Assembly (NCBI GenBank): GCA_016844945.1 | Contig: JAERTJ010000198.1 | Coordinates: forward strand, 1-64,000 | Direction: 5' to 3' | Length of the DNA: 64,000 bases | Origin: Fidelibacterota bacterium | GTDB taxonomy: Bacteria > Fidelibacterota > UBA8477 > JABMPR01 | Shown: in pieces, positions 1-64,000 of the stretch | How positions within the stretch are numbered: the first letter of the stretch is position 1 | Layout of the letters: every line of letters begins with the position of its first letter | The notes under the pieces: generated by a model | Database searches by the model: none | Told to the model about the DNA's origin: nothing | The model's input: the letters and a program-made list of their open reading frames with translations, nothing else | Position numbers and translations under genes: made by a program

Positions 1-420
1 TTCATTGATGACGGTATTCGCAACCTTGATTTCAGGTTGAGCTTCACCATTTGCTTCGGCGAATTTGATACCGACATCACTGATCACAGATTTATAGACC
101 ATTATTTTTACCGTGGCATTGGTGGCATCGAAACTAAACGATCCGATTCCAGCACCATGCAGTGATTCAACGCCTGCCCAGGGTTGACCGGTAGTCACGG
201 TAGTAAAAGATGCAACAGTTTCTGAGACATTGACTCCAGTCGCACTTGGATTGGCAACGATTGCCAGAGGAGCATTGGCACCATTTTCAAAGGATGTCCA
301 GGTCCAGTCGGCACCATTACCCCCAGTTTCGAAATCGATGGGAGCTACCTGGGCAAAAGTCATATTCCCAAATGCCAGAAGGATAGCCATCCATACGATT
401 AGTAATTTGTTTCTATTCAT
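1..420 (-). CDS. Secreted carbohydrate-binding-type protein, N-terminal part (runs off window start)
   Basis: The ATG at 420 opens a frame that stays open for 140 codons to the window edge, so only the N-terminus is visible. It begins with a signal peptide (basic MNRNK, hydrophobic core, cleavage near FAQ-VAP). A beta-rich region follows, with a DFETGG motif, TWTSFENG, and an ATGVN...ETVASF segment. This layout resembles the jelly-roll binding modules of secreted proteins in Bacteroidota laminarin loci, but no catalytic motif is visible. GGAG lies six bases before the start. It sits 125 bp downstream of the GH17 gene on the same strand and is probably the last visible gene of the leftward glucanase operon. 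It could be a surface glycan-binding protein or the front of an enzyme. The remainder lies outside the window. Confidence 0.7.
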   Translation of the reverse strand, partial: MNRNKLLIVWMAILLAFGNMTFAQVAPIDFETGGNGADWTWTSFENGANAPLAIVANPSATGVNVSETVASFTTVTTGQPWAGVESLHGAGIGSFSFDATNATVKIMVYKSVISDVGIKFAEANGEAQPEIKVANTVINE

Positions 421-545
421 GTAGTCTCCATTATTACTGGTTATTGTTCGATACTCTTTCATCTACCCTTGAATCGTGAATTTGAATGCGGACCTCCTTC
501 CTCCCTCAATTCCAGGCAATGCTCAAAGCTGTATGTCTAGGTTAA

Positions 546-1661
546 TTATTTCGATCGCTTCAAATGATTTTGAAAAGATTCTTTTGGTTTGCGATTTTCA
601 TAAAAAAGTCCCCAATGTTTTTCCATCACATCAGGATCTGACTGCAAACCACCACCTTTCCAGGGCTCATCGAAAGCCTCAAACAAGAAGGTTGTAATTT
701 TGTTGTTATTGGTCCAGGGTGTAATCTGAGACAGAAAAATTTCCTGGGCGTTTAAGCTCACTTCAGTTTTCACCAGAGCACCTTCCTGTCCCGGACCATT
801 ATTTTTTGGTTGATAAAGGGTTGCCCACCCTGTTTCGCTGAGAATTATCTCTTTATTGGGATATTGCGCTTTCGCTGACTGATAAACACTATCAATCCAG
901 GTCATCCCCTTTTCAATAGTTTTACCATTCCATAAGGGATAGGCATGGAGGGCGATAAAATCAATTTCTGAAGCGACAACTGCTGCGTGATCTTTGTTCC
1001 AGAAATTATAGTCATCTGCTGTGGTGACGGGTGTGTCAGTATATTTCCTGACCGCTCGGATATAGCGAATGAGGTTCCTCATTTCCATACGATGCCAGGA
1101 CCAGTCAACCTGAGATTCATTCCCGACATTGATAGCTATGACTTCTTCAGAGTAGCGGTTGGCTAATTCTATACCACGGGTGACTTGCTCAATGTTTTCA
1201 GGTTTCCGGTCGGGGTTTTTGGTTTCGTTCTCTAGCCAGATGCCCAGCATGACACGAATAGGGAGCTTGTTTTCGTGGATGACCTTTAATACTCGCTCGC
1301 TGTCATCATCTGAGCCATACACCCGGATTAGATTCCAATGGGGGGAGAGAATATTCAAATCTTCAAGAATCTCGGCTTCGCTGGGACCTTTTACACCAGG
1401 TGCTTGACCCTGGCGATAACAGCCATATGAAATTGCATTTCCGATCCATTTTTCACCGAGATAAGGTTTAAACTCAAGTTCTACAAAGGGAGATTCTCTG
1501 GTAAAGGCGGAGGTATCAGACTCCAAAATGTGGGTGTAGGATTCAGCATCCAAATGAGGTTGTACAACAGGTTCTTCAACTATGGTTTCCCTGGTCTGGC
1601 AGGATACTATTACCAACAGGACAGATGCCAAGATGGTTATTCTAATTGCAAATTGCTTCAT
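546..1661 (-). CDS. GH17-type endo-beta-1,3-glucanase, lipoprotein
   Basis: The 371-residue protein starts with a lipoprotein signal (hydrophobic segment then IVSC, Cys about residue 21), so it is probably membrane anchored and faces the periplasm or the surface. The rest is a TIM barrel of GH17 type. YGCYRQGQAPG opens strand 1, LIRVYG follows, INVGNES places the acid/base at E182, and ILSETGWAT places the nucleophile at E276. GH17 enzymes in marine bacteria hydrolyse unbranched beta-1,3-glucan stretches of laminarin. Its neighbours, a GH149-type phosphorylase upstream in the operon plus GH30, GH16 and GH3, support that substrate. No C-terminal sorting domain is seen, consistent with lipid anchoring. 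Confidence 0.88.
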   Translation of the reverse strand: MKQFAIRITILASVLLVIVSCQTRETIVEEPVVQPHLDAESYTHILESDTSAFTRESPFVELEFKPYLGEKWIGNAISYGCYRQGQAPGVKGPSEAEILEDLNILSPHWNLIRVYGSDDDSERVLKVIHENKLPIRVMLGIWLENETKNPDRKPENIEQVTRGIELANRYSEEVIAINVGNESQVDWSWHRMEMRNLIRYIRAVRKYTDTPVTTADDYNFWNKDHAAVVASEIDFIALHAYPLWNGKTIEKGMTWIDSVYQSAKAQYPNKEIILSETGWATLYQPKNNGPGQEGALVKTEVSLNAQEIFLSQITPWTNNNKITTFLFEAFDEPWKGGGLQSDPDVMEKHWGLFYENRKPKESFQNHLKRSK

Positions 1662-1687
1662 CGTTTCTTATCCAATCTATAAGTTTT

Positions 1688-1730
1688 GAAATCAGTTCGA
1701 TCTCGCTTCGCTCGTTTGAAAACTGATTTC
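1688..1730. repeat. 10-bp inverted repeat between the GH149 and GH17 genes
   Basis: GAAATCAGTT at 1688-1697 and AACTGATTTC at 1721-1730 are perfect inverse complements, separated by 23 bases containing CTCGCTTCGCTCG. Near-tandem copies of CCTAAC/CTCCTAAC follow at about 1738-1766. The hairpin has no T-run on either side, so it is not a standard terminator. It may be an mRNA processing or stability element, or a dispersed intergenic repeat. No second copy was seen in this window. Confidence 0.6.
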
Positions 1731-1761
1731 CCCCCAACACCTAACGCCCAACTCCTAACTC

Positions 1762-4700
1762 CTAACCCAATGTCACATCAATTCTGCTGATGTTCCTGTT
1801 TCTGATTGTGGAAACTCTATTCCCAGTGATGATTCGGTCCTCATAGCTATGCGTATTCCCCTCACTATCCTGTATGACATAACGTTTGGGTGCTACACCA
1901 TCTGCTCCATAGGTGTTTTTCATTGCCGGGTTGTGGTAGGTGACCAGCACTTCACCGAATAGCATATAACTAAAGCTGTTTGCTGGTAGTGATAACGAGG
2001 TGGTTGCCAGTTCAACCTTTTGAGTACTTTTTGTGAATAACCACTCTGGAAGCACTGGATTCAGCTGAAACATCAACTCACCATTTTCATCCAGATCAAA
2101 GGGCTGAGGACCCATGGCCATATACATGAGCATCTGGATAAACTCGGCAGTTGCACCACTTAATCGTGCGACGAAGCCAGTTCCATGTAAATTTTTATCC
2201 GGATTGGCACTGCTTACAATAAATGATGAATTCTCCAGGATACTACGCCCATAGGTATCAGGGGCCATGAAGGGGATCATCACATGTTTAAAATCAGCAA
2301 AAAATGTATCGTATAACCCATTCCGGAGTACTTCAAGCATATATTTGTATTCCATGTGGAGCCAGATCGATTCATTCTCAAACCAACCGGGAGAGAAGGT
2401 TCTTGCTCGTCCAATTTCGTGAGGCTCATCATCCAGGCAGGCATTGACCTTATACATATCAAGGGCTGAATCATAGAGGTCACTTTGTCGAATATTGCTC
2501 ACCAGTTCCCGGGCATTATCAGGTTTGCAGCGGAGATAGTGGACTGGTCCCTCAAGAAAATGGGGGAGATGGTGTACTTTAAATGCCCTGGCTTTGAAAC
2601 AACTCTGTCCTTTAGCGTTAGTTTTGACAGTTTGGGAGCCATCACTATCGGTCACCATGATCAATTCGTGATCTACTACTTCGTGATTAAAATAGGTAGA
2701 AGGTATTTTTCGATCCTCATCCCAGGCTAGCTCTATGCCTTGATCAAGTTTAACCAGGCAAAGCTCTAAATAGTGTGAAAGGTCTGACAGGTCTAGCGAG
2801 GACTCCACACCACTGATCCCTAGGGTCACCTTTTGGCGAAAGCTCTCCTTGGCTGTGTTTGAGGCATCCCAAAAATCAAATGAAGTCTTGCTTTGATTAA
2901 GCGCATCCTGTACAGAACCGATAAAACCTGAGAGCTCTTCGAATACCTCAATTTCAGATATGTCAGCACCGTGTTTTTCTATGGCATCCATAAGGAAGAT
3001 GATGTTTCGTTTGATCTCCATGGTTTCGCTAAGACTGGAACCCATGATGGCTGGTAAACCATTGAGAGCATCGTACCAGTTAGGTTTATCAGATTCCATC
3101 TCAACACCAATTCCTGAAGGATCCAGTGATGCCATTTTATTTGTGATCAGGCTCAACATTTTGGTGATCAGGGTGGTATGATAGACTTCACCGGAACCAT
3201 ACTGGGTATGGACTACATCTGAATGCTGCTTACGGGCCTTGATTAAAGCTTCCTTGTTCTTGTCTAGATAAACGGCCTCCAACTGCATGAGTTTGTCATC
3301 CCAGATCACATACTTGTCGTCACGGGGACGAACGAGATAGGGACTATCATGGAAAGTGAAGCTCATGTTCTCAAACAAAATGTTTTGCAATTTTTCTGGG
3401 TAGAGTGCCAGGAAGTTTTCAAGGAGATCCAGGTTGTAGGTCCAATGGTCTGACCAGTAACCTTCTGCATGATCCGTATCATGAATCTTGTGACAAGCAG
3501 CTAAAATATCGCCTAGGAATTCATCGGTTTCACCATCTGGGACTATTTGCTGTTGCTGGAGATAGGCCAGGAGCTCACCAGGTGTCCGAGAGGAAGCTAA
3601 AAATTCAGCAACCAGATCAGTCTGTAGGGATGTAAGGTATAAATTGAGGACTGCATCCAAGGATGAAGAATCATTGGCAATATAGCGTAACTCCTTGATC
3701 ACCAATGGATTAAAGCCATCCAACTGTATGAGATTGAAGAAATGTTCCAGATTGTTTGACTCTACATCAGGATTAAACAGGAGATCAGAACGACGATTCT
3801 GGTTAATATCACGATAGGCTCCATTCCCTTGAGAATAGTTTGATGGTGTTATCCTGTAGTCGTTATAATCACGTTCAAGGTCACCATGCCTGCGGGAATA
3901 CAAGTGTAAGACGGATTTGTTTTGTTTCCCCTGGAGGGTATAGGGAAAACCACCCCTGAGAACATTATCCAGAAAATTTTGACGGACATATTGATCAAAT
4001 AATGGTTCTCCGCTGACGATCAGATTCTTTTCAGTTAAAGCATTGATCATAGACTGATTCACCTGTTTTTTTGTTTCCAGGTAGTCCTGTTTACAAATCG
4101 TGGGTGTTAATTTATTCATGGTCTCTTTTGACTCGATATGACCGATAACTGAGTTCAAGGTGTAGGTTTCACCCGGTTTTATGGTGGTGCGAAAAGGACT
4201 CATGGCACAGGGGAGTCTGTTTTCAAAAACCTGATCCTCAGTGAGTGTATCAAAATCAGAAGTCAGAAAAGCCGCTGGATAGCTATAGTCCGCATGGGGT
4301 CCAAAAATGCGTTGGGGATCGACGATAGGTTTTACAAGGTGAGATTCACGTCCATTGGATTCCAATCCGATATAAAAATTGCCCTTGATGATATGGACGA
4401 CTTCAGGTCTGTCAGCTGGCTCCACCTTGCCCTTAAAGAGGGGCGCTGAATGATCATAATTGGTGACCTCAACAAATGCCTCTGTGAGTCGGCGAAGGTG
4501 TTTCAAGGCAAAATTATTCAAGCCATGAGGGACAATGAGCGGCAGACCATCCAGACCTTCAATACTTATGACGTTATCCCCAGTATTTTCAATCCTCAGG
4601 GTTCGAATGAGACCCGCATATTGATCTTCTGGAACGGTATGGTATTCAACGCTAAATTTCAGGTAGAGGGATTGGTTGTCCTCTTCCAGTTTAAGATGGG

Positions 4701-5058
4701 AAGGGGATATGAGCATGCGTTGGGTTTTATCCATACTTTTATCCCGGAAATGATCCTGAAAGGGTTCATAAAAGTTGTTTTCTGAAAGATCAGGGAACTT
4801 TAGAAAGGTTCTGAATCCTTGACTTGAAACCAATTGATAGGCCCAATTTGCAGGCAGAAACTCCATGATGGGGTTATCCTTGTCCTGGATACCCATACTG
4901 CATATACCCTGACCGCGATTGACATAAAAGACCCACATAGGAATACCAGATTTTCCTGCAATTCCGGGGAAAAAACTGGAAAAGGGTTTGGCGTCATTAT
5001 AGTTCTCAATGACGAAATCACCATTTTCGTTCAAATCAAATTTACTGGAATTATTCAA
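1762..5058 (-). CDS. GH149-type beta-1,3-oligoglucan phosphorylase
   Basis: This large cytoplasmic protein has no signal peptide. It would cleave beta-1,3-gluco-oligosaccharides with phosphate, releasing glucose 1-phosphate. I place the start at TTG 5058 (1098 residues). An in-frame ATG at 5205 would overlap the upstream GH30 gene by 119 bp, whereas the TTG follows an AGAAGAAGAAAGG ribosome site by eight bases. Signature stretches are LHLYSRRHGDLERDYNDYR, YRDINQNRRSD, NWYDALNGLP (candidate catalytic D663, equivalent to the DWND Asp of GH94) and GTGFVARLSGAT near residue 960 (phosphate-binding type). Length and motifs suit GH149 (about 1100 residues) rather than GH94 (about 800). The neighbouring GPH symporter probably supplies its substrate. 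Confidence 0.8.
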   Translation of the reverse strand: MNNSSKFDLNENGDFVIENYNDAKPFSSFFPGIAGKSGIPMWVFYVNRGQGICSMGIQDKDNPIMEFLPANWAYQLVSSQGFRTFLKFPDLSENNFYEPFQDHFRDKSMDKTQRMLISPSHLKLEEDNQSLYLKFSVEYHTVPEDQYAGLIRTLRIENTGDNVISIEGLDGLPLIVPHGLNNFALKHLRRLTEAFVEVTNYDHSAPLFKGKVEPADRPEVVHIIKGNFYIGLESNGRESHLVKPIVDPQRIFGPHADYSYPAAFLTSDFDTLTEDQVFENRLPCAMSPFRTTIKPGETYTLNSVIGHIESKETMNKLTPTICKQDYLETKKQVNQSMINALTEKNLIVSGEPLFDQYVRQNFLDNVLRGGFPYTLQGKQNKSVLHLYSRRHGDLERDYNDYRITPSNYSQGNGAYRDINQNRRSDLLFNPDVESNNLEHFFNLIQLDGFNPLVIKELRYIANDSSSLDAVLNLYLTSLQTDLVAEFLASSRTPGELLAYLQQQQIVPDGETDEFLGDILAACHKIHDTDHAEGYWSDHWTYNLDLLENFLALYPEKLQNILFENMSFTFHDSPYLVRPRDDKYVIWDDKLMQLEAVYLDKNKEALIKARKQHSDVVHTQYGSGEVYHTTLITKMLSLITNKMASLDPSGIGVEMESDKPNWYDALNGLPAIMGSSLSETMEIKRNIIFLMDAIEKHGADISEIEVFEELSGFIGSVQDALNQSKTSFDFWDASNTAKESFRQKVTLGISGVESSLDLSDLSHYLELCLVKLDQGIELAWDEDRKIPSTYFNHEVVDHELIMVTDSDGSQTVKTNAKGQSCFKARAFKVHHLPHFLEGPVHYLRCKPDNARELVSNIRQSDLYDSALDMYKVNACLDDEPHEIGRARTFSPGWFENESIWLHMEYKYMLEVLRNGLYDTFFADFKHVMIPFMAPDTYGRSILENSSFIVSSANPDKNLHGTGFVARLSGATAEFIQMLMYMAMGPQPFDLDENGELMFQLNPVLPEWLFTKSTQKVELATTSLSLPANSFSYMLFGEVLVTYHNPAMKNTYGADGVAPKRYVIQDSEGNTHSYEDRIITGNRVSTIRNRNISRIDVTLG

Positions 5059-5086
5059 GGGTCTTACCTTTCTTCTTCTTGATACT

Positions 5087-6772
5087 CTATAGCTGAACCT
5101 GGACAGTTTGAACGGAATTCGCAGGGATGACGACCTCGGCATAACTCTCTTTAAGCTGAAGGTTGTAAGTGATGGGTTTCTTTGTGGTATTGAGTAATTG
5201 TACACTCATCATTTTGGCATCATTTACTGTGGCACAGGCATGGAGCGCATCTGCATCCAATCCTGCCAGATTTTTACTGGTCTGAACCGCCTTGTCACCG
5301 GGTCTGATGGTGCGACTGAATTGTGAAAGCACATCAAAAATTGGTGTGTAGTAAACATCCTGGTTTTCTGTGTCAATCATGATTGGGGCACCACAAAAGT
5401 TACCTACATGGTTGGGCCCGCCTTGCTTATCCAGAACAATATTCCAATCTACCCAGCCCGTCATCCAGTGATCGAGACTCACAATTATATTGCGGGCATA
5501 ACGATGAACCGGGGTGTAAAGGGGATGATCATTCATGGTTGGACCGGCCCATGGCACGGCATATGCCCAATCTGATGCATTGTCATTCCACCAGAAATCG
5601 TCATTCTTGAACCAATTCTTTTCTGTTCTTCCTTCAGGATCGGTACATTCCTCTGGAGCGGGTTTGCCCAGGTCATCAATACAACCCTCGGTGTGGACAA
5701 TTGAAAATTCAGGATATTTCGCATGGACACGATCAAAGACTTCTTCATACACCTTATTTGTGCTTTCATACCAATGCACGGCGATGCCATAGACATGTTC
5801 AGCTGTTTCCCTGTCAGCGAAAATGACATCTGTCCATTCTTCAATACCATCCCGGTTTTGGTCAAAGATTAAAAGCTTTGTATCAGAGAATTCGCTTCCA
5901 GCCAGACCAGGTCCCAAATTCTTTTTTATAAATTCATTCTGAGATTCTGGAGTGAAATTCATGCTTTCCCATTGGCCATTGTTGCCATGAGGTTCATTGA
6001 CAGGGGTTAAACCCCAGATGTCAACACCTTCAGCTTTATAAGCCTCCATGTATTTCAAAATGTAGTCAGAGTAGGTACTGACATACTCTGGTTTCAATGA
6101 ACCACCTGTTCCATGCCAGTTGTTTTCAGCCGACATGGACTGGTAATATGCTTCAATATCTTTCATCCAGGCTGGAGCGGTCCAGGCTGAACCGATGATA
6201 TGCAGAGTGGTATCTGCCTGCTTGCCCTTGATAGCCATTGCTTCCTGAATCATGGGGAGAAGATCATAGGAGGATTCCTTGACACCTGGATAGGTCTCTT
6301 TATCGAACCCCTCCTTATCTCGATCGATGGTAAAGTGAGTTAATGCAGTATCGCCTGCAGTTTCTGCGTAGGAATATTTGCCTTCTACTGTGAAGTCACA
6401 CGCACCAATATGGGTCCGAGTTAGAGAAAAGTTCGCCCCCTCAGCACTGTAAATCCTGTTCATTACCTCTTTCCGTTTCTCCGGGTCAAGATGGGCTAGA
6501 ACAAAAGCTGATGATTCTGTAAACGAAGTACCTATTCCATCAATGGTCTGTTTAACAGCCTCTGGTTGAACGTTGATTACTACGCCAGATGCTTTTCCCG
6601 CTTTAAAACTAACGTTTGCCTGGGTCTCTTGTCTAGCCCCTGCTTCAGAGGTGAGGATGATCTTGGCTGTTGATTTTTGTATGGGCTGCACAATTGATTT
6701 TGTCATACATCCAGCGATGATAAGGGCTGAAATTAAGAGACCGGTCAGGATTACAATTTTTCTTTGATTCAT
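5087..6772 (-). CDS. GH30 family beta-glucanase/glucosidase, lipoprotein
   Basis: The 561-residue protein has a lipoprotein signal (LIIAGC, Cys about residue 22). A (beta/alpha)8 barrel with a flanking beta domain follows. GIGTSFTESSA and FSLTRTHIGACDF mark the N-terminal part, WTAPAWMK precedes the active site, LTPVNEPHG gives the acid/base E260, and IVHTEGC gives the nucleophile E362. GH30 subfamilies 1 and 3 in glucan loci act on beta-glucosides or beta-1,6-linked glucan. In a laminarin setting this enzyme would remove beta-1,6 side chains or split gentiobiose-type linkages. The exact subfamily cannot be read by eye. It lies 22 bp downstream of the GPH symporter gene and 28 bp upstream of the GH149 start, so it is co-transcribed with both. 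Confidence 0.85.
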   Translation of the reverse strand: MNQRKIVILTGLLISALIIAGCMTKSIVQPIQKSTAKIILTSEAGARQETQANVSFKAGKASGVVINVQPEAVKQTIDGIGTSFTESSAFVLAHLDPEKRKEVMNRIYSAEGANFSLTRTHIGACDFTVEGKYSYAETAGDTALTHFTIDRDKEGFDKETYPGVKESSYDLLPMIQEAMAIKGKQADTTLHIIGSAWTAPAWMKDIEAYYQSMSAENNWHGTGGSLKPEYVSTYSDYILKYMEAYKAEGVDIWGLTPVNEPHGNNGQWESMNFTPESQNEFIKKNLGPGLAGSEFSDTKLLIFDQNRDGIEEWTDVIFADRETAEHVYGIAVHWYESTNKVYEEVFDRVHAKYPEFSIVHTEGCIDDLGKPAPEECTDPEGRTEKNWFKNDDFWWNDNASDWAYAVPWAGPTMNDHPLYTPVHRYARNIIVSLDHWMTGWVDWNIVLDKQGGPNHVGNFCGAPIMIDTENQDVYYTPIFDVLSQFSRTIRPGDKAVQTSKNLAGLDADALHACATVNDAKMMSVQLLNTTKKPITYNLQLKESYAEVVIPANSVQTVQVQL

Positions 6773-6794
6773 TTTATCATTTCTCCAATCAGGA

Positions 6795-8750
6795 TTATTC
6801 GGCGTTGTCCGCTGCGGTCACTTTTCCGCGTCTAGCCTCGAGTTGTGTACGAATATCATAAGCTTTTATCTCAGTGAGTTTATAGGTGAAGATGATTCCT
6901 AATGCGATGAGGGACGTGACTAAGGGTATTCCAACATCAAAAATTCTAATCAGAAACAGGGTGTTTTCACTCTGAGCAGCTCCCAGGGCTACATCAAAAC
7001 CAGAGACTTTCAGGAGGACACCCGTGAGGAGTCCAGCTAATGCCATTCCAACTTTGACCATCCACCAGTAGATTGCACCAAAAACACCTTCTCGACGCTG
7101 ATGTGTTTCAAGCTCATCATAGTCACAGACGTCTGAAATCATGGATCCCATCAGGGTAAACAGTGATCCTGTACCAAATGCAACCAAAGGAGCAGCATAC
7201 AATAACCAATAGGGGTAATCCGGGTTGTAGCCAACCCATTTGATGGCATATCCCAGAATTGAGATAGAAATGGTGATCAGGAAAGTTTTTCGTTTACCAA
7301 TCTTGGTTGCGATCCAGCCCGTCAGGGGGATAACTCCCAGCGTGGCTATGGAAGTGAGCATGCCAAACCACCCCATAAGTTTTCCGGCGTCCCCATCATT
7401 GCCACCGAACAGGTAGTAAATCATCACATAGATGGAAAAGGACATACCCAATTGAAATCCATTGAATACCAGGAAGGTTGCTCCACACAATTTTACAAAT
7501 GGTTTGCATTTGAATGTGGTGACCACACCCCTGAAAAACTCGGCCATATTCTTCGAGAATCCTTTGCCAGCATTTTTAACTGGTTCCAGAGTTTGTCTCT
7601 CTTTTAGAAAAATAGCAGGGATAATTCCAAACAGGGCTACGGCAGCACCAACAAAGATTGCTAATGTGCGGGCACCATGTACGGTGTCCCTGAATAAATT
7701 GCTTGACATGATGGCATAAAACCAGGGGACACCCAGCCAGGCCAGTTGTCCTATCGTGTTGGCAAAGGCATGCAGACGAGTACGTTCATGATAATCAGGG
7801 GTCATTTCATACCCAAAAGCAACAAAAGGCGTGGCGTAAACGGTATATGCCAGGAAGAAGAAAATGGACATTGCCAGGAAATACCAGAAATAGGTAATGA
7901 AGAAGGTTTCACTCTTTCTCAGCTTGACTGAGTGGATGGTAGCAACTCCTTCACCCTCTAATCCAGCCAGGTGGATTGAGATGCTGGCGATTCCCTGCAT
8001 GTCGAGTTCACCATTGCCTTGTTGATTCCCTGTAGCATTGCTGAGTTTAAGGCTTTCCAACTGGAATTTATAGAGGTTACCTGCGCCACTCTCTGATTGG
8101 TCAAGTGCAAGATTAATGAAATATGTCTCACCATCTGAACTCGTCTCAGATTCATTGAAGGCAACTTGAAAAGATTGGACATCAGGAAGATCCACATTGA
8201 TCTCAACCTGGGGAAATCCATCCAGGTTAGTTGAGCTACCTGCATCACCTTCTATAGCCTTTAGATCTGGACCATAGAAAACGAATTCAGCTTGATTTAG
8301 CTGATCCCCACCATAATTCACGATGGCACCACCTGCATCATTAAATTCAGCATCATTTGTTGCATCAGAAATGATTTGATGGTGTTTGACAGGATCTTTA
8401 GCAAGAATATCAATGTAACCTGAAGGCAGTTGCCACATGAGTGCGAAGATGATACCTGCGATCAGCGCACCGCCAAAGATGAAGGGTCTACGCCGACCCC
8501 AACGCGTGCGGGTATTATCAGATATGTACCCCAGCATGGGGTCAGAGATCGCATCAAAAATACGAGGAATAGCACCGATCAATCCCACCCACAAGACATC
8601 CATACCCAATCCGAGATTGAGGATAACAACCATTGCGGGCAGGGCAGCAGCCTGGAGGTTGTTGACGAGCATACCAACAGCGTATGCTGATTTTTGTTTT
8701 AAGGATATCCGGTCTTCAGGGGCAGTTTGGTAATGTTGAGCACCACTCAT
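6795..8750 (-). CDS. GPH-type MFS sugar:cation symporter with large periplasmic insert
   Basis: The 651-residue inner-membrane transporter is of glycoside-pentoside-hexuronide type. The N-terminal half has TM1-TM3, with the cytoplasmic 2-3 loop DNTRTRWGRRRPF at about 79-90. TM4 resumes near 283, followed by MTPDYHERTR and further helices, with GMLTSIATLGVIPLTG in the second half. GPH members are usually near 460-490 residues. The excess is a hydrophilic, beta-rich block at about 112-280 between TM3 and TM4, which topology places in the periplasm. Its end (ISIHLAGLEGEGVATIHSVKL) resembles a jelly-roll binding module. AAGGAG precedes the ATG by eight bases. In this operon the likely cargo is glucose or short beta-glucan oligosaccharides. 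Confidence 0.85.
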   Translation of the reverse strand: MSGAQHYQTAPEDRISLKQKSAYAVGMLVNNLQAAALPAMVVILNLGLGMDVLWVGLIGAIPRIFDAISDPMLGYISDNTRTRWGRRRPFIFGGALIAGIIFALMWQLPSGYIDILAKDPVKHHQIISDATNDAEFNDAGGAIVNYGGDQLNQAEFVFYGPDLKAIEGDAGSSTNLDGFPQVEINVDLPDVQSFQVAFNESETSSDGETYFINLALDQSESGAGNLYKFQLESLKLSNATGNQQGNGELDMQGIASISIHLAGLEGEGVATIHSVKLRKSETFFITYFWYFLAMSIFFFLAYTVYATPFVAFGYEMTPDYHERTRLHAFANTIGQLAWLGVPWFYAIMSSNLFRDTVHGARTLAIFVGAAVALFGIIPAIFLKERQTLEPVKNAGKGFSKNMAEFFRGVVTTFKCKPFVKLCGATFLVFNGFQLGMSFSIYVMIYYLFGGNDGDAGKLMGWFGMLTSIATLGVIPLTGWIATKIGKRKTFLITISISILGYAIKWVGYNPDYPYWLLYAAPLVAFGTGSLFTLMGSMISDVCDYDELETHQRREGVFGAIYWWMVKVGMALAGLLTGVLLKVSGFDVALGAAQSENTLFLIRIFDVGIPLVTSLIALGIIFTYKLTEIKAYDIRTQLEARRGKVTAADNAE

Positions 8751-8807
8751 GGGTGTAACTCCTTAGTTCTTGAGGTAATAGACGTGTTCATATTTCCGCG
8801 GTTATAA

Positions 8808-9608
8808 CTATTTATAAACCCTCACATAATCGATGAGTAAAGTTTGTGGAAAGGTTGTGGTTTCGTCAGGTGAGCCCACCCAGTTGCCACCAACAGCCAG
8901 GTTTAACAAAATAAAAAATGGGTGATTGTAGACCCAGGTGCCTTTGACATCCGAGGGGGTCAAGGTTTGAAAGACCTGGTCATCTACTGACCACTGAATC
9001 AAGTCAGGTCGCCATTCAATGGCAAAAATATGAAAATCAGTGTCAAAGCGTCCATCGGTCAACTTGAATGATGTGCCCTTGCCCTTACTCCCAGAATGAC
9101 CTGGACCATGAAGGGTTCCATGGACAATATTAGGCTCCTGTCCCAGGTATTCCATAATGTCGATTTCGCCGCATGCTGGCCAACCCACGGAATCAAAATT
9201 GTTTCCCAGCATCCAAAAAGCTGGCCATAATCCCTGTCCTGAAGGCATCATAATTCTGGCTTCCACGCGGCCGTAGGTGGTTTCGAACAGGTCTTTGGTT
9301 TTAATGCGTCCCGAGGTATAGTTTTGCCCTTTATATTGTTCTTTACGGGCAGTTATAGCCAGATTTCCCTGACCATCCAGGGACACACTTTCAGGTCGCT
9401 TATTGTCGTATTCCAGTTGGTTATTCCCCCAATGTGTACCCACATCAAACACCCAACGAGTGGAATCTGGAGATTGACCTGCAGGACCTTCAAATTCATC
9501 CTGCCACACCAATTGGGTGGAAGGTTCCAGGATAGGAATATTTGCGATACAATTCACGAGCATGAAGGTAGAACTAAGTAGGATGGTAGACTTTATGATC
9601 ATCTTCAT
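8808..9608 (-). CDS. GH16 endo-beta-1,3-glucanase (laminarinase type)
   Basis: The compact 266-residue protein is a single beta-jelly-roll catalytic domain after an N-terminal export signal, possibly lipid-modified at Cys20 (LVNC, a weak lipobox). WQDEFEG begins the domain. GEIDIMEYLG gives nucleophile E148, D150 and acid/base E153 in the ExDxxE (bulged) arrangement typical of laminarinases. GTLHGPGHSG and the closing DYVRVYK complete the fold. It should cut internal beta-1,3 bonds of laminarin-type glucan. The ATGA at 9605-9608 overlaps the stop of the preceding gene by four bases, indicating translational coupling. No binding module or sorting domain is present. Confidence 0.9.
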   Translation of the reverse strand: MKMIIKSTILLSSTFMLVNCIANIPILEPSTQLVWQDEFEGPAGQSPDSTRWVFDVGTHWGNNQLEYDNKRPESVSLDGQGNLAITARKEQYKGQNYTSGRIKTKDLFETTYGRVEARIMMPSGQGLWPAFWMLGNNFDSVGWPACGEIDIMEYLGQEPNIVHGTLHGPGHSGSKGKGTSFKLTDGRFDTDFHIFAIEWRPDLIQWSVDDQVFQTLTPSDVKGTWVYNHPFFILLNLAVGGNWVGSPDETTTFPQTLLIDYVRVYK

Positions 9609-10867
9609 GGTTTGATCCTCGAGAAATGGGTTTTGATCTGTTGACGATTAAGTCCTGTCTGGTATGGATCCAGGGTGTGGACTTGCTGCAGGATGCCATA
9701 AGCCAATCTAGGCATCAACTCAGTATAACCGTCTTCATCGATGGCAGCTTTGGCACAGATCCCAAACCATTCTTCATTCATGTTGTTGGCGTTGGGATTA
9801 TAATCCTCACTATAGCCACCATTGCTCCACGAGGCGTGTGTGTCATGGCTGTCCAGATTTGTGGTTTGACCGGATTTCCACCACCCATCGCTAAACTGAA
9901 AAGTAAACCCACCGATGGCATTTTCACTGAGACCAAGGCCACTGGCATTCTCATAAATTTCTCTCCAGTTTTCTTTCAGGTAAGTCGCCTGTGACTGTTG
10001 ATCTTCCTGCATTTTCCTGGCGTTAAAAGCATCTGCGCCGAATTCAGTGAGAAATACAGGGATTCCCAGCTCTTTTTCCACGCGTTGGAATAAATCCTCA
10101 AATGACCTGCCACGGTAAACATTGGCTCCAAAGACATCCAGGTTTGGCATTTCCTCTGCAATGATATCCAGGTATAAAAGATCGCCATTTGCCATGGCAA
10201 CAGGATGGTTTGGATCATCAGCATGTATAATTTTGACAGCCTCGCTCAGGAGAGAGTACAACTGACGAGCCTGGAAGGTTTGTGGGTCTTCACCCGTAGG
10301 CGTATTGCCGGTTTCTGCAGAATTCCAGTGGAGACCATAATTGTTTTCATTGCCCAGCAACCACATGAGTAACCCAGGCGTGTCTTTGTAGGCTGCCACC
10401 ATCTCTTTGATCTCTGTGAGCACGACCTGGCGTGTCCGTTGATCTGAATAATCTGTATTGCCTACCCAGACACTATCTAACAAGAGCCCATATCGGGCAC
10501 ATGAATGGTTGAGCACGGTGTAAATACCAAATTGTTCGTAGATGTGTTTTATCCAGCGTGGAGGTATGCTTGAATATTGGCGCAGTGTATTGACTCCCAT
10601 ATCCTTGAGCAAGGACATCTCATAATCCAGAGCAGTCCTGATGAAGGAATCGGGCTGTGCCCACAGACTGTAGCTGTAATTGGTGCCGATGGGGAAGTAA
10701 TCCCAATTCATGCCAACGACAAAGAAATCCTCACCATTTACCAGGAGCCGATGACCCTTTTTATCCTCTGTGAGCCTGACAGCAAGATCGGTTTCCTCAA
10801 CACAAGAGAAGATAATACCAATAAGGAAAAGGCTAATCAGGGTTGGGTAAAGGTGCGAGGTTTTCAG
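9605..10867 (-). CDS. GH2-type TIM-barrel glycosidase, lipoprotein, probable CTG start
   Basis: The first ATG (10711) lies inside a conserved barrel strand (VVGMNWDYFPIG) and would give a protein with no export signal. Reading upstream in frame reveals a lipoprotein signal ending IIFSC and no stop. The only suitable initiator is CTG at 10867, nine bases after AAAAGG, giving MKTSHLYPTLISLF... and 420 residues. The catalytic core looks like the TIM barrel of GH2 without its N-terminal sandwich domains: LLGNENNYG gives acid/base E174 and FLTEFGAD gives nucleophile E275. A GH158 or GH5-like assignment is also possible. It would act on glucan oligosaccharides at the cell envelope, alongside the GH3 and GH16 of the operon. 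Confidence 0.7.
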   Translation of the reverse strand: MKTSHLYPTLISLFLIGIIFSCVEETDLAVRLTEDKKGHRLLVNGEDFFVVGMNWDYFPIGTNYSYSLWAQPDSFIRTALDYEMSLLKDMGVNTLRQYSSIPPRWIKHIYEQFGIYTVLNHSCARYGLLLDSVWVGNTDYSDQRTRQVVLTEIKEMVAAYKDTPGLLMWLLGNENNYGLHWNSAETGNTPTGEDPQTFQARQLYSLLSEAVKIIHADDPNHPVAMANGDLLYLDIIAEEMPNLDVFGANVYRGRSFEDLFQRVEKELGIPVFLTEFGADAFNARKMQEDQQSQATYLKENWREIYENASGLGLSENAIGGFTFQFSDGWWKSGQTTNLDSHDTHASWSNGGYSEDYNPNANNMNEEWFGICAKAAIDEDGYTELMPRLAYGILQQVHTLDPYQTGLNRQQIKTHFSRIKP

Positions 10868-10906
10868 ATTCAGATTCCTTTTATTCCTTTAAATTTGATT
10901 CTTTGA

Positions 10907-12757
10907 TCAATAAGTCAGACCATAACCCAATTCAAAAAGCGGATTATAATTCAGGTCACCGGTGTTGATTGGGATTTGAGACATTGATCTTGGCCAGGAG
11001 ACAGGCAGTTTCCCTGAAGGGTTATAGTCCCCAAAAATGACTTCGGCTATACCATCACCTTCAGTACCGGGTAACCAGGCAGCCAGGAATGCATCTGCGT
11101 CCTCGAAGGTATTGTTTAAGATCATGGGCCGACCTGATAAAAGTACCACAACCATGGGTACGCCAGAGTCTTTTACAGTATTGATAACATCAAGGTCCTC
11201 TGATGACAGCTCAAGGTTTTCACGGTCACCATGCATCTCGGCATAGGGATCTTCTCCCACAACTACAATTACTGCATCTGCACCAGAACTGGCGCTACCG
11301 TTTTCAGAGAGAATAACCTCGGTATTGCTGGAGACCGATGATTGGACACCTTCAAAAATGGTTGTGCCAGATGTTGTTGCGCCATGTCCACCCTGCCAGG
11401 AAATGCTCCACCCCCCACATTGCATACCTATGTTGTTTGCTCCTCGACCGGCAACTACAATTTTTGAAGAGGCTTTTGAAAGTGGTAAGGTGGAATCATC
11501 ATTCTTCAGCATGACCACAGATTCTCGAACAGCCTGCCTGGCCAGATCACGATGGTCTTGGGATCCCACCGTTGGCATCAGTGCTCGGTCGTTCTGGTAT
11601 GCACTATCCAGGAGCCCCATACTCTTCTTGATGGTTAGAATTCGGGTGACTGCATCATCGATCCTGGACATCTCGATTGACCCTTCATTCACAGCTTCTT
11701 TTAGTAGCTTGATAAACTCACGATAGCCATGACCACTCCCTCGAGTGTTACCGGGAACCATGACCATGTCGATTCCAGCATTTATCCCGTTAATGATATC
11801 ACTTTTATAATCCCCGGGGATTTCATCAATACCTTGCCAATCACTCACGATAAAGCCTTCAAACCCAAGCTCATTTTTAAGTACATCGGTCAATAGATAT
11901 TCATGGCCGTGTAGCTTGACACCATTCCAGCTATTGTAGGATGCCATAATGGTTCCAGTTCCAGCTGCCATGGCAGCCAGATAAGGGGGGAGGTGCAGAC
12001 CGCGCAATTCACCCTCTGAAATTTGGGCATCACCACGATCTATCATGCCAGCATTGCCCGTGCCCCAACGAGGAGCCCCATCTCCTATGTAGTGCTTGGT
12101 GCAAGCGAGAACCGCATCTGAGGCAAACAACGAACTCCCTTGAAAACCTTCGACCTGGGCAGCTCCCAGTGATGCAATAAGATTTACATCTTCACCGAAG
12201 GATTCATAGGCTCGACCCCAACGTTCATCTCGAGAATTGGCGACGCAGGGCGCAAACGTCCAATTGATCCCAGTAGCTCTCACTTCTTTTGCCGTGAGTT
12301 GACCGAGTTGACGAACCAGATTTTCGTTTCGGGTAGCACCCAAACCAATGTTGTGTGGATAAATGGTAGCACCGACAACATTGTTATGGCCATGAACTGC
12401 ATCTATACCATACAATAGGGGTATGCCCAGACGGGTTTGGGCCGCCTGTTCCTGATATCTGTCAACCATATCTGCCCATCCTGAAGGTGTGTTGGTCTCT
12501 GGAGCGGACCCGCCACCACTGAGTATGGAACCCAAATAATAATCCTTAATATCATCTTCATCTACCAGGTAGGCCTTTCCAGCCTGGGTCATTTGTCCGA
12601 CCTTTTCAGCTAATGTCATGATCTGGACAATGGATTCGATGCTTTTACCTGTTATGTCTTCGGGTATAATTGGAGGTTCAGTTGTATTGCAATTTATGAG
12701 AAGCAAGCTTAGCAAAGCATTTATGATAAGCAGGCTTTTCCGTTGAAGTTTTAACAT
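10907..12757 (-). CDS. GH3 beta-glucosidase / exo-beta-glucanase, lipoprotein
   Basis: The 616-residue protein begins with a lipoprotein signal (LLLINC, Cys about residue 23). It then carries the two GH3 domains: a TIM barrel with GIPLLYGIDAVHGHNNV, KHYIGDG and FIVSDWQGID (nucleophile D306), and the alpha/beta sandwich from about 390, with an MHGDRENLEL motif. It ends at GYGLTY, the normal GH3 C-terminus without an added Fn3 domain. It would release glucose from non-reducing ends of beta-glucan oligosaccharides. AGGAG lies five bases before the ATG. It is the first gene of the leftward operon and sits directly downstream of the sigma-54 promoter at 12821-12835. Confidence 0.92.
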   Translation of the reverse strand: MLKLQRKSLLIINALLSLLLINCNTTEPPIIPEDITGKSIESIVQIMTLAEKVGQMTQAGKAYLVDEDDIKDYYLGSILSGGGSAPETNTPSGWADMVDRYQEQAAQTRLGIPLLYGIDAVHGHNNVVGATIYPHNIGLGATRNENLVRQLGQLTAKEVRATGINWTFAPCVANSRDERWGRAYESFGEDVNLIASLGAAQVEGFQGSSLFASDAVLACTKHYIGDGAPRWGTGNAGMIDRGDAQISEGELRGLHLPPYLAAMAAGTGTIMASYNSWNGVKLHGHEYLLTDVLKNELGFEGFIVSDWQGIDEIPGDYKSDIINGINAGIDMVMVPGNTRGSGHGYREFIKLLKEAVNEGSIEMSRIDDAVTRILTIKKSMGLLDSAYQNDRALMPTVGSQDHRDLARQAVRESVVMLKNDDSTLPLSKASSKIVVAGRGANNIGMQCGGWSISWQGGHGATTSGTTIFEGVQSSVSSNTEVILSENGSASSGADAVIVVVGEDPYAEMHGDRENLELSSEDLDVINTVKDSGVPMVVVLLSGRPMILNNTFEDADAFLAAWLPGTEGDGIAEVIFGDYNPSGKLPVSWPRSMSQIPINTGDLNYNPLFELGYGLTY

Positions 12758-12805
12758 GTATGCTCCTAAGTGAGGGACGTTGCCCAGCAGTTGTATCTCT
12801 ATTAC

Positions 12806-12819
12806 AATAATGCATTATT
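12806..12819. promoter_or_regulatory. Perfect 14-bp palindrome at the predicted transcription start
   Basis: AATAATGCATTATT is its own reverse complement. It lies between the -12 element of the sigma-54 promoter and the GH3 start, covering the expected transcription start near 12809. The position would suit a repressor operator or a melting-prone initiation region. Its AT-rich composition raises the odds of chance occurrence. Confidence 0.4.
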
Positions 12820-12820
12820 C

Positions 12821-12835
12821 GCAAGATGGATGCCA
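12821..12835 (-). promoter_or_regulatory. Sigma-54 (-24/-12) promoter for the GH3-led operon
   Basis: Read on the minus strand, the element is TGGCAT-CCATC-TTGC. The GG and GC doublets have the exact 12-base offset required by RpoN, and it differs from the TGGCAC-N5-TTGC consensus only by T for C at one position. Transcription would start near 12809, giving about 50 bases of leader before the GH3 ATG at 12757. A sigma-54 activator gene is encoded on the other side of the same intergenic region. Confidence 0.82.
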
Positions 12836-12848
12836 TGAGGATTCAGAT

Positions 12849-12866
12849 GGTCCGGTTGAGTGGACC
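12849..12866. promoter_or_regulatory. Candidate activator site, inverted repeat with 8-bp spacer
   Basis: GGTCC-N8-GGACC lies about 50 bp upstream of the predicted sigma-54 transcription start. A second repeat of the same geometry but different arms (GTGAA-N8-TTCAC) is at 12905-12922, about 105 bp upstream, within the usual enhancer distance. The five-base arms are short, so either could be chance. They are listed as the best visible candidates for binding by the adjacent NtrC-type regulator. Confidence 0.3.
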
Positions 12867-13136
12867 TTCGTCGCAAAAACTTCGTTCCTAAAGTAATTGC
12901 ACCTGTGAAATTTTATGTTCACGGCAAGATCCCGGGGAGAATCAGTGATGTTAAACACAGCAGAACCAGTATCTAAGCAAGTAGAGGGGTGGTAAGGATA
13001 TGTGATATGGTCCCTGGATCAATGGGAGTGAGTTGAGATGGAATTAATTTGAATCCACCCGTTGCGGTTTGTTATTCGCGATTAATAAATATACAGCTTG
13101 TATTGTTTTGATATAAAAATTATTATCATTTCAATA

Positions 13137-14498
13137 ATGAATAAGTCAATAAATGAACAGAAGTCATCACGGTATTCAGAGAAGTTTGCCTTTTTAACCA
13201 GCCTACCTATCCTGTTTATAATGGGGGCAGCTATCTTCCTGATCTCGTTTTTTATCTCATCATTTCCACTGGGAAGAACCCCTTTAAAAAAGGGTCAGAT
13301 AAAGCGCGTTTATTTTGCCGATGATATTGCCCCGGGTCATTCAAAAATCATTGATCGTTTTAATGCAATCCACGAAGGGGAAATTGAAGTGATTGCTATT
13401 GATTTACCCTTCTCTAAATTTAATACCAATCAACGCAAAGAGCTGATAGCCAGAAACTTACGGAGTAGGGGTAGTCGAATAGATGTCTTTTCTGTTGACT
13501 TGATATGGGTACCTCGTTTTACAAAGTGGGCAGAGCCACTCACTCAATATTTTTCACCTGCATCCCTGACGAATATTTTACCCCACGCATTGGAAACTTG
13601 CTATGTCGATGGCGCTTTATATGCTGTACCGCTCTATACAGATATTGGAGCACTTTATTATCGTGAAGATATGATTCTCGCTCTACCTGATGGAGATGAG
13701 ATTAACCAGCGCATTAAAGCCTCCATCACCTGGGAGGAATTGGTAGAGATTAAACATAAGTATTTTGTCGATAGCCCCATATATATCCCCCAGGCCGCTG
13801 CTTATGAGGGGTTGATTTGCAACTTTAATGAGATTTTAGGTAAACCTTTACAGAATCGCGATACCCATGCTCTCATTGATCTAACAGATCCTTTGGTTAT
13901 CCGTCGCACACAATTTTTTCGTGATATGTTTACCGAGGGTATTGCTGCAGAAGCTGCACTCGACATGACTGAGGATGATTGCATTAGATATGCATTAGAA
14001 AATGATATCCCATTCGTCCGCGGCTGGCCAACGGTGAATAATGAGACGGACCCTCGTTTTGATCCAGTCCAATTCAGAAAGTTATCTATTGCACCCATGC
14101 CACATTTTGCAGGGGAAAAATCAACACCGGTTTTTGGTGGTTGGAGCATGATGTTATCGCGGCACTCACCTGTTAAGGATGAGGCTATCTTGTTTATGCA
14201 ATTTGCCTCTTCGGAATTAGGGCAGAACATTTTCTTTGAATCTGAGGGATTATTACCCGTTCAGGAGTCTTATTATCTTGGGACGGATCCCGACCCCAGG
14301 AATGATCGGCTTAAGGTGCTTCAGGCGATGATGGTAAATGGTATTCATCGCCCTGCTCTCAATCAGTATACCTTGCTTTCTGATATACTCTCCGCCCGAT
14401 TACACGAAATACTATCCGGTGAGATAAGTGTTGAGACAGGTATGGAGTTAGCCAATGATGAAATCTCTAAAGCACTCAGCCAGAAAGAGTTACGATGA
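13137..14498 (+). CDS. Membrane-anchored family 1 sugar-binding protein, likely sensory
   Basis: I start the protein at ATG 13137 (453 residues). An ATG at 13098 would only add a leader of isoleucine-rich residues with no ribosome site. A transmembrane segment near residues 20-44 (LPILFIMGAAIFLISFF) is not followed by a lipobox, so the protein stays anchored with its solute-binding fold in the periplasm. VDGALYAVPLYTDIGALYYRED and PVFGGWSMMLSRHS are typical of ABC-type extracellular solute-binding proteins. No ABC permease is encoded in the window. The gene overlaps a histidine kinase gene by four bases (ATGA), so its probable job is to present a bound oligosaccharide to that kinase. The ligand is unknown, and a beta-glucan fragment is inferred from context. 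Confidence 0.82.
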   Translation: MNKSINEQKSSRYSEKFAFLTSLPILFIMGAAIFLISFFISSFPLGRTPLKKGQIKRVYFADDIAPGHSKIIDRFNAIHEGEIEVIAIDLPFSKFNTNQRKELIARNLRSRGSRIDVFSVDLIWVPRFTKWAEPLTQYFSPASLTNILPHALETCYVDGALYAVPLYTDIGALYYREDMILALPDGDEINQRIKASITWEELVEIKHKYFVDSPIYIPQAAAYEGLICNFNEILGKPLQNRDTHALIDLTDPLVIRRTQFFRDMFTEGIAAEAALDMTEDDCIRYALENDIPFVRGWPTVNNETDPRFDPVQFRKLSIAPMPHFAGEKSTPVFGGWSMMLSRHSPVKDEAILFMQFASSELGQNIFFESEGLLPVQESYYLGTDPDPRNDRLKVLQAMMVNGIHRPALNQYTLLSDILSARLHEILSGEISVETGMELANDEISKALSQKELR

Positions 14499-15970
14499 AA
14501 CCGTCTCGTACATTTGGGGACTTTCATTTTGAGATTCAGCATGTCCTGGTGTTATTTATCATTGTGGTTGTCTTTCAGACAGCACTATCATTTATAAACA
14601 ATCAGTCGACCAATCACATTTTCCAACAGGCTATGGATTATTATCGCCGAGATTCTGCAGAGCGGGTTGCAGATCTGACCACCACTGCACTGGAGCTGCT
14701 GATAGAACAATCGCGTGTGGAAGATCCAGGCAATATTTCGAGTGCCCGCTCAGCCATTCAATCTCTGGATAAGTTATTGAGTCAACAGACATTACAGCGC
14801 AATATTGATGAAGTGTACCTGCTGGTGATGGATCGGGATAGGATTCTTGCTCTCAGTGAAGGTGAAGATATCTATAATCTCTATCTGGGTGGAGGAGTAG
14901 ATGATTCATTCTCCAATGAGGATGCTACCACGAACGCAATTACGTATTTTATGACATATAAACAGGTTCTTTTAAAGGATGAGCAAATCACAAGCTCACT
15001 TGAAGGAGACAATGTTTTTCATGTTCTGGTCCCATTTTATGATCGTGGGGAAATAGCTGGAGCTGCCTATATGAAGGTGACACCTGATGTAGCAGGTTTT
15101 CTGGATCTCATCGAATCGGCTTATAATCAGTCGGGAATCCTGTTCACAGGGCTCATTCTCATGGGTTTTATGGCGATGTTTTTTATCTATTCCTATACAG
15201 CCAAAGAAAGAGATCTGGTTCAACAGCAATTATTCGATCAGAGTACCAAACAACTTCGTGAACAGGTGGAACACCAGAAGGAATCCCTTTTTACCAAAAG
15301 AATTTATCATACCCATCATAAGGCTGAGAAGGTCATGGGATTTATTAAGGAGGACCTGCGGCGCCTGGACAATGATAATCTGGATGACACCCGTTATCGC
15401 GTCACGAAATATGCAAATTTTGTATCCAGGGTGATTTATGACATGAAATCATATGATCCCCCTATTCACGTGATTCGCAATCCCATATTTCAGACCAATA
15501 TTAATGAGGTCATGATTTTCATTGTAGAAAACATTTTCAGACGTGTGTATAGCGCGGGTGAGGCAGATGCAGTGAATATTAAAACAGATCTCAACGAAGA
15601 TTTGCCCATCGTCCACGTGAATGAATACGTGGTATGGGAAATCATTGAACCCTTGATTCAAAATGCTATTGAACACAACGTGGATAGAGACCTGACACTC
15701 AGTCTGCATTCTTCACAACCCGACGAGAAGACCATATTGTTACAGATCTGTGATAATGGATCAGGGTTCGCAGAAGAGCTACTTGTTGAGGATGAAGATG
15801 GGGTGAAGGCTCTCTTTAAAGAATCAGTCAGTACTAAGGCGGGTGAACAAAATTCTGGTTATGGATGTTATCTCGCACGGGAAATAAGCCGTCGTTGTGG
15901 ATGGCAACTTGATGCTCATAATCTGACTGACGGAGGAGCCTGTTTTACCATACAGGCGAACATAGGATAA
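14495..15970 (+). CDS. Sensor histidine kinase with Cache-like periplasmic domain
   Basis: The 491-residue protein has TM1 at about 17-34, a periplasmic region of about 175 residues (Cache-like by layout, with a DRDRILALSEGEDIYNL-type stretch), and TM2 near 215-237. A coiled coil (QQQLFDQSTKQLREQVEHQ) follows. The phosphoacceptor region is YHTHHKAEKVMGF, with candidate histidines 272, 274 and 275. The C-terminal HATPase domain has the N-box EPLIQNAIEHN and the G-boxes DNGSGF and NSGYGCYLA. The unusual dimerisation-domain sequence leaves the phosphorylated residue uncertain. It is translationally coupled to the binding-protein gene and is followed three bases later by its regulator. The binding protein probably docks on the periplasmic domain. 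Confidence 0.88.
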   Translation: MKPSRTFGDFHFEIQHVLVLFIIVVVFQTALSFINNQSTNHIFQQAMDYYRRDSAERVADLTTTALELLIEQSRVEDPGNISSARSAIQSLDKLLSQQTLQRNIDEVYLLVMDRDRILALSEGEDIYNLYLGGGVDDSFSNEDATTNAITYFMTYKQVLLKDEQITSSLEGDNVFHVLVPFYDRGEIAGAAYMKVTPDVAGFLDLIESAYNQSGILFTGLILMGFMAMFFIYSYTAKERDLVQQQLFDQSTKQLREQVEHQKESLFTKRIYHTHHKAEKVMGFIKEDLRRLDNDNLDDTRYRVTKYANFVSRVIYDMKSYDPPIHVIRNPIFQTNINEVMIFIVENIFRRVYSAGEADAVNIKTDLNEDLPIVHVNEYVVWEIIEPLIQNAIEHNVDRDLTLSLHSSQPDEKTILLQICDNGSGFAEELLVEDEDGVKALFKESVSTKAGEQNSGYGCYLAREISRRCGWQLDAHNLTDGGACFTIQANIG

Positions 15971-15973
15971 GAC

Positions 15974-17419
15974 ATGGATAAAGATCAGATAAAAGTTCTG
16001 CTCATCGAAGATGAAGCGTATGATGTGAGAAGAATAAAGAGCACTATTGACCCTTTTCGAGAACGAATTCACATTAAACATATCGTCTCAACAGGGGAAG
16101 ATGCCCTGATTGCAGTCGATAAGCATGGTCCCTTTGATGTTGCGATTCTGGATTATCAGATTTCTGGTGGTTTGTATGGAGAAAGGCTCATCAAGCGGAT
16201 GAAAGTGGCTGATCCAAGTCTCCAGATCATTGTGATTACAAAAATGACAGTGAATCAAACTGATTTACACTTTGCCAATCAGATGATGGAGAGTGGAGCA
16301 TATTGGTTTGGTACTAAATATCCCTCAGATATTGAAGATTTTATTTATCAGCCCACTGACTTTATCCTGACGATCATGAATGCAGCCGAGAAAAAACTTC
16401 TGGAAGAGGATAGGATCAGATCCCAAAATCGTTTGGACCGTAAAATCGACCGAATCGTGGAAGAAAGACCCCTTCTGGGTAATTCACCCGTCATATTGAA
16501 AGTGAAAGAGCATATTGAAAAATATGCAGGTACCAATGCGAATGTGTTGATTACGGGTGAATCTGGTTCTGGAAAAGAACTAATCGCTCGTAATATTCAT
16601 TATCAGAGCAAACGGAAGTATGAAAACTTTGTTACAGTCAACTGTGCCGCCATCCCAGATGAGCTGATTGAGAGTGAACTTTTTGGATTTGTAAAGGGTG
16701 CCTTTACTGGTGCTAAAGAGGATAAGGCTGGACTTTTTGAGCAAGCGAACCAGGGTACCATTTTCCTGGATGAAATATCCGAATTACCCTATCAAGCCCA
16801 GGCGAAACTTCTCAGAGTGTTAGAAACCGGTGAAATGGATAAAATCGGTCGCAAAAAAAGCTATAAAGTTGACGTCCGTGTTATCTCTGCCACCAACAAA
16901 AATTTAAAAGATCTGATGAAGCAAAATCACTTTCGAGAGGATTTGTATTACCGCTTAAATATATTGAAGATACAGGCTCCATCTGTTCGGGAGAGAACAG
17001 ACGATATTCGCCTGCTCATTGACTATTTTGTGGGTCATCATTGTCGCGATCTCAGCATCACCATCCCCAAGATTACTGATAGTGCCTGGCGGTTGCTTGA
17101 ACAGTTCCATTGGCCTGGAAATGTGCGTCAATTAAAAAATGTAGTCCAACGTCTGGTCATCCTGAGTAATGATAGAATCACCAAAGATGTGGTTCATATG
17201 GCTTTAGATATTCAGGGGCAGGATTCCATCTCCGCGCTGGTGAATCCCGTATTCTCAACAGACAATATTTTACCCCTGAAAGAAGTAGAGCAAAGCTTTA
17301 GAACGCAGTACTTTGAGTTTGTTCGTCAGCATAGTAAGACCGATACAGAAGCAGCTGGAAAGTTAGGTCTCGCTCCTCCAAACTTCCACAGAATGTGCAA
17401 AGAGCTGGGGCTTAAATAA
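15974..17419 (+). CDS. NtrC-family sigma-54-dependent response regulator
   Basis: The 481-residue protein has three domains. The receiver domain (1-130) has the acidic pair EDE, phospho-acceptor D60 in AILDYQ, and the conserved Lys in FGTKYPS. The AAA+ domain (about 165-400) has Walker A GESGSGKE at 195-202, the sigma-54 contact loop GAFTGA at 242-247, and LDEISELP with an intact arginine-finger region (FREDLYYRLN). A C-terminal Fis-type helix-turn-helix ends in FHRMCKELGLK. It should activate RpoN promoters after phosphorylation by the adjacent kinase. The nearest good sigma-54 promoter is upstream of the divergent GH3 operon, which is therefore its likely target. Confidence 0.95.
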   Translation: MDKDQIKVLLIEDEAYDVRRIKSTIDPFRERIHIKHIVSTGEDALIAVDKHGPFDVAILDYQISGGLYGERLIKRMKVADPSLQIIVITKMTVNQTDLHFANQMMESGAYWFGTKYPSDIEDFIYQPTDFILTIMNAAEKKLLEEDRIRSQNRLDRKIDRIVEERPLLGNSPVILKVKEHIEKYAGTNANVLITGESGSGKELIARNIHYQSKRKYENFVTVNCAAIPDELIESELFGFVKGAFTGAKEDKAGLFEQANQGTIFLDEISELPYQAQAKLLRVLETGEMDKIGRKKSYKVDVRVISATNKNLKDLMKQNHFREDLYYRLNILKIQAPSVRERTDDIRLLIDYFVGHHCRDLSITIPKITDSAWRLLEQFHWPGNVRQLKNVVQRLVILSNDRITKDVVHMALDIQGQDSISALVNPVFSTDNILPLKEVEQSFRTQYFEFVRQHSKTDTEAAGKLGLAPPNFHRMCKELGLK

Positions 17420-17745
17420 GTTAGATTTGTGTGAGGAAAGATTATTATAATAATAATAAACTTATTCCAATAATAATCGATTTCCCCGTAAATAATTGTT
17501 AAGCAGCCCTCTCAAGCCCCTTCTGTCAGGATAAAAGTTAAATAATTTTCAACCTCACCGAATTTGTAAATCCTTATAATACAAACGGTTTTACCACTCT
17601 GCCTTAAGGCCGTTTCCCCTTTCTATTCGAAAAATCGCGTATTGCTGAACTATCTGGCAGGAGGTGGTCTGGTAATTGATTATATAAATAAGAATTTTAT
17701 GGGATACCTTTGCAAACAAATGCTATCAAGTAGTCAGGATCGTTC
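17420..17745. other. Intergenic region between regulator and symporter genes
   Basis: This 326-bp gap is AT-rich. It contains a 12-bp palindromic TTATTATAATAA stretch just after the regulator stop and a weak inverted repeat AAACGG...CCGTTT around 17583-17616 enclosing CCTTAAGG. A TATAAT hexamer occurs near 17574 without a good -35 partner at normal spacing. TGGTCT-N5-TTGA at 17665-17679 has sigma-54 spacing but lacks the -12 C. The promoter for the rightward symporter-led operon is probably here but cannot be fixed. Confidence 0.5.
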
Positions 17746-19353
17746 ATGAGCGGTGTGGATTTCGCCGTCATCGTACTCTATTTCCTGATAGTTCTGGGGA
17801 TTGGGATTTATTTCTCCAGACGAACCAATGATAGTACCGAATATTTCCTGGCCGGTAGAAATGTCGGTTGGGTGGCCATCGGAGCGTCGTTGTTTGCGTC
17901 CAATATCTCCAGTGAACATTTTATCGGTCTGGCTGGCACCGGGTCTAGCAGTGGATTAGCCGTTGGGCATTTCGAATGGCTCGCTGCCTTTATCGTGTTG
18001 TTCCTGGGGTGGATCTTTGTTCCTTTCTACCTCAAATCAGGGGTATTTACCATGCCTGAGTTTCTGGAGCGTCGATATGGACGTGCCAGCAGGATGTATT
18101 TGACGTCAGTGTCAATTGTGGCGTATGTGATTACCAAAATTTCTGTCACCCTGTTTGCCGGTGGGTTACTCCTGAACAAGATTTTGGGCTGGGATATGAT
18201 GACATCAGCAGTTGTACTCATCATTGTTACAGGAATCTATACCATTGCAGGTGGATTAAGTGCTGTGATTTATACAGAGCTTATTCAGACCGTGATCCTC
18301 ATCGGTGGTGCGGTTACCCTGACGGTGCTTGGTTTAAATGAGGTAGGGGGTTTTACTGGGCTACAGGCAAGGCTTCCTGCAGAGTACTTTCAAATGTTTA
18401 AGGCCATGGATCATCCTGATTTCCCCTGGACGGGAATCATATTCGGAGCACCCATTCTGGGTATCTGGTATTGGTGTACGGATCAATTTATTGTCCAACG
18501 AGTTCTCAGTGGTAAAGACATCAATCACGCTCGCTCAGGTGCAATCCTGGCAGGTTTTCTGAAAATATTGCCAGTTTTCATACTGGTTCTTCCCGGTCTC
18601 ATCGCTGCAGCATTATTTGGAACTCAGGGAGATGATGCCTATCCCACACTGGTAACCAGCTATCTTTTGCCTACGGGAATAAAGGGAATTGTTATCGCCA
18701 GTCTACTTGCAGCGCTCATGTCATCACTGGCAAGTGTGTTTAATAGCACCTCAACCTTATTTACCATTGATTTTTATAAGAATTTTCGACCCGGGTCCTC
18801 CGAGGTTGAACTTGTCCTGGTTGGACGGTTAGCCACAACTGTCATGGTGATCCTTGGGGTTTTAGCTGTCCCTCTGATCACCATGCTCAGTAGCCAACTC
18901 TTTGTTTACCTGCAAAGTGTCCAGGCCTATATAAGTCCTCCCATTGCAGCAGTTTTTATCCTGGGGATTTTCTGGCATAGAGCCAATGCAAAGGGAGCTA
19001 TTTCTGCTCTCGGTGCAGGAGCTGTATTGGGGGCTTTGCGCTTTATTCTAGAAATACTCGCAAATCAGGGTGTATCTTTTGGGGTGTTCGACTGGTACGC
19101 CACAATGAACTTTTTACACTTTGCGGTCTTCCTGTTTATTATTTCTGTAGGGATCGTGTATGTGGTCAGTCTGGCAACCCCCAGGCCTAATCAACAACAA
19201 ATATCAGGACTCACTTTGGCTACAGCTTCAGAGCTCCAGACAGATATGAGTCGCCGGATGGATGTTCAGAATCCATTATGGAATAAAATTAACATAGTTG
19301 CATCTACGGTACTTGTGATCACCATCCTGGTGCTGTGGGTGAAATTTGCTTAA
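17746..19353 (+). CDS. Sodium:solute symporter (SSS/SGLT type), sugar transport
   Basis: The 535-residue integral membrane protein has about 13-14 helices. YFLAGRNVGWVAIGASLFASNISSEHFIGLAG is the SSS N-terminal signature region, spanning the first helices. GGLSAVIYTELIQT and the YWCTDQFIVQRVL segment are characteristic of the SGLT (sodium/glucose) branch. AGGA lies seven bases before the ATG. It would carry glucose, galactose or short glucosides into the cytoplasm with sodium. It precedes the secreted multi-CBM protein by 44 bp and opens the right-hand block. Substrate specificity cannot be read from the sequence. Confidence 0.9.
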   Translation: MSGVDFAVIVLYFLIVLGIGIYFSRRTNDSTEYFLAGRNVGWVAIGASLFASNISSEHFIGLAGTGSSSGLAVGHFEWLAAFIVLFLGWIFVPFYLKSGVFTMPEFLERRYGRASRMYLTSVSIVAYVITKISVTLFAGGLLLNKILGWDMMTSAVVLIIVTGIYTIAGGLSAVIYTELIQTVILIGGAVTLTVLGLNEVGGFTGLQARLPAEYFQMFKAMDHPDFPWTGIIFGAPILGIWYWCTDQFIVQRVLSGKDINHARSGAILAGFLKILPVFILVLPGLIAAALFGTQGDDAYPTLVTSYLLPTGIKGIVIASLLAALMSSLASVFNSTSTLFTIDFYKNFRPGSSEVELVLVGRLATTVMVILGVLAVPLITMLSSQLFVYLQSVQAYISPPIAAVFILGIFWHRANAKGAISALGAGAVLGALRFILEILANQGVSFGVFDWYATMNFLHFAVFLFIISVGIVYVVSLATPRPNQQQISGLTLATASELQTDMSRRMDVQNPLWNKINIVASTVLVITILVLWVKFA

Positions 19354-19397
19354 TAAGAGAAAGATAATAATATGTTATTAACCAAGGAGGCTACACA

Positions 19398-21929
19398 ATG
19401 AAGACAGTGTTACGTTTAAGTCTGGTGCTTATGCTTCTCATGGTTGTCGGTCATGCACAGGTCATCAATAATTTTGATGCCGCTCCTGCAGACACCAACT
19501 ATTGGGAATTCTATGCTCCAGTAACAGAAGGTGGGTTAGAAACTAACCCAAGTGGTCATTATGCCATTAGTACGAGCGCAGATCCTGCTCTGGGATGGAT
19601 AGAGACCAGCTACGTCACCGATATCGTTTTAGAAGGTGATGCTGCAATGAAAATTGATTATAGTGTTCACAACTCTGAAAGTTGGGGTGGATACACCAAG
19701 TTGCATCACTATTATCCTGATTCATTAAGCACAGGAACCTATGACTGGTCAATGTATGACAGCTTATCCTTCTCGTATTACAATGTTACGCCACAGGATT
19801 CACTAGGTCGCGTACACCTTCGTCTGAATATGGGAGACTATGGTGATATCGAAGACTCAACCTATCGTGATTTAGGCGAATGGTACTATTCTTTTCACTA
19901 TATTCTCGATAACGAACCAGGTTGGAATACTGTGAACATGGCTCTCTCGGAGAGTGATGAGCAGAGTGGAACAGCTTTTAACCATACTGGTTGGGCAGGC
20001 GTTCCTGGAAACCTCACACTTGATAAAGATAGAATCAAGGCTTTCGCATTTGAATTCTCAGTAAGTGGTAGTGGTGATGGTGATGTGGTCACAGGTAGCA
20101 TTATTGTTGATGATTTCAAACTGACTGGCTCAAGAAATGCTTTAGAGAATCCAGGGTTTGAAGCTGTAGACACACAAGATGAAGGATTTGGTTGGGGTGC
20201 CTCTGCTGCTGATTGGGCAGGTGCTTCAGCTGGTATAGTGGAAGATGCAGAAGTAGCTCGCACAGGAAACTCCTACGGTAAAGTTTCCACAACAGGTGGT
20301 GAACAGTGGGCTGTCCTGTATCAAGAAAATAATGTTGCTCATAGTACAGGTGAAACCTGGGTATTGGGTGCCTGGATCAAGGATATTTCAGCAGACGTTA
20401 CCGAAGGTAGTTCAGCTGGTATCAAATTTGAGTACAATGATATGGGCGCAAGCTATCAGCATGAAGTGTTGTTCCCAGATGTTACGACAGAATGGCAACA
20501 CTTCTCAATTACTGTGACGCCTCCAGCAGATGTTACCTCACTCAAGGCTTGTGTACTAAGTCAAACATGGGGTGGACCTCCTGGAGACTATGCTTTTGAT
20601 GATGTCTACCTTATGAATCTAGGGAATGTTGACACTGTAGGTCCAGTTGCAGTCAACAATGTAAGTGCCCTTCCTGGCGCTAACCTTAACCTGGTTACCT
20701 GGGAAGATGTACCTGGTGAAGAAGGCGAATCATATACTGTTTATGCCAGCCCTTTCCCAATTGATGATCTGGATGCTGCCTATGTTGATGTAGTTGGTGC
20801 CAACATTCTTGAGGGTGTCCAAACAGTAGCGCATTATTTGTATGCTCCACTCAATGATGTGTCAGCTGAAACGTATTATGCTGTTGTTGCCACAGATGCT
20901 TCATTGAATACAGGAGCTACTGGATTTTCACCATCATCTTACACAAACACGGCTCTGGGTATTCCAACTATCTCACTTGATGCTCCAACAAATTTCGTTG
21001 CTGATGGTTCTCTGTCAGAATGGGATGGATATACACCTATCTATATGGGTGCTCCCAACTCATGGGGTGTTTCAAGCATCTGGGGTGCAGTTGATAGTGA
21101 TGATGACTGTTCAGCTAATCTCTACCTGGCCATGGATGATGATTATCTCTATATGGCAGCAGATGTGATTGATGATGTCTATGCTGGATATACAGGAGAA
21201 GGTAACTGGTGGGAAATGGATGCATTCCAGTTGTTCTTCGGTCTCTATGACCAACGTGGTCCAACTCACAACGCGCTGCTTCGTGGTAATGAACCAGATT
21301 ATGGTCTGGTCTTCACCAATGATCAGTATATGCGCGATAATGACGGCCAATACATTATGGGAACCCATAATGATGGTATGTACTACTTCGAAGCTTTTAA
21401 TCCTGATTATGTTATTGAAGCCAAGATTTCTTTGGATTCACTGGCAATGGGTAGTGGTTTCACCGATGCTCGCTTCCATCCAATGAATGGTTTGCGTCTT
21501 GCTATCGAACCTATCATCCATGATAATGATGGTGGTGGTGCATGGGAAGGTAACGTCCAGAGTTCACCAAGAAATTCTGACAATGCCTGGCAGACACCTT
21601 CTGTATGGACTCACACATTTATTGGTGACACAGATGCACTAGATGTCGATGAGATTCAGACACCTGGGACATATGTCCTGAACAATAACTATCCAAACCC
21701 ATTCAATCCTAATACGGTTATTTCTTATACAATCGGTCAATCCGAAAATGTAAGACTTACCGTTTATAATGTATTGGGTCAGGAAGTTATGACATTGGTC
21801 AATGAAGTTCAGCAAGCCGGTTCACATGAGATTAATTTCCAGGCAGGTACACTTGCTTCTGGTATTTACATGTATCGTCTTGAGGCTGGAAATTTCTCCA
21901 GCACACACAAAATGATCCTGATGAAATAG
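19398..21929 (+). CDS. Secreted multi-CBM glycan-binding protein with C-terminal sorting domain
   Basis: The 843-residue protein follows a strong AAGGAGG site and a signal peptide cleaved near GHA-QVINN. Domains in order: a CBM11-like jelly roll (about 20-250), a CBM4/9-type jelly roll starting NPGFEAV (about 252-412), a Fn3-like module (about 413-530), and a CBM9-like domain (about 535-755) with DGSLSEWDG and LYMAADVIDD. An NNYPNPFNPNTVISY sorting domain (about 765-843) ends in HKMILMK. No catalytic glutamate pair was recognised, so I read it as a binding protein that holds glucan at the surface. It may serve in the role SusD-like proteins have in Bacteroidota. It lies between the symporter and TonB receptor genes, and a terminator hairpin directly follows it. 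Confidence 0.85.
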   Translation: MKTVLRLSLVLMLLMVVGHAQVINNFDAAPADTNYWEFYAPVTEGGLETNPSGHYAISTSADPALGWIETSYVTDIVLEGDAAMKIDYSVHNSESWGGYTKLHHYYPDSLSTGTYDWSMYDSLSFSYYNVTPQDSLGRVHLRLNMGDYGDIEDSTYRDLGEWYYSFHYILDNEPGWNTVNMALSESDEQSGTAFNHTGWAGVPGNLTLDKDRIKAFAFEFSVSGSGDGDVVTGSIIVDDFKLTGSRNALENPGFEAVDTQDEGFGWGASAADWAGASAGIVEDAEVARTGNSYGKVSTTGGEQWAVLYQENNVAHSTGETWVLGAWIKDISADVTEGSSAGIKFEYNDMGASYQHEVLFPDVTTEWQHFSITVTPPADVTSLKACVLSQTWGGPPGDYAFDDVYLMNLGNVDTVGPVAVNNVSALPGANLNLVTWEDVPGEEGESYTVYASPFPIDDLDAAYVDVVGANILEGVQTVAHYLYAPLNDVSAETYYAVVATDASLNTGATGFSPSSYTNTALGIPTISLDAPTNFVADGSLSEWDGYTPIYMGAPNSWGVSSIWGAVDSDDDCSANLYLAMDDDYLYMAADVIDDVYAGYTGEGNWWEMDAFQLFFGLYDQRGPTHNALLRGNEPDYGLVFTNDQYMRDNDGQYIMGTHNDGMYYFEAFNPDYVIEAKISLDSLAMGSGFTDARFHPMNGLRLAIEPIIHDNDGGGAWEGNVQSSPRNSDNAWQTPSVWTHTFIGDTDALDVDEIQTPGTYVLNNNYPNPFNPNTVISYTIGQSENVRLTVYNVLGQEVMTLVNEVQQAGSHEINFQAGTLASGIYMYRLEAGNFSSTHKMILMK

Positions 21930-21963
21930 GGTTGTTGACTGTTAAGTAAATAAAAATCAAGGG

Positions 21964-21995
21964 GGGGGGAGCGTACAAATACCTCCCCCCTTTTT
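21964..21995 (+). terminator. Intrinsic terminator between binding protein and TonB receptor
   Basis: GGGGGGAG (21964-21971) pairs perfectly with CTCCCCCC (21983-21990) around an 11-base loop, followed directly by TTTTT. The next gene starts only 17 bases after the T-run and has the same orientation, with no room for its own promoter. Partial read-through would therefore set a lower level for the receptor than for the binding protein. Confidence 0.85.
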
Positions 21996-22011
21996 AGTAG
22001 GTAATTGATAG

Positions 22012-24732
22012 ATGATGAAATTTCACTTGAGAAAAATCCGCAGAACCTTCCTGGCATCAGGTCTGTTTATGATTTTAAGCAGTGGCTTGCTGGGGCAAAC
22101 GACTGGTAAAATTGCTGGTACAATAATAGACGATGCAACAGGTGAACCCTTGCCTGGTGCTAATGTCATGCTCGTTGATACTCGTATGGGTGCTGCAGCT
22201 GATATGGAAGGAAGATATTACATCCTGAATATCAGTCCTGGACACTATGATTTACGCGTTGATATGATTGGTTATGCTCCTGTTATTGTTGAGCAAATCC
22301 CTGTTTCAATTAATAGAACAGTTCCAGTTGATGTCCGAATGAAGGTTGCAACCATAGCAGGTGAAGTCGTTGTCGTGGAAGTAGACCGTATGGCTATGAA
22401 AAAAGACCAGACCGGTACCATTAAAAACATTTCATCAGAGCAGCTAGAAATATTACCTGTTGAGAACCTGGGTGCAGTTGTGAATATGCAGGCAGGTGTT
22501 GTAGAAGGACACTTTCGCGGTGGACGTTCCACAGAGGTTTCCTATTTAATTGATGGTGTATCCGTGGATGAAACCTTTGGTGGTCAATATGCTGCAGTAG
22601 ATATCGAACCAGAGACAATTAAAGACCTTGAAGTCATAACAGGTACTTTTAATGCAGAATATGGAAATGCTATGAGTGGAATGGTGAATGCTGTTACCAA
22701 AGATGGTAGTTCCACATTTCATGGGTCATTTTATACCGGTATGGCAAATTATGTCACAGTAAATGACACAATATTTAAGGGCATTGACGAATTCGCTGTC
22801 AATCAGAACGAGGACTATAAATTTCAATTAGAAGGACCAATCCTCGGTGACCGGATAACGTTTTTTACCAATATTCGCTATCAGAATAACCGCAATCACC
22901 TCAATGGTGTTCATCGCTATAATGTTGATGATTTCAACGATTATACTGCTGATACCAGTTCAGAATGGACAACCAATTATTCCGGGTCAGGTGACTTCGT
23001 TCCCATGAATGGCTCTGAGAATAAATCATTTCTGGGGAAAGTCACATTTAATCTTATTAACGGAATTAAATTCTCTGTACTCCACACAATTAATGATGAT
23101 CGCTGGGATGGTTATAGTCATTTCAATCGTTACAACCCATACGGGGTAGCAAGTGACTACCGGGAATCAAACTTTACAAAATTCCAGGTAAATCATATGT
23201 TGACCAATAGCTTGTTCTACGAACTGAAGATTTCATCGATGGACACATACAACGGTCGATATATTTTTAAAAATTATGCTGACACCACAGCTAGCGGTGA
23301 GTACAAATATGTAAGCGATATCTACGCCAATAGCTATGGTCCAGGACTCTCTACAGGTGGACAGGACAAAGATCACAGCGAGCGAAGATTGATTGATAAT
23401 ACAGTGAAATTTGACCTTACCTGGCAGATGAACACACATCATAGTCTGAAAACAGGTATCAATTATACCCAACATGATCTCACCAATGAATGGCATAGCA
23501 TTCGGAACAAATTTGAAGGTCAACCAGAAGCTTTTATGTTTTACCAGCCAATCATTTATGGTGACAGTACTGTCTACGGTGATGTATACAATGTCAAACC
23601 AACTTCATTTTCTGGTTATATTCAGGATAAAATGGAATACGATGAGATGGTCATCAATTATGGTCTTCGCTATGATTGGTACGATCCCGCTACTGTTTAT
23701 CCTAGCGATTTACGTAATCCTGCAAATCAGATTAGCTACCACGACAGTGTTGGCAGGACATCAAGTTATCTTGAGACACCCGAAACATACCAGGTGAGTC
23801 CCAGGATTGGACTTGCCTATCAATTGGGCGATGCAGCTACTCTGCATTTTGCCTATGGTCATTTTTTCCAGCTCCCTGAGAAGTCTGCGATGTATCAGAA
23901 TCATTCATTCATTGTTGCTCCAACTGACTATGTCACAACATCTGGCAATTCAAACCTGAAAGCCCAGAAAACTGTATCTTATGAGATTGGTTTGTGGCAG
24001 GAGGTAGTCCCAGGAGTTGGGGTTGATGTATCTTTATTCTATAAGGATGTTTACAATTACCTGAGCACAAAGGTGATCAGTACCTATAATCAGATTGAAT
24101 ATGGTATGTACACCAATAAAGATTATGGAAATACACGTGGTCTTGAAGTGAAGCTGGATGTCATGAAGAAGCCCATCAGCGTCTGGCTAAATTACACACT
24201 TCAGTATACACGCGGTAATGCAGATTCTCCGCAACAGGCATTCAACAGAGCCGGTTCGAGTCAGGATCCTGTGAATAAATTCATTCCCATGAGTTGGGAT
24301 CAGCGCCATACCCTAAATGGTACCATCGGCTATGTAGGACCGAATTATGGTTTATCCATGACGGGTTACTTTAATTCAGGTGCGCCTTATACCTTTTCAC
24401 CTCAGGGTGAAACGGTCCTCGCACGAGTAAATTTATATCCAAACAATGACTATCGACCTATTCGCTATCATGCTGACTTGACCGCATACTACCGACTTGA
24501 GTTATTGAGGGGAGTGAGTATGAATTTTGACCTCTCCATTTATAATGTTTTTGATCGTCTAAACGAAAATTGGGTTAACGGTGAAACCGGACGTGCTTAT
24601 ACCGCAGTGGTTACAGAAGCAGATCTTGCTGGTTTTAAGAGTGATTTTAGTACCTATGATGAGAATTACCAGGATCCCTCAGCCTTTAGTGCACCACGTC
24701 AAATTAAATTTGGCGTAGGCCTTACATTTTAG
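22012..24732 (+). CDS. TonB-dependent outer-membrane receptor (SusC-like, without SusD)
   Basis: The 906-residue protein has a signal peptide ending near LLGQ. A carboxypeptidase-regulatory-like domain follows (GKIAGTIIDDATGEPLPGANV..., about 28-110), then a plug with YLIDGVSVDE and EYGNAMSGMVNAVTKDG (about 120-235). A long beta-barrel fills the remainder and ends in RQIKFGVGLTF with a terminal Phe. The N-terminal extension is the layout of SusC-type receptors, which import oligosaccharides with TonB energy. No SusD homologue is encoded nearby. The following genes encode a large secreted protein, a PorV-like barrel and a SurA-like chaperone. The start could be either of the two adjacent ATG codons. 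The cargo is probably beta-glucan oligosaccharide, by context. Confidence 0.9.
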   Translation: MMKFHLRKIRRTFLASGLFMILSSGLLGQTTGKIAGTIIDDATGEPLPGANVMLVDTRMGAAADMEGRYYILNISPGHYDLRVDMIGYAPVIVEQIPVSINRTVPVDVRMKVATIAGEVVVVEVDRMAMKKDQTGTIKNISSEQLEILPVENLGAVVNMQAGVVEGHFRGGRSTEVSYLIDGVSVDETFGGQYAAVDIEPETIKDLEVITGTFNAEYGNAMSGMVNAVTKDGSSTFHGSFYTGMANYVTVNDTIFKGIDEFAVNQNEDYKFQLEGPILGDRITFFTNIRYQNNRNHLNGVHRYNVDDFNDYTADTSSEWTTNYSGSGDFVPMNGSENKSFLGKVTFNLINGIKFSVLHTINDDRWDGYSHFNRYNPYGVASDYRESNFTKFQVNHMLTNSLFYELKISSMDTYNGRYIFKNYADTTASGEYKYVSDIYANSYGPGLSTGGQDKDHSERRLIDNTVKFDLTWQMNTHHSLKTGINYTQHDLTNEWHSIRNKFEGQPEAFMFYQPIIYGDSTVYGDVYNVKPTSFSGYIQDKMEYDEMVINYGLRYDWYDPATVYPSDLRNPANQISYHDSVGRTSSYLETPETYQVSPRIGLAYQLGDAATLHFAYGHFFQLPEKSAMYQNHSFIVAPTDYVTTSGNSNLKAQKTVSYEIGLWQEVVPGVGVDVSLFYKDVYNYLSTKVISTYNQIEYGMYTNKDYGNTRGLEVKLDVMKKPISVWLNYTLQYTRGNADSPQQAFNRAGSSQDPVNKFIPMSWDQRHTLNGTIGYVGPNYGLSMTGYFNSGAPYTFSPQGETVLARVNLYPNNDYRPIRYHADLTAYYRLELLRGVSMNFDLSIYNVFDRLNENWVNGETGRAYTAVVTEADLAGFKSDFSTYDENYQDPSAFSAPRQIKFGVGLTF

Positions 24733-24741
24733 GAGGATGCA

Positions 24742-27700
24742 ATGAGAATTCGTCCCTATCTCCAGATTTTATTAGTTGCGATCCTTGCATTCAGTGCCAG
24801 TAGTTTACTGGCACAGGGTAGGCCCTATGAAGGTCCTATTGATCCTGCAGGTGATCCACAATTTGAACAGGAAGGCTACATGACCGGTAACAGGGTCTTG
24901 ATGTACTTCCAGAATACTACAGAACTTTCTGCCTGGCAGAAACCCAACGTATCCAGATGGCCAAATAACGCCAATGGATCAAAAATGGTCGATGGAATTG
25001 GTCTTCTCCTGGGAGCCAAAGTCTTTATTGAAGATACAGATGCATCAGTTGATACTATCCCTATCGATGACAGACTCTCTCTGATTGGTGCTGATTATCA
25101 TACAGTTCATTTCCTCCAGACCAGTTACCGTGAAGAAATGGACCTTAACCCGACAGGTGATGTGGAATGGGGTCTCTATCCAGTAGAGGGTTATTCCAAC
25201 CCTGTCAGTGAATACCCTGCCATGAGTCATCTTCCTGATTCCTGGCCGCAAGCCGGCTGGCCTTCAGTGGATCATGCCCTGAAGTGGCCGGGTGAATGGA
25301 ATGGTCGCTTTGGTCGTGGTGTCATCTACGCTGATATGGAAGCATACTTTGTCGTTAATGATGCACAGGATCAGGAGTATCTTGGACCAGAAGACCTTGT
25401 AAAATACTATCCAAGACCAAATGAATTTATACAGGACGATGCCACACTCCAGCCTGGCGCTCCCTGGGGTGGGCTAGGATTACGGGTAGCTCAACGCGGG
25501 TTTCAGTGGAACAACCCCCAGGCGCGAGATGCCATTTTCTGGGAATATACGATTGCTAACACATCGGATTATAATCTGCTTGAAGTCGCATTTGGCTACT
25601 GGGTTGATAATGCAATCGGTCATAGTGCCGTTGGTGGATCTGATGGTGACGATGAAAAGGGCTATTTCGATGATGCGCTTGACATGTCCTACTCCTGGGA
25701 TGTGAGTGGACGCGGTGTTGGAAGTGTGAAAACCGGAACCATGGGTTTTGCCTATCTGGAAAGTCCGGGAATATCTGATGATTTTCTGGACAACGATGGT
25801 GATGGTCTTGTGAACGAGCGCCGTGATAACCAGCCAATGGTAATGCTAGGACCCACGGAAGGAATATCTGATTTAGCCAGTTTCCTGGAGTTCTACAAAT
25901 TATCAGAATCTGATCTACGTGATCACTGGGATGCTGATGAAGATCAGGATTGGGAACCCTGGGATGATGCGAATGGCAATGGAATTTATGATGATGGCGA
26001 ATTCTATGGTGATGATGTTGGCCTAGATGGCGTCGGACCAGATGACATCAATTATGAAGGTCCAGATCAGGGTGAAACAGATGGAATGCCTTCGTTCGTC
26101 GAGGGACTCGGTTGTGAACCCAATTTTAACCTTACTGATGTTTCCGAATCTGATATGGTTGGACTGACTGCTTTCCAGATGTTTCCAGTCCCGTCACATT
26201 CAGTCTCAAATACTACCACCTGGTTTAAAAATGACAAGGCCATGTATGATCTCATCTCCAGTGATACACTGGAAGAGTATACAACTAATGTATCTAATCT
26301 CATTGAAGTGTTTGCATCAGGTCCTTTTCCATTAAATCAGGGTCTGACCGAACGCATCTCGATGAGTGAGTTACACTCCTATGATGATCTCGATGGTCTG
26401 AATGATGCAGATCACCGTGCACCCGCACTCTATGAGTTAAAAAAGATTGTCCAGGTCATTTATGAAAAAGATTATCGATTTGCTCAGCCCCCCCGCATGC
26501 CAACACTCACTGCAACACCAGATGATGGTCGTGTGATTTTAACCTGGGATGATGCAGCAGATACAAAGACAAAGGATCCCTTTGTGGGCAACATCAATGA
26601 CTTTGAAGGATATAAAATCTATCGTTCAACGGATAAGTTTCTTGCTGATCCTGAAATTATCACAGATGGCTTTGGTCAACCCACTTTCAAAACATCCATA
26701 TTCCAGTGTGATTTGAAAGATGGGATCCAGGGCTTCACAGATTTCGGACTCTTGAATGGCGCTGCCTATTATCTTGGCTCTGAAACCGGTATTACACACC
26801 GATATATAGATAATAATGTTGAAAATGGTCGCACCTATTATTATGCCGTTGTGGCTTACGATTTTGGTGCACCAGATATCGGACCCGGCATCTCACCCTC
26901 AGAAAACAATGCAGTGATTGAGCTGGATGAGGCTGAGGAAGTGAGATCATATGGCAGAAATGTTGCAATCATGACCCCACGACAGGTTGCTGCAGGATAT
27001 AATCCGCCCACCATTGAAATCGAAGAATCTGAAGATTTGATGGGGACAGGAACTATCGAGCCTGAAATCCTTTCAAATTCATCCCTTCAGGAAAATCATA
27101 CGTATAATGTGACGTTCGACATAGATACACTGAAAGTAATCAATGGTTATGACCACGGATTGCTTTACACAACAAGTGGTTATTCAGTATGGGATGTAAC
27201 CGATACAAGTCGATTGGTTTATAGTGAAAACATTGATCATTTTTCCGGAAACAACATAATTGAGATGGAAGGTGATTCTTTGACTGATAATGCCGGATAT
27301 GCTGATTTTACCAGTATCAATCCTGCAGGTATAAATTCAGACGTTTTTGATGGTCTTCAGCTGTCTATACAGCCATCTGGATTGATCGCTAGCTACGATT
27401 ATCCCAATTCAGGTTGGCTCCGTGGAGATGCTAATCTAAGCGTAACACCAACCAACCTTGAATCGAGATTGCTTGCCTGGGACTATGAAATTGTCTTTAC
27501 AGGCATGGACTCCGTATATACAACTCACCATACGAGTGGACGACCCAAAGGTGTTGATGGTTCAAATGCCAGCAATATTCTCTGGGGTCAGTCATTTGAT
27601 TTTTATGTGTTGAACAAAAGTTTCACCGATACTCTGGGGAACTTTGAAGTGTACGATATGGTTGTTTCAGATTTAAATGACAATGATCAATTCGATATCT

Positions 27701-28236
27701 TTGAAGATCTCATCCTGGTGGGACCCAAGAGTACTTCGACACGGTGGAAATCAACGGTATTTACCCTTGATTTTAAATTCGTGACCGAAGATACATACCC
27801 GGAAGCCGAGGATGTTTACATAGCAAAGTTCAAGCGACCTTTCTTTGAGACGGATACGGTTCAATTTACTGTGGAAAGCACAGATGAATTGGACATCGCG
27901 AACCTGCGAACAAAAATGGATAGCATACAGGTTGTTCCCAATCCATATGTGGTTACCAATATGATGGAAACGGCAGTAGCAAACCCATTCTTAAATCAAC
28001 GTCGGAAGATTATGTTTACACATATCCCAGCTGAGTGCACCATACATATCTTCACTGTGAGTGGAACTCTGGTGGACAAAATGGAAGTTGAAAATGCAGA
28101 TGCTCAAAATGGTATTGCCCATTGGGACATGCTGACCAGGGAGGGGCTGGAGATTGCAGCCGGTATGTACCTCTATCATATAGAATCTACCCAAACGGGT
28201 GAAACCAGAACCGGCAAATTTGCCGTGATCAAGTAA
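24742..28236 (+). CDS. Large secreted protein with Fn3-like and acidic calcium-loop regions
   Basis: AGGAGG precedes the ATG of this 1164-residue protein, whose signal peptide ends near SLLAQG. An acidic stretch near 395-450 includes DANGNGIYDDGE, resembling calcium-binding loops of thrombospondin type 3 or dockerin kind. A Fn3-like module (about 585-715) has RVILTWDDAAD and EGYKIYRSTDKF. The C-terminus (about 1075-1164) has VVPNPYVV and ends GMYLYHIESTQTGETRTGKFAVIK, a relative of sorting or anchoring domains common in FCB bacteria. No catalytic motif was recognised. It lies 9 bp after the TonB receptor and 11 bp before the PorV-like gene. A role as the surface partner of the receptor is inferred, not shown. 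Confidence 0.75.
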   Translation: MRIRPYLQILLVAILAFSASSLLAQGRPYEGPIDPAGDPQFEQEGYMTGNRVLMYFQNTTELSAWQKPNVSRWPNNANGSKMVDGIGLLLGAKVFIEDTDASVDTIPIDDRLSLIGADYHTVHFLQTSYREEMDLNPTGDVEWGLYPVEGYSNPVSEYPAMSHLPDSWPQAGWPSVDHALKWPGEWNGRFGRGVIYADMEAYFVVNDAQDQEYLGPEDLVKYYPRPNEFIQDDATLQPGAPWGGLGLRVAQRGFQWNNPQARDAIFWEYTIANTSDYNLLEVAFGYWVDNAIGHSAVGGSDGDDEKGYFDDALDMSYSWDVSGRGVGSVKTGTMGFAYLESPGISDDFLDNDGDGLVNERRDNQPMVMLGPTEGISDLASFLEFYKLSESDLRDHWDADEDQDWEPWDDANGNGIYDDGEFYGDDVGLDGVGPDDINYEGPDQGETDGMPSFVEGLGCEPNFNLTDVSESDMVGLTAFQMFPVPSHSVSNTTTWFKNDKAMYDLISSDTLEEYTTNVSNLIEVFASGPFPLNQGLTERISMSELHSYDDLDGLNDADHRAPALYELKKIVQVIYEKDYRFAQPPRMPTLTATPDDGRVILTWDDAADTKTKDPFVGNINDFEGYKIYRSTDKFLADPEIITDGFGQPTFKTSIFQCDLKDGIQGFTDFGLLNGAAYYLGSETGITHRYIDNNVENGRTYYYAVVAYDFGAPDIGPGISPSENNAVIELDEAEEVRSYGRNVAIMTPRQVAAGYNPPTIEIEESEDLMGTGTIEPEILSNSSLQENHTYNVTFDIDTLKVINGYDHGLLYTTSGYSVWDVTDTSRLVYSENIDHFSGNNIIEMEGDSLTDNAGYADFTSINPAGINSDVFDGLQLSIQPSGLIASYDYPNSGWLRGDANLSVTPTNLESRLLAWDYEIVFTGMDSVYTTHHTSGRPKGVDGSNASNILWGQSFDFYVLNKSFTDTLGNFEVYDMVVSDLNDNDQFDIFEDLILVGPKSTSTRWKSTVFTLDFKFVTEDTYPEAEDVYIAKFKRPFFETDTVQFTVESTDELDIANLRTKMDSIQVVPNPYVVTNMMETAVANPFLNQRRKIMFTHIPAECTIHIFTVSGTLVDKMEVENADAQNGIAHWDMLTREGLEIAAGMYLYHIESTQTGETRTGKFAVIK

Positions 28237-28247
28237 GGAGGTTTGAC

Positions 28248-29300
28248 ATGAAAAATGCTATCAAAGTTCTCGCCATTCTCCTTATTGGATTATCAGTGGT
28301 TTTTGGTGAACAAATTAATCGTTATGGATCCACTACAGCCAACTTCCTTGAAATTGGAATGGGCAGTGCACCTTCAGCCATGGGTGAAGCCTATGTTGCT
28401 GTTACTGGTGATCTTACTTCAGTCTATTGGAACCCGGCTGGGGCTGCTTACCTGAGGAAAAGTGCATTTTCTCTCATGTACCAACCCTGGTTGGTGGATA
28501 TAAACACCGTCTTTGCCAGTGGAGCTGTCGTTCTTCCAGGTGTGGGTACATTTGTTGCCTCGCTGACCCAGGTGGGTTATGGTGAGATGCAGGTCACCAC
28601 ACTTGCCAATCAAGATGGTACCGGTGAATATTTTACCGCAAATGATTTCGCAGTCGGGCTCTCGTATGCCAGAAAAATAGCCAATTGGTTCTCCTTTGGT
28701 GCTACGGCTAAAATGATCAATTCCCAGATCTGGCACGAGAGTGCCTCTGCGTTTGCGTTGGATTTAGGTGTGATTGTCAAGACCCAGTTTTTTGCTCCCG
28801 GTGGTGCGAAGGGGAAAGGGCTTGATATCGGTATGAGTATTTCCAATTATGGAAGTCGCATGCAATTCGATGGTATCGACTTAATACAACCCATTGATAT
28901 CTCAGAGGATGAGACAGGAAACTATGGTGATGTTATTGGACAATACCGTACACAGGAATGGGAATTACCTCTCATCTTCAGAATCGGTCTTGCCTTGAAA
29001 CCCATCCAGACCAGGTCCTCAACCCTGACTCTTGCAGTTGATGCTCTACATCCAAACAACAACTCTGAATCCATCAATGTGGGTGGGGAATATGCGCTAC
29101 GAATATCTAATTCTGGCAGATTCTATCTACGCAGTGGGTACAAAGCACTGTTTATGGATGAACCACAATTCGGTCTCACGGGTGGTGGCGGTATGGAGCT
29201 ATTCCTAATGGGCAACCGATCCGTAAAAGTGGACTATGCGTTTAAGGACGCAGGTATGATGGGCAGAACTCATGCTTATACGCTTGGATTTACCTTCTAA
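28248..29300 (+). CDS. PorV/PorQ family outer-membrane barrel protein
   Basis: The 350-residue protein follows AAGGAGGT and has a signal peptide ending near VVFG. GMGSAPSAMGEAYVAVTGDLTSVYWNPAGAAYL is the family signature region at the mature N-terminus. The remainder alternates beta strands and ends in RTHAYTLGFTF with a terminal Phe. In type IX secretion, PorV-like proteins receive substrates at the outer membrane, and many FCB genomes encode a copy beside TonB receptors and secreted proteins. Several proteins in this locus carry C-terminal sorting domains, so a docking role is plausible. Core type IX secretion genes are not in this window. Confidence 0.83.
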   Translation: MKNAIKVLAILLIGLSVVFGEQINRYGSTTANFLEIGMGSAPSAMGEAYVAVTGDLTSVYWNPAGAAYLRKSAFSLMYQPWLVDINTVFASGAVVLPGVGTFVASLTQVGYGEMQVTTLANQDGTGEYFTANDFAVGLSYARKIANWFSFGATAKMINSQIWHESASAFALDLGVIVKTQFFAPGGAKGKGLDIGMSISNYGSRMQFDGIDLIQPIDISEDETGNYGDVIGQYRTQEWELPLIFRIGLALKPIQTRSSTLTLAVDALHPNNNSESINVGGEYALRISNSGRFYLRSGYKALFMDEPQFGLTGGGGMELFLMGNRSVKVDYAFKDAGMMGRTHAYTLGFTF

Positions 29301-29303
29301 CCG

Positions 29304-30821
29304 ATGAATCGAATTACAATTAAAGCCGTTCTGGGAATTATTTTCGGGACGGCTTTGTTGGTTTTGGCCAGCTGTGAAAAACAACCTGATGTTGCAGGTG
29401 AAGTGTTGGCCATGGTTGGGGATCGAGTGATTACCAAAGAGGACTTTTTAAGACGAGCAGAATATACACTACGTCCTGCTTACTGCAGTGGTGATGGATA
29501 TATCCACCGCAAAATTGTTTTAAACAGTCTCATCTCAGAAAAACTTTTATCCCTGGAAACACCTGATTCACCCTTACGTTCAGAAGCTGATTTTCAAGCC
29601 TATATCCAGGGTCGCCAGGAACAGTCCATGCGACAATGGCTTTTCAAACAACAGGCTTATGACAAAGTTGAGATCGATAGCGCCAGTCTCATTGAAGCCT
29701 ATCAGCTCGCCAACAGAACCTACAATTTACAGTTTATCACGCTTCCAGACTCAAATGCTGCCCATGCCTGGCAATCTGCTATAAATGATGGATACGACTT
29801 TCTGGGTGTGGCAACTGCTCTCACAGGGACTGATAGCGTTCCCGCTCGCCCCATGACCTGGTTTGATCGTGAGGACGAACATATTCATACTGCCCTCTTC
29901 AATAATCAGATCAGGAAGGGTGATGTTGTTGGACCGCTTCCTGCAGGGGAGGGACAATATATTGTCATGAGAGTCAACGGATGGACGAGCACACCTGCCA
30001 TCACTGATACAGATATGAGTCAACAATGGGAGGATGTTCATACCCGTCTGGTCGAAATCAATGCTGATGCGCGTTATTTAAACTATGTAGCCTCTATCAT
30101 GGCCGGCAAAGAGATGCATATGAACAAACCTGTCTTCAAATCTTATTCCCTCAAAGCAGCGGAAGAGTATTTGCAATCTGCTGAAGACAAAAAAAAGCTC
30201 CTCAATCAAGCCGTCTGGAATGAAGAGGAACAAATATTTACTGCGGAACTAGGTGATTTACCAGGTGGGATTCCCGGAGACGCCGTACTGTTTGATGTGG
30301 ATGGTGACTCGTGGACTGTGGACCGATTTGAAAAATACTTAAAAAAACATCCACTTGTATTCAGGAAAAAAAACATGACTTACAAAGAATTTCCTGAACA
30401 GCTCAAATTTGCCATAGCTGACCTGGTGAGAGATCATTTCTTAACTCAGAAAGCATATGATCTTGAATATGATAAAGTCGCCAATATTCGCCAGGCAACC
30501 CAGGTCTGGGAAGATCACTATATCAGCCGTCATGCGCGGAATAGTTACCTGAGAACTGCCATGAGTGCTGTTTCAGACTCCTTGAATCTGGATGAGGTTG
30601 GTATATTGGAGCGATTTATGGATCCGCTCATCGATTCCTTACAGGCTAAGTATTCAGATCAAATTTTTATCGATACAGATCTATTTGAATCATTAGAGTT
30701 GAGTAATGTCCCCATGATGGTCAGCACTCGCAATGTTCCCTTTCCTCTAGCAGTTCCTGGCTTTCCTCGACTGACAACTGATAATAAATTGAATTATGGT
30801 CAAAAACAGGCGATGAACTAG
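29304..30821 (+). CDS. SurA/parvulin-like periplasmic chaperone lipoprotein
   Basis: The 505-residue protein starts three bases after the PorV-like stop with no ribosome site of its own, suggesting coupling. The lipobox VLASC places the lipidated Cys near 24. GEVLAMVGDRVITKEDFLRRAE opens a SurA-type N-terminal chaperone segment. A parvulin-like domain follows at about 130-215 (LQFITLPDS, GYDFLGVATAL, IRKGDVVGPLPAGEGQYIVMRV). A helical C-terminal half (about 340-470) completes a SurA-like plan. It probably assists folding of outer-membrane proteins from the same operon, such as the receptor and PorV-like barrel. Whether it has isomerase activity cannot be judged. Confidence 0.75.
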   Translation: MNRITIKAVLGIIFGTALLVLASCEKQPDVAGEVLAMVGDRVITKEDFLRRAEYTLRPAYCSGDGYIHRKIVLNSLISEKLLSLETPDSPLRSEADFQAYIQGRQEQSMRQWLFKQQAYDKVEIDSASLIEAYQLANRTYNLQFITLPDSNAAHAWQSAINDGYDFLGVATALTGTDSVPARPMTWFDREDEHIHTALFNNQIRKGDVVGPLPAGEGQYIVMRVNGWTSTPAITDTDMSQQWEDVHTRLVEINADARYLNYVASIMAGKEMHMNKPVFKSYSLKAAEEYLQSAEDKKKLLNQAVWNEEEQIFTAELGDLPGGIPGDAVLFDVDGDSWTVDRFEKYLKKHPLVFRKKNMTYKEFPEQLKFAIADLVRDHFLTQKAYDLEYDKVANIRQATQVWEDHYISRHARNSYLRTAMSAVSDSLNLDEVGILERFMDPLIDSLQAKYSDQIFIDTDLFESLELSNVPMMVSTRNVPFPLAVPGFPRLTTDNKLNYGQKQAMN

Positions 30822-30823
30822 AT

Positions 30824-32635
30824 ATGCTGAGACGTATTTACTTCCTGATTATTGTGTGTGGATTGTCTGTGATTCACGGCCAACCCTATCGCGGAGCAGA
30901 GTTACGTACCCATGAGTATTTTCAGTATGGACGGTTTGAAACCCGGTTGAAATCCCCACAGGGTGAGGGCTTTTTAGCCAGTTTCTTTACATATAATGAT
31001 TCATTTCCTGCAACGGACTGGTGTGAAATTGATTTTGAGATTCTGGGCCGCTGGTCAGACAATGTTGATGTAAACATCATCGATGAAAATGGCTCTCATC
31101 TAAGACAACATCCATTAAGTTTTAACCCACACATTGGGTTTCACACCTATGCCATGGAATGGACCCCTGAGTATGTCGCCTGGTTTGTTGATGGTGAAGA
31201 GTTTTACCGACAATCCGGGGGGCACATCACTCACCTCTCAGAACCAACAAAATTGATGATGAATATCTGGACGCCTGCCTATGAAGATTGGGTGGGGTTT
31301 ATCGATGAACGGACACTGCCTAGATTTGCATACTATGACTGGGCCTCCTATGCGGCTTACACACCCGGTTCAGGCTCGGTGGGTACGGATTCAGATTTTA
31401 CCCTGGTGTGGGTGGATGATTTTGAGACCTATAATGATACAATTTGGGAAAAGAGTGATAACCACGGCTGGAATGGAAATAATTCACTTCTGGTTGAGGA
31501 GAATATTGTTTATCAGGATGGCATGATGATTCTCTGTTTGACCCTGCCTGGTGAAGAGGGGTATGGGGATGATACAGCACCCAAGATGCTCTGGGCACGA
31601 GCCATCAATCCTGACTCAGTCGTTGTGAGGTTCAGCGAAGAATTGGATCCTGAGATTGCCAGTCTCAGTACCACCTATACCATTCCAAACTATCCGATTT
31701 TGTCCACCATTTTGCATGAAGATCAACGCACGGTGAGTCTCACTCTCGAGGATCTAGATATCAACGGCAGCGCCACAGTGTACGCCCAGGGATTGAAAGA
31801 CCAGTCTCCAGCAGGCAATACACAGGCTGTGACATTTGTTCCTATTACCCTGCCAGCACCTCTTGAATTGCCCATACGGATCAATTGCGCAGGAGATTCT
31901 GCCCAAGGTTTTCTTAAAGATCAATGGTGGTCCCACGATGTTGAGTATGGTCATGAAGGTGGTAATTATCAGACGGCTCACGACTACCCCGAATTTGATG
32001 GAACAGAACTGGATACCGTCATGGCTACCTCTCTCAATCGATATTCACGGTACCATATCAGACTGAAACCTGGAACCTTCGATATTCAACTTCACTTCGC
32101 AGAACAAGGGTATCATGCAGTTGGAGAGCGTGTGTTTGAGCTTTTTGTTGAGGATTCGCTAATTGAGGCGGAGTTGGATGTTTTTGACCATGTGGGCAAC
32201 TCAGGTGTTTATACCATTACCCTTTCTGGTTGGGATATAACCGATGGCTCCCTGGACATTCTGGGTGCTGCGCTCATCTATGGTGCAGGATACGCCTATG
32301 CTGGTCCCTTGCTTAATGCTATAGAGATTGACGGTTCTTACTGGGTTGGCGTAAGGGCTACCCAAAATCCACTGGATTATGAGTTGTCTGGTATCTTTCC
32401 CAATCCCTTCAACCCTTCAACACAAATAGAATTCACCGTGCCAGAGATGGCACATGTCAATGTTTCCCTTTTTAATCTTAGGGGAGCTCAGGTCATGAAG
32501 CTAGCCAATAGACCTTTTAATCCTGGCAAACACAGACTGACTCTCCATGGAGCCGAACTCTCCAGCGGTGTCTACTTTGTAAGGCTCACATCAGGTAATT
32601 ACCACAAGAGTCACAAAATTTTACTCCTCAAATAA
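30824..32635 (+). CDS. Circularly permuted GH16 lichenase with malectin-like CBM and sorting domain
   Basis: The 603-residue protein has a signal peptide ending near IHGQ. The catalytic domain is circularly permuted. The mature protein starts at YRGAELRTHEYFQYGRFE, which is mid-domain in ordinary GH16. The usual N-terminal strands (WVDDFETYNDTIWEKSD...DGMMILCLT) come after the catalytic half, at about 195-245. The same order is known in the Fibrobacter succinogenes 1,3-1,4-beta-glucanase. CEIDFEIL gives E68, D70 and E72 in the regular ExDxE form of lichenases. A malectin-like (CBM57-type) domain spans about 345-505, and a FPNPFNPSTQIEF sorting domain ends the protein. Its predicted activity is endo-cleavage of mixed-linkage beta-glucan. 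Confidence 0.88.
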   Translation: MLRRIYFLIIVCGLSVIHGQPYRGAELRTHEYFQYGRFETRLKSPQGEGFLASFFTYNDSFPATDWCEIDFEILGRWSDNVDVNIIDENGSHLRQHPLSFNPHIGFHTYAMEWTPEYVAWFVDGEEFYRQSGGHITHLSEPTKLMMNIWTPAYEDWVGFIDERTLPRFAYYDWASYAAYTPGSGSVGTDSDFTLVWVDDFETYNDTIWEKSDNHGWNGNNSLLVEENIVYQDGMMILCLTLPGEEGYGDDTAPKMLWARAINPDSVVVRFSEELDPEIASLSTTYTIPNYPILSTILHEDQRTVSLTLEDLDINGSATVYAQGLKDQSPAGNTQAVTFVPITLPAPLELPIRINCAGDSAQGFLKDQWWSHDVEYGHEGGNYQTAHDYPEFDGTELDTVMATSLNRYSRYHIRLKPGTFDIQLHFAEQGYHAVGERVFELFVEDSLIEAELDVFDHVGNSGVYTITLSGWDITDGSLDILGAALIYGAGYAYAGPLLNAIEIDGSYWVGVRATQNPLDYELSGIFPNPFNPSTQIEFTVPEMAHVNVSLFNLRGAQVMKLANRPFNPGKHRLTLHGAELSSGVYFVRLTSGNYHKSHKILLLK

Positions 32636-32643
32636 GGTATCCC

Positions 32644-33735
32644 ATGCTTCAATTTATAAATCAGTTCAACCGCTACGCTATCATTGCGACCATTTTGTTG
32701 CTGACAACATCTGGTATGGCAAAAGATTATCGTGGTGCCGAGTACCGGACGATAGAGACTGTCCGCTACGGACGTTTTGAAGCCCGTATCAAATCCGCAC
32801 CACATCCGGGGACAGTTTCCAGTCTATTTACATACCATGAATTGGGAAGTGCAGGCGTTGCTGAGTGGAATGAGATCGATATTGAGTTTTTAGGCCGGTA
32901 TACCGATCGCTTTCAGGTGAACACCATTACCGATTGGCAAGCCGATTGGGTACAATTTGTTGATCTTGATTATGATCCAGCATCTGAGTTTCACGACTAT
33001 GCCTTTGAATGGACACCCGATTATATCGCCTGGTTTGTTGATGGGGAAGAAGTCAATCGACAGACAGGTCCCCATGTAGGTGAAATGAACCGCTATCAAA
33101 AGATTATGATGAACCTCTGGCCGTCCACGAATTCAGCCTGGGTGGGGAACCTGAATCCTTCCGATCTTCCCATTTATGCCATTTATGATTGGTTCACTTA
33201 CTCAGCCTATGTTCCAGGTACAGGCAGTTCAGGAACGGGGAATAACTTTGTCCAGCTGTGGCACGATGACTTCAACTATTGGGATGCTTCTCGCTGGCAG
33301 AAGGCAACTCATACCTGGGATGGGAACAACTGTGACTTCACCCCTGCAAATGCTGTGTTGACTGGAGGCTTTTTAGTCCTGTGTCTCACCACACCATCCA
33401 ATACAGGTTATAGTGGACCACCTTTGTCCATAGATGATCATCCAGAATCTGTTCCTGAGGGTTTTCAACTTTCACCGGCATGGCCTAATCCATTTAACGA
33501 TCAAGTCAATTTCTCCATCAACAATCTCAAACCAGGAAGTATACGGATTGATATTATTGATATTCAAGGTGAAGTAAAATATTCGCAGCTCCGTTCTGAT
33601 GTATCAAGTGATTATTTAGAATTCAGTTGGGAGGGTAAAGATGATCTGGGGAACGCTTTACCCAGTGGATCATATATCTGTAGTGTGACTCAAGCCCGGA
33701 ACCAGCTCAGTCAGAAAATTCTATTATTGAAATGA
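32644..33735 (+). CDS. Circularly permuted GH16 lichenase with sorting domain
   Basis: The 363-residue protein is a second permuted lichenase, nine bases after the first. Its signal peptide ends near GMAK, then YRGAEYRTIETVRYGRFEAR opens the catalytic half. EWNEIDIEFLG supplies E77, D79 and E81. LWHDDFNYWDASRWQKATHTWDG, the strand that is N-terminal in ordinary GH16, lies near residues 205-225. No additional CBM is present. A short sorting domain with WPNPFNDQVNFS ends in QKILLLK. The shared plan but clear divergence from the upstream gene indicate an older tandem duplication with gain or loss of the malectin-like module. Predicted substrate is mixed-linkage beta-1,3-1,4-glucan. The ATGA at 33732-33735 overlaps the next gene. 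Confidence 0.9.
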   Translation: MLQFINQFNRYAIIATILLLTTSGMAKDYRGAEYRTIETVRYGRFEARIKSAPHPGTVSSLFTYHELGSAGVAEWNEIDIEFLGRYTDRFQVNTITDWQADWVQFVDLDYDPASEFHDYAFEWTPDYIAWFVDGEEVNRQTGPHVGEMNRYQKIMMNLWPSTNSAWVGNLNPSDLPIYAIYDWFTYSAYVPGTGSSGTGNNFVQLWHDDFNYWDASRWQKATHTWDGNNCDFTPANAVLTGGFLVLCLTTPSNTGYSGPPLSIDDHPESVPEGFQLSPAWPNPFNDQVNFSINNLKPGSIRIDIIDIQGEVKYSQLRSDVSSDYLEFSWEGKDDLGNALPSGSYICSVTQARNQLSQKILLLK

Positions 33736-34541
33736 CTTTACCCCGATACAGACTACTCCCAACCCTGGTGCTTCTTTTTTGCGCCGCTTCTATCGTTCAG
33801 TGTGAAAAGACAGAGGAGCCGGAACTTCCACTTCCAGAGTCAAGTGATCCAGAGGGATGGGTTCTGAGCTGGGAAGATGAGTTCGATTCGGATTCTATAA
33901 ATGCATCGGACTGGATTGTTGCCGATGGACATTGGTCCCATAATGGGGAAGAACAGTATTATGCACCTGATGAGGTCTTCCTCCATGAAGGGAAATTGAG
34001 AATTCGCTCAAGATTTCGCTCATACAGTGGTCTGGATTACACATCCGGTCATATTGAATCCGTTTATTCCCAAAGATATGGTCGGATAGATATCAGTGCT
34101 CGATTACCTGGTACCAAAGGGATGTGGCCAGCACTCTGGTTGTTATCAGTTTTTCGCACCTGGCCACCTGAAATTGACATTATTGAATTGCTGGGGAATG
34201 ATCCCAATACCATCCACATGTCAAATCATTGGGGTCCATTGACTGATGGCAAGTCACCCTGGGAAATCGGTCAAACCCGAACGCGACATTTCAGCGGACC
34301 CGATTTTACAGATGATTTTCATGTCTTTAGCCTGGAGTGGTTTCCAGACAGTCTGAGATGGCTGGTAGACGATACACTTAGGTTTATGAGCACAGAAGGT
34401 ATTCCTCATGAACCCATGTACCTGATTATGAATACCGCAGTGGGTGGGGGCTGGCCAGGCTCACCAGACCAGAGTACAATTTTTCCACAATTCCATGATA
34501 TAGACTATGTTAGGTTTTATACCCGTGAAACAACAAATTAA
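33732..34541 (+). CDS. GH16 beta-1,3(4)-glucanase, lipoprotein
   Basis: The 269-residue protein has a lipoprotein signal (SIVQC, Cys about 25) and one GH16 jelly roll in normal, non-permuted order. SWEDEFDSDSINASDW opens it, GRIDISARLPGTKGMWPALW follows, and PEIDIIELLG supplies E147, D149 and E152 in the bulged ExDxxE form. DIDYVRFYTR closes the fold. This form is typical of laminarinases and beta-1,3(4)-glucanases, so it complements the two regular-form lichenases just upstream. It is coupled by a four-base overlap to the preceding gene. The closest plan in the window is the GH16 at 8808-9608, but the loops differ. Confidence 0.9.
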   Translation: MTLPRYRLLPTLVLLFCAASIVQCEKTEEPELPLPESSDPEGWVLSWEDEFDSDSINASDWIVADGHWSHNGEEQYYAPDEVFLHEGKLRIRSRFRSYSGLDYTSGHIESVYSQRYGRIDISARLPGTKGMWPALWLLSVFRTWPPEIDIIELLGNDPNTIHMSNHWGPLTDGKSPWEIGQTRTRHFSGPDFTDDFHVFSLEWFPDSLRWLVDDTLRFMSTEGIPHEPMYLIMNTAVGGGWPGSPDQSTIFPQFHDIDYVRFYTRETTN

Positions 34542-36495
34542 AGCACTTCTACTTATACTGTCCCTGATAATTACTATCCCTGGTTATGCCTTTGTTCATA
34601 CTGAAGGTCATAACATAAAGGATGCGAACGGCAATAAAGTGTTATTGCGAGGCATGGGACTGGGAGGATGGTTGGTGCCAGAGGGTTATATGCTCCATAC
34701 ACCTGGTATGGGATCACCCACCAGTATCCGCGCCCAGGTAGTGGATGTTATTGGTGAAGCCGGCGCCAATGAGTTTTATGCAGCGTATCACAACAATTAT
34801 GTAACGCGTGAGGATATAGCTGAGTTAGCTGAGTGGGGCTTTGATCATGTTAGAATGCCCTTTCACTACAATATGTTTTCACCGGCAATTGGTGTCTGGG
34901 ATGAATGGGGATTTGAAGTGACCGATTCTCTCATCGCCTGGTGCTCAGATGTGGGTATGCATGTGGTCCTGGATATGCATTGTGCCCCAGGTGGTCAAAA
35001 TGGGGGACCCATCAGTGATAGCGATGGTACAGCAAGGCTATGGCTGGAAGACTCCAATCAGGTGCATACCATACAAATCTGGGAACGAATCGCTCAGCGT
35101 TATGTGAATGAACCCTGGGTGGGAGGTTATGACCTATTAAACGAACCCGTCTTGCCCTGGGGCGTAACGCCAGCACAATTTAAAGAACTGTATCAGAGAA
35201 TCACCAACGTGATACGTGATGTGGATCGTAATCATATCATTTTCATCGAAGGAAATTGGTACGCAACGGATTTCACCGGGCTGGTACCCTTTAATGATGA
35301 TAATATGTCTTATAGTTTTCACAAATACTGGAGTGTGAATACACCACAGACAATCCAGACCTACCTGGATATGCGCCTCGAAACTAACAAACCGCTGTGG
35401 ATGAGTGAAACCGGCGAAAATTCCAATCAATGGTTCCATGACGCTGTCCAATTGTTTGAAGACAATAATGTTGGCTGGTGCTGGTGGACCACCAAAAAGG
35501 TTGATACCATCACCAGTCCCTATTCAGCCCCTCGACCTGCCGGATATCAACAACTCCTGGATTACTGGGCGGGGAATGGACCAAAACCTAATTCAATTCA
35601 AGCCAAAGCAATCCTCATGGAGCTTGCTGATAATCTGCGTACTGAGAATTGCAGGTTTAGTCCTGGTGTTGTGGATTCATGGTTTAGTCCACTCTTTGAC
35701 AATACAAATGTTCCTTTCAAGGAGCACACTATTCCTGGCACCATTTTAACGGCAGACTATGATATCGGTGCCCAGGGCGTAGCATATTTTGATGAGGTAT
35801 ATGAAACTGTCCATTGGGACAATTATACAGCCTGGAACAGTGGCCACCAGTATCGAAATGATGGCGTGGATCTGGAAATTGGTAGCTCTGGAATCCCCAG
35901 TGTGGGTTTCACGGGTCAGAGTGAATGGATGATCTACACATTTAATGCTGATGTAGGGGGTATCTATGATATGGAGCTTGAAATAGCCAGTACAAATTAT
36001 TCTGGTCAATTTCGACTCTATCTGGATGGAGCCACATTAAAGACTGTGACAGAAACGCCTTCCACGGGCAGTTGGGAAACTTTTACACCACTCCTGGTTG
36101 AGGGCTTAAGTATCCCCGTGGGGCAGCACGAATTGCGCCTGGAAATTTTGGAAGCAGGATTCAATATGCGTGCCATGGAATTTACTCTGGATTCTGCGTT
36201 TGCAGTTCCAGAAACACCTGAGCCCTTCGATTTGGGTCAGAATTATCCAAATCCATTTAACGGTGGTACAACAATTCCCCTTAGCATTCTCTCTGAAGAC
36301 CAGGTAACTGTGGAAATTATTGATTTAATGGGTCGTATTCAAAAAACATTTATTCGTGATCGGTATAGCCTTGAAAACGAATTAATTTGGAACGGTTCAA
36401 ATGTTACGGGTGCATTTGTGCCTGCAGGTGTTTATTTATGCCGCGCACGTTCAGGGGAGACGCAGCAAACCAAAAAAATTGTATTTATTCCCTGA
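34525..36495 (+). CDS. GH5 beta-glucanase with CBM6 and sorting domain
   Basis: GTG 34525 is preferred over ATG 34507 because it gives a clean signal peptide (MKQQIKALLLILSLIITIPGYA) and reduces the overlap with the previous gene to 17 bases; the protein is then 656 residues. The GH5 barrel has LRGMGLGGWLVPEGY, FDHVRMPFHYN, YDLLNEP (acid/base E207) and LWMSETGEN (nucleophile E295). A CBM6-like jelly roll follows at about 405-560 (GVAYFDEVYETVHWDNY, GVDLEIG). The NYPNPFNGGTTIP sorting domain ends the chain. Subfamily GH5_46 is possible but tentative. It should act on beta-1,3- or mixed-linkage glucan at the cell surface, with CBM6 binding chain ends. Confidence 0.85.
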   Translation: MKQQIKALLLILSLIITIPGYAFVHTEGHNIKDANGNKVLLRGMGLGGWLVPEGYMLHTPGMGSPTSIRAQVVDVIGEAGANEFYAAYHNNYVTREDIAELAEWGFDHVRMPFHYNMFSPAIGVWDEWGFEVTDSLIAWCSDVGMHVVLDMHCAPGGQNGGPISDSDGTARLWLEDSNQVHTIQIWERIAQRYVNEPWVGGYDLLNEPVLPWGVTPAQFKELYQRITNVIRDVDRNHIIFIEGNWYATDFTGLVPFNDDNMSYSFHKYWSVNTPQTIQTYLDMRLETNKPLWMSETGENSNQWFHDAVQLFEDNNVGWCWWTTKKVDTITSPYSAPRPAGYQQLLDYWAGNGPKPNSIQAKAILMELADNLRTENCRFSPGVVDSWFSPLFDNTNVPFKEHTIPGTILTADYDIGAQGVAYFDEVYETVHWDNYTAWNSGHQYRNDGVDLEIGSSGIPSVGFTGQSEWMIYTFNADVGGIYDMELEIASTNYSGQFRLYLDGATLKTVTETPSTGSWETFTPLLVEGLSIPVGQHELRLEILEAGFNMRAMEFTLDSAFAVPETPEPFDLGQNYPNPFNGGTTIPLSILSEDQVTVEIIDLMGRIQKTFIRDRYSLENELIWNGSNVTGAFVPAGVYLCRARSGETQQTKKIVFIP

Positions 36496-36597
36496 TGAAC
36501 AGATCGTTCTTGAGTAAAAAAACAGTAAAGATTTTTCAATAAATAGCGTCTCAATTGATGGAAGGTGAAAACGACAGGTAAGGATGATTACAATTCA

Positions 36598-37641
36598 ATG
36601 AATGTACGGCACAAAAGATTGACAGCATATGTGGCTCTGGCAGTATTGTTGGTTCTTATCCTGGTATTTGTACCCTTTCCTCAACGGAGCTCCTTAAAGG
36701 CAGTCGTCACACCCTCTGCCGCCTTTCATGTCCTTTCAAATGGGGGAGGAGCATTTTCAACAGTCCTCATGGACAACTGGCACAATAAGACCCTCGCTTC
36801 TCAAAATTTTGTTCCGCAGCGAGGCGGAATGGTTCAGTACGCAGGTAGGGGTGATAGTAAAGGTGCTGTTGTATCCGGAGATACATTAGCCCACTTCATA
36901 TCCAGCTCGATTCTTGATAAAATAGCTACTCTGGAGGGAAACATTAGCACCTTACGTGCCTATCTGGAATTTGAACGATCTGGAGGTCGTGAATCCGAGA
37001 TAGAAGCTGCCAGACTGCAGCTTGATTATGCGAAAACCAGGTATTCTGAGCAATTAAAGGTTCTTGAAAGGTCAAAAATTCTCCTGGATCGCAATGTGAT
37101 TACTCAGCAAGAATATGAAATTGATGCCCGCAAGGAACGTCTAAATGCTATTCGAGTTTCCATCGCAGAGGCTGACCTAGGGTCAGCATTGACAGGTGCA
37201 CAGATAAGTAAGCTTGAAGTATTAAGAGCTCAGATTACAGATGAAGAGAATAAGCTTTTTCTGGCGAAACAGCTGCTTGCAGATATGACCATCACCAGTC
37301 CTATATCCGGCCAGCTATTTTATCCCCTGGATGTAGATTCCCTGATCATGGTGGGCAAGACAGATTCAATGGTCATTGTATTGCCAATTCAACGCGGTTC
37401 ACAGAGCAGTATCGAATGGCAATCGAACCTGATATTATCGGGGACTGACTTCGAACTAGAAGTTTCCCCTGACCAGCTCTCTATAGACAATCAAATTTTA
37501 GGTGCTAGTAATGCTCAATTGGTTTTGGCACGTATCATTGTAGATAATTCAGATAATAAATTGAGTTCAGGACAATTACTTGAAGCCTCAATTAGTTTTA
37601 AATCCCAGAGCCTATTCCAGATTGTTAGGGAAATGTTTTAG
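36598..37641 (+). CDS. HlyD-like membrane-anchored coiled-coil protein, partner of VTC and DUF4956
   Basis: ATG 36598 is preferred (347 residues). An upstream GTG at 36565 lacks a usable ribosome site. One transmembrane helix (AYVALAVLLVLILVFV, about 9-25) anchors a periplasmic part with two half-barrel segments (GGMVQYAGRGD and MTITSPISGQLFYPLD) flanking a long coiled coil at about 100-225. This is the layout of membrane-fusion (HlyD-type) proteins. However, no ABC or RND pump and no outer-membrane channel adjoin it. Instead it is followed after 9 bp by a VTC-domain gene and then a DUF4956 gene, so the three probably work together. Its function is unknown. Confidence 0.65.
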   Translation: MNVRHKRLTAYVALAVLLVLILVFVPFPQRSSLKAVVTPSAAFHVLSNGGGAFSTVLMDNWHNKTLASQNFVPQRGGMVQYAGRGDSKGAVVSGDTLAHFISSSILDKIATLEGNISTLRAYLEFERSGGRESEIEAARLQLDYAKTRYSEQLKVLERSKILLDRNVITQQEYEIDARKERLNAIRVSIAEADLGSALTGAQISKLEVLRAQITDEENKLFLAKQLLADMTITSPISGQLFYPLDVDSLIMVGKTDSMVIVLPIQRGSQSSIEWQSNLILSGTDFELEVSPDQLSIDNQILGASNAQLVLARIIVDNSDNKLSSGQLLEASISFKSQSLFQIVREMF

Positions 37642-37650
37642 AGTTTCTAT

Positions 37651-38418
37651 ATGCCTGGTCGCCATGAAGATAAATACTTGATCCCCATGTCCTCCCTGAA
37701 TGATATTCGTGCGGCAATATTGCCTTATGCAATTCCAGATAATCATCGTGCATTGCAGGTTTCAAACATTTATGAAATCAGATCGATCTATTTTGATACC
37801 TTCGAATTGAAAGATTACTACGAGAAACATGCCGGCTTACAAATGCGTAAAAAATTACGCATGCGTGGTTACAACCAGTACAGCAACGACAGTGAGGTAT
37901 TCCTGGAGATCAAATGGAAGAACAATATGGCTATCTCCAAAGATCGAACGCCTCTCAAGTACAAGGATGCGGCAGCTCTCATGGCAGGCGGTGACCTTGA
38001 TAAATTCTTTCCCTATCGCAAGGACTTCCCTCATGCCAGGGAAAAGGCCAGTAAATTTTTATTCTACCTGAAGCGTAGTTCACGTGTTCCGGTGAATCTG
38101 GTGACTTACACGAGAGAAGCATTTATCGGAAAATTTAATCATTCTGACAGGATCACCTTCGATTCAAATATCAGATCCATGATGTATCCAGGGTTAGATG
38201 ACCTCTATGAGGAGCATCGTCTTAAGACCTTTCTTGACCGTGAATTCGTTTTGGAATACAAATCTGAAAATCCAGTTCCACCATGGTTTAAGCACATCAT
38301 CAGAAAATTCAATCTCAGAAAGCAAGCCTATTCAAAGTATGTGAGGGGCCTTGATGCTCACTATCGTCATATTGGCGACTGCGGTAAAGCAGAAATTGTT
38401 GCTATGAGTCATTTTTAG
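37651..38418 (+). CDS. VTC-domain protein (polyphosphate polymerase-like)
   Basis: The 255-residue cytoplasmic protein is a single VTC domain. EDKYLI (6-11), RSIYFDT (44-50), RKKLRMRGY (66-74) and FLEIKWK (84-90) form the basic tunnel wall of the triphosphate-tunnel fold. LVTYTREAF and FVLEYKSE continue it. In yeast Vtc4 this domain makes polyphosphate from ATP. Bacterial relatives are commonly encoded next to DUF4956 proteins, often with a CotH kinase, and their product is little known. Here the partner is DUF4956, 11 bp downstream, and no CotH gene is seen. All expected basic and acidic strand motifs appear intact, so activity is plausible. Confidence 0.85.
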   Translation: MPGRHEDKYLIPMSSLNDIRAAILPYAIPDNHRALQVSNIYEIRSIYFDTFELKDYYEKHAGLQMRKKLRMRGYNQYSNDSEVFLEIKWKNNMAISKDRTPLKYKDAAALMAGGDLDKFFPYRKDFPHAREKASKFLFYLKRSSRVPVNLVTYTREAFIGKFNHSDRITFDSNIRSMMYPGLDDLYEEHRLKTFLDREFVLEYKSENPVPPWFKHIIRKFNLRKQAYSKYVRGLDAHYRHIGDCGKAEIVAMSHF

Positions 38419-38429
38419 AAAGAAAGCAG

Positions 38430-39110
38430 ATGCAATTACAAGACCTACAATCACTGATGGACATGAATATTCGCACAGGGGATGTCCTCATCAATCTACT
38501 CGTTGCCTTTCTGTGTGGCTGGGTAATTGCCCAAACTTATAAGATCACTTTTGGAGGTGCGTCATACTCCAAGAGTATCGCCAACGCCCTGGTGGTGCTT
38601 TCCATGATTACATCAGTAGTCATAATCGTCATTGGCAATAATCTGGCGCGTGCATTTGGGTTGGTAGGTGCCATGTCCATCATTCGTTTTCGTACAGCTG
38701 TGAAGGACCCCATGGATATTGTTTTTATCTTTTTCTCTCTCTCAGTCGGGTTGGCTGCTGGTGTCGGTCTGGCACAGATTGCCATCATCGGTACCCTAAG
38801 TATAAGTGGGGTGCTCCTCGTGCTGAGTAAAGTGGGCTATGGTTCTGATCACTCACATGAAAATTTGCTGCAATTCGCTTATAGCGGGGATCATAATGGT
38901 GGAGAACCTCCTTACATGGAGGTCGTTCAAACTTTTTGTAGAACCTACACCATGATTAATGTCCGTTCTCTTGGAAGTAATGAGCAATATGAGATTTCCT
39001 ATTATGTCACACTGAGAGATCCAAAGAAGGGGAATGATTTTGTAAAAGCCCTTTCAAATATCAAAGATGTTGAGAAAATTAATCTTTATTCAGATGAATC
39101 ACTTTCTTAG
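38430..39110 (+). CDS. DUF4956 membrane protein
   Basis: The 226-residue protein has about four transmembrane helices (21-37, 53-69 and two within 97-133) and a soluble C-terminal domain of about 90 residues. The family-type motif AMSIIRFRTAVKDPMD lies at 81-96, between helices. Members are regularly found beside VTC-domain genes, as here. A membrane role in moving or organising the VTC product is a reasonable but untested inference. AAAG upstream of the ATG gives a weak ribosome site. The gene ends 90 bp before the GH2 gene, so the trio forms a sub-block inside the glucan locus. Confidence 0.83.
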   Translation: MQLQDLQSLMDMNIRTGDVLINLLVAFLCGWVIAQTYKITFGGASYSKSIANALVVLSMITSVVIIVIGNNLARAFGLVGAMSIIRFRTAVKDPMDIVFIFFSLSVGLAAGVGLAQIAIIGTLSISGVLLVLSKVGYGSDHSHENLLQFAYSGDHNGGEPPYMEVVQTFCRTYTMINVRSLGSNEQYEISYYVTLRDPKKGNDFVKALSNIKDVEKINLYSDESLS

Positions 39111-39200
39111 GAAAAGTGGTCCACCAAATCTTGAATAGTCGAACCCTGAGTTGTTCTCAATCAACAGGTTGCTAGTAGGTCTAATTTAAAAGGAAATACA

Positions 39201-41015
39201 ATGTTCAGAGTTCTGGTTATTCTATTCTTGAGTATGGTTGCTCATGGCTTTGAACCTCTTATTCAGAATATTTCCGGAAGACAGACAACCTCCCTTAATG
39301 GCATCTGGAATTACATCGTAGATCCCTATGAGAATGGTTTCTATAACTATCGCTATATCCCTTTCGATAGTGCTGGAGACCCAAGCAAGAGTGGGGGATA
39401 CTTCGCCAATCGAAAACCAACGCACGCTGCAGATCGGGTGGAGTATGATTTTGATTTGTCAGAACGTATCAAGGTCCCTGGTGACTGGAACAGCCAAAAA
39501 GAAAAATTGTTCTATTACGAGGGGACTATCTGGTACAAAAAATCATTCGACTATTCCAGACTGAAGGATGGGAATCGGATATTTATACATTTTGGAGCCG
39601 TGAACTATCAGGCTGATGTTTACTTAAATGGGCATAAACTGGGGGTCCACAAAGGTGGGTTTACACCCTTCAATTTTGAGATTACTGATCTTCTGAAAGA
39701 GTCTGACAACTTCCTCGTTGTAAAAGTTGATAATACGCGCAAAAAAGATGAGGTACCAACCGTCAATACGGATTGGTGGAATTTTGGTGGTTTGACCCGG
39801 GATGTGCAAGTCATTGAAGTTCCTGGAACCTTCGTACAGGACTATTTCATTCAGCTGGCTAAGAACTCTCAGAGAAAGATTACAGGCTATGTGCAACTCA
39901 ATGGGGCAGAGAAGGCAAATCAGAATGTTGAATTGATTATCCCTGGCTTGAAAATCAGAAAAAAACTGAAGACAGATGATCAAGGACGGGTTGATATTGA
40001 TATATCCTCAAGAAGGATAAAACACTGGTCGCCAGAGAACCCATTACTATACGATGTTACTCTCAAAACCACCTCAGATAAGATTACCGACCGCATTGGT
40101 TTTAGAAGCATTTCCACCAGGGGGCAGGACATTTTCCTCAATGGAAAATCCATTTTCCTGAAAGGAATTTGCATCCACGAAGAGAATCCCATTCGTGGTG
40201 GCAGGGCTTATAGTATGGAAGACTCAAAGCTACTTCTGGGCTGGGCGAAGGAATTGGGCTGTAACTATGTCCGTCTCGCACATTATCCACATAATGATAA
40301 CATGGTCAAGCTGGCTGATGAGATGGGAATTATGGTCTGGGAAGAAAATCCAGTCTACTGGACCATATCCTGGGAAAATGAATCGACCTATCAGACTGCG
40401 CAGCAGCAACTTAGGGAAGTTATATCACGTGACAAGAACCGGGCGTCTGTCATCATCTGGTCCATGGCAAATGAGACACCAGTGAGTCAGCCTCGTATGG
40501 ATTTTCTCATTGGCTTAAGGGAATTTGCCCTTAGTATGGATGATACACGACTGATCAGTGCTGCTCTCGAAATGCAAGGTGAAGGTCCAGGTGGTTTGAC
40601 ACGCAAAATTTCAGATCCTTTCGCAGAATATGTAGATGTTCTAGCCTTTAATCAATACATCGGATGGTACGATGGATTACCAGAAAAATGCGAGCAGATC
40701 AATTGGGCTATTGAGCAGGATAAACCTGTTATCGTTTCAGAGTTTGGTGGAGGAGCCCTCCAGGGGCATCACGGAGATAGTCTCACCATCTGGACCGAAG
40801 AATTTCAGGAATATCTCTACCGGGAATCCGTTGAAATGCTGGTGAGGATTCCTCAGCTCAGGGGAACAACTCCCTGGATTCTATCAGATTTTCATTCACC
40901 GCGTCGCGTATTACCGGGCATTCAGGATGGGTGGAATCGCAAAGGGCTAATCGGGGAAACAGGAACCAAGAAGAAAGCGTTTTATGTCATGCAGGATTTC
41001 TATAAGGATATCTGA
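39201..41015 (+). CDS. GH2 family beta-glycosidase, secreted
   Basis: The 604-residue protein follows AAAGGA and has a signal peptide ending near MVAHG. Order of domains: sugar-binding jelly roll (about 20-185, YYEGTIWYKKSF, VYLNGHKLGVHKGGFTPF), Ig-like sandwich (about 186-285), and TIM barrel (about 290-600). FLKGICIHEENP begins the barrel, VIIWSMANET gives acid/base E425, and VIVSEFGGGA gives nucleophile E514. The plan matches the beta-glucuronidase/beta-galactosidase/beta-glucosidase group of GH2. Between a mixed-linkage glucanase set and a cellobiose phosphorylase, an exo-beta-glucosidase role in the periplasm is likely. The exact sugar cannot be decided. Confidence 0.88.
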   Translation: MFRVLVILFLSMVAHGFEPLIQNISGRQTTSLNGIWNYIVDPYENGFYNYRYIPFDSAGDPSKSGGYFANRKPTHAADRVEYDFDLSERIKVPGDWNSQKEKLFYYEGTIWYKKSFDYSRLKDGNRIFIHFGAVNYQADVYLNGHKLGVHKGGFTPFNFEITDLLKESDNFLVVKVDNTRKKDEVPTVNTDWWNFGGLTRDVQVIEVPGTFVQDYFIQLAKNSQRKITGYVQLNGAEKANQNVELIIPGLKIRKKLKTDDQGRVDIDISSRRIKHWSPENPLLYDVTLKTTSDKITDRIGFRSISTRGQDIFLNGKSIFLKGICIHEENPIRGGRAYSMEDSKLLLGWAKELGCNYVRLAHYPHNDNMVKLADEMGIMVWEENPVYWTISWENESTYQTAQQQLREVISRDKNRASVIIWSMANETPVSQPRMDFLIGLREFALSMDDTRLISAALEMQGEGPGGLTRKISDPFAEYVDVLAFNQYIGWYDGLPEKCEQINWAIEQDKPVIVSEFGGGALQGHHGDSLTIWTEEFQEYLYRESVEMLVRIPQLRGTTPWILSDFHSPRRVLPGIQDGWNRKGLIGETGTKKKAFYVMQDFYKDI

Positions 41016-41097
41016 CGCAATGGCTTTGACAATTGAAATTAAATTTATAGAAATTGGCTAAAGAAGAGTTAGGTAAGGATAAAGGAGCAGGTTCACG

Positions 41098-42888
41098 ATG
41101 ACATTACACATCGTTGATAGTTCAATCGTTGTCATATACCTCATTGCAGTTGTGTTCATGGGGCTCTGGCTAAGAAAACGTGCAGGAGAAGGTATGGACG
41201 CCTACTTCCTGGGTGGTCGAAGTATTCCCTGGTACGTGCTCGGTGTTTCTAATGCCTCAAGTATGTTTGATATTGCCGGTACGATGTGGTTGGTGAGCAT
41301 GCTATTTATATACGGATTAAAGGGAACCTGGCTTCCCTGGTTGTGGCCAACATTTAATCAAATCTTCCTCATGGTTTATCTTGCTGTGTGGATCAGGCGT
41401 AGTGGTGTTGTAACGGGAGCCGAGTGGATAGGTACTCGTTTTGGGAAGGGGCGAGGTGCGGAACTTTCGCGGTTGGCCATTGTGGTGTTTGCCCTCATCT
41501 CCGTTGTGAGTTTTCTGATCTATGCCTACCAGGGGGTTGGCCGATTTGCGGCAGCTTTCTTACCCTGGGACTGGACCCCGGACACCTATGCCATGGTCTT
41601 GATGGGAATCACAACCTTTTATGTCATCCTGGGTGGTATGTTTAGTGTGGTCATCACCGATGTATTCCAGTTTGTGATGTTGGCTATTGCCTCAATATTT
41701 ATCGCCATTATCGCAATGACGAATGTAGCACCAGAGGTATTAAATGCCGTCATCCCAGATGGATGGAAAAACCTGTTCTTTGGCTACACCCTGGATCTGG
41801 ATTGGTCCAATCTTATCCCATCCGTTACAGACAAAATTGCAGCGGATGGATACAATATGTTTACCATCGTCTGGATGATGATGCTGTTCAAGGGCATTCT
41901 CACCAGTATGGCTGGAACAGCGCCAAACTATGATATGCAGCGTGTTCTGGCTACCAAAAGCCCCAGAGATTCTGCACTGATGAGTGGAATGGTATCAGCA
42001 GCTCTGGTTCCACGGTGGCTTATGATTGGTGGAATCGCGGTTTTAGGGCTGGCATTTTTCAGTGGTGAATTACGATCGATGGCAGGGGGCGCAGATTTTG
42101 AGATGCTCATGCCATTTGTGATTCGCGAGTTCTTTCCCATTGGTGTTACTGGCCTTGTCATTGCTGGTTTACTGGCAGCTTATATGAGTACTTTTGATTC
42201 AACAGTGAATGCAGGAGCAGCATATCTTGTAAACGATATCTATAAACGCTATATCGATCCTCATGCCAGTGAGAAGAAAACGATCTGGATGAGTTATGGT
42301 GCCAGTATCCTGATTGTTATCGTTGGTGTGATCATGGGAACTCAAGCCGAGAGTATCCATTCCGCCATGGGTTGGATCGTTACTGGACTATGGGGTGGAT
42401 TTACTATTCCAAACGTCTTGAAATGGCACTGGTGGCGTTTTAATGGCTATGGCTACTTCTGGGGTATGCTTTCTGGAATCGTAACAGCTATGGTCCTAGC
42501 TCAGATTGTTCCTGCCTCTGACTATCTATATTATTTTCCAGTCACCATGGGTATGGGAGCGTTGGGAAGTATTATTGGTAGTCTTATGACCAAACCAGAT
42601 GAGATGGAAGATTTGAAATCCTTTTATACCTCTGTACGCCCATGGGGGGTCTGGGGTCCTGTTGCTGCTGCAGTACACAAGGAAAATCCAGATTTTAAAA
42701 CGGATGCGTCTGCAGGTCGTGATTTGGGCAATGTTGCAGTGGGTATCATCTGGCAGACAACTCTGGTTGTAGGGCCAGTCTACCTGATTATCCGTGAATG
42801 GTATGCCATGGCAGGCGCCGTTGTGATTGCCGCTCTGGCTACCTATTGGCTCAAAAAACGCTGGTACGACGTTCTACCACAGGATTAA
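41098..42888 (+). CDS. Sodium:solute symporter (SSS family), second copy
   Basis: The 596-residue protein has about 13-14 transmembrane helices. MDAYFLGGRSIPWYVLGVSNASSMFDIAGTM is the SSS N-terminal region and GGMFSVVITDVFQFVML the central signature. AGLLAAYMSTFDSTVNAGAAYLVNDIYKRY is the conserved late segment with sodium-site serines and threonines. It differs strongly from the SGLT-type copy at 17746. AAAGGAG precedes the ATG. The next gene, 35 bp on, is a cytoplasmic cellobiose phosphorylase, so the likely cargo is cellobiose or short beta-glucan oligosaccharides, an inference from position only. Confidence 0.88.
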   Translation: MTLHIVDSSIVVIYLIAVVFMGLWLRKRAGEGMDAYFLGGRSIPWYVLGVSNASSMFDIAGTMWLVSMLFIYGLKGTWLPWLWPTFNQIFLMVYLAVWIRRSGVVTGAEWIGTRFGKGRGAELSRLAIVVFALISVVSFLIYAYQGVGRFAAAFLPWDWTPDTYAMVLMGITTFYVILGGMFSVVITDVFQFVMLAIASIFIAIIAMTNVAPEVLNAVIPDGWKNLFFGYTLDLDWSNLIPSVTDKIAADGYNMFTIVWMMMLFKGILTSMAGTAPNYDMQRVLATKSPRDSALMSGMVSAALVPRWLMIGGIAVLGLAFFSGELRSMAGGADFEMLMPFVIREFFPIGVTGLVIAGLLAAYMSTFDSTVNAGAAYLVNDIYKRYIDPHASEKKTIWMSYGASILIVIVGVIMGTQAESIHSAMGWIVTGLWGGFTIPNVLKWHWWRFNGYGYFWGMLSGIVTAMVLAQIVPASDYLYYFPVTMGMGALGSIIGSLMTKPDEMEDLKSFYTSVRPWGVWGPVAAAVHKENPDFKTDASAGRDLGNVAVGIIWQTTLVVGPVYLIIREWYAMAGAVVIAALATYWLKKRWYDVLPQD

Positions 42889-42923
42889 TAGAGTAAGAAT
42901 CATACAGATAGAAAGTTGAAGAC

Positions 42924-45365
42924 GTGAAATACGGCTATTTTGATGACGAGCAGCGTGAATATGTAATTACAAATCCAAAAACTCCCTGGCCCTGGATCAA
43001 TTATCTGGGCACCAAGGATTTCTTCCGCCTGATATCAAATACGGGTGGTGGATATGCCTTTTACCAGGATGCAAAATTGCGCCGTATTACTCGCTACCGC
43101 TATAACAGTGTACCCTTAGATCAGAGTGGAACTTATTTTTACATTAAGGATGGGGATGATGTCTGGAATCCCGGTTGGCAACCTACCCAAAAAAAACTAG
43201 ACAACTATTCTTGCCGACATGGTCTGGGTTACACCATCCTATCAGGTGAAAGGGGAGGACTCAAATCTGAAGTTACTCACCTGGTTCCACTGAATTTTAA
43301 AGGTGAAGTTCAACGCGTTGTTGTCAAAAATACCAGCAAGTTACCCAAGCGTTTTGATCTGTTTAGCTATGCTGAATGGGCACTCTGGGACGCTCAAGAT
43401 GATTCTACAAATTTCCAGAGGAACTTTTCCACAGGGGAAGTTGAGGTTGATGGACGAATCTTATATCACAAAACAGAATATAGGGAAAGACGTAATCACT
43501 ATGCCTTCTATGCTTGTAGTGAAAAGTCCTTTGATTTTGATACGGACCGTGAGTCCTTTCTTGGTCTCTATAATGGTCTGGATAATCCTCAGGTTGTTAC
43601 CGAAGGTAAATCAAAAAACTCCATTGCCCATGGCTGGTCACCCATAGCTTCTCATCATTTGAAATTTGAGCTATTTCCAGAAGAGTCCCGTGAGATCATA
43701 TTTGTCTTAGGCTATGCTGAGAATCCTCAGGATGAAAAATGGGCAGAACCCGGTGTGATTAACAAGCAGGTCGCCAAAGAAATGCATCACCAGTTCAAGA
43801 ATTCCAGACAGGTTGACAAGGCTATGAAGAAGCTACGCAAGCATTGGTCAAAGCTGTTGTCCACATACCGTTTGAAGGGACTAGACGAGCGCCTGGAACG
43901 TATGGTCAACACCTGGAATCCATACCAGTGTATGATCACCTTTAATCTTTCCCGAAGTGCTTCATATTTTGAAAGTGGGATTGGCAGGGGGATGGGCTTC
44001 CGTGATTCCAATCAGGATTTGATCGGGTTTGTCCATCAAATACCAGAGCGTGCCAGGGAGCGGATCCTTGATCTGGCTGCCACACAACTCCGCGATGGTG
44101 GTGCCTATCACCAATATCAACCCTTGACCAAGCGTGGAAATGATGAAGTCGGAACCGGTTTCAATGATGACCCGCTATGGCTGATTCTGTCTGTAACTGA
44201 GTATATCAAAGAGACAGGTGATTTCTCGATCCTTGATGAAGTCGTTGATTTTGAGAACGATCCTGACCAGGCAGCTCCCATGACTGAACACCTCAAGCGA
44301 TCTTTTGATCATGTGATCAATAATCTGGGACCTCACGGTTTACCCCTCATTGGACGGGCAGATTGGAATGATTGTTTAAATCTCAATTGTTTTTCAGAAA
44401 CGCCAGGTGAGTCATTTCAGACCACTGAGAATAAAGAAGGGGGACGTGCCGAATCCGTTTTTATCGCCGGAATGTTTGTGGCTTACGGCGCTGAATACGC
44501 CAGATTATGTCGCACGATTGACTTGAATGATGAGGCGCAACGTGCTGAGGATCAGGTGATTAGCATGAGAAAGGTAGTCTCGGAATCAGGTTGGGATGGA
44601 GAATGGTTCCTTCGAGCGTATGACCATTTTGGAGACAAGGTGGGTAGCTCAGAAAACGATGAGGGTCAAATCTTTATCGAGCCCCAGGGTATGTGTGTTA
44701 TGGCAGGTCTCGGTCTCGATGATGGTACTGCCATCAAAGCGCTGGATTCAGTAAAAGAACGATTGGAATGTGAACATGGTATTGTTCTAAATCAACCCCC
44801 TTATAGTGGTTACAAACTTAATTTGGGTGAAATCTCCACCTATCCACCTGGCTATAAAGAGAATGCAGGAATCTTTTGCCACAATAACCCCTGGATCACC
44901 ATTGCTGAAACCAAAGTAGGTAGAGGTAAACGGGCATTTGACACCTATAGCAAGATCGCTCCAGCATATCTGGAAGAAGTATCCGATCTCCACCGGACTG
45001 AGCCCTATGTGTATGCACAAATGATTGCAGGTATGGATGCGGCGAAACCAGGAGAAGCAAAGAATTCCTGGCTTACAGGTACAGCCTCTTGGAATTATTA
45101 TGCTATCACCCGTCACATTCTTGGGATTAAACCTGATTACAACGGATTGATTGTAGATCCCTGTATCCCAGGAGAATGGTCCGATTACACCGTTAAGAGA
45201 GATTTTAGAGGTGTTACCTATAAGGTCAAGATCAATAATCCTGAGCACCTGGAAAAGGGTGAAGTATCTCTGGTAGTAGATGGAGAACCGATCGAAGGAA
45301 ATTGCATCCCCCTCAAGGAAAAAGGGTCAGAATGTAAGGTGGTTGCTACCCTCAGGGCAGTCTAA
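42924..45365 (+). CDS. GH94 cellobiose phosphorylase
   Basis: The 813-residue cytoplasmic protein starts at GTG 42924 and has no signal peptide. It opens with [28 protein letters not shown], typical of cellobiose phosphorylase, and shows [17 protein letters not shown], the [11 protein letters not shown] motif and [11 protein letters not shown] with catalytic Asp483. Its length equals the family norm. It should convert cellobiose and phosphate to glucose 1-phosphate and glucose. It follows an SSS symporter and closes the right-hand glucan block, suggesting that beta-1,4 disaccharides from mixed-linkage glucan are imported and split here. Other GH94 specificities, such as cellodextrin or laminaribiose, are less likely from the N-terminal signature. 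Confidence 0.92.
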
Positions 45366-45692
45366 CGACAACTGCATACAGAGTTCCTTTTCGTAATTTC
45401 TTCTGGCTCTACCCTTAGGTTCAAATGATTTATTGAACCCAACTTAAGAAGCTGTAGATCAGTCAAGTACAGTCTTTCATGTAAACCATGTTGGGTATTA
45501 ATCAACCACCTAATCGGAAAAGTTAAGGTGAGTGTGTTTGAAATCCTGGTTATCCTCACGTGATGACCCAGGGCACGTATAGCAGCCAGCAAAAGGATCA
45601 TCCTATCTCCCTAATGCTGGAGAACGTTTCTACCAAGAAGTCGAGGCAGTTGTACTTGTATTCCGTTTTAATTTCGAAATGCTTCTTTAAAT

Positions 45693-45726
45693 AACAGAAG
45701 TCCCGGTGCGTACCGAGACTTCTGTT
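45693..45726. repeat. Long hairpin (10-bp arm plus 4-bp inner stem)
   Basis: AACAGAAGTC (45693-45702) pairs with GACTTCTGTT (45717-45726), and inside it CGGT pairs with ACCG around a GCGT loop, with one C/A mismatch. No T-run follows on either strand, so simple termination is unlikely. It ends directly before an AAGGAGG sequence that could start translation of the small ORF at 45742. Confidence 0.65.
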
Positions 45727-45741
45727 GGCAAGGAGGGAATC

Positions 45742-45849
45742 ATTATAAAGGAGAGAGTTCTTTATTTGTCCCTACTTGCATCTTCGCTGGTGTTCTCCAT
45801 ACTATTAGTAATTAGTGAAATAAAAATTTTGCTTGCAGAACCGAATTGA
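45742..45849 (+). CDS. Possible 35-residue hydrophobic peptide with ATT start
   Basis: AAGGAGG stands five bases before ATT, and the frame then reads MIKERVLYLSLLASSLVFSI and continues for 15 further residues, LLVISEIKILLAEPN, before TGA. A positively charged start and a long hydrophobic stretch give the look of a single-pass small membrane protein or an isolated signal sequence. A second AAAGGAGAG followed by an in-frame TTG could give a shorter 27-residue form. No ATG is available. It may be a leader peptide for the downstream transporter operon, a gene remnant, or chance. Confidence 0.25.
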   Translation: MIKERVLYLSLLASSLVFSILLVISEIKILLAEPN

Positions 45850-46006
45850 TAATAGTGATAAAATTGATGATAATGCATAAGGCTTGATAAAATTCAAGAG
45901 AACTTATCCAAGTATAGTATTGAATCATGATTCTCACCGTCAATCAGGTCAATTCAATAGTGGGAGTCCTCTAGTTTCCTTCCTTTTTTAAATCCAGCCG
46001 CTCTGT

Positions 46007-46031
46007 AAATCATATCCTAATGATATGATTT
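46007..46031. promoter_or_regulatory. Perfect dyad upstream of sigma-54-like promoter (candidate enhancer)
   Basis: AAATCATATC (46007-46016) and GATATGATTT (46022-46031) are exact inverse complements around CTAAT. The centre is about 145 bp before the predicted start of the sigma-54-like promoter at 46138, a normal distance for an activator-binding enhancer. The arms differ from the short repeats upstream of the GH3 operon, so a different regulator is expected. Confidence 0.55.
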
Positions 46032-46137
46032 CCATATCTATCTGAATGAATACAGATCTTAAATCGGTGAGTATTTTTCTACTGAATACTATATAAGTGT
46101 AAAATATACAAATATATACGGTCAATAAGTAATTCCT

Positions 46138-46152
46138 TGGCACATGGCTTGT
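46138..46152 (+). promoter_or_regulatory. Sigma-54-like promoter for the MacB-type transporter operon
   Basis: TGGCAC-ATGGC-TTGT has a perfect -24 element and the correct 12-base offset. The -12 element has T where C is usual. Transcription would begin near 46164, about 85 bp before the first gene. The upstream dyad at 46007-46031 strengthens the call. Confidence 0.65.
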
Positions 46153-46249
46153 GTTAACCCATGTCATGACATCTGCAGGAAGCTTCAAAATTCGTTATTA
46201 AAAAAGTACTGAGAGCTTGCTGCATACACAAAACGCAGGGATGGGGTTT

Positions 46250-47506
46250 ATGGACAAAAAAATTGAAAAAACACGCTGGCAAAAGTTCAAACCCGTTTCA
46301 TTCGGTCTGAGTGCCATCATATTTATAGCCGTTGCACTTTTCCTTTCATCAAAAAGTGGTGATACACTTAAGATCAGTGATCGTCGAGTCAAAATCAGCA
46401 CCGTTGAAGAAGGCAAATTTCAGGAATTCATTCCCCTGAGTGGGAGCGTGGTTCCTATCCGGACTTACTACCTTGATGCCATTGAAGGAGGGCGGGTCGA
46501 ACAGAGATATATTGAAGCTGGAACCTTCGTGGAAAAGGGAGACCAAATCCTCAGTCTCGCTAATACCAACCTCCTTCTGGACATCATGTATCGTGAAGCC
46601 GAACTCTTCCAACAGAGTAATAATCTGAGAAATACAAAGCTGGCGATGCAACAGAATCGCCTGAACATCCAATCACAACTTCTGGATCTTGACTATCAGA
46701 TTAGGCAATCACATAGAATCTATAAGCGAAATGAAAAACTGGCTGAGAAAAATATGATTTCCTCAGAGGAATATGAAGCCAGTATGGATGATTACCAATT
46801 TCTTGAGAAGAAACGCATCCTGACCCTTCAATCATTCGAGCAGGACTCCATATATCGTGAGGTTCAGATTCAACAACTTGAGAGTGGCCTCCAGCGTATG
46901 CAGGATAATATGGAAGTAGTCAAACAGAATCTCGATAACCTGGTCATCAAAGCCCCTGTTTCTGGTCAACTCACCTCATTGAATGCTGAGATCGGAGAAT
47001 CCAAGGTCCGCGGGGAACGGCTGGGACAAATTGACATTATGGATGGTTTCAAAATCAGCACACCCGTCGATGAGCATTTTATTACACGCGTAAATCTGGG
47101 GCAGCAAGCCACATTCAAACTAAACAACACACATTATACTGTGGAACTATCAAAAATTTATCCTGAAGTCATCAATGGGCAATTCAGAGTCGAATTGACA
47201 TTTGGTGAGCCAGAACCGTCTGATATTCGTAGAGGTCAAACATTACACCTGCGCCTGGAACTTGGTGATTCTGATGATGCTATTCTTCTTACTAGGGGAG
47301 GATTTTATCAGGAAACGGGTGGACAGTGGGTTTATGTCCTCAGTCATGATGGGAAGTCTGCCACAAAGCGGTCCATCAAGCTAGGTCGCCAGAATCAGGA
47401 TGTCTATGAGGTCCTTGAAGGACTAAAACCTGGAGAACGTGTTATCACCAGCAGCTACAATCAGTTTGGTGACTACGAACAATTGTATTTTAAAAACGAA
47501 TCCTGA
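46250..47506 (+). CDS. Membrane-fusion protein of MacA/HlyD type
   Basis: ATG 46250 is preferred (418 residues), with AGGG and GGGG just upstream. Earlier TTG and ATG codons only add a non-hydrophobic leader. A transmembrane helix near 18-35 precedes the first lipoyl-like half (VVPIRTYYLDAIEGGRVEQRYIEAGTFVEKGDQI), a coiled-coil hairpin at about 120-225, and the second half (DNLVIKAPVSGQLTSLNAEIGE). Beta-barrel and membrane-proximal domains finish the chain (GLKPGERVITSSYNQFGDYEQ). It links an inner-membrane ABC complex to an outer-membrane channel. The ATPase and permease genes follow at 26 and 33 bp. No TolC-like gene is present in this operon. Confidence 0.88.
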   Translation: MDKKIEKTRWQKFKPVSFGLSAIIFIAVALFLSSKSGDTLKISDRRVKISTVEEGKFQEFIPLSGSVVPIRTYYLDAIEGGRVEQRYIEAGTFVEKGDQILSLANTNLLLDIMYREAELFQQSNNLRNTKLAMQQNRLNIQSQLLDLDYQIRQSHRIYKRNEKLAEKNMISSEEYEASMDDYQFLEKKRILTLQSFEQDSIYREVQIQQLESGLQRMQDNMEVVKQNLDNLVIKAPVSGQLTSLNAEIGESKVRGERLGQIDIMDGFKISTPVDEHFITRVNLGQQATFKLNNTHYTVELSKIYPEVINGQFRVELTFGEPEPSDIRRGQTLHLRLELGDSDDAILLTRGGFYQETGGQWVYVLSHDGKSATKRSIKLGRQNQDVYEVLEGLKPGERVITSSYNQFGDYEQLYFKNES

Positions 47507-47532
47507 GTCATAAGGAAATAAGGGAGCATATC

Positions 47533-48222
47533 ATGATAAGAACAGAGAAGTTGAGTAAAGTATTCCGTGCAGAAGAGATCGAAACCACTGCTTTAAATCA
47601 GATCGATCTTGATATAAAAGAAGGTGAGTTTGTTTCAATAATGGGACCTTCAGGTTGTGGAAAATCCACCCTGATGAATGTTCTGGGCCTTTTGGATAAC
47701 CCGACTACAGGTAAGTATCATTTCCTGGATGAGGAAGTGAGCGGTTACAGTGAACAGCAACGAGCAGATTTCCGTAAACAGAATATTGGATTTGTCTTTC
47801 AGAGTTTCAATCTCATTGATGAATTGACAGTCTACGAGAATGTGGAACTACCACTGCTCTATCTTGGTGTTCCAGGAGCTGAACGCAAAGAGCGTGTGAC
47901 TGCCATGCTGGAGCGGATGGGTGTCGGCCATAGACATTCACATTACCCCCAACAACTTTCAGGGGGGCAGCAGCAGCGTGTGGCTGTTTCTCGGGCATTA
48001 ATCACCAATCCAAAAATAGTTCTCGCAGATGAACCTACTGGTAACCTGGACTCTCAACATGGTGACGAGGTTATGAATCTCCTGAAAGATTTGAACCAGC
48101 AGGGGACCACCATTGTCATGGTAACTCATTCACCTGCCTATGCAGCATATGGGAATCGTACGGTCAACCTGTTTGATGGCAAAGTTGCTGATGAAACACT
48201 GAACGGAAACTTTCACGTTTAA
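47533..48222 (+). CDS. ABC transporter ATPase (MacB/LolD type)
   Basis: The 229-residue protein is a single nucleotide-binding domain. Walker A is GPSGCGKST (38-46), followed by the Q-loop region FVFQSFNLI, the signature [15 protein letters not shown], Walker B IVLADEP and the switch VMVTHS. Length and sequence fit the MacB/LolD group that powers mechanotransmission or lipoprotein-type export rather than substrate import. It lies between the membrane-fusion protein and an FtsX-fold permease. AGGGAG stands before the ATG. Confidence 0.95.
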
Positions 48223-48255
48223 GGTTTGGGATTAATCGAAACAAGGAGTTGACCT

Positions 48256-50685
48256 ATGTGGTTAAGTTATATAAAAATCGCCTTTCGATCTTTGATCAAG
48301 CAGCGATTATATGCCTTTATTAATATTGCAGGACTGGCAATTGGTGTCACGACCTGTATTCTCATACTGATGTTTGTCCGCTATGAGCAGAGTTATGACC
48401 GATTTCACATCAATGCAGATGATATTTATCGATTGAACATTGATGGGAAACTGGGTGAGAATGAATTCAAAATGACGTATTCGTCCTCAGTGGTGGGTCC
48501 AACCATGCTGGAAGAATTCCCTGAGGTGATCAATTACACTCGCATTCGAAATACGGGGTTCCCTGTGTTACGATATGAGGATAAGGTCTTTTCTGAAGAG
48601 CACTGGTGGCAGGCAGATTCTACAATTTTCGATGTACTTTCGATTCCAATGGTTTTGGGAGACCCCAAGACGGCTCTGAGCCAACCCTTTTCTGTGGTGA
48701 TAACAGAACGTATGGCGAATAAGTATTTTGGGGATGAGGATCCCCTGGGTAAGACCTTCAATTCAGACAACCGCTCGGACTGGACGGTAACAGGTGTCGT
48801 GGAGGAATTGCCTCATAATTCACACTGGCATTTTGACTTCCTGGGTGCCATGTCAACCTACGGCGATTCCCGGAACACCATGTGGCTGAATAATAACTTT
48901 CAGACCTACTTGCAGCTCACACCTGGATTCGATCCTGCAGAATTGGAATCTAAATTTGCAGCGCTCATCCGGAAGAATGTTGGACCTGAAGTTCAACAGT
49001 TTCTGGGAATATCCTTTGATCAGTTAAAGGAGCGAGGGGATAATTATGCATTTTTCCTCACACCTCTGGTCGACATCCACCTGTATTCACACTTAAATGG
49101 AGAAGTGGAGGTCAATGGGGATGGACAGACCGTAACGATCTTCGCCTATATCGCCATCTTTATTCTATTGCTAGCCTGTATCAACTATATGAATCTTTCA
49201 ACAGCCAGATCCATGAGCAGAGCAAGAGAGATTGGGATCCGTAAAACGTTAGGTTCAAAACGGGGTCAAATCATCGTCCAATTCTTAGCGGAATCTATCT
49301 TTGTGACATTGATTGCCTTCACGCTGGCATTGTTCCTGGTTCAATTAAGTGTGGGTTGGTTTGCCCAACTTCTGGACACACCCCTGAACCTCAGTCTCGC
49401 GGATCTGCCTTTGATTTACATGTGGGCAATCCCCGTCGGTCTCATTGCAGGTAGTTATCCGGCTTTTCTTCTTTCTTCATTCAACCCAGTCAAAGTATTG
49501 AAGGGTGATCGATCATCTGGTAAAGGTGGGAACTGGTTGAGAAACAGTCTGGTTATTTTCCAGTTCGCTGTATCGGTCACCCTTCTTATTGGAACAACGA
49601 TTATTCATGAACAACTGAACTTCCTTAAAACCAAAGATCTTGGATTAAACCCTGAAAATCTCCTGGTGGTTAAAAAGACCGATGACATTGGTCGCACCAT
49701 CCAGGGGTTTAAAGCTGGGCTCCGAGAAGGCAACGGCATCATCAAGGTCACAAATAGTACCGCCATTCCAGGAAATGATGATGGTCTTAATGGGAACGCT
49801 ACTGGAATGATGGGAGAGAATGGTGAAGAAACACGTCTGGTAGCATCCTTTCTCGTCGACTACGATTATGCCGATGTATATGATCTAAAATTGGCAGAAG
49901 GTAGATTCTTTTCAAGAGAATGGGGAACAGATACCTTAGCTGTTGTCCTAAATCAAGCCGCAGTTAAATCATTTGGTGTAGAAGACCCTCTAGGGAAAGA
50001 CATCATTTCTTTTTTTGGTAATGGTAGAACATTGATGAAAATCATTGGGATTGTTGAGGATTATCATTTTGAGGAGCCTCAAAGAGAAATCCGTCCCATG
50101 GCTATGTATTTACTGGGTGATGGAACGGCTCGTCAAAGACCCAATTGGGGTAAATTCACTACGGTAAAGTATGATCCAAATTATCTTGACCCAGTCCTGG
50201 CTCACATCGGAGCCACATGGAATCAACATGCAGGCGCACAGGCGCTAGAGTATGATCATTTTGATGATTATTATAGTCAACTCTACCGTGCTGAGCAGCA
50301 GGCAGCAAACATTGTTCTGCTTTTTGCAGGTCTGGCAATCTTTATTGCCTGTCTGGGCTTATTGGGATTGGCATCATTTAATGCAGAAAGGCGAACTAAA
50401 GAAATCGGTATACGCAAAGTCTTGGGAGCCTCTGTAGCCAATATTCTTATGCTGCTTTCGAAGGACACCTTGCGATTGATGCTGGTTTCAGTGGTGATCG
50501 CCATGCCTATTTCGTATTACGCCATGGGTTCCTGGTTATCGAACTTCGCCTATCGTATTGATCTGAGTGCCCTGGTATTCATTGGAGCCGCTCTGGTATC
50601 CATGCTTGTGGCTGTAATCACGGTCGCCTGGCAATCCTATCATGCGGCGGTTGCCAATCCTGTCAAATCCTTGCGTTACGAATAA
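48256..50685 (+). CDS. ABC transporter permease, duplicated FtsX/MacB type
   Basis: The 809-residue protein has two MacB-type halves. The first has TM1 at about 20-42 (YAFINIAGLAIGVTTCILILMFV), a periplasmic domain to about 285 and three more helices with the FtsX motif SMSRAREIGIRKTLGS. The second has a TM near 430-450, a second periplasmic domain (about 455-685) and a terminal FtsX set with RRTKEIGIRKVLGAS. This large form is common in Bacteroidota and relatives. Cargo is unknown. Peptides, lipids or antimicrobial compounds are usual for such systems. An intrinsic terminator follows 23 bp after the stop, ending the three-gene operon. Confidence 0.92.
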   Translation: MWLSYIKIAFRSLIKQRLYAFINIAGLAIGVTTCILILMFVRYEQSYDRFHINADDIYRLNIDGKLGENEFKMTYSSSVVGPTMLEEFPEVINYTRIRNTGFPVLRYEDKVFSEEHWWQADSTIFDVLSIPMVLGDPKTALSQPFSVVITERMANKYFGDEDPLGKTFNSDNRSDWTVTGVVEELPHNSHWHFDFLGAMSTYGDSRNTMWLNNNFQTYLQLTPGFDPAELESKFAALIRKNVGPEVQQFLGISFDQLKERGDNYAFFLTPLVDIHLYSHLNGEVEVNGDGQTVTIFAYIAIFILLLACINYMNLSTARSMSRAREIGIRKTLGSKRGQIIVQFLAESIFVTLIAFTLALFLVQLSVGWFAQLLDTPLNLSLADLPLIYMWAIPVGLIAGSYPAFLLSSFNPVKVLKGDRSSGKGGNWLRNSLVIFQFAVSVTLLIGTTIIHEQLNFLKTKDLGLNPENLLVVKKTDDIGRTIQGFKAGLREGNGIIKVTNSTAIPGNDDGLNGNATGMMGENGEETRLVASFLVDYDYADVYDLKLAEGRFFSREWGTDTLAVVLNQAAVKSFGVEDPLGKDIISFFGNGRTLMKIIGIVEDYHFEEPQREIRPMAMYLLGDGTARQRPNWGKFTTVKYDPNYLDPVLAHIGATWNQHAGAQALEYDHFDDYYSQLYRAEQQAANIVLLFAGLAIFIACLGLLGLASFNAERRTKEIGIRKVLGASVANILMLLSKDTLRLMLVSVVIAMPISYYAMGSWLSNFAYRIDLSALVFIGAALVSMLVAVITVAWQSYHAAVANPVKSLRYE

Positions 50686-51272
50686 CACAAGACTGAAATA
50701 ACCTGCGTAATCCCCTCATCATGCAAGTGGTGGGGGGATTTTTATTTTCTTTTTTTCTAATCCAGTTTGGAAAAATCGCACTCCTACCTTCAATTGAATA
50801 TTCCAACTCATAAGGATCTTCTTTTTGAGGAAATTACCGAGTCATTCTGGAAAATATCAACTTATTGTTGCTAATAACAAACCAGGTATAAATGGAAATA
50901 AATGCCATAAGTGGAATATTAACAATATTGAAAATTTCAACACATCTCATGTACAATGAATTGATCAAACCGATCTGTTCCTGATATAATCGTTTAGCAA
51001 TCTCCAAAGAAAACTGTCTTTGTAAAGATTTAGTAAAGGTGACAAAACCTTGATATTGAATTATTCTTGTCCATAAGATTTGATGAAAACTGTTTTTTGG
51101 ACCTGACCATGATTTCAATGTTTGCATGGAACCTGATATCGTCCATCAACTTCTGAAATCCACGACCCTGGGAGATGTAATTAGATATTTCAACTCGGGA
51201 GGATCGACAACCCAGAATGTTTTTCATCACCTGCAATTTCAGTTTGTAAACCGTAAGAGGGGAGCTTTAACC
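50686..51272. other. Intergenic region after the transporter operon
   Basis: This 587-bp stretch holds the terminator at 50709-50757. Beyond it I see AT-rich sequence with no convincing gene. A 97-codon minus-strand frame (50834-51127) has one hydrophobic segment but no recognisable domain. The open frame upstream of 51273 on the plus strand is non-signal sequence ahead of a clear signal peptide, so it is treated as untranslated leader. No strong promoter was identified. Confidence 0.55.
50709..50757 (+). terminator. Intrinsic terminator of the MacB-type operon
   Basis: A 12-bp stem with two G-T pairs is formed by AATCCCCTCATC (50709-50720) and GGTGGGGGGATT (50729-50740) around an 8-base loop. 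A long T-rich tract (50741-50757) follows. It sits 23 bp after the permease stop. Confidence 0.93.
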
Positions 51273-53117
51273 ATGTCCAGAATTAAAACTTTGCTTTGCC
51301 TGATAGTGTTTGTTGTGTTGGGGCAAACAATATTGGCTCAAACAATATCGCTGCAAGGAGTCTTGAGAGATCCGCTTGGGCGAACAGTTCAAGATGACTA
51401 TTACAAATTAACATTTGCGATTTATGAATCTCCTGAGGGAGGGGATAGTTTATGGTCAGAGACCTATGAGGGATTGCAAGTGAATCATGGTGTGTATGCT
51501 GTCGAATTAGGATCAATGCATTCCATGAGTGGTCTCACTTTTGGCGTTCAATATTACGTTGGGATCTCAGTTCAAGATGGTCAGGAGCTAGAACCACGAC
51601 TCAAACTCACCAATGCACCTGCAGCCATGGCTGTTTTAGGCGTGGATAACATATTTCCTTCTTCGGGGAACATTGGAGTGGGGACCCAAACACCAGAAGC
51701 TGGATTGCATATTTTGCCAACTGCGAATGCCAGCGGTGACCAGGACCTGTTACTAATTGCAAATGATGATTCTGACACCGTTAGAGTTGATTCCAGAGGC
51801 GACATGCACTTAACGGGGGCTATCAAATTCTCAGATAATTCAATATTGAACACCGCCCAGGGAGGTTCAGCATCAGCTCTATCAGCACCTGATGGTGTAA
51901 TTGCAGAAATTGATAATAATAATGATGGGGTTGGTAACTTTGTGGTCACCAGGAATAGCGAAACAATCGCAACTCTTTCCAATAACGGGAAACTAGGACT
52001 TGGGATTGCCACACCAAGATCTGGTTTTCATGGTAAACTCTTAAAAGGGATAGGCGGTAACCATGACTACATCGGTGCAACTTTCCAATTTATGGATGAT
52101 GCTTCACCAAGCCAAAATGGAATGTTGTTGGCTGGCGATAACGCCCAGGACGATGTCTGGTTAGCGTTGCGGGCAACCCCTTTTGAAACAGAACAATGGA
52201 TGTTAGGTGCGCGCTTTTTTACGGACGATAAGTTTCACATTGGTTTTGGAGATCGCGGAACCACAATGAGCTATCCAGCTGGTACTGGTTCAAAATTTTC
52301 CATCGATACAACAGGTCATATAGAGATTCCCGGAAACTTATCTGTGAATGAATTTATCAACTCACCTGCGCTGAAATCAGTTGGAAATCTTATTCTCCAG
52401 GCGGATTCCGACGATTCCGGATCAGGTCATATCAGATTTAAGAATGGTGAGACCACGAGCTTACTCATTGCCCATGATGGAACGCTGAACAATCAGGGAA
52501 ACTTTGTCATTAACGCTGATAGTGACAATGATGGTAACGGTGAAATTCAGTTTGAGAGTGGCTATGCTACATCACTGACAATTTCCAATAATGGGGACGT
52601 TTATGCCAGAGGTGAAGTTGCTATGGATGGCAACCTGCAAGTTAATGGTGCTGGAACCGTCGAGGGCGCTCTGGAAGCAGCCGCCCTTACCACCAATAGT
52701 TTTAATATTTCAGGTGATGTTAAAACCACCAATAACGGTGGTTCCTCCTGGCTTAAACCCTTCAGGTTCAAGCGATATGGGATGGGAGATGGCGAATTCA
52801 TAACTGCATGGTCAGCATATCCGACCAGTTATACAGAGCAAGCCTTTGTGATCAATACAGGAGAATCAGCTACTGATTGGATTGCAGCAGTAACTGGATT
52901 TGAATCTGGATATGGAGATATTGAAGAAACTGGCAAGCAGTTTCTGTATCAGGTGAGTGCATACATCGAAAATAACACATGGAAAATTAAGTGCCAGGCT
53001 CCTACTGAAAGCGGTGCCGGCGACGGACCGAACTGGGCCATCTATGTCATGTTTGTAAGTAAAAAGTTTGGTGATATGGAAGCGGATTACGGCTTGGAGG
53101 CATATCCGCCAGAATAA
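51273..53117 (+). CDS. Secreted tail-fibre-like repeat protein
   Basis: The start is placed at ATG 51273 (614 residues), after GGGGAG and directly before a signal peptide (SRIKTLLCLIVFVVLGQTILAQ). A domain common in FCB secreted proteins follows (ISLQGVLRDPLGRTVQDDYYKLTFAIYE). Beta-helix or tail-fibre-like stretches come next, with GNIGVGTQTPEAGLHI, GKLGLGIATP and repeated LILQADSDDSGSGHIRFKNG / FVINADSDNDGNGEIQFESG pairs. A C-terminal region from about 520 contains WIAAVTGFESGYGDIEETG and WAIYVMFVSKKFG. There is no sorting domain of the PNPFN type. A structural or adhesive role at the surface is likely. No enzyme motif was recognised. Confidence 0.75.
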   Translation: MSRIKTLLCLIVFVVLGQTILAQTISLQGVLRDPLGRTVQDDYYKLTFAIYESPEGGDSLWSETYEGLQVNHGVYAVELGSMHSMSGLTFGVQYYVGISVQDGQELEPRLKLTNAPAAMAVLGVDNIFPSSGNIGVGTQTPEAGLHILPTANASGDQDLLLIANDDSDTVRVDSRGDMHLTGAIKFSDNSILNTAQGGSASALSAPDGVIAEIDNNNDGVGNFVVTRNSETIATLSNNGKLGLGIATPRSGFHGKLLKGIGGNHDYIGATFQFMDDASPSQNGMLLAGDNAQDDVWLALRATPFETEQWMLGARFFTDDKFHIGFGDRGTTMSYPAGTGSKFSIDTTGHIEIPGNLSVNEFINSPALKSVGNLILQADSDDSGSGHIRFKNGETTSLLIAHDGTLNNQGNFVINADSDNDGNGEIQFESGYATSLTISNNGDVYARGEVAMDGNLQVNGAGTVEGALEAAALTTNSFNISGDVKTTNNGGSSWLKPFRFKRYGMGDGEFITAWSAYPTSYTEQAFVINTGESATDWIAAVTGFESGYGDIEETGKQFLYQVSAYIENNTWKIKCQAPTESGAGDGPNWAIYVMFVSKKFGDMEADYGLEAYPPE

Positions 53118-53261
53118 GGGTAGCATGGAAGGATCGGAGTCGAAAGCTAATAAATGAAATTAATCGCAAAAAATGCAATCACTGGATCATTTGATCACCT
53201 GTTGAAGTACCGATCCCAAATGTGATTTATTTAAACTGCATAAACGAGAAGAGCAAGAATC

Positions 53262-56200
53262 ATGAAACATTTCAAACATAGATCTTTTTTCTTCCTTATA
53301 CTGGGTCTGATCCCCGGTCTGGCACTGACCCAGCTGTGTGAACCCATCTATAGCGTTCATAAACAGACCAGAACCTATGCCCCTGAGGGGCAAATGACCA
53401 GTACTCTATATAATACAATAACCATTGTAGGACAGCCCTTGATCACATCAACCAGTACGAACTATTCTCAATACAGCACAACTGTTGGTTTTTTTGCTGA
53501 TTACCTGACTGAGCCGAAAGCCCCGCTGGTGAGAGCCTCAGATGGTGATTATCAGGATAAAATCTACCTGGAATGGGATATCGAAGGGGATCGTACCGGA
53601 CCTCCAATCACCAGCAATCAGGTGACCGTATATAGAAATGGTCAAACCTTGACAACTCTCCCAATATCCCAAACAGATTATCAGGATTTTAATGTTTTCC
53701 CAGGAATGTCCTACAACTATGGCGTGTCTGTGGAAAATGAAATGGGGGAAAGTCAAATTGATGATGATGCTGGGTTTCTGAATCCCAATGGGATGATCAC
53801 CGGTCATATTGAAACGCCATCAGGCAACCCAGTTCCTGAAACAAAGGTTATGTTGACTCCAAACCTGGGCCGATCAGCATATTTCGAGAGATCTCAGCGG
53901 AGCTACGTCTATTGGTTTGACGATACCCTGAATACGCACCGACAATTCGAAGGTTTGGAACAAGATTACACCATCGAGACTTGGTTTCGTAGCAATGAGA
54001 TTAGGAAACAAGTCCTTTTTGCTGCCGTAGACTCGGCTAGCATTAATCATTATATCACCCTTCGAATCACTCCAGAAGGGACTATTAAATGGATTCATCA
54101 ACCCATAGCAGGTGAAAACCCTACAACCATAACCACTTCTGATTCATATGTTGGACCAGGCCAGGACTGGCATCATCTAGCGGTGGTCTATGAAGATTCT
54201 ACTCATTCCATGAGAATGTATATCGATGGATTCCTGGTGGGTGAGGAGATGACAAGTGCAGGTATCGCGGATAAGGTCGAAATTGTGCTGGGTAAGAAGG
54301 GCCCCAGAGAACCCATCTATTATCTGAGCGGTCGCCTGGATGATTTTCGCATCTGGAGTCTTCCACGTAGCTGGGATGACCTCCGTAATATGATGGATAT
54401 TACCCTTTCTGGTGATGAGGAAGGATTGGTCGCTTACTGGAAATTTGATGAGGCTGATGGAGAGACTGTTTTTGACTTGACCTCTAGCAATCTGGACGGT
54501 GCTACATGCAATATGGAACGAGATAATTTTCGAGCTCCAGTTTATCTGGGAGCCATCAGCAATGACGATGGTAACTATGTCATTCAAGGTATCTATTATG
54601 ATGAAGGGAAATCTTTCAATGTTACACCAAGTTTGGCATCACCCATAGGTCGTTCTCTGAGATTTGATGGCCTAGACGATTATATTCAGTTTTCAAATGA
54701 GGTTGTTGATTTGAGCTCCTCTTTCACAATTGAAGGATGGCTGAAAACTGAATCCCAATCCAATCTTTCTATTTTAACTGCTGTTGACCCTGTGGATTAT
54801 GCTCATCAACTCTCAATCGGGATCACAGATGGAAATCTCCGCGTGTCGCATTTTACAAGATTGCTCACAACTGATTTGCCAGATAATGAAAAACTAAACG
54901 ATAATTTATGGCACCATTTTGCAGTGACATCGGACAGTGAACGATATAGGATATATCTTGATGGCGTAGATAAGGGATCACGAGGTATTTTAGAAAACAC
55001 CCAAGAATCATCAGAGCTTAGCATTGCAAAAGTATCAGAACAACAGGGTAGTAATTACTATCTGGGAAACTTGGATGAATTTCGTTTCTGGAACACCAAT
55101 CGATCAGTAGATGAGATTAACGGTACGATGAATCAGGTTCTCGACGGGGACGAGGAAGGACTTGAAAATTACTGGCGTTTCAATGATGGGAAGGACAATC
55201 TCGTTTCCGATGCCACAGGTCGAATGACTGGAACAATCGTCGGATCTTTAAATTCAGATATCAACGAGATGTGGAGCAAAGATATACCATTAAATGAGTA
55301 TTTCCACCACACCTACGAGCCTGAGAGTCGAGCGGTTGCATTAAATAGTAGCAATACTGCCGTTAATGCAGTCGACTTTACTGATAACTCAATGATTCCG
55401 GTCAGTGGGTACGTCCGCTACGCAAATTCTTCTTGTTTTCAGGAAGGGGTTGAAATCCTGCTGAACGGGGAGCACTTAATTCCACCTCCTTACACAGATG
55501 GTACAGGCAAGTTCGTTCTGGATCTTGAACCAGGCAGAATTGGAGACGTCATTAGTTGTTCGTTTGAGGATCATGAATTCGGTCCACCGAGAATTGAATT
55601 ACCAATGATTGTCCAACCGATTTCAAATCTTTTTTTCGATGATTTGAAAACCTTTGACTTAACGGGAGTTGTCGCGGGTGGAACCTGCAAATATGGGCTT
55701 TACTCGAGTGGAGATTCTATTTCAATCACTCTGGAATCTGTGGATGGATGCTTTAAAAAGACTATTGTTCCAGATACGACAAATGGTGAATACGAATTTT
55801 CCGATTTACCCCCAACTATCTACAACATATCTGTGTATCATTCAGACCTCGACATCGTATTTGAGGCTGATACTGTTTCACTGGAATCAAGTAATCGAAC
55901 AAAAGATTTTATCTATCACTCTCCTTTGCAAATAGAATTTACTGGGCTGCCGCAAACGGAAGTCGAGAGCGATGATTATCCTCTCGTTTTGAGCCAGGGG
56001 AGTTTCTATACGGCATTTTTCGAGGTCTTTGAAGCCTATGGATCCAACCATTGCTTGATTGATACTTTTCATCTGGATATCACTGACAATATTTCCGATA
56101 CCAGTTATTCAGCAAATTTAGCTGGGTCTGAACCTGGATGGATTCAATTTACTGGAAATCAGGTTAATCTCCTGAGCGGAGGTGACTATCCCTTCCAGAA

Positions 56201-59200
56201 TAGCCTTGAAATTACAGCCACAGATACCTCAGGACGAAACTCATCTGCAACCTTCTGGGCATTGATTATGGGAGATCAAATCATCCCGGGAGTGAATTTT
56301 TCAACCACCACCTCAAAGGTTCCATGGTATGTATTGCGCGTACCTCCTGGTGATGGAAGTTCGACCAGCTTGAGTTCAGATCAGACCATTTGTTACACCA
56401 GTAATATCTCCTACTCCATTGATCATGCAGGTCATTCTAACAATACGCTACATACAGGAACTCAACAACACATACTGAGCGCAGCAGGAATCGGTGTCCA
56501 GATAGGAACAATTACAGATATTGGCTTTACAGTTGACATTGGAGCGAATTTCTCGTGGAATCGCACAAATGTTGACATTGATGAGACCTGCGACTGTCTG
56601 ACTACCTCTGAGGGATATGAAACCTCAAGTGATGGTTTGAGCAGTGACGAGGCTACTGTTTTTATCGGAGGGGGATATACGGTAGACCTGGGGATGGCTC
56701 GCAATCTCTCCGTTGACTCGAATGGAGCAGCGGTTATTGAAGAAGTTATCACGATGAATACCACTGGCGTCCATTCAACCTACATTCACAATAAGTATGA
56801 AATTGTAAATGTACTAATGCCTACGTTGTTAGATTTGTTTGAGGATGGTGATAATCCCCAAGCACTTACAGACTATGAATATTGGCAGTATGTTCTTGAT
56901 CTTGATTCGAGTGCCATCGCCAATGCAGAGTTTAATGATAGCTTGGTCCTCGGACCCGATGGAGAGGCCACGGGAAATATATCTTTTGGTGCAGGTTCAT
57001 CCGTGGAATATAGCTACTCTACTGAAGCCACCAGTACAGTTGCTCATACGATGGAGTTTACCGATGCACAGGAATTTTTTCTGGAAACAGGATTTGATTT
57101 ACTGGGTGCTGGTTGGACTCTCAATGTAGGCTATTCAAGGACTTCAACCGATGAAGAAACTCAAAGCAATGAAACAACAAAATCCAGATCCATCGGATTC
57201 GTACTCGATGATGATGACCCAGGTGATGTGTTTGCATTGTCTGTAAAAAGTGATCCCACCTGGGGGATGCCGGTTTTTGAACTGAACGGAGGAGAGACTT
57301 CTTGTCCCTATGAATTAGGCACTTTCCGCCGACAGGTTGCGAATCTTTCTATGGTAGATAATTCATTAAGCAATATACCACCAGACGAACCGGCTGTATT
57401 CACTCTTTTACTGGGAAATGATAGCGATACAGGTGAATCTGACACATACACCTTGAGTGCAGTCAATGAATCAAATCCAGCCTCAGCACAGATTTATACC
57501 ACGGAAAACCTTGCCAATGGTGTGGACTATACTCTGGAAGGAAACGAAAATCTGTCGGTTACTCTCCAGGTTTTCAGAGGTCCGGAGGTGTATGAATATG
57601 ATGACCTGGTGCTGGATTTATCACCTGCATGCGGTGGAGATGATGAAACATCGAGTCAAGTCACTTTTTCAGTCCATTTTGAAGAACCTTGCTCAAAATC
57701 AAACATCGCTGATCCAGAGGACGGTCTGGTGGTGAATGGATCCGCAGTCGGCAATGAATTGCCAGTAATTATAAATGGATATAATTATGACCCGCTTGAC
57801 ACATTCATGACCAGTCTTGAACTACAGTATAGACCGAGTTCGGGTGGAAATTGGTTTCGAGCTGATGTTGTATCAGTTGGTGACATCAGTAATGATCAGG
57901 TGACTTTAAGTTTCAATCATGCACCTGAGATCATTTCAGATGGATACTGGGAACTTCGTTCACAAGCCAGGTGTTCCGGTGGAAAGTATCCTGGGACCTC
58001 AGAAACGATTACCATTCTCATCGATCGATCCGGCCCTCAAGTGTTGGGTTTACCTGAACCAGTTGACGGAATTCTGGAATCAAATGATCTGATCCGTATC
58101 AACTTTGATGAAACGATTAACTGTGATGAGATAATCCAGGCTAATGGCGATATCAGACTGATTAATACAAGTAACAATAATGGAGTGGATTTTGAATATA
58201 GCTGTGGCGAAAATGCCATTATCATTGACCCCTCAGACCCGGATAGGTTTCTGGAAAATTTGATACTCAGAGCAGAAATAAACAATTTGCAGGATATGTA
58301 TGGAAACGTAATTGACGAGTCTATATCCTGGGAGTTCTTCGTGAATCGAAATCCCCTGGAGTGGTTGGGTTCAGATATTACCAATATAGTGCTTGAAGTG
58401 GATGATAGCTTCTCGACAACGCGTCAAATAGTGAATAATGGCGGGTCCAACAGAAGTTGGAGTTTAATCGGGGGAAGGGTAGGTGATACTCCAAGTGGTG
58501 CACCTGAAGACCTACCAGACTGGTTGGAGGTATCTCCCATCGAAGGGATTCTGACTCCAGGGGCTGCTCAGGATATCACCATTTCCATGGTTGATGGTCT
58601 TAGTTATGGTCGAGATTCAACAACCCTTTATGCTGCTGGTACCATGGGAGATGAACCTCTGATAATAGATATTCGGAGATTGTGTCCAGAACCAGAATGG
58701 ACATTTAATCCATCGGATTATCAATACTCCATGAATATTACAGCTAATTTGCTCATTGATGATGGTGTCCTGGATCCCGTCCTCTCAGTGGATGAGTTTG
58801 ATCGCATTGGTGTGTTTGTGGGTAACGAATTGAGAGGAATAGCTGGCGTCACCTATATGGAGGACTTGTCAGAACTATCAAACATCCATCCCTACGAAAT
58901 CTTCCTCACCATTTATAGCAATGTGAGTAGTGGAGAGGAACTATCCTTTAGAGTCTGGGATGCTTCTGAGTGTCGTGAATTAGGTTGGATTGAAGAATTC
59001 TATGTATTCAATGCGAATTCGGTTTATGGAAGTCCGACCAATCCTATGAATATTACGGCTACCAATAAAATCGTTTCAAATATGGCTGTGTCAGACGGAT
59101 GGTCGTGGATATCACTGAACCTTGAAGCAGATGATATGTCCACAAATGCAGTGACCCAGTTCATGCAATTGAGCAATAATGATCTTATTAAAGATCAAAA

Positions 59201-60287
59201 TTCATTCTCAATGTATGTAGAAGGCTTTGGGTGGGTAGGTACCCTGGATTCAATTCGAAATGAGAGTATGTACCAATTCAAACTCGCTGAGCCAGACTCG
59301 TTGCTTTTTGTCGGCTATGCAAAGGATCCTGAATTAAATGCAATCTCAATCAGCAGCGGCTGGAACTGGATTGGTTATATCCCTCAATCCAGCTATCCGG
59401 TTAACGATGCTCTCGCATCCTTGTCTTCCAGTACAGGGGATTTGATTAAAAGTCAATTCGCTTATGCCCAATTTGTAGAAGGGCTTGGCTGGATAGGTAA
59501 CTTGACCTATATGGAACCCGAATTGGGCTACGTGTTGAAATCAACGGATGCCGGAGAACTAATCTACCCCTTTTATGATGAGGAATCCTCAAGAACCCTG
59601 GCAAAACAGAACTTCGAGCCCCAACTGGTGGAAACTTCTCCTGAATGGACCGTCAACCCGCGGGATTATGAGTTCAATATGAACATTACTGGACTCCTGT
59701 TCACCCATGATTCTGTATCCCAGGATGGATATGATATGATTGGAGCCTTTGTGGGAGATGAGTGCCGCGGTGTGGCACAACCCGTCTTTTTTGAAGCACT
59801 GGACCAACATATGGTCTTTATGAACGTCTATGGCAATGCTGAAGAGGACGACCCCGTCTTTTTCAAAGCCTATGATGCCAGTGCCGATGAGGAACTCTAT
59901 GTGGAAGAATCTGTGGAATTCATTCCTAATGATATCCAGGGCACCATTGATGAACCCTTTGTCTGGGGTGCCAGATATCTGGGTATCGGAGATAGAGGCT
60001 ATATCCCTGAGGAATTCAGCCTGAGCCAGAATTTCCCAAATCCATTTAACCCAATCACAACAATGGGTTTTGGATTACCAGAGGATAGTCATGTAACCAT
60101 TCGGATCTATAACCTTTTGGGTCAGGAAATTCGTACCCTGGTCGATACCGATTTCACAGCAGGCTATCGTTTTGTGGAATGGAATAGTCTGGATGATCAT
60201 GGACGACTCATGACATCAGGAATTTATCTGGTGGTCATGGAAAGTGGGTCTTATCGCAAAGTACACAAGATATTGATGCTTAAATAA
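53262..60287 (+). CDS. Giant surface mosaic protein: LamG, Ig-like and CRGV domains with sorting signal
   Basis: The 2341-residue protein has a signal peptide ending near GLALTQ. In order: a Fn3-like module (about 90-170), two LamG/concanavalin-like jelly rolls (about 205-385 and 455-655, each with an EGLVAYWKFD or EGLENYWRFN ending), and regulatory-like beta modules (about 700-900). A long Ser/Thr-rich beta region follows, then an Ig-like bacterial module near 1585-1690. Two copies of a CRGV-type domain (58692-59056 and about 59640-59980, versions ELRGIA and ECRGVA) flank a pair of GWSWI/GWNWIGY repeats. The NFPNPFNPITTMGF sorting domain ends HKILMLK. It resembles a large adhesin or glycan-binding surface protein. 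No hydrolase motif was found. Confidence 0.82.
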   Translation: MKHFKHRSFFFLILGLIPGLALTQLCEPIYSVHKQTRTYAPEGQMTSTLYNTITIVGQPLITSTSTNYSQYSTTVGFFADYLTEPKAPLVRASDGDYQDKIYLEWDIEGDRTGPPITSNQVTVYRNGQTLTTLPISQTDYQDFNVFPGMSYNYGVSVENEMGESQIDDDAGFLNPNGMITGHIETPSGNPVPETKVMLTPNLGRSAYFERSQRSYVYWFDDTLNTHRQFEGLEQDYTIETWFRSNEIRKQVLFAAVDSASINHYITLRITPEGTIKWIHQPIAGENPTTITTSDSYVGPGQDWHHLAVVYEDSTHSMRMYIDGFLVGEEMTSAGIADKVEIVLGKKGPREPIYYLSGRLDDFRIWSLPRSWDDLRNMMDITLSGDEEGLVAYWKFDEADGETVFDLTSSNLDGATCNMERDNFRAPVYLGAISNDDGNYVIQGIYYDEGKSFNVTPSLASPIGRSLRFDGLDDYIQFSNEVVDLSSSFTIEGWLKTESQSNLSILTAVDPVDYAHQLSIGITDGNLRVSHFTRLLTTDLPDNEKLNDNLWHHFAVTSDSERYRIYLDGVDKGSRGILENTQESSELSIAKVSEQQGSNYYLGNLDEFRFWNTNRSVDEINGTMNQVLDGDEEGLENYWRFNDGKDNLVSDATGRMTGTIVGSLNSDINEMWSKDIPLNEYFHHTYEPESRAVALNSSNTAVNAVDFTDNSMIPVSGYVRYANSSCFQEGVEILLNGEHLIPPPYTDGTGKFVLDLEPGRIGDVISCSFEDHEFGPPRIELPMIVQPISNLFFDDLKTFDLTGVVAGGTCKYGLYSSGDSISITLESVDGCFKKTIVPDTTNGEYEFSDLPPTIYNISVYHSDLDIVFEADTVSLESSNRTKDFIYHSPLQIEFTGLPQTEVESDDYPLVLSQGSFYTAFFEVFEAYGSNHCLIDTFHLDITDNISDTSYSANLAGSEPGWIQFTGNQVNLLSGGDYPFQNSLEITATDTSGRNSSATFWALIMGDQIIPGVNFSTTTSKVPWYVLRVPPGDGSSTSLSSDQTICYTSNISYSIDHAGHSNNTLHTGTQQHILSAAGIGVQIGTITDIGFTVDIGANFSWNRTNVDIDETCDCLTTSEGYETSSDGLSSDEATVFIGGGYTVDLGMARNLSVDSNGAAVIEEVITMNTTGVHSTYIHNKYEIVNVLMPTLLDLFEDGDNPQALTDYEYWQYVLDLDSSAIANAEFNDSLVLGPDGEATGNISFGAGSSVEYSYSTEATSTVAHTMEFTDAQEFFLETGFDLLGAGWTLNVGYSRTSTDEETQSNETTKSRSIGFVLDDDDPGDVFALSVKSDPTWGMPVFELNGGETSCPYELGTFRRQVANLSMVDNSLSNIPPDEPAVFTLLLGNDSDTGESDTYTLSAVNESNPASAQIYTTENLANGVDYTLEGNENLSVTLQVFRGPEVYEYDDLVLDLSPACGGDDETSSQVTFSVHFEEPCSKSNIADPEDGLVVNGSAVGNELPVIINGYNYDPLDTFMTSLELQYRPSSGGNWFRADVVSVGDISNDQVTLSFNHAPEIISDGYWELRSQARCSGGKYPGTSETITILIDRSGPQVLGLPEPVDGILESNDLIRINFDETINCDEIIQANGDIRLINTSNNNGVDFEYSCGENAIIIDPSDPDRFLENLILRAEINNLQDMYGNVIDESISWEFFVNRNPLEWLGSDITNIVLEVDDSFSTTRQIVNNGGSNRSWSLIGGRVGDTPSGAPEDLPDWLEVSPIEGILTPGAAQDITISMVDGLSYGRDSTTLYAAGTMGDEPLIIDIRRLCPEPEWTFNPSDYQYSMNITANLLIDDGVLDPVLSVDEFDRIGVFVGNELRGIAGVTYMEDLSELSNIHPYEIFLTIYSNVSSGEELSFRVWDASECRELGWIEEFYVFNANSVYGSPTNPMNITATNKIVSNMAVSDGWSWISLNLEADDMSTNAVTQFMQLSNNDLIKDQNSFSMYVEGFGWVGTLDSIRNESMYQFKLAEPDSLLFVGYAKDPELNAISISSGWNWIGYIPQSSYPVNDALASLSSSTGDLIKSQFAYAQFVEGLGWIGNLTYMEPELGYVLKSTDAGELIYPFYDEESSRTLAKQNFEPQLVETSPEWTVNPRDYEFNMNITGLLFTHDSVSQDGYDMIGAFVGDECRGVAQPVFFEALDQHMVFMNVYGNAEEDDPVFFKAYDASADEELYVEESVEFIPNDIQGTIDEPFVWGARYLGIGDRGYIPEEFSLSQNFPNPFNPITTMGFGLPEDSHVTIRIYNLLGQEIRTLVDTDFTAGYRFVEWNSLDDHGRLMTSGIYLVVMESGSYRKVHKILMLK

Positions 60288-60341
60288 GATCCAGGTCCTT
60301 CACATCGATGATAAATATGGATACATCACTCCAAAAAAGTA

Positions 60342-60375
60342 CTCGGGTCAGGATTGATACAAACTCTGACCCGAG
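60342..60375. repeat. 10-bp perfect hairpin between the two giant genes
   Basis: CTCGGGTCAG (60342-60351) pairs exactly with CTGACCCGAG (60366-60375) over a 14-base loop. On the plus strand no T-run follows, but on the minus strand TACTTTTTT comes directly after the stem. On the plus strand it may be a processing site or leader structure 30 bp before the next start. Confidence 0.65.
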
Positions 60376-60405
60376 ATACAGATATAAACATGAGATGAGG
60401 AAGAC

Positions 60406-63400
60406 ATGAGATTGTTTCGAAAATTTCCCGTCATAGTAATCATCCTGTTGATTTTAATGTTGAGACCTGGGTATACCAGGGAGGTCCCAGACTGGGCAGT
60501 AAATCCTGCAGATTTTCAGAATTCTGTCAATCTCACCGCTCAACTGTTTGTCGATTATGTTTCAAGCACCAATCCAGCCGACCAAATTGCAGCATTCGTA
60601 GGTGAGGAATGCCGGGGCGTAGTAACATCTGCGACGATGGGTGAACAACAGTTGTTCTTTTTAACCGCCTATTCCAATATTAACGCCGAAAATATGAGCT
60701 TGAAGGCTTATATATCGGATCTGGATAGCATTGTGATGCTCAACGAATCTCTGGAATTTGTGGTTGGAGTTGAGTATGGAAACCCACTGGATCCCGTAGA
60801 ATTGAATGCAATCATTCTCTTCGATCACCCCCCCTTAGTATCAGGTCTGCAGGATCAAACCATTGAAATTGGTGGATCCTTCAGTACGCTCAACCTGGAC
60901 AATTATCTCACCGAGTTGGATGGGGATGAGGTTACCTGGAACAACTCAGAAACCGAACATATAGAAGTCGCTTTAGATACTGAAAATGTAGCAACCTTCA
61001 CCGTTTTACACACTGGGTGGGTGGGAAGTGAAACCATTCGTTTTACTGCCACAGATGTCACGGAATCCACTCTGGTTGGTGAGGATTCCCTAACTCTGAC
61101 TGTTTTACCCGAGGATCATCCACCAGAGCTAACATCGATCCCAAACCAGACTATTGGACAGGGAGGAACGTTTGCTCCAATTCAACTTGAGAGCTACCTG
61201 ACTGAGGAAGATGGTGATACCATCTCCTGGTCAATGGTTTTTGAAGAGCGATCAGAGACACATCCATTGCCAGGTTGGTCCTTTGAACCCTCAAACTTTT
61301 CAAGCACCATGAATATCACGGCGACCGTCAGAACCAGGGGCAAACCGATTAGATCAGACAATTACTCATTGGCTGTCTTTGTGGGGGATGAGTGTCGTGG
61401 TGTTGTGAATCCACAGTTTTTCAATGAATCCGGGATATTCTTCCTCACTGCCTATGCCAGTACGGACCATGAGATCCTTCGTTTTCGGCTTTATGATGGT
61501 ACTGAAATGCTCAATTTGCCGGTTCTCGAAAATATTGTGTTTGAATCGGGTACTTCACTGGGAACACCTGCATCACCTGTTTCACTACAGGCAGGTTATG
61601 TAATTGCTCAAATTGGTCCTGACCATCGTGTCAATTTATCTGTCGTTGATCCGCTCTGGAACGGCAGTGAAAGTATTCGCTTCTACGCCAGGGATGTTGG
61701 CACGCTTAATGAATATAGTGATTCCACATTGGTCAATTTTACTGTCCTCCCTGATCATACCCCGCTGGTTTTTGGTATACCAGGTCAATCCATTGAACGA
61801 GGAGAGGATTTCGCCAGTTTCGATCTGGATGAATATCTTACAGAATTGGATGGTGATGAAATTTCCTGGTCAGTCTCAGGCAACAATGAGCTACAAGTGA
61901 ATATTGATGCAGAGCATGTCGCGTCCATTGTTCAGCATGGTGGGGACTGGATAGGGTCTGAATCACTCATATTCACGGTCACCGATGAGGGTCCTAATTT
62001 CTTTAATAGCTCGGATACCGCTCTATTTACCATACTTCCCATCGATCATGCACCTCTTGTAGGTGAGATTCCTGATCAAACCATTGGGAGTGGCGGCAGT
62101 TTCATTCCCGTTGTTCTGGATGAATACCTTACTGAGATCGATGGTCATGACATTCAGTGGACCTATATCCAGGGTGAACCCATTCAGACTGATCCTGATC
62201 CTATGTGGACTGTGAACCCTGCTGATTTTGAGTTCAACATGACTCTGACGAGTATGTTAAGTAGCAGGGGGCTACTAGTAAACCATGCGAATTATACGCT
62301 GGGTGCATTCTCAGGGGAGACATGCCGGGGTGTGGCAAATCCGATTTCATTTGAAGATGATTGGTTGTTTTTTATCACGATCTATGCGAATTCAGATGGA
62401 GAAGAAATTACATTTCGTCTTTTTGATAGAGAGCTTGAAATCAATGTTCCAGTAGTAGAGCGAACTCATTTTGAAGCTTCTAACACCATAGGTACACCTG
62501 CATCACCCTATCTAATGAATGCCGGTTTCCTCCAGATCCTCATTGATTCAAACAATACCGCCAGTATTTCTGCTATGGATCAAACATGGTCTGGTGCAGA
62601 AGAAATCATCTTTCGTGCAGAGGATATGAGGACAGAGAATCAATATGCTGGCTCCACAGCCGTTCAATTTACTATTCTAGAGGATCATGTACCCCTGGTC
62701 TATGGTATCCCTGACCAATTATTGCCCTTTGGCGCTGACTTTCAGAGTTTTGACCTGGATGACTATCTAACTGAATTGGATGGGGATGAGGTCATCTGGT
62801 CAGTCTCAGGACAGCAATATCATACCGTCAACATAGACAATGAAAACCTGGTAACATTCATTCCTCAGGGAGATGACTGGTCAGGATCTGAAACCCTTAT
62901 CTTCGAGGTAAGCGATGTAAATCCCAACGCTTTCAGTAGTCGTGACACGGTTCTCCTGAGGATAATGCCCCCTGATTTTCCACCACAGCTGGAACCAATT
63001 CCAGATCAGACCATTGGGCTGGGTGGAAGTTTTCAAACCATGAATCTTTTGGATTATCTGATAAATACGGATGGAGATCCCGTTAGCTGGTCCTTTGATT
63101 ATCCCAGAGCAGAGAATCCTATCTCTGATCCAGGTTGGGGCACTACTACAAGTGAGTATGAGTTTAACATGTCTCTTACAGCAGAGCTAAGCCTGCGTGG
63201 CGAGCACTCATCAAATCCACTCAATACTCTGGCTGCATTTTCAGATGGTGAATGTCGTGGTGTTGCCCAACCTGTTACAACAGGGGAGCGTCCACTTTAT
63301 TTTCTCACCATTTATGGGAATGCTCAAGGTGAGCAGATGGAATTTCGAGTGTTTGATCAAACCCGGATGGATACCCTCACTGTTCACCAGGATTTACAGT

Positions 63401-64000
63401 TTGAGAACAATGCCATTATTGGTTCACCTACAAATCCAGAACGGCTTGTCGCTCAGAACATATCGATTGAGTTTATAAGTGATCACGAGATTCAGCCATC
63501 GGCTGCAAATCCCCTATGGACCGGTACTGAAGTCGTTACCATCTATGTAACGGACGAGAACACCATCGAAGCATATTCTGATTCATCAACTATCCGATTT
63601 ACTGTCCTCTCAGAGCAAACTCCCAATGTTTCCGAAATACCAGATCAGAGAGTTATGGAAGGAGAAAGCTTTGAATCTATAGCTTTAGAAGAATACCTCC
63701 AATATCCTGAACCTGAGGAAGTTAACTGGAGTGTGTCAGGTGGCATTGAATTGAATTTCAGTATCAGTGAAAATCGGCTACTCAATGTGGATATCCCGGA
63801 CAGCAACTGGTATGGCGAAGAAACAATTGAGTTGATGGCTAGTAATGTTGCCGATCCAGATTTATATCATCGGCAGTCAATTCAGTTTGCCGTTCAGGCT
63901 ATAAATGATAGACCCGTAGTAGCATCCCAAACTTATGAATTGGATGAAGATAATTCCATTGAAATTAGCCTGACAGCAACAGATGCAGATAGTGATTCTC
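60406..64000 (+). CDS. Giant secreted repeat protein, C-terminus beyond window (alternating Ig-like and CRGV modules)
   Basis: ATG 60406 opens a frame that stays open to the window end (1198 codons). A signal peptide (MRLFRKFPVIVIILLILML) is followed by one CRGV-type domain (from 60487). Alternating modules follow. Type A is an uninterrupted Ig-like unit starting at 60850, 61780, 62710 and 63640. Type B starts at 61141, 62071 and 63001. In type B the same Ig-like fold (IPDQTI, GGSF, YLTE-DGD, then W-GSE-I-F-A-D) is interrupted by a CRGV domain (from 61270, 62200 and 63130). The period is exactly 930 bp. A further cadherin-like unit begins near 63900. An adhesin or surface-scaffold role is likely. 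The substrate is unknown. Confidence 0.85.
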   Translation, partial: MRLFRKFPVIVIILLILMLRPGYTREVPDWAVNPADFQNSVNLTAQLFVDYVSSTNPADQIAAFVGEECRGVVTSATMGEQQLFFLTAYSNINAENMSLKAYISDLDSIVMLNESLEFVVGVEYGNPLDPVELNAIILFDHPPLVSGLQDQTIEIGGSFSTLNLDNYLTELDGDEVTWNNSETEHIEVALDTENVATFTVLHTGWVGSETIRFTATDVTESTLVGEDSLTLTVLPEDHPPELTSIPNQTIGQGGTFAPIQLESYLTEEDGDTISWSMVFEERSETHPLPGWSFEPSNFSSTMNITATVRTRGKPIRSDNYSLAVFVGDECRGVVNPQFFNESGIFFLTAYASTDHEILRFRLYDGTEMLNLPVLENIVFESGTSLGTPASPVSLQAGYVIAQIGPDHRVNLSVVDPLWNGSESIRFYARDVGTLNEYSDSTLVNFTVLPDHTPLVFGIPGQSIERGEDFASFDLDEYLTELDGDEISWSVSGNNELQVNIDAEHVASIVQHGGDWIGSESLIFTVTDEGPNFFNSSDTALFTILPIDHAPLVGEIPDQTIGSGGSFIPVVLDEYLTEIDGHDIQWTYIQGEPIQTDPDPMWTVNPADFEFNMTLTSMLSSRGLLVNHANYTLGAFSGETCRGVANPISFEDDWLFFITIYANSDGEEITFRLFDRELEINVPVVERTHFEASNTIGTPASPYLMNAGFLQILIDSNNTASISAMDQTWSGAEEIIFRAEDMRTENQYAGSTAVQFTILEDHVPLVYGIPDQLLPFGADFQSFDLDDYLTELDGDEVIWSVSGQQYHTVNIDNENLVTFIPQGDDWSGSETLIFEVSDVNPNAFSSRDTVLLRIMPPDFPPQLEPIPDQTIGLGGSFQTMNLLDYLINTDGDPVSWSFDYPRAENPISDPGWGTTTSEYEFNMSLTAELSLRGEHSSNPLNTLAAFSDGECRGVAQPVTTGERPLYFLTIYGNAQGEQMEFRVFDQTRMDTLTVHQDLQFENNAIIGSPTNPERLVAQNISIEFISDHEIQPSAANPLWTGTEVVTIYVTDENTIEAYSDSSTIRFTVLSEQTPNVSEIPDQRVMEGESFESIALEEYLQYPEPEEVNWSVSGGIELNFSISENRLLNVDIPDSNWYGEETIELMASNVADPDLYHRQSIQFAVQAINDRPVVASQTYELDEDNSIEISLTATDADSDS

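Follow-up and report, generated by a model that had tools for sequence, protein, structure and literature searches.

A conserved binding protein, histidine kinase and NtrC-type activator as a probable sigma-54 control system for polysaccharide genes in Candidatus Neomarinimicrobiota

The locus described here raises the question of whether a sugar-binding protein encoded beside a histidine kinase and an NtrC-type activator acts as the sensor of a regulatory system, and on which promoters such a system would act. It lies in a stretch of 64,000 nucleotides (the window), where three near-contiguous genes on the same strand (the trio) are divergent from an operon led by a GH3 glycosidase gene. The trio and its putative promoter are as follows.

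13098 to 13126, plus strand: putative sigma-70 promoter of the trio, TTGTAT-N17-TATTAT, suggested by a conserved block in the genus
13137 to 14498, plus strand: orphan membrane-anchored binding protein of SBP_bac_1 type (SBP_bac_1/SBP_bac_8 match), 453 aa, proposed sensor subunit
14495 to 15970, plus strand: histidine kinase, 491 aa, with HATPase_c, two transmembrane stretches and a periplasmic part of about 175 residues
15974 to 17419, plus strand: NtrC-type response regulator (the activator), with Response_reg, Sigma54_activat and AAA lid matches in Pfam

ORFs, Pfam matches and hydropathy agree with a sequence-only reading made earlier, which grouped an orphan anchored binding protein with a histidine kinase and with an NtrC-type activator. 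The binding-protein ORF spans 13098-14498 with the ATG at 13137, and its product matched SBP_bac_1/8 at 36 bits (cut-offs 26 and 27). One N-terminal transmembrane stretch was assigned by hydropathy (residues 16-46), and the top match of its profile in the PDB was the trehalose/maltose binding protein 1eu8 (E 1.8e-67). The kinase ORF overlaps that of the binding protein by 4 bases, and both of its transmembrane stretches were assigned by hydropathy. HATPase_c was detected in 16/16 kinases and the HisKA family was absent among matches up to E 1; an H-box-like stretch, RIYHxHHKAEKxMGF, is conserved, with His and Asn residues invariant in the 16 aligned members. The kinase profile gave only a weak match to yycG in the PDB, and a comparison with plasmids gave a single partial match (25% coverage). 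The activator is composed of a receiver, an AAA+ domain with GAFTGA and a C-terminal Fis-like HTH, GAFTGA and HTH being read from the sequence. GSFTGA replaces GAFTGA in some relatives. Kinase and regulator are separate ORFs and not the single polypeptide of a hybrid two-component system.

The sequence-only reading had set the locus against glucan control in Bacteroidota; this origin was rejected, and the host and its close relatives belong to Candidatus Neomarinimicrobiota. A one-sequence search of genome contigs returned nine loci, all close kin, and a kinase ortholog was present in 35 of 245 genomes of the phylum. The binding-protein and kinase genes were adjacent at 24/25 relative loci, the contig ending in the remaining one, and the regulator gene came next after the kinase at 22/22 loci where the contig continues (one regulator is split in two frames); the three genes of a three-component order are adjacent and kept together. 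The gene rpoN was found in 59/60 genomes, including that of the window. We consider it probable (about 0.8), judging from sequence comparison, that the trio is a three-component, binding-protein-coupled system using sigma-54 to activate a polysaccharide regulon.

The binding protein could also have no signalling role and serve transport through an ABC permease whose gene lies elsewhere, with only the kinase and activator controlling the sigma-54 promoters. The genome does contain 14 BPD permease matches, sugar-type ones included, and a binding protein encoded beside a kinase is not always tied to it, no interaction having been found for AgtS and AruS in the cited part of one study (PMC11113362). 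However, a scan of 20 window proteins (ORFs up to 37641) revealed no ABC permease, so that the protein differs from the binding proteins of ABC sugar importers, which are encoded with their permeases. The permease matches fall on eight contigs, and three of these were inspected: both sugar-type contigs encode binding proteins of their own, one of them as a fusion with a MalF-type permease; the remaining contig carries a phosphate system. The N-terminal transmembrane anchor and the gene order kept across the phylum also argue against a transport role, which we regard as unlikely.

On the regulatory reading, the candidate targets are the two flanking operons. The GH3 operon contains the following features.

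10907 to 12757, minus strand: GH3 glycosidase (Pfam), lead gene of the divergent target operon
9605 to 10711, minus strand: TIM-barrel glycosidase, with weak Cellulase and GH2_C matches
8808 to 9608, minus strand: GH16 (Pfam)
6795 to 8750, minus strand: MFS_2/GPH-like sugar:cation symporter (domain match)
5087 to 6772, minus strand: GH30 (domain match)
1762 to 5205, minus strand: large protein weakly similar to GH149 beta-1,3-glucan phosphorylase (NCBIfam score 124 bits, cut-off 1150)
12821 to 12835, minus strand: sigma-54-type -24/-12 element TGGCATCCATCTTGC ahead of the GH3 operon (pattern match and conservation)

The second target operon and its upstream region are listed below.

17746 to 19353, plus strand: sodium:solute symporter (SSF; domain match), first gene of the operon
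19398 to 21929, plus strand: CBM9-type surface protein with a T9SS tail (domain match)
22012 to 24732, plus strand: TonB-dependent receptor (domain match)
17665 to 17679, plus strand: sigma-54-type -24/-12 element TGGTCTGGTAATTGA ahead of the symporter operon (pattern match and conservation)
17563 to 17585, no strand: palindrome TTTGTA-N11-TACAAA, found in the genus only, about 90 bp upstream of the symporter -24
17442 to 17456, no strand: degenerate copy of the palindrome TTATCA-N3-TGATAA (genus alignment)
17462 to 17476, no strand: second degenerate copy, in tandem with the first (genus alignment)

The GH3 match (12835-12821, minus strand) lies 78 bases ahead of the GH3 start codon. A relaxed -24/-12 pattern matched 27 times in the window, and only two matches are intergenic, one ahead of each flanking operon; within a single window taken alone, such a match is weak evidence. 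With a pattern relaxed once the alignments had been seen, the element was found upstream of GH3 at 16/16 loci (shuffled mean 0.76, maximum 4) and upstream of symporter-type operons at 18/18 (shuffled mean 0.64, maximum 4), the window's genus contributing 13/16 and 12/18 of these promoters, respectively. Because it is conserved in this way, the GH3 match is far beyond chance. The near-consensus sigma-54 site proposed for the divergent operon, TGGCA-N6-TTGC, is present in the window and conserved in its relaxed form; the exact sequence occurs in 6/16 GH3 promoters. A GG-N10-GC type -24/-12 element stands upstream at a conserved place, with GA or GT in place of GC at many loci, and the -12 box is TTGA or TTGT in many promoters. 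Absence of the motif from orthologous loci had been named as an outcome that would speak against the proposal; since the site is conserved there, this outcome did not occur. The symporter element is an addition to the sequence-only reading. Tried as a possible marker of further promoters in the genus, its form TGGTCTRGTNWTTG gave 36 matches over 16 genomes (12 at the symporter and 24 elsewhere), and the five same-genus genomes without the trio were also without the symporter at E 1e-120.

A second element was found at the trio itself.

13123 to 13137, no strand: palindrome-like TTATCATTTCAATAA, proposed activator site, conserved in 13/13 genus loci aligned

It overlaps the putative -10 box of the binding-protein gene and the first base of its start codon. 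Across the phylum the form is TTATCA-N3-TGATAA, situated upstream of the -24/-12 elements; beyond the window's genus, the spacing to the -24 is mostly 48-136 bp. Within that genus the palindrome is mostly degenerate and stands about 210-220 bp (symporter) and about 295 bp (GH3) upstream of the -24. Among the 41 exact copies in 12 genomes with a trio, 17 were located no more than 10 kb from a trio, where 0.24 would be expected. Inspection of 21 of the remaining 24 placed 14 within genes and seven between genes; six of these seven have a -24/-12-like site downstream and one does not, and the six include three GH3 genes and one CBM9 gene more than 10 kb from the trio. Trio-less genomes contained 15 exact palindromes across 11 genomes. 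The C-terminal end of the activator, with the HTH, is largely conserved in 22 trio activators, unlike seven other activators of the genome. The conserved palindrome points to the binding site of the activator.

It is improbable that another sigma-54 activator drives the GH3 and symporter promoters while the trio acts elsewhere. The genome encodes 19 strong sigma-54 activator domains, that of the trio included, and TTTGTA-N11-TACAAA, which is nearly unique to the symporter promoter, could serve another regulator. Yet copies of the TTATCA palindrome cluster at trio loci; the motif goes with the conserved HTH of the trio activators (compared with 7 of the 18 others), and it was not seen ahead of the SSF ortholog in a trio-less genome. 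In the control scan, neither element was found upstream of this ortholog or of eight GH3 paralogs. Speaking against the main reading, the site was also absent ahead of trio-distant GH3 orthologs in four genomes, although several of these orthologs stand behind another gene; two cases were uninformative, a symporter stretch that was coding sequence and an ortholog beginning at the edge of its contig.

Part of the data went into shaping both motifs, and the only separate test is a set of 11 target promoters from loci left out of the motif definition, some from congeners of genomes already used; both elements were present in 10/11. Restricted to the strict intergenic stretch, 9/11 promoters had both, compared with 0 in each of 200 shuffles. 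Four of the 10 palindromes have two mismatches, and two-mismatch palindromes alone occurred in 0.69 of 11 shuffled stretches. A CBM gene counted within the 11 has two exact palindromes ahead of it and no paired -24/-12 match. Among the 13 new loci, another one had neither element at a useful position and three lacked a target gene of this kind; two of the first 25 loci had no exact palindrome and no adjacent GH3/SSF gene.

A further possibility, in which an unrelated repressor binds the palindromes and the -24/-12 matches are conserved for some other reason, would fit the copy overlapping the putative -10 box, as a repressor site would. We consider this very improbable, as palindrome and -24/-12 element co-occur at enhancer-like spacing (mostly 48-136 bp outside the window's genus) and adjoin an NtrC-type gene whose HTH is conserved alongside.

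According to the sigma-54 reading, the anchored binding protein would sample periplasmic oligosaccharides, possibly of the laminarin or mixed-linkage type, and, when loaded, alter the activity of the adjacent kinase, which, judging from the domains, would phosphorylate the activator. Comparative evidence suggests that the activator binds TTATCA-N3-TGATAA palindromes upstream of target promoters and remodels sigma-54 polymerase at -24/-12, so that the GH3 operon and the symporter/TonB operon start. Since the putative -10 box of the trio shares bases with a palindrome in the window's genus, the activator may there also limit its own synthesis.

Known systems resemble the trio in part, as described in the cited portions of the sources. 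CuaDSR of Ruminiclostridium cellulolyticum also has an extra sugar-binding protein beside a sensor kinase and a regulator in a beta-glucan (cellobiose) system, and CuaD binds CuaS; CuaD is, however, a predicted lipoprotein, CuaR is of the YesN/AraC type, and the system acts on an ABC transporter operon of a Gram-positive host, with no sigma-54 role noted there (PMC10384115). AatJ-AauS-AauR of Pseudomonas likewise joins a binding protein, a kinase and an enhancer-binding response regulator, AauR having a Fis-type HTH and acting with RpoN on a -12/-24 promoter, but its ligands are acidic amino acids (glutamate), so that polysaccharides are not its substrates, and its binding protein is also part of an ABC transporter (PMC7386598, PMC7962211). 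Hybrid two-component systems of Bacteroides PULs control polysaccharide genes with sensor kinase and regulator in one protein, whereas in the trio these are separate, a third protein is added and output runs through a sigma-54 activator domain (PMC11253607). CelR of Bacillus thuringiensis activates cellobiose genes in a sigma-54-dependent manner; it is a PRD-domain activator of a PTS operon, and no two-component system with a binding protein is involved (PMC10864463). Among the open-access literature matches listed, no sigma-54, binding-protein-coupled polysaccharide system was found, and the combination of a binding-protein-coupled kinase, a sigma-54 activator and polysaccharide targets appears new. 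In a cross-phylum sigma-54 survey, carbohydrate control was most prominent for PTS genes in Bacillota, and a word search of its main text gave no 'Marinimicrobi', 'glycosid' or 'glucan' (PMC12316311).

Orthologous trios in other genomes may serve other polysaccharides. One trio adjoins two GH66 genes and an alpha-amylase-family gene; because some trios adjoin such other polysaccharide genes, the module is not tied to beta-glucan. We would give even odds to a phylum-wide, substrate-exchangeable cassette, in which anchored binding proteins set the sugar while the output, distant glycosidase genes included, depends on sigma-54 and a single conserved pair of activator and palindrome. Paralogous trios within one genome, seen in two cases, appear to use the same palindrome and may therefore cross-activate each other's regulons.

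Neomarinimicrobiota are abundant, mostly uncultured marine bacteria. The probable system described here would provide a concrete, testable control logic for their use of polysaccharides and a DNA motif pair usable for predicting regulons in MAGs, and it would extend the role of sigma-54 in glycan use beyond the known PTS and Bacteroides schemes.

A binding protein of the SBP_bac_1 type, a histidine kinase and an NtrC-type response regulator were found to be consecutive on the plus strand of the window, as the sequence-only reading had described, with one N-terminal transmembrane stretch in the binding protein and two in the kinase. The Bacteroidota setting of that reading had to be abandoned, the closest named relatives of the metagenome-assembled genome being Candidatus Neomarinimicrobiota.

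ATG at 13137, plus strand: binding protein, first of the trio
14495-15970, plus strand: histidine kinase, second of the trio
15974-17419, plus strand: NtrC-type response regulator, third of the trio

The operon divergent from the trio is led by a GH3 gene and also encodes a TIM-barrel glycosidase, a GH16 protein, a GPH-like symporter, a GH30 protein and a protein with weak likeness to the GH149 beta-1,3-glucan phosphorylase. A second operon, downstream of the trio, encodes a sodium:solute symporter, a CBM9-type protein, a TonB-dependent receptor, a PorV-like protein, three GH16 proteins and a GH5 protein, with T9SS tails on several products. Between its receptor and PorV-like genes lies a 1164-residue protein (24742-28236) without Pfam match and with a weakly T9SS-like C-terminal end, a relative of which adjoins the receptor in loci L047, L153, L154 and L155.

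Of 60 genomes, 23 (including that of the window) had clear orthologs of the binding protein; 26 gave some match, the additional three amounting to one short fragment and two distant paralogs. RpoN was detected in 59 of the 60. The kinase was present in 35 of 245 genomes and 15 of 84 genera of the phylum. The order of the trio was conserved in 25 relative loci wherever the contig goes on, and GH3 was divergent from it in all 13 loci of the genus (window counted). Within the genus the symporter was found only together with the trio, and five genomes (G001, G002, G003, G006 and G008) had neither at the thresholds used; in G016 the contig stops short of the symporter, and in G015 binding protein and symporter are cut by contig ends, with the kinase complete.

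Alignment of 15 GH3 upstream regions left a conserved block, TGG(C/T)A-N6-TTG(C/A), and the ribosome-binding site, the rest being unalignable. The -24/-12 search pattern, TGG[CT]N7[TC]TG[CAT], which was loosened once alignments had been seen, matched on the correct strand all 16 GH3 regions (shuffled mean 0.76, maximum 4) and all 18 symporter-type regions (mean 0.64, maximum 4; 300 dinucleotide shuffles per set), with three and two matches, respectively, on the opposite strand. The sigma-54 site is shared by orthologous loci in relaxed form; the exact TGGCA-N6-TTGC named by the sequence-only reading occurred in 6 of the 16 GH3 regions. Five symporter-set regions were defined by hand, because the start was called too early (L034, L036), the gene was separate from the trio (L050) or a distant transporter stood instead of the symporter ortholog (L045, L049). 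L041, L048, L051 and L052, where neither GH3 nor symporter adjoins the trio, were excluded from both sets.

The palindrome TTATCA-N3-TGATAA, the proposed activator site, recurs upstream of -24/-12 promoters in distant genomes, at about 70-130 bp from the -24 in nine distant promoters of both sets (degenerate in two). Genome-wide, 41 exact matches were obtained in 12 trio genomes, 17 of them within 10 kb of a trio (0.6% of bases) against 0.24 expected, an enrichment whose probability is descriptive since several of the same loci served to define the motif. G030 had no exact copy in its genome, G039 and G043 had exact copies but none near a trio, and 11 trio-less genomes searched in parallel gave 15 exact matches. 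Inspection covered 21 of the 24 trio-distant matches (all except two in G005 and one in G025): 14 lie within genes, in keeping with chance, a single one is intergenic but lacks a -24/-12-like site, and six are intergenic with such a site 48-128 bp downstream, some of these sites being weak matches. Of these six palindromes, three belong to GH3 genes and one to a CBM9 gene, over 10 kb away from a trio, which suggests that these genes are targets in trans.

Thirteen additional loci, located via the kinase and used for neither motif, served as a separate test set. Nine have a symporter, GH3 or CBM gene adjoining the trio, giving eleven promoters, which are partly dependent as some genomes are congeners of earlier-used ones (g16, g20). 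Ten of the eleven carried a -24/-12 element with upstream palindrome (the palindrome being exact in five, off by one base in another and by two bases in four); the eleventh, at the L155 CBM gene, had two exact palindromes and no paired -24/-12 match. When only the strictly intergenic stretch was considered, the spaced pair was found in 9/11 promoters (the GH3 element of L153 extends into the called start) versus 0/11 in each of 200 shuffles, and with an exact palindrome in 4/11. L156 had no element at the expected position, and L161, L163 and L164 had no symporter, GH3 or CBM target on the contig.

Neither element was detected upstream of two kinds of control gene, the symporter ortholog of trio-less G036 and eight GH3 paralogs. 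The same was true of the GH3 orthologs in trio-less G035 and G041 and of those that in G033, G046, G028 and G049 are located apart from the trio; several of these GH3 orthologs sit behind another gene and would need no promoter of their own. When 22 trio activators from the whole phylum were compared, their C-terminal HTH proved largely invariant, and it was unlike the HTH of the seven (out of 18) other sigma-54 activators of the window's genome that were included.

The window itself carries degenerate palindromes and a second palindromic motif:

13123-13137: degenerate palindrome, overlapping both the trio's putative -10 box and base 1 of the start codon
17442-17456: degenerate palindrome, upstream of the symporter operon
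17462-17476: degenerate palindrome, upstream of the symporter operon
17563-17585: second palindrome, TTTGTA-N11-TACAAA, about 90 bp upstream of the symporter -24

The palindrome-to--24 distances, about 295 bp (GH3) and 195-215 bp (symporter), are longer than elsewhere. At 13098-13137, TTGTAT-N17-TATTAT is followed almost immediately by ATG. The overlap of the palindrome with the putative -10 box and start codon suggests that the trio may limit its own expression, and that its mRNA in this genus may be leaderless or nearly so. The second palindrome, a possible further enhancer, is nearly unique to the symporter promoter (9 of 13 exact matches in 10 genus genomes).

Sequence comparison supports the gene order, the promoters, the palindrome and the pairing of the latter two. 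From the domains, the kinase would pass phosphate to the activator, which would then remodel sigma-54 polymerase. Among binding proteins of solved structure the nearest are trehalose/maltose types, from which no ligand can be deduced. Specificity probably differs among trios, since the neighbours of the trio at L049:2357-10664 (G052, contig C21) are two GH66 genes, one gene of the alpha-amylase family and a rhamnosidase-like gene, which points to a variant of the circuit for alpha-glucan or dextran. Elsewhere in the window's genome, a MalE-type binding protein is fused to a MalF-type permease in a single 763-residue frame (L178:3003-5291, contig C86), with genes for a MalG-type permease and a member of the alpha-amylase family as neighbours, and a sugar ABC transporter that has a binding protein of its own (L177:1262-2170, contig C154) adjoins a beta-1,2-mannobiose phosphorylase-like gene scoring slightly below the family cut-off.

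As far as excerpts of the respective papers describe them, CuaDSR (PMC10384115) is built on the same principle, its regulator being of AraC type, and so is AatJ-AauS-AauR (PMC7386598, PMC7962211), which has a sigma-54 regulator but serves for amino acids. Among the literature matches listed (open-access papers), no precedent was found for a dedicated anchored sugar-binding protein with sigma-54 output for polysaccharide operons. The underlying idea of this putative three-component system is therefore already known, and what appears to be new is the joining of such a binding protein with sigma-54 output.
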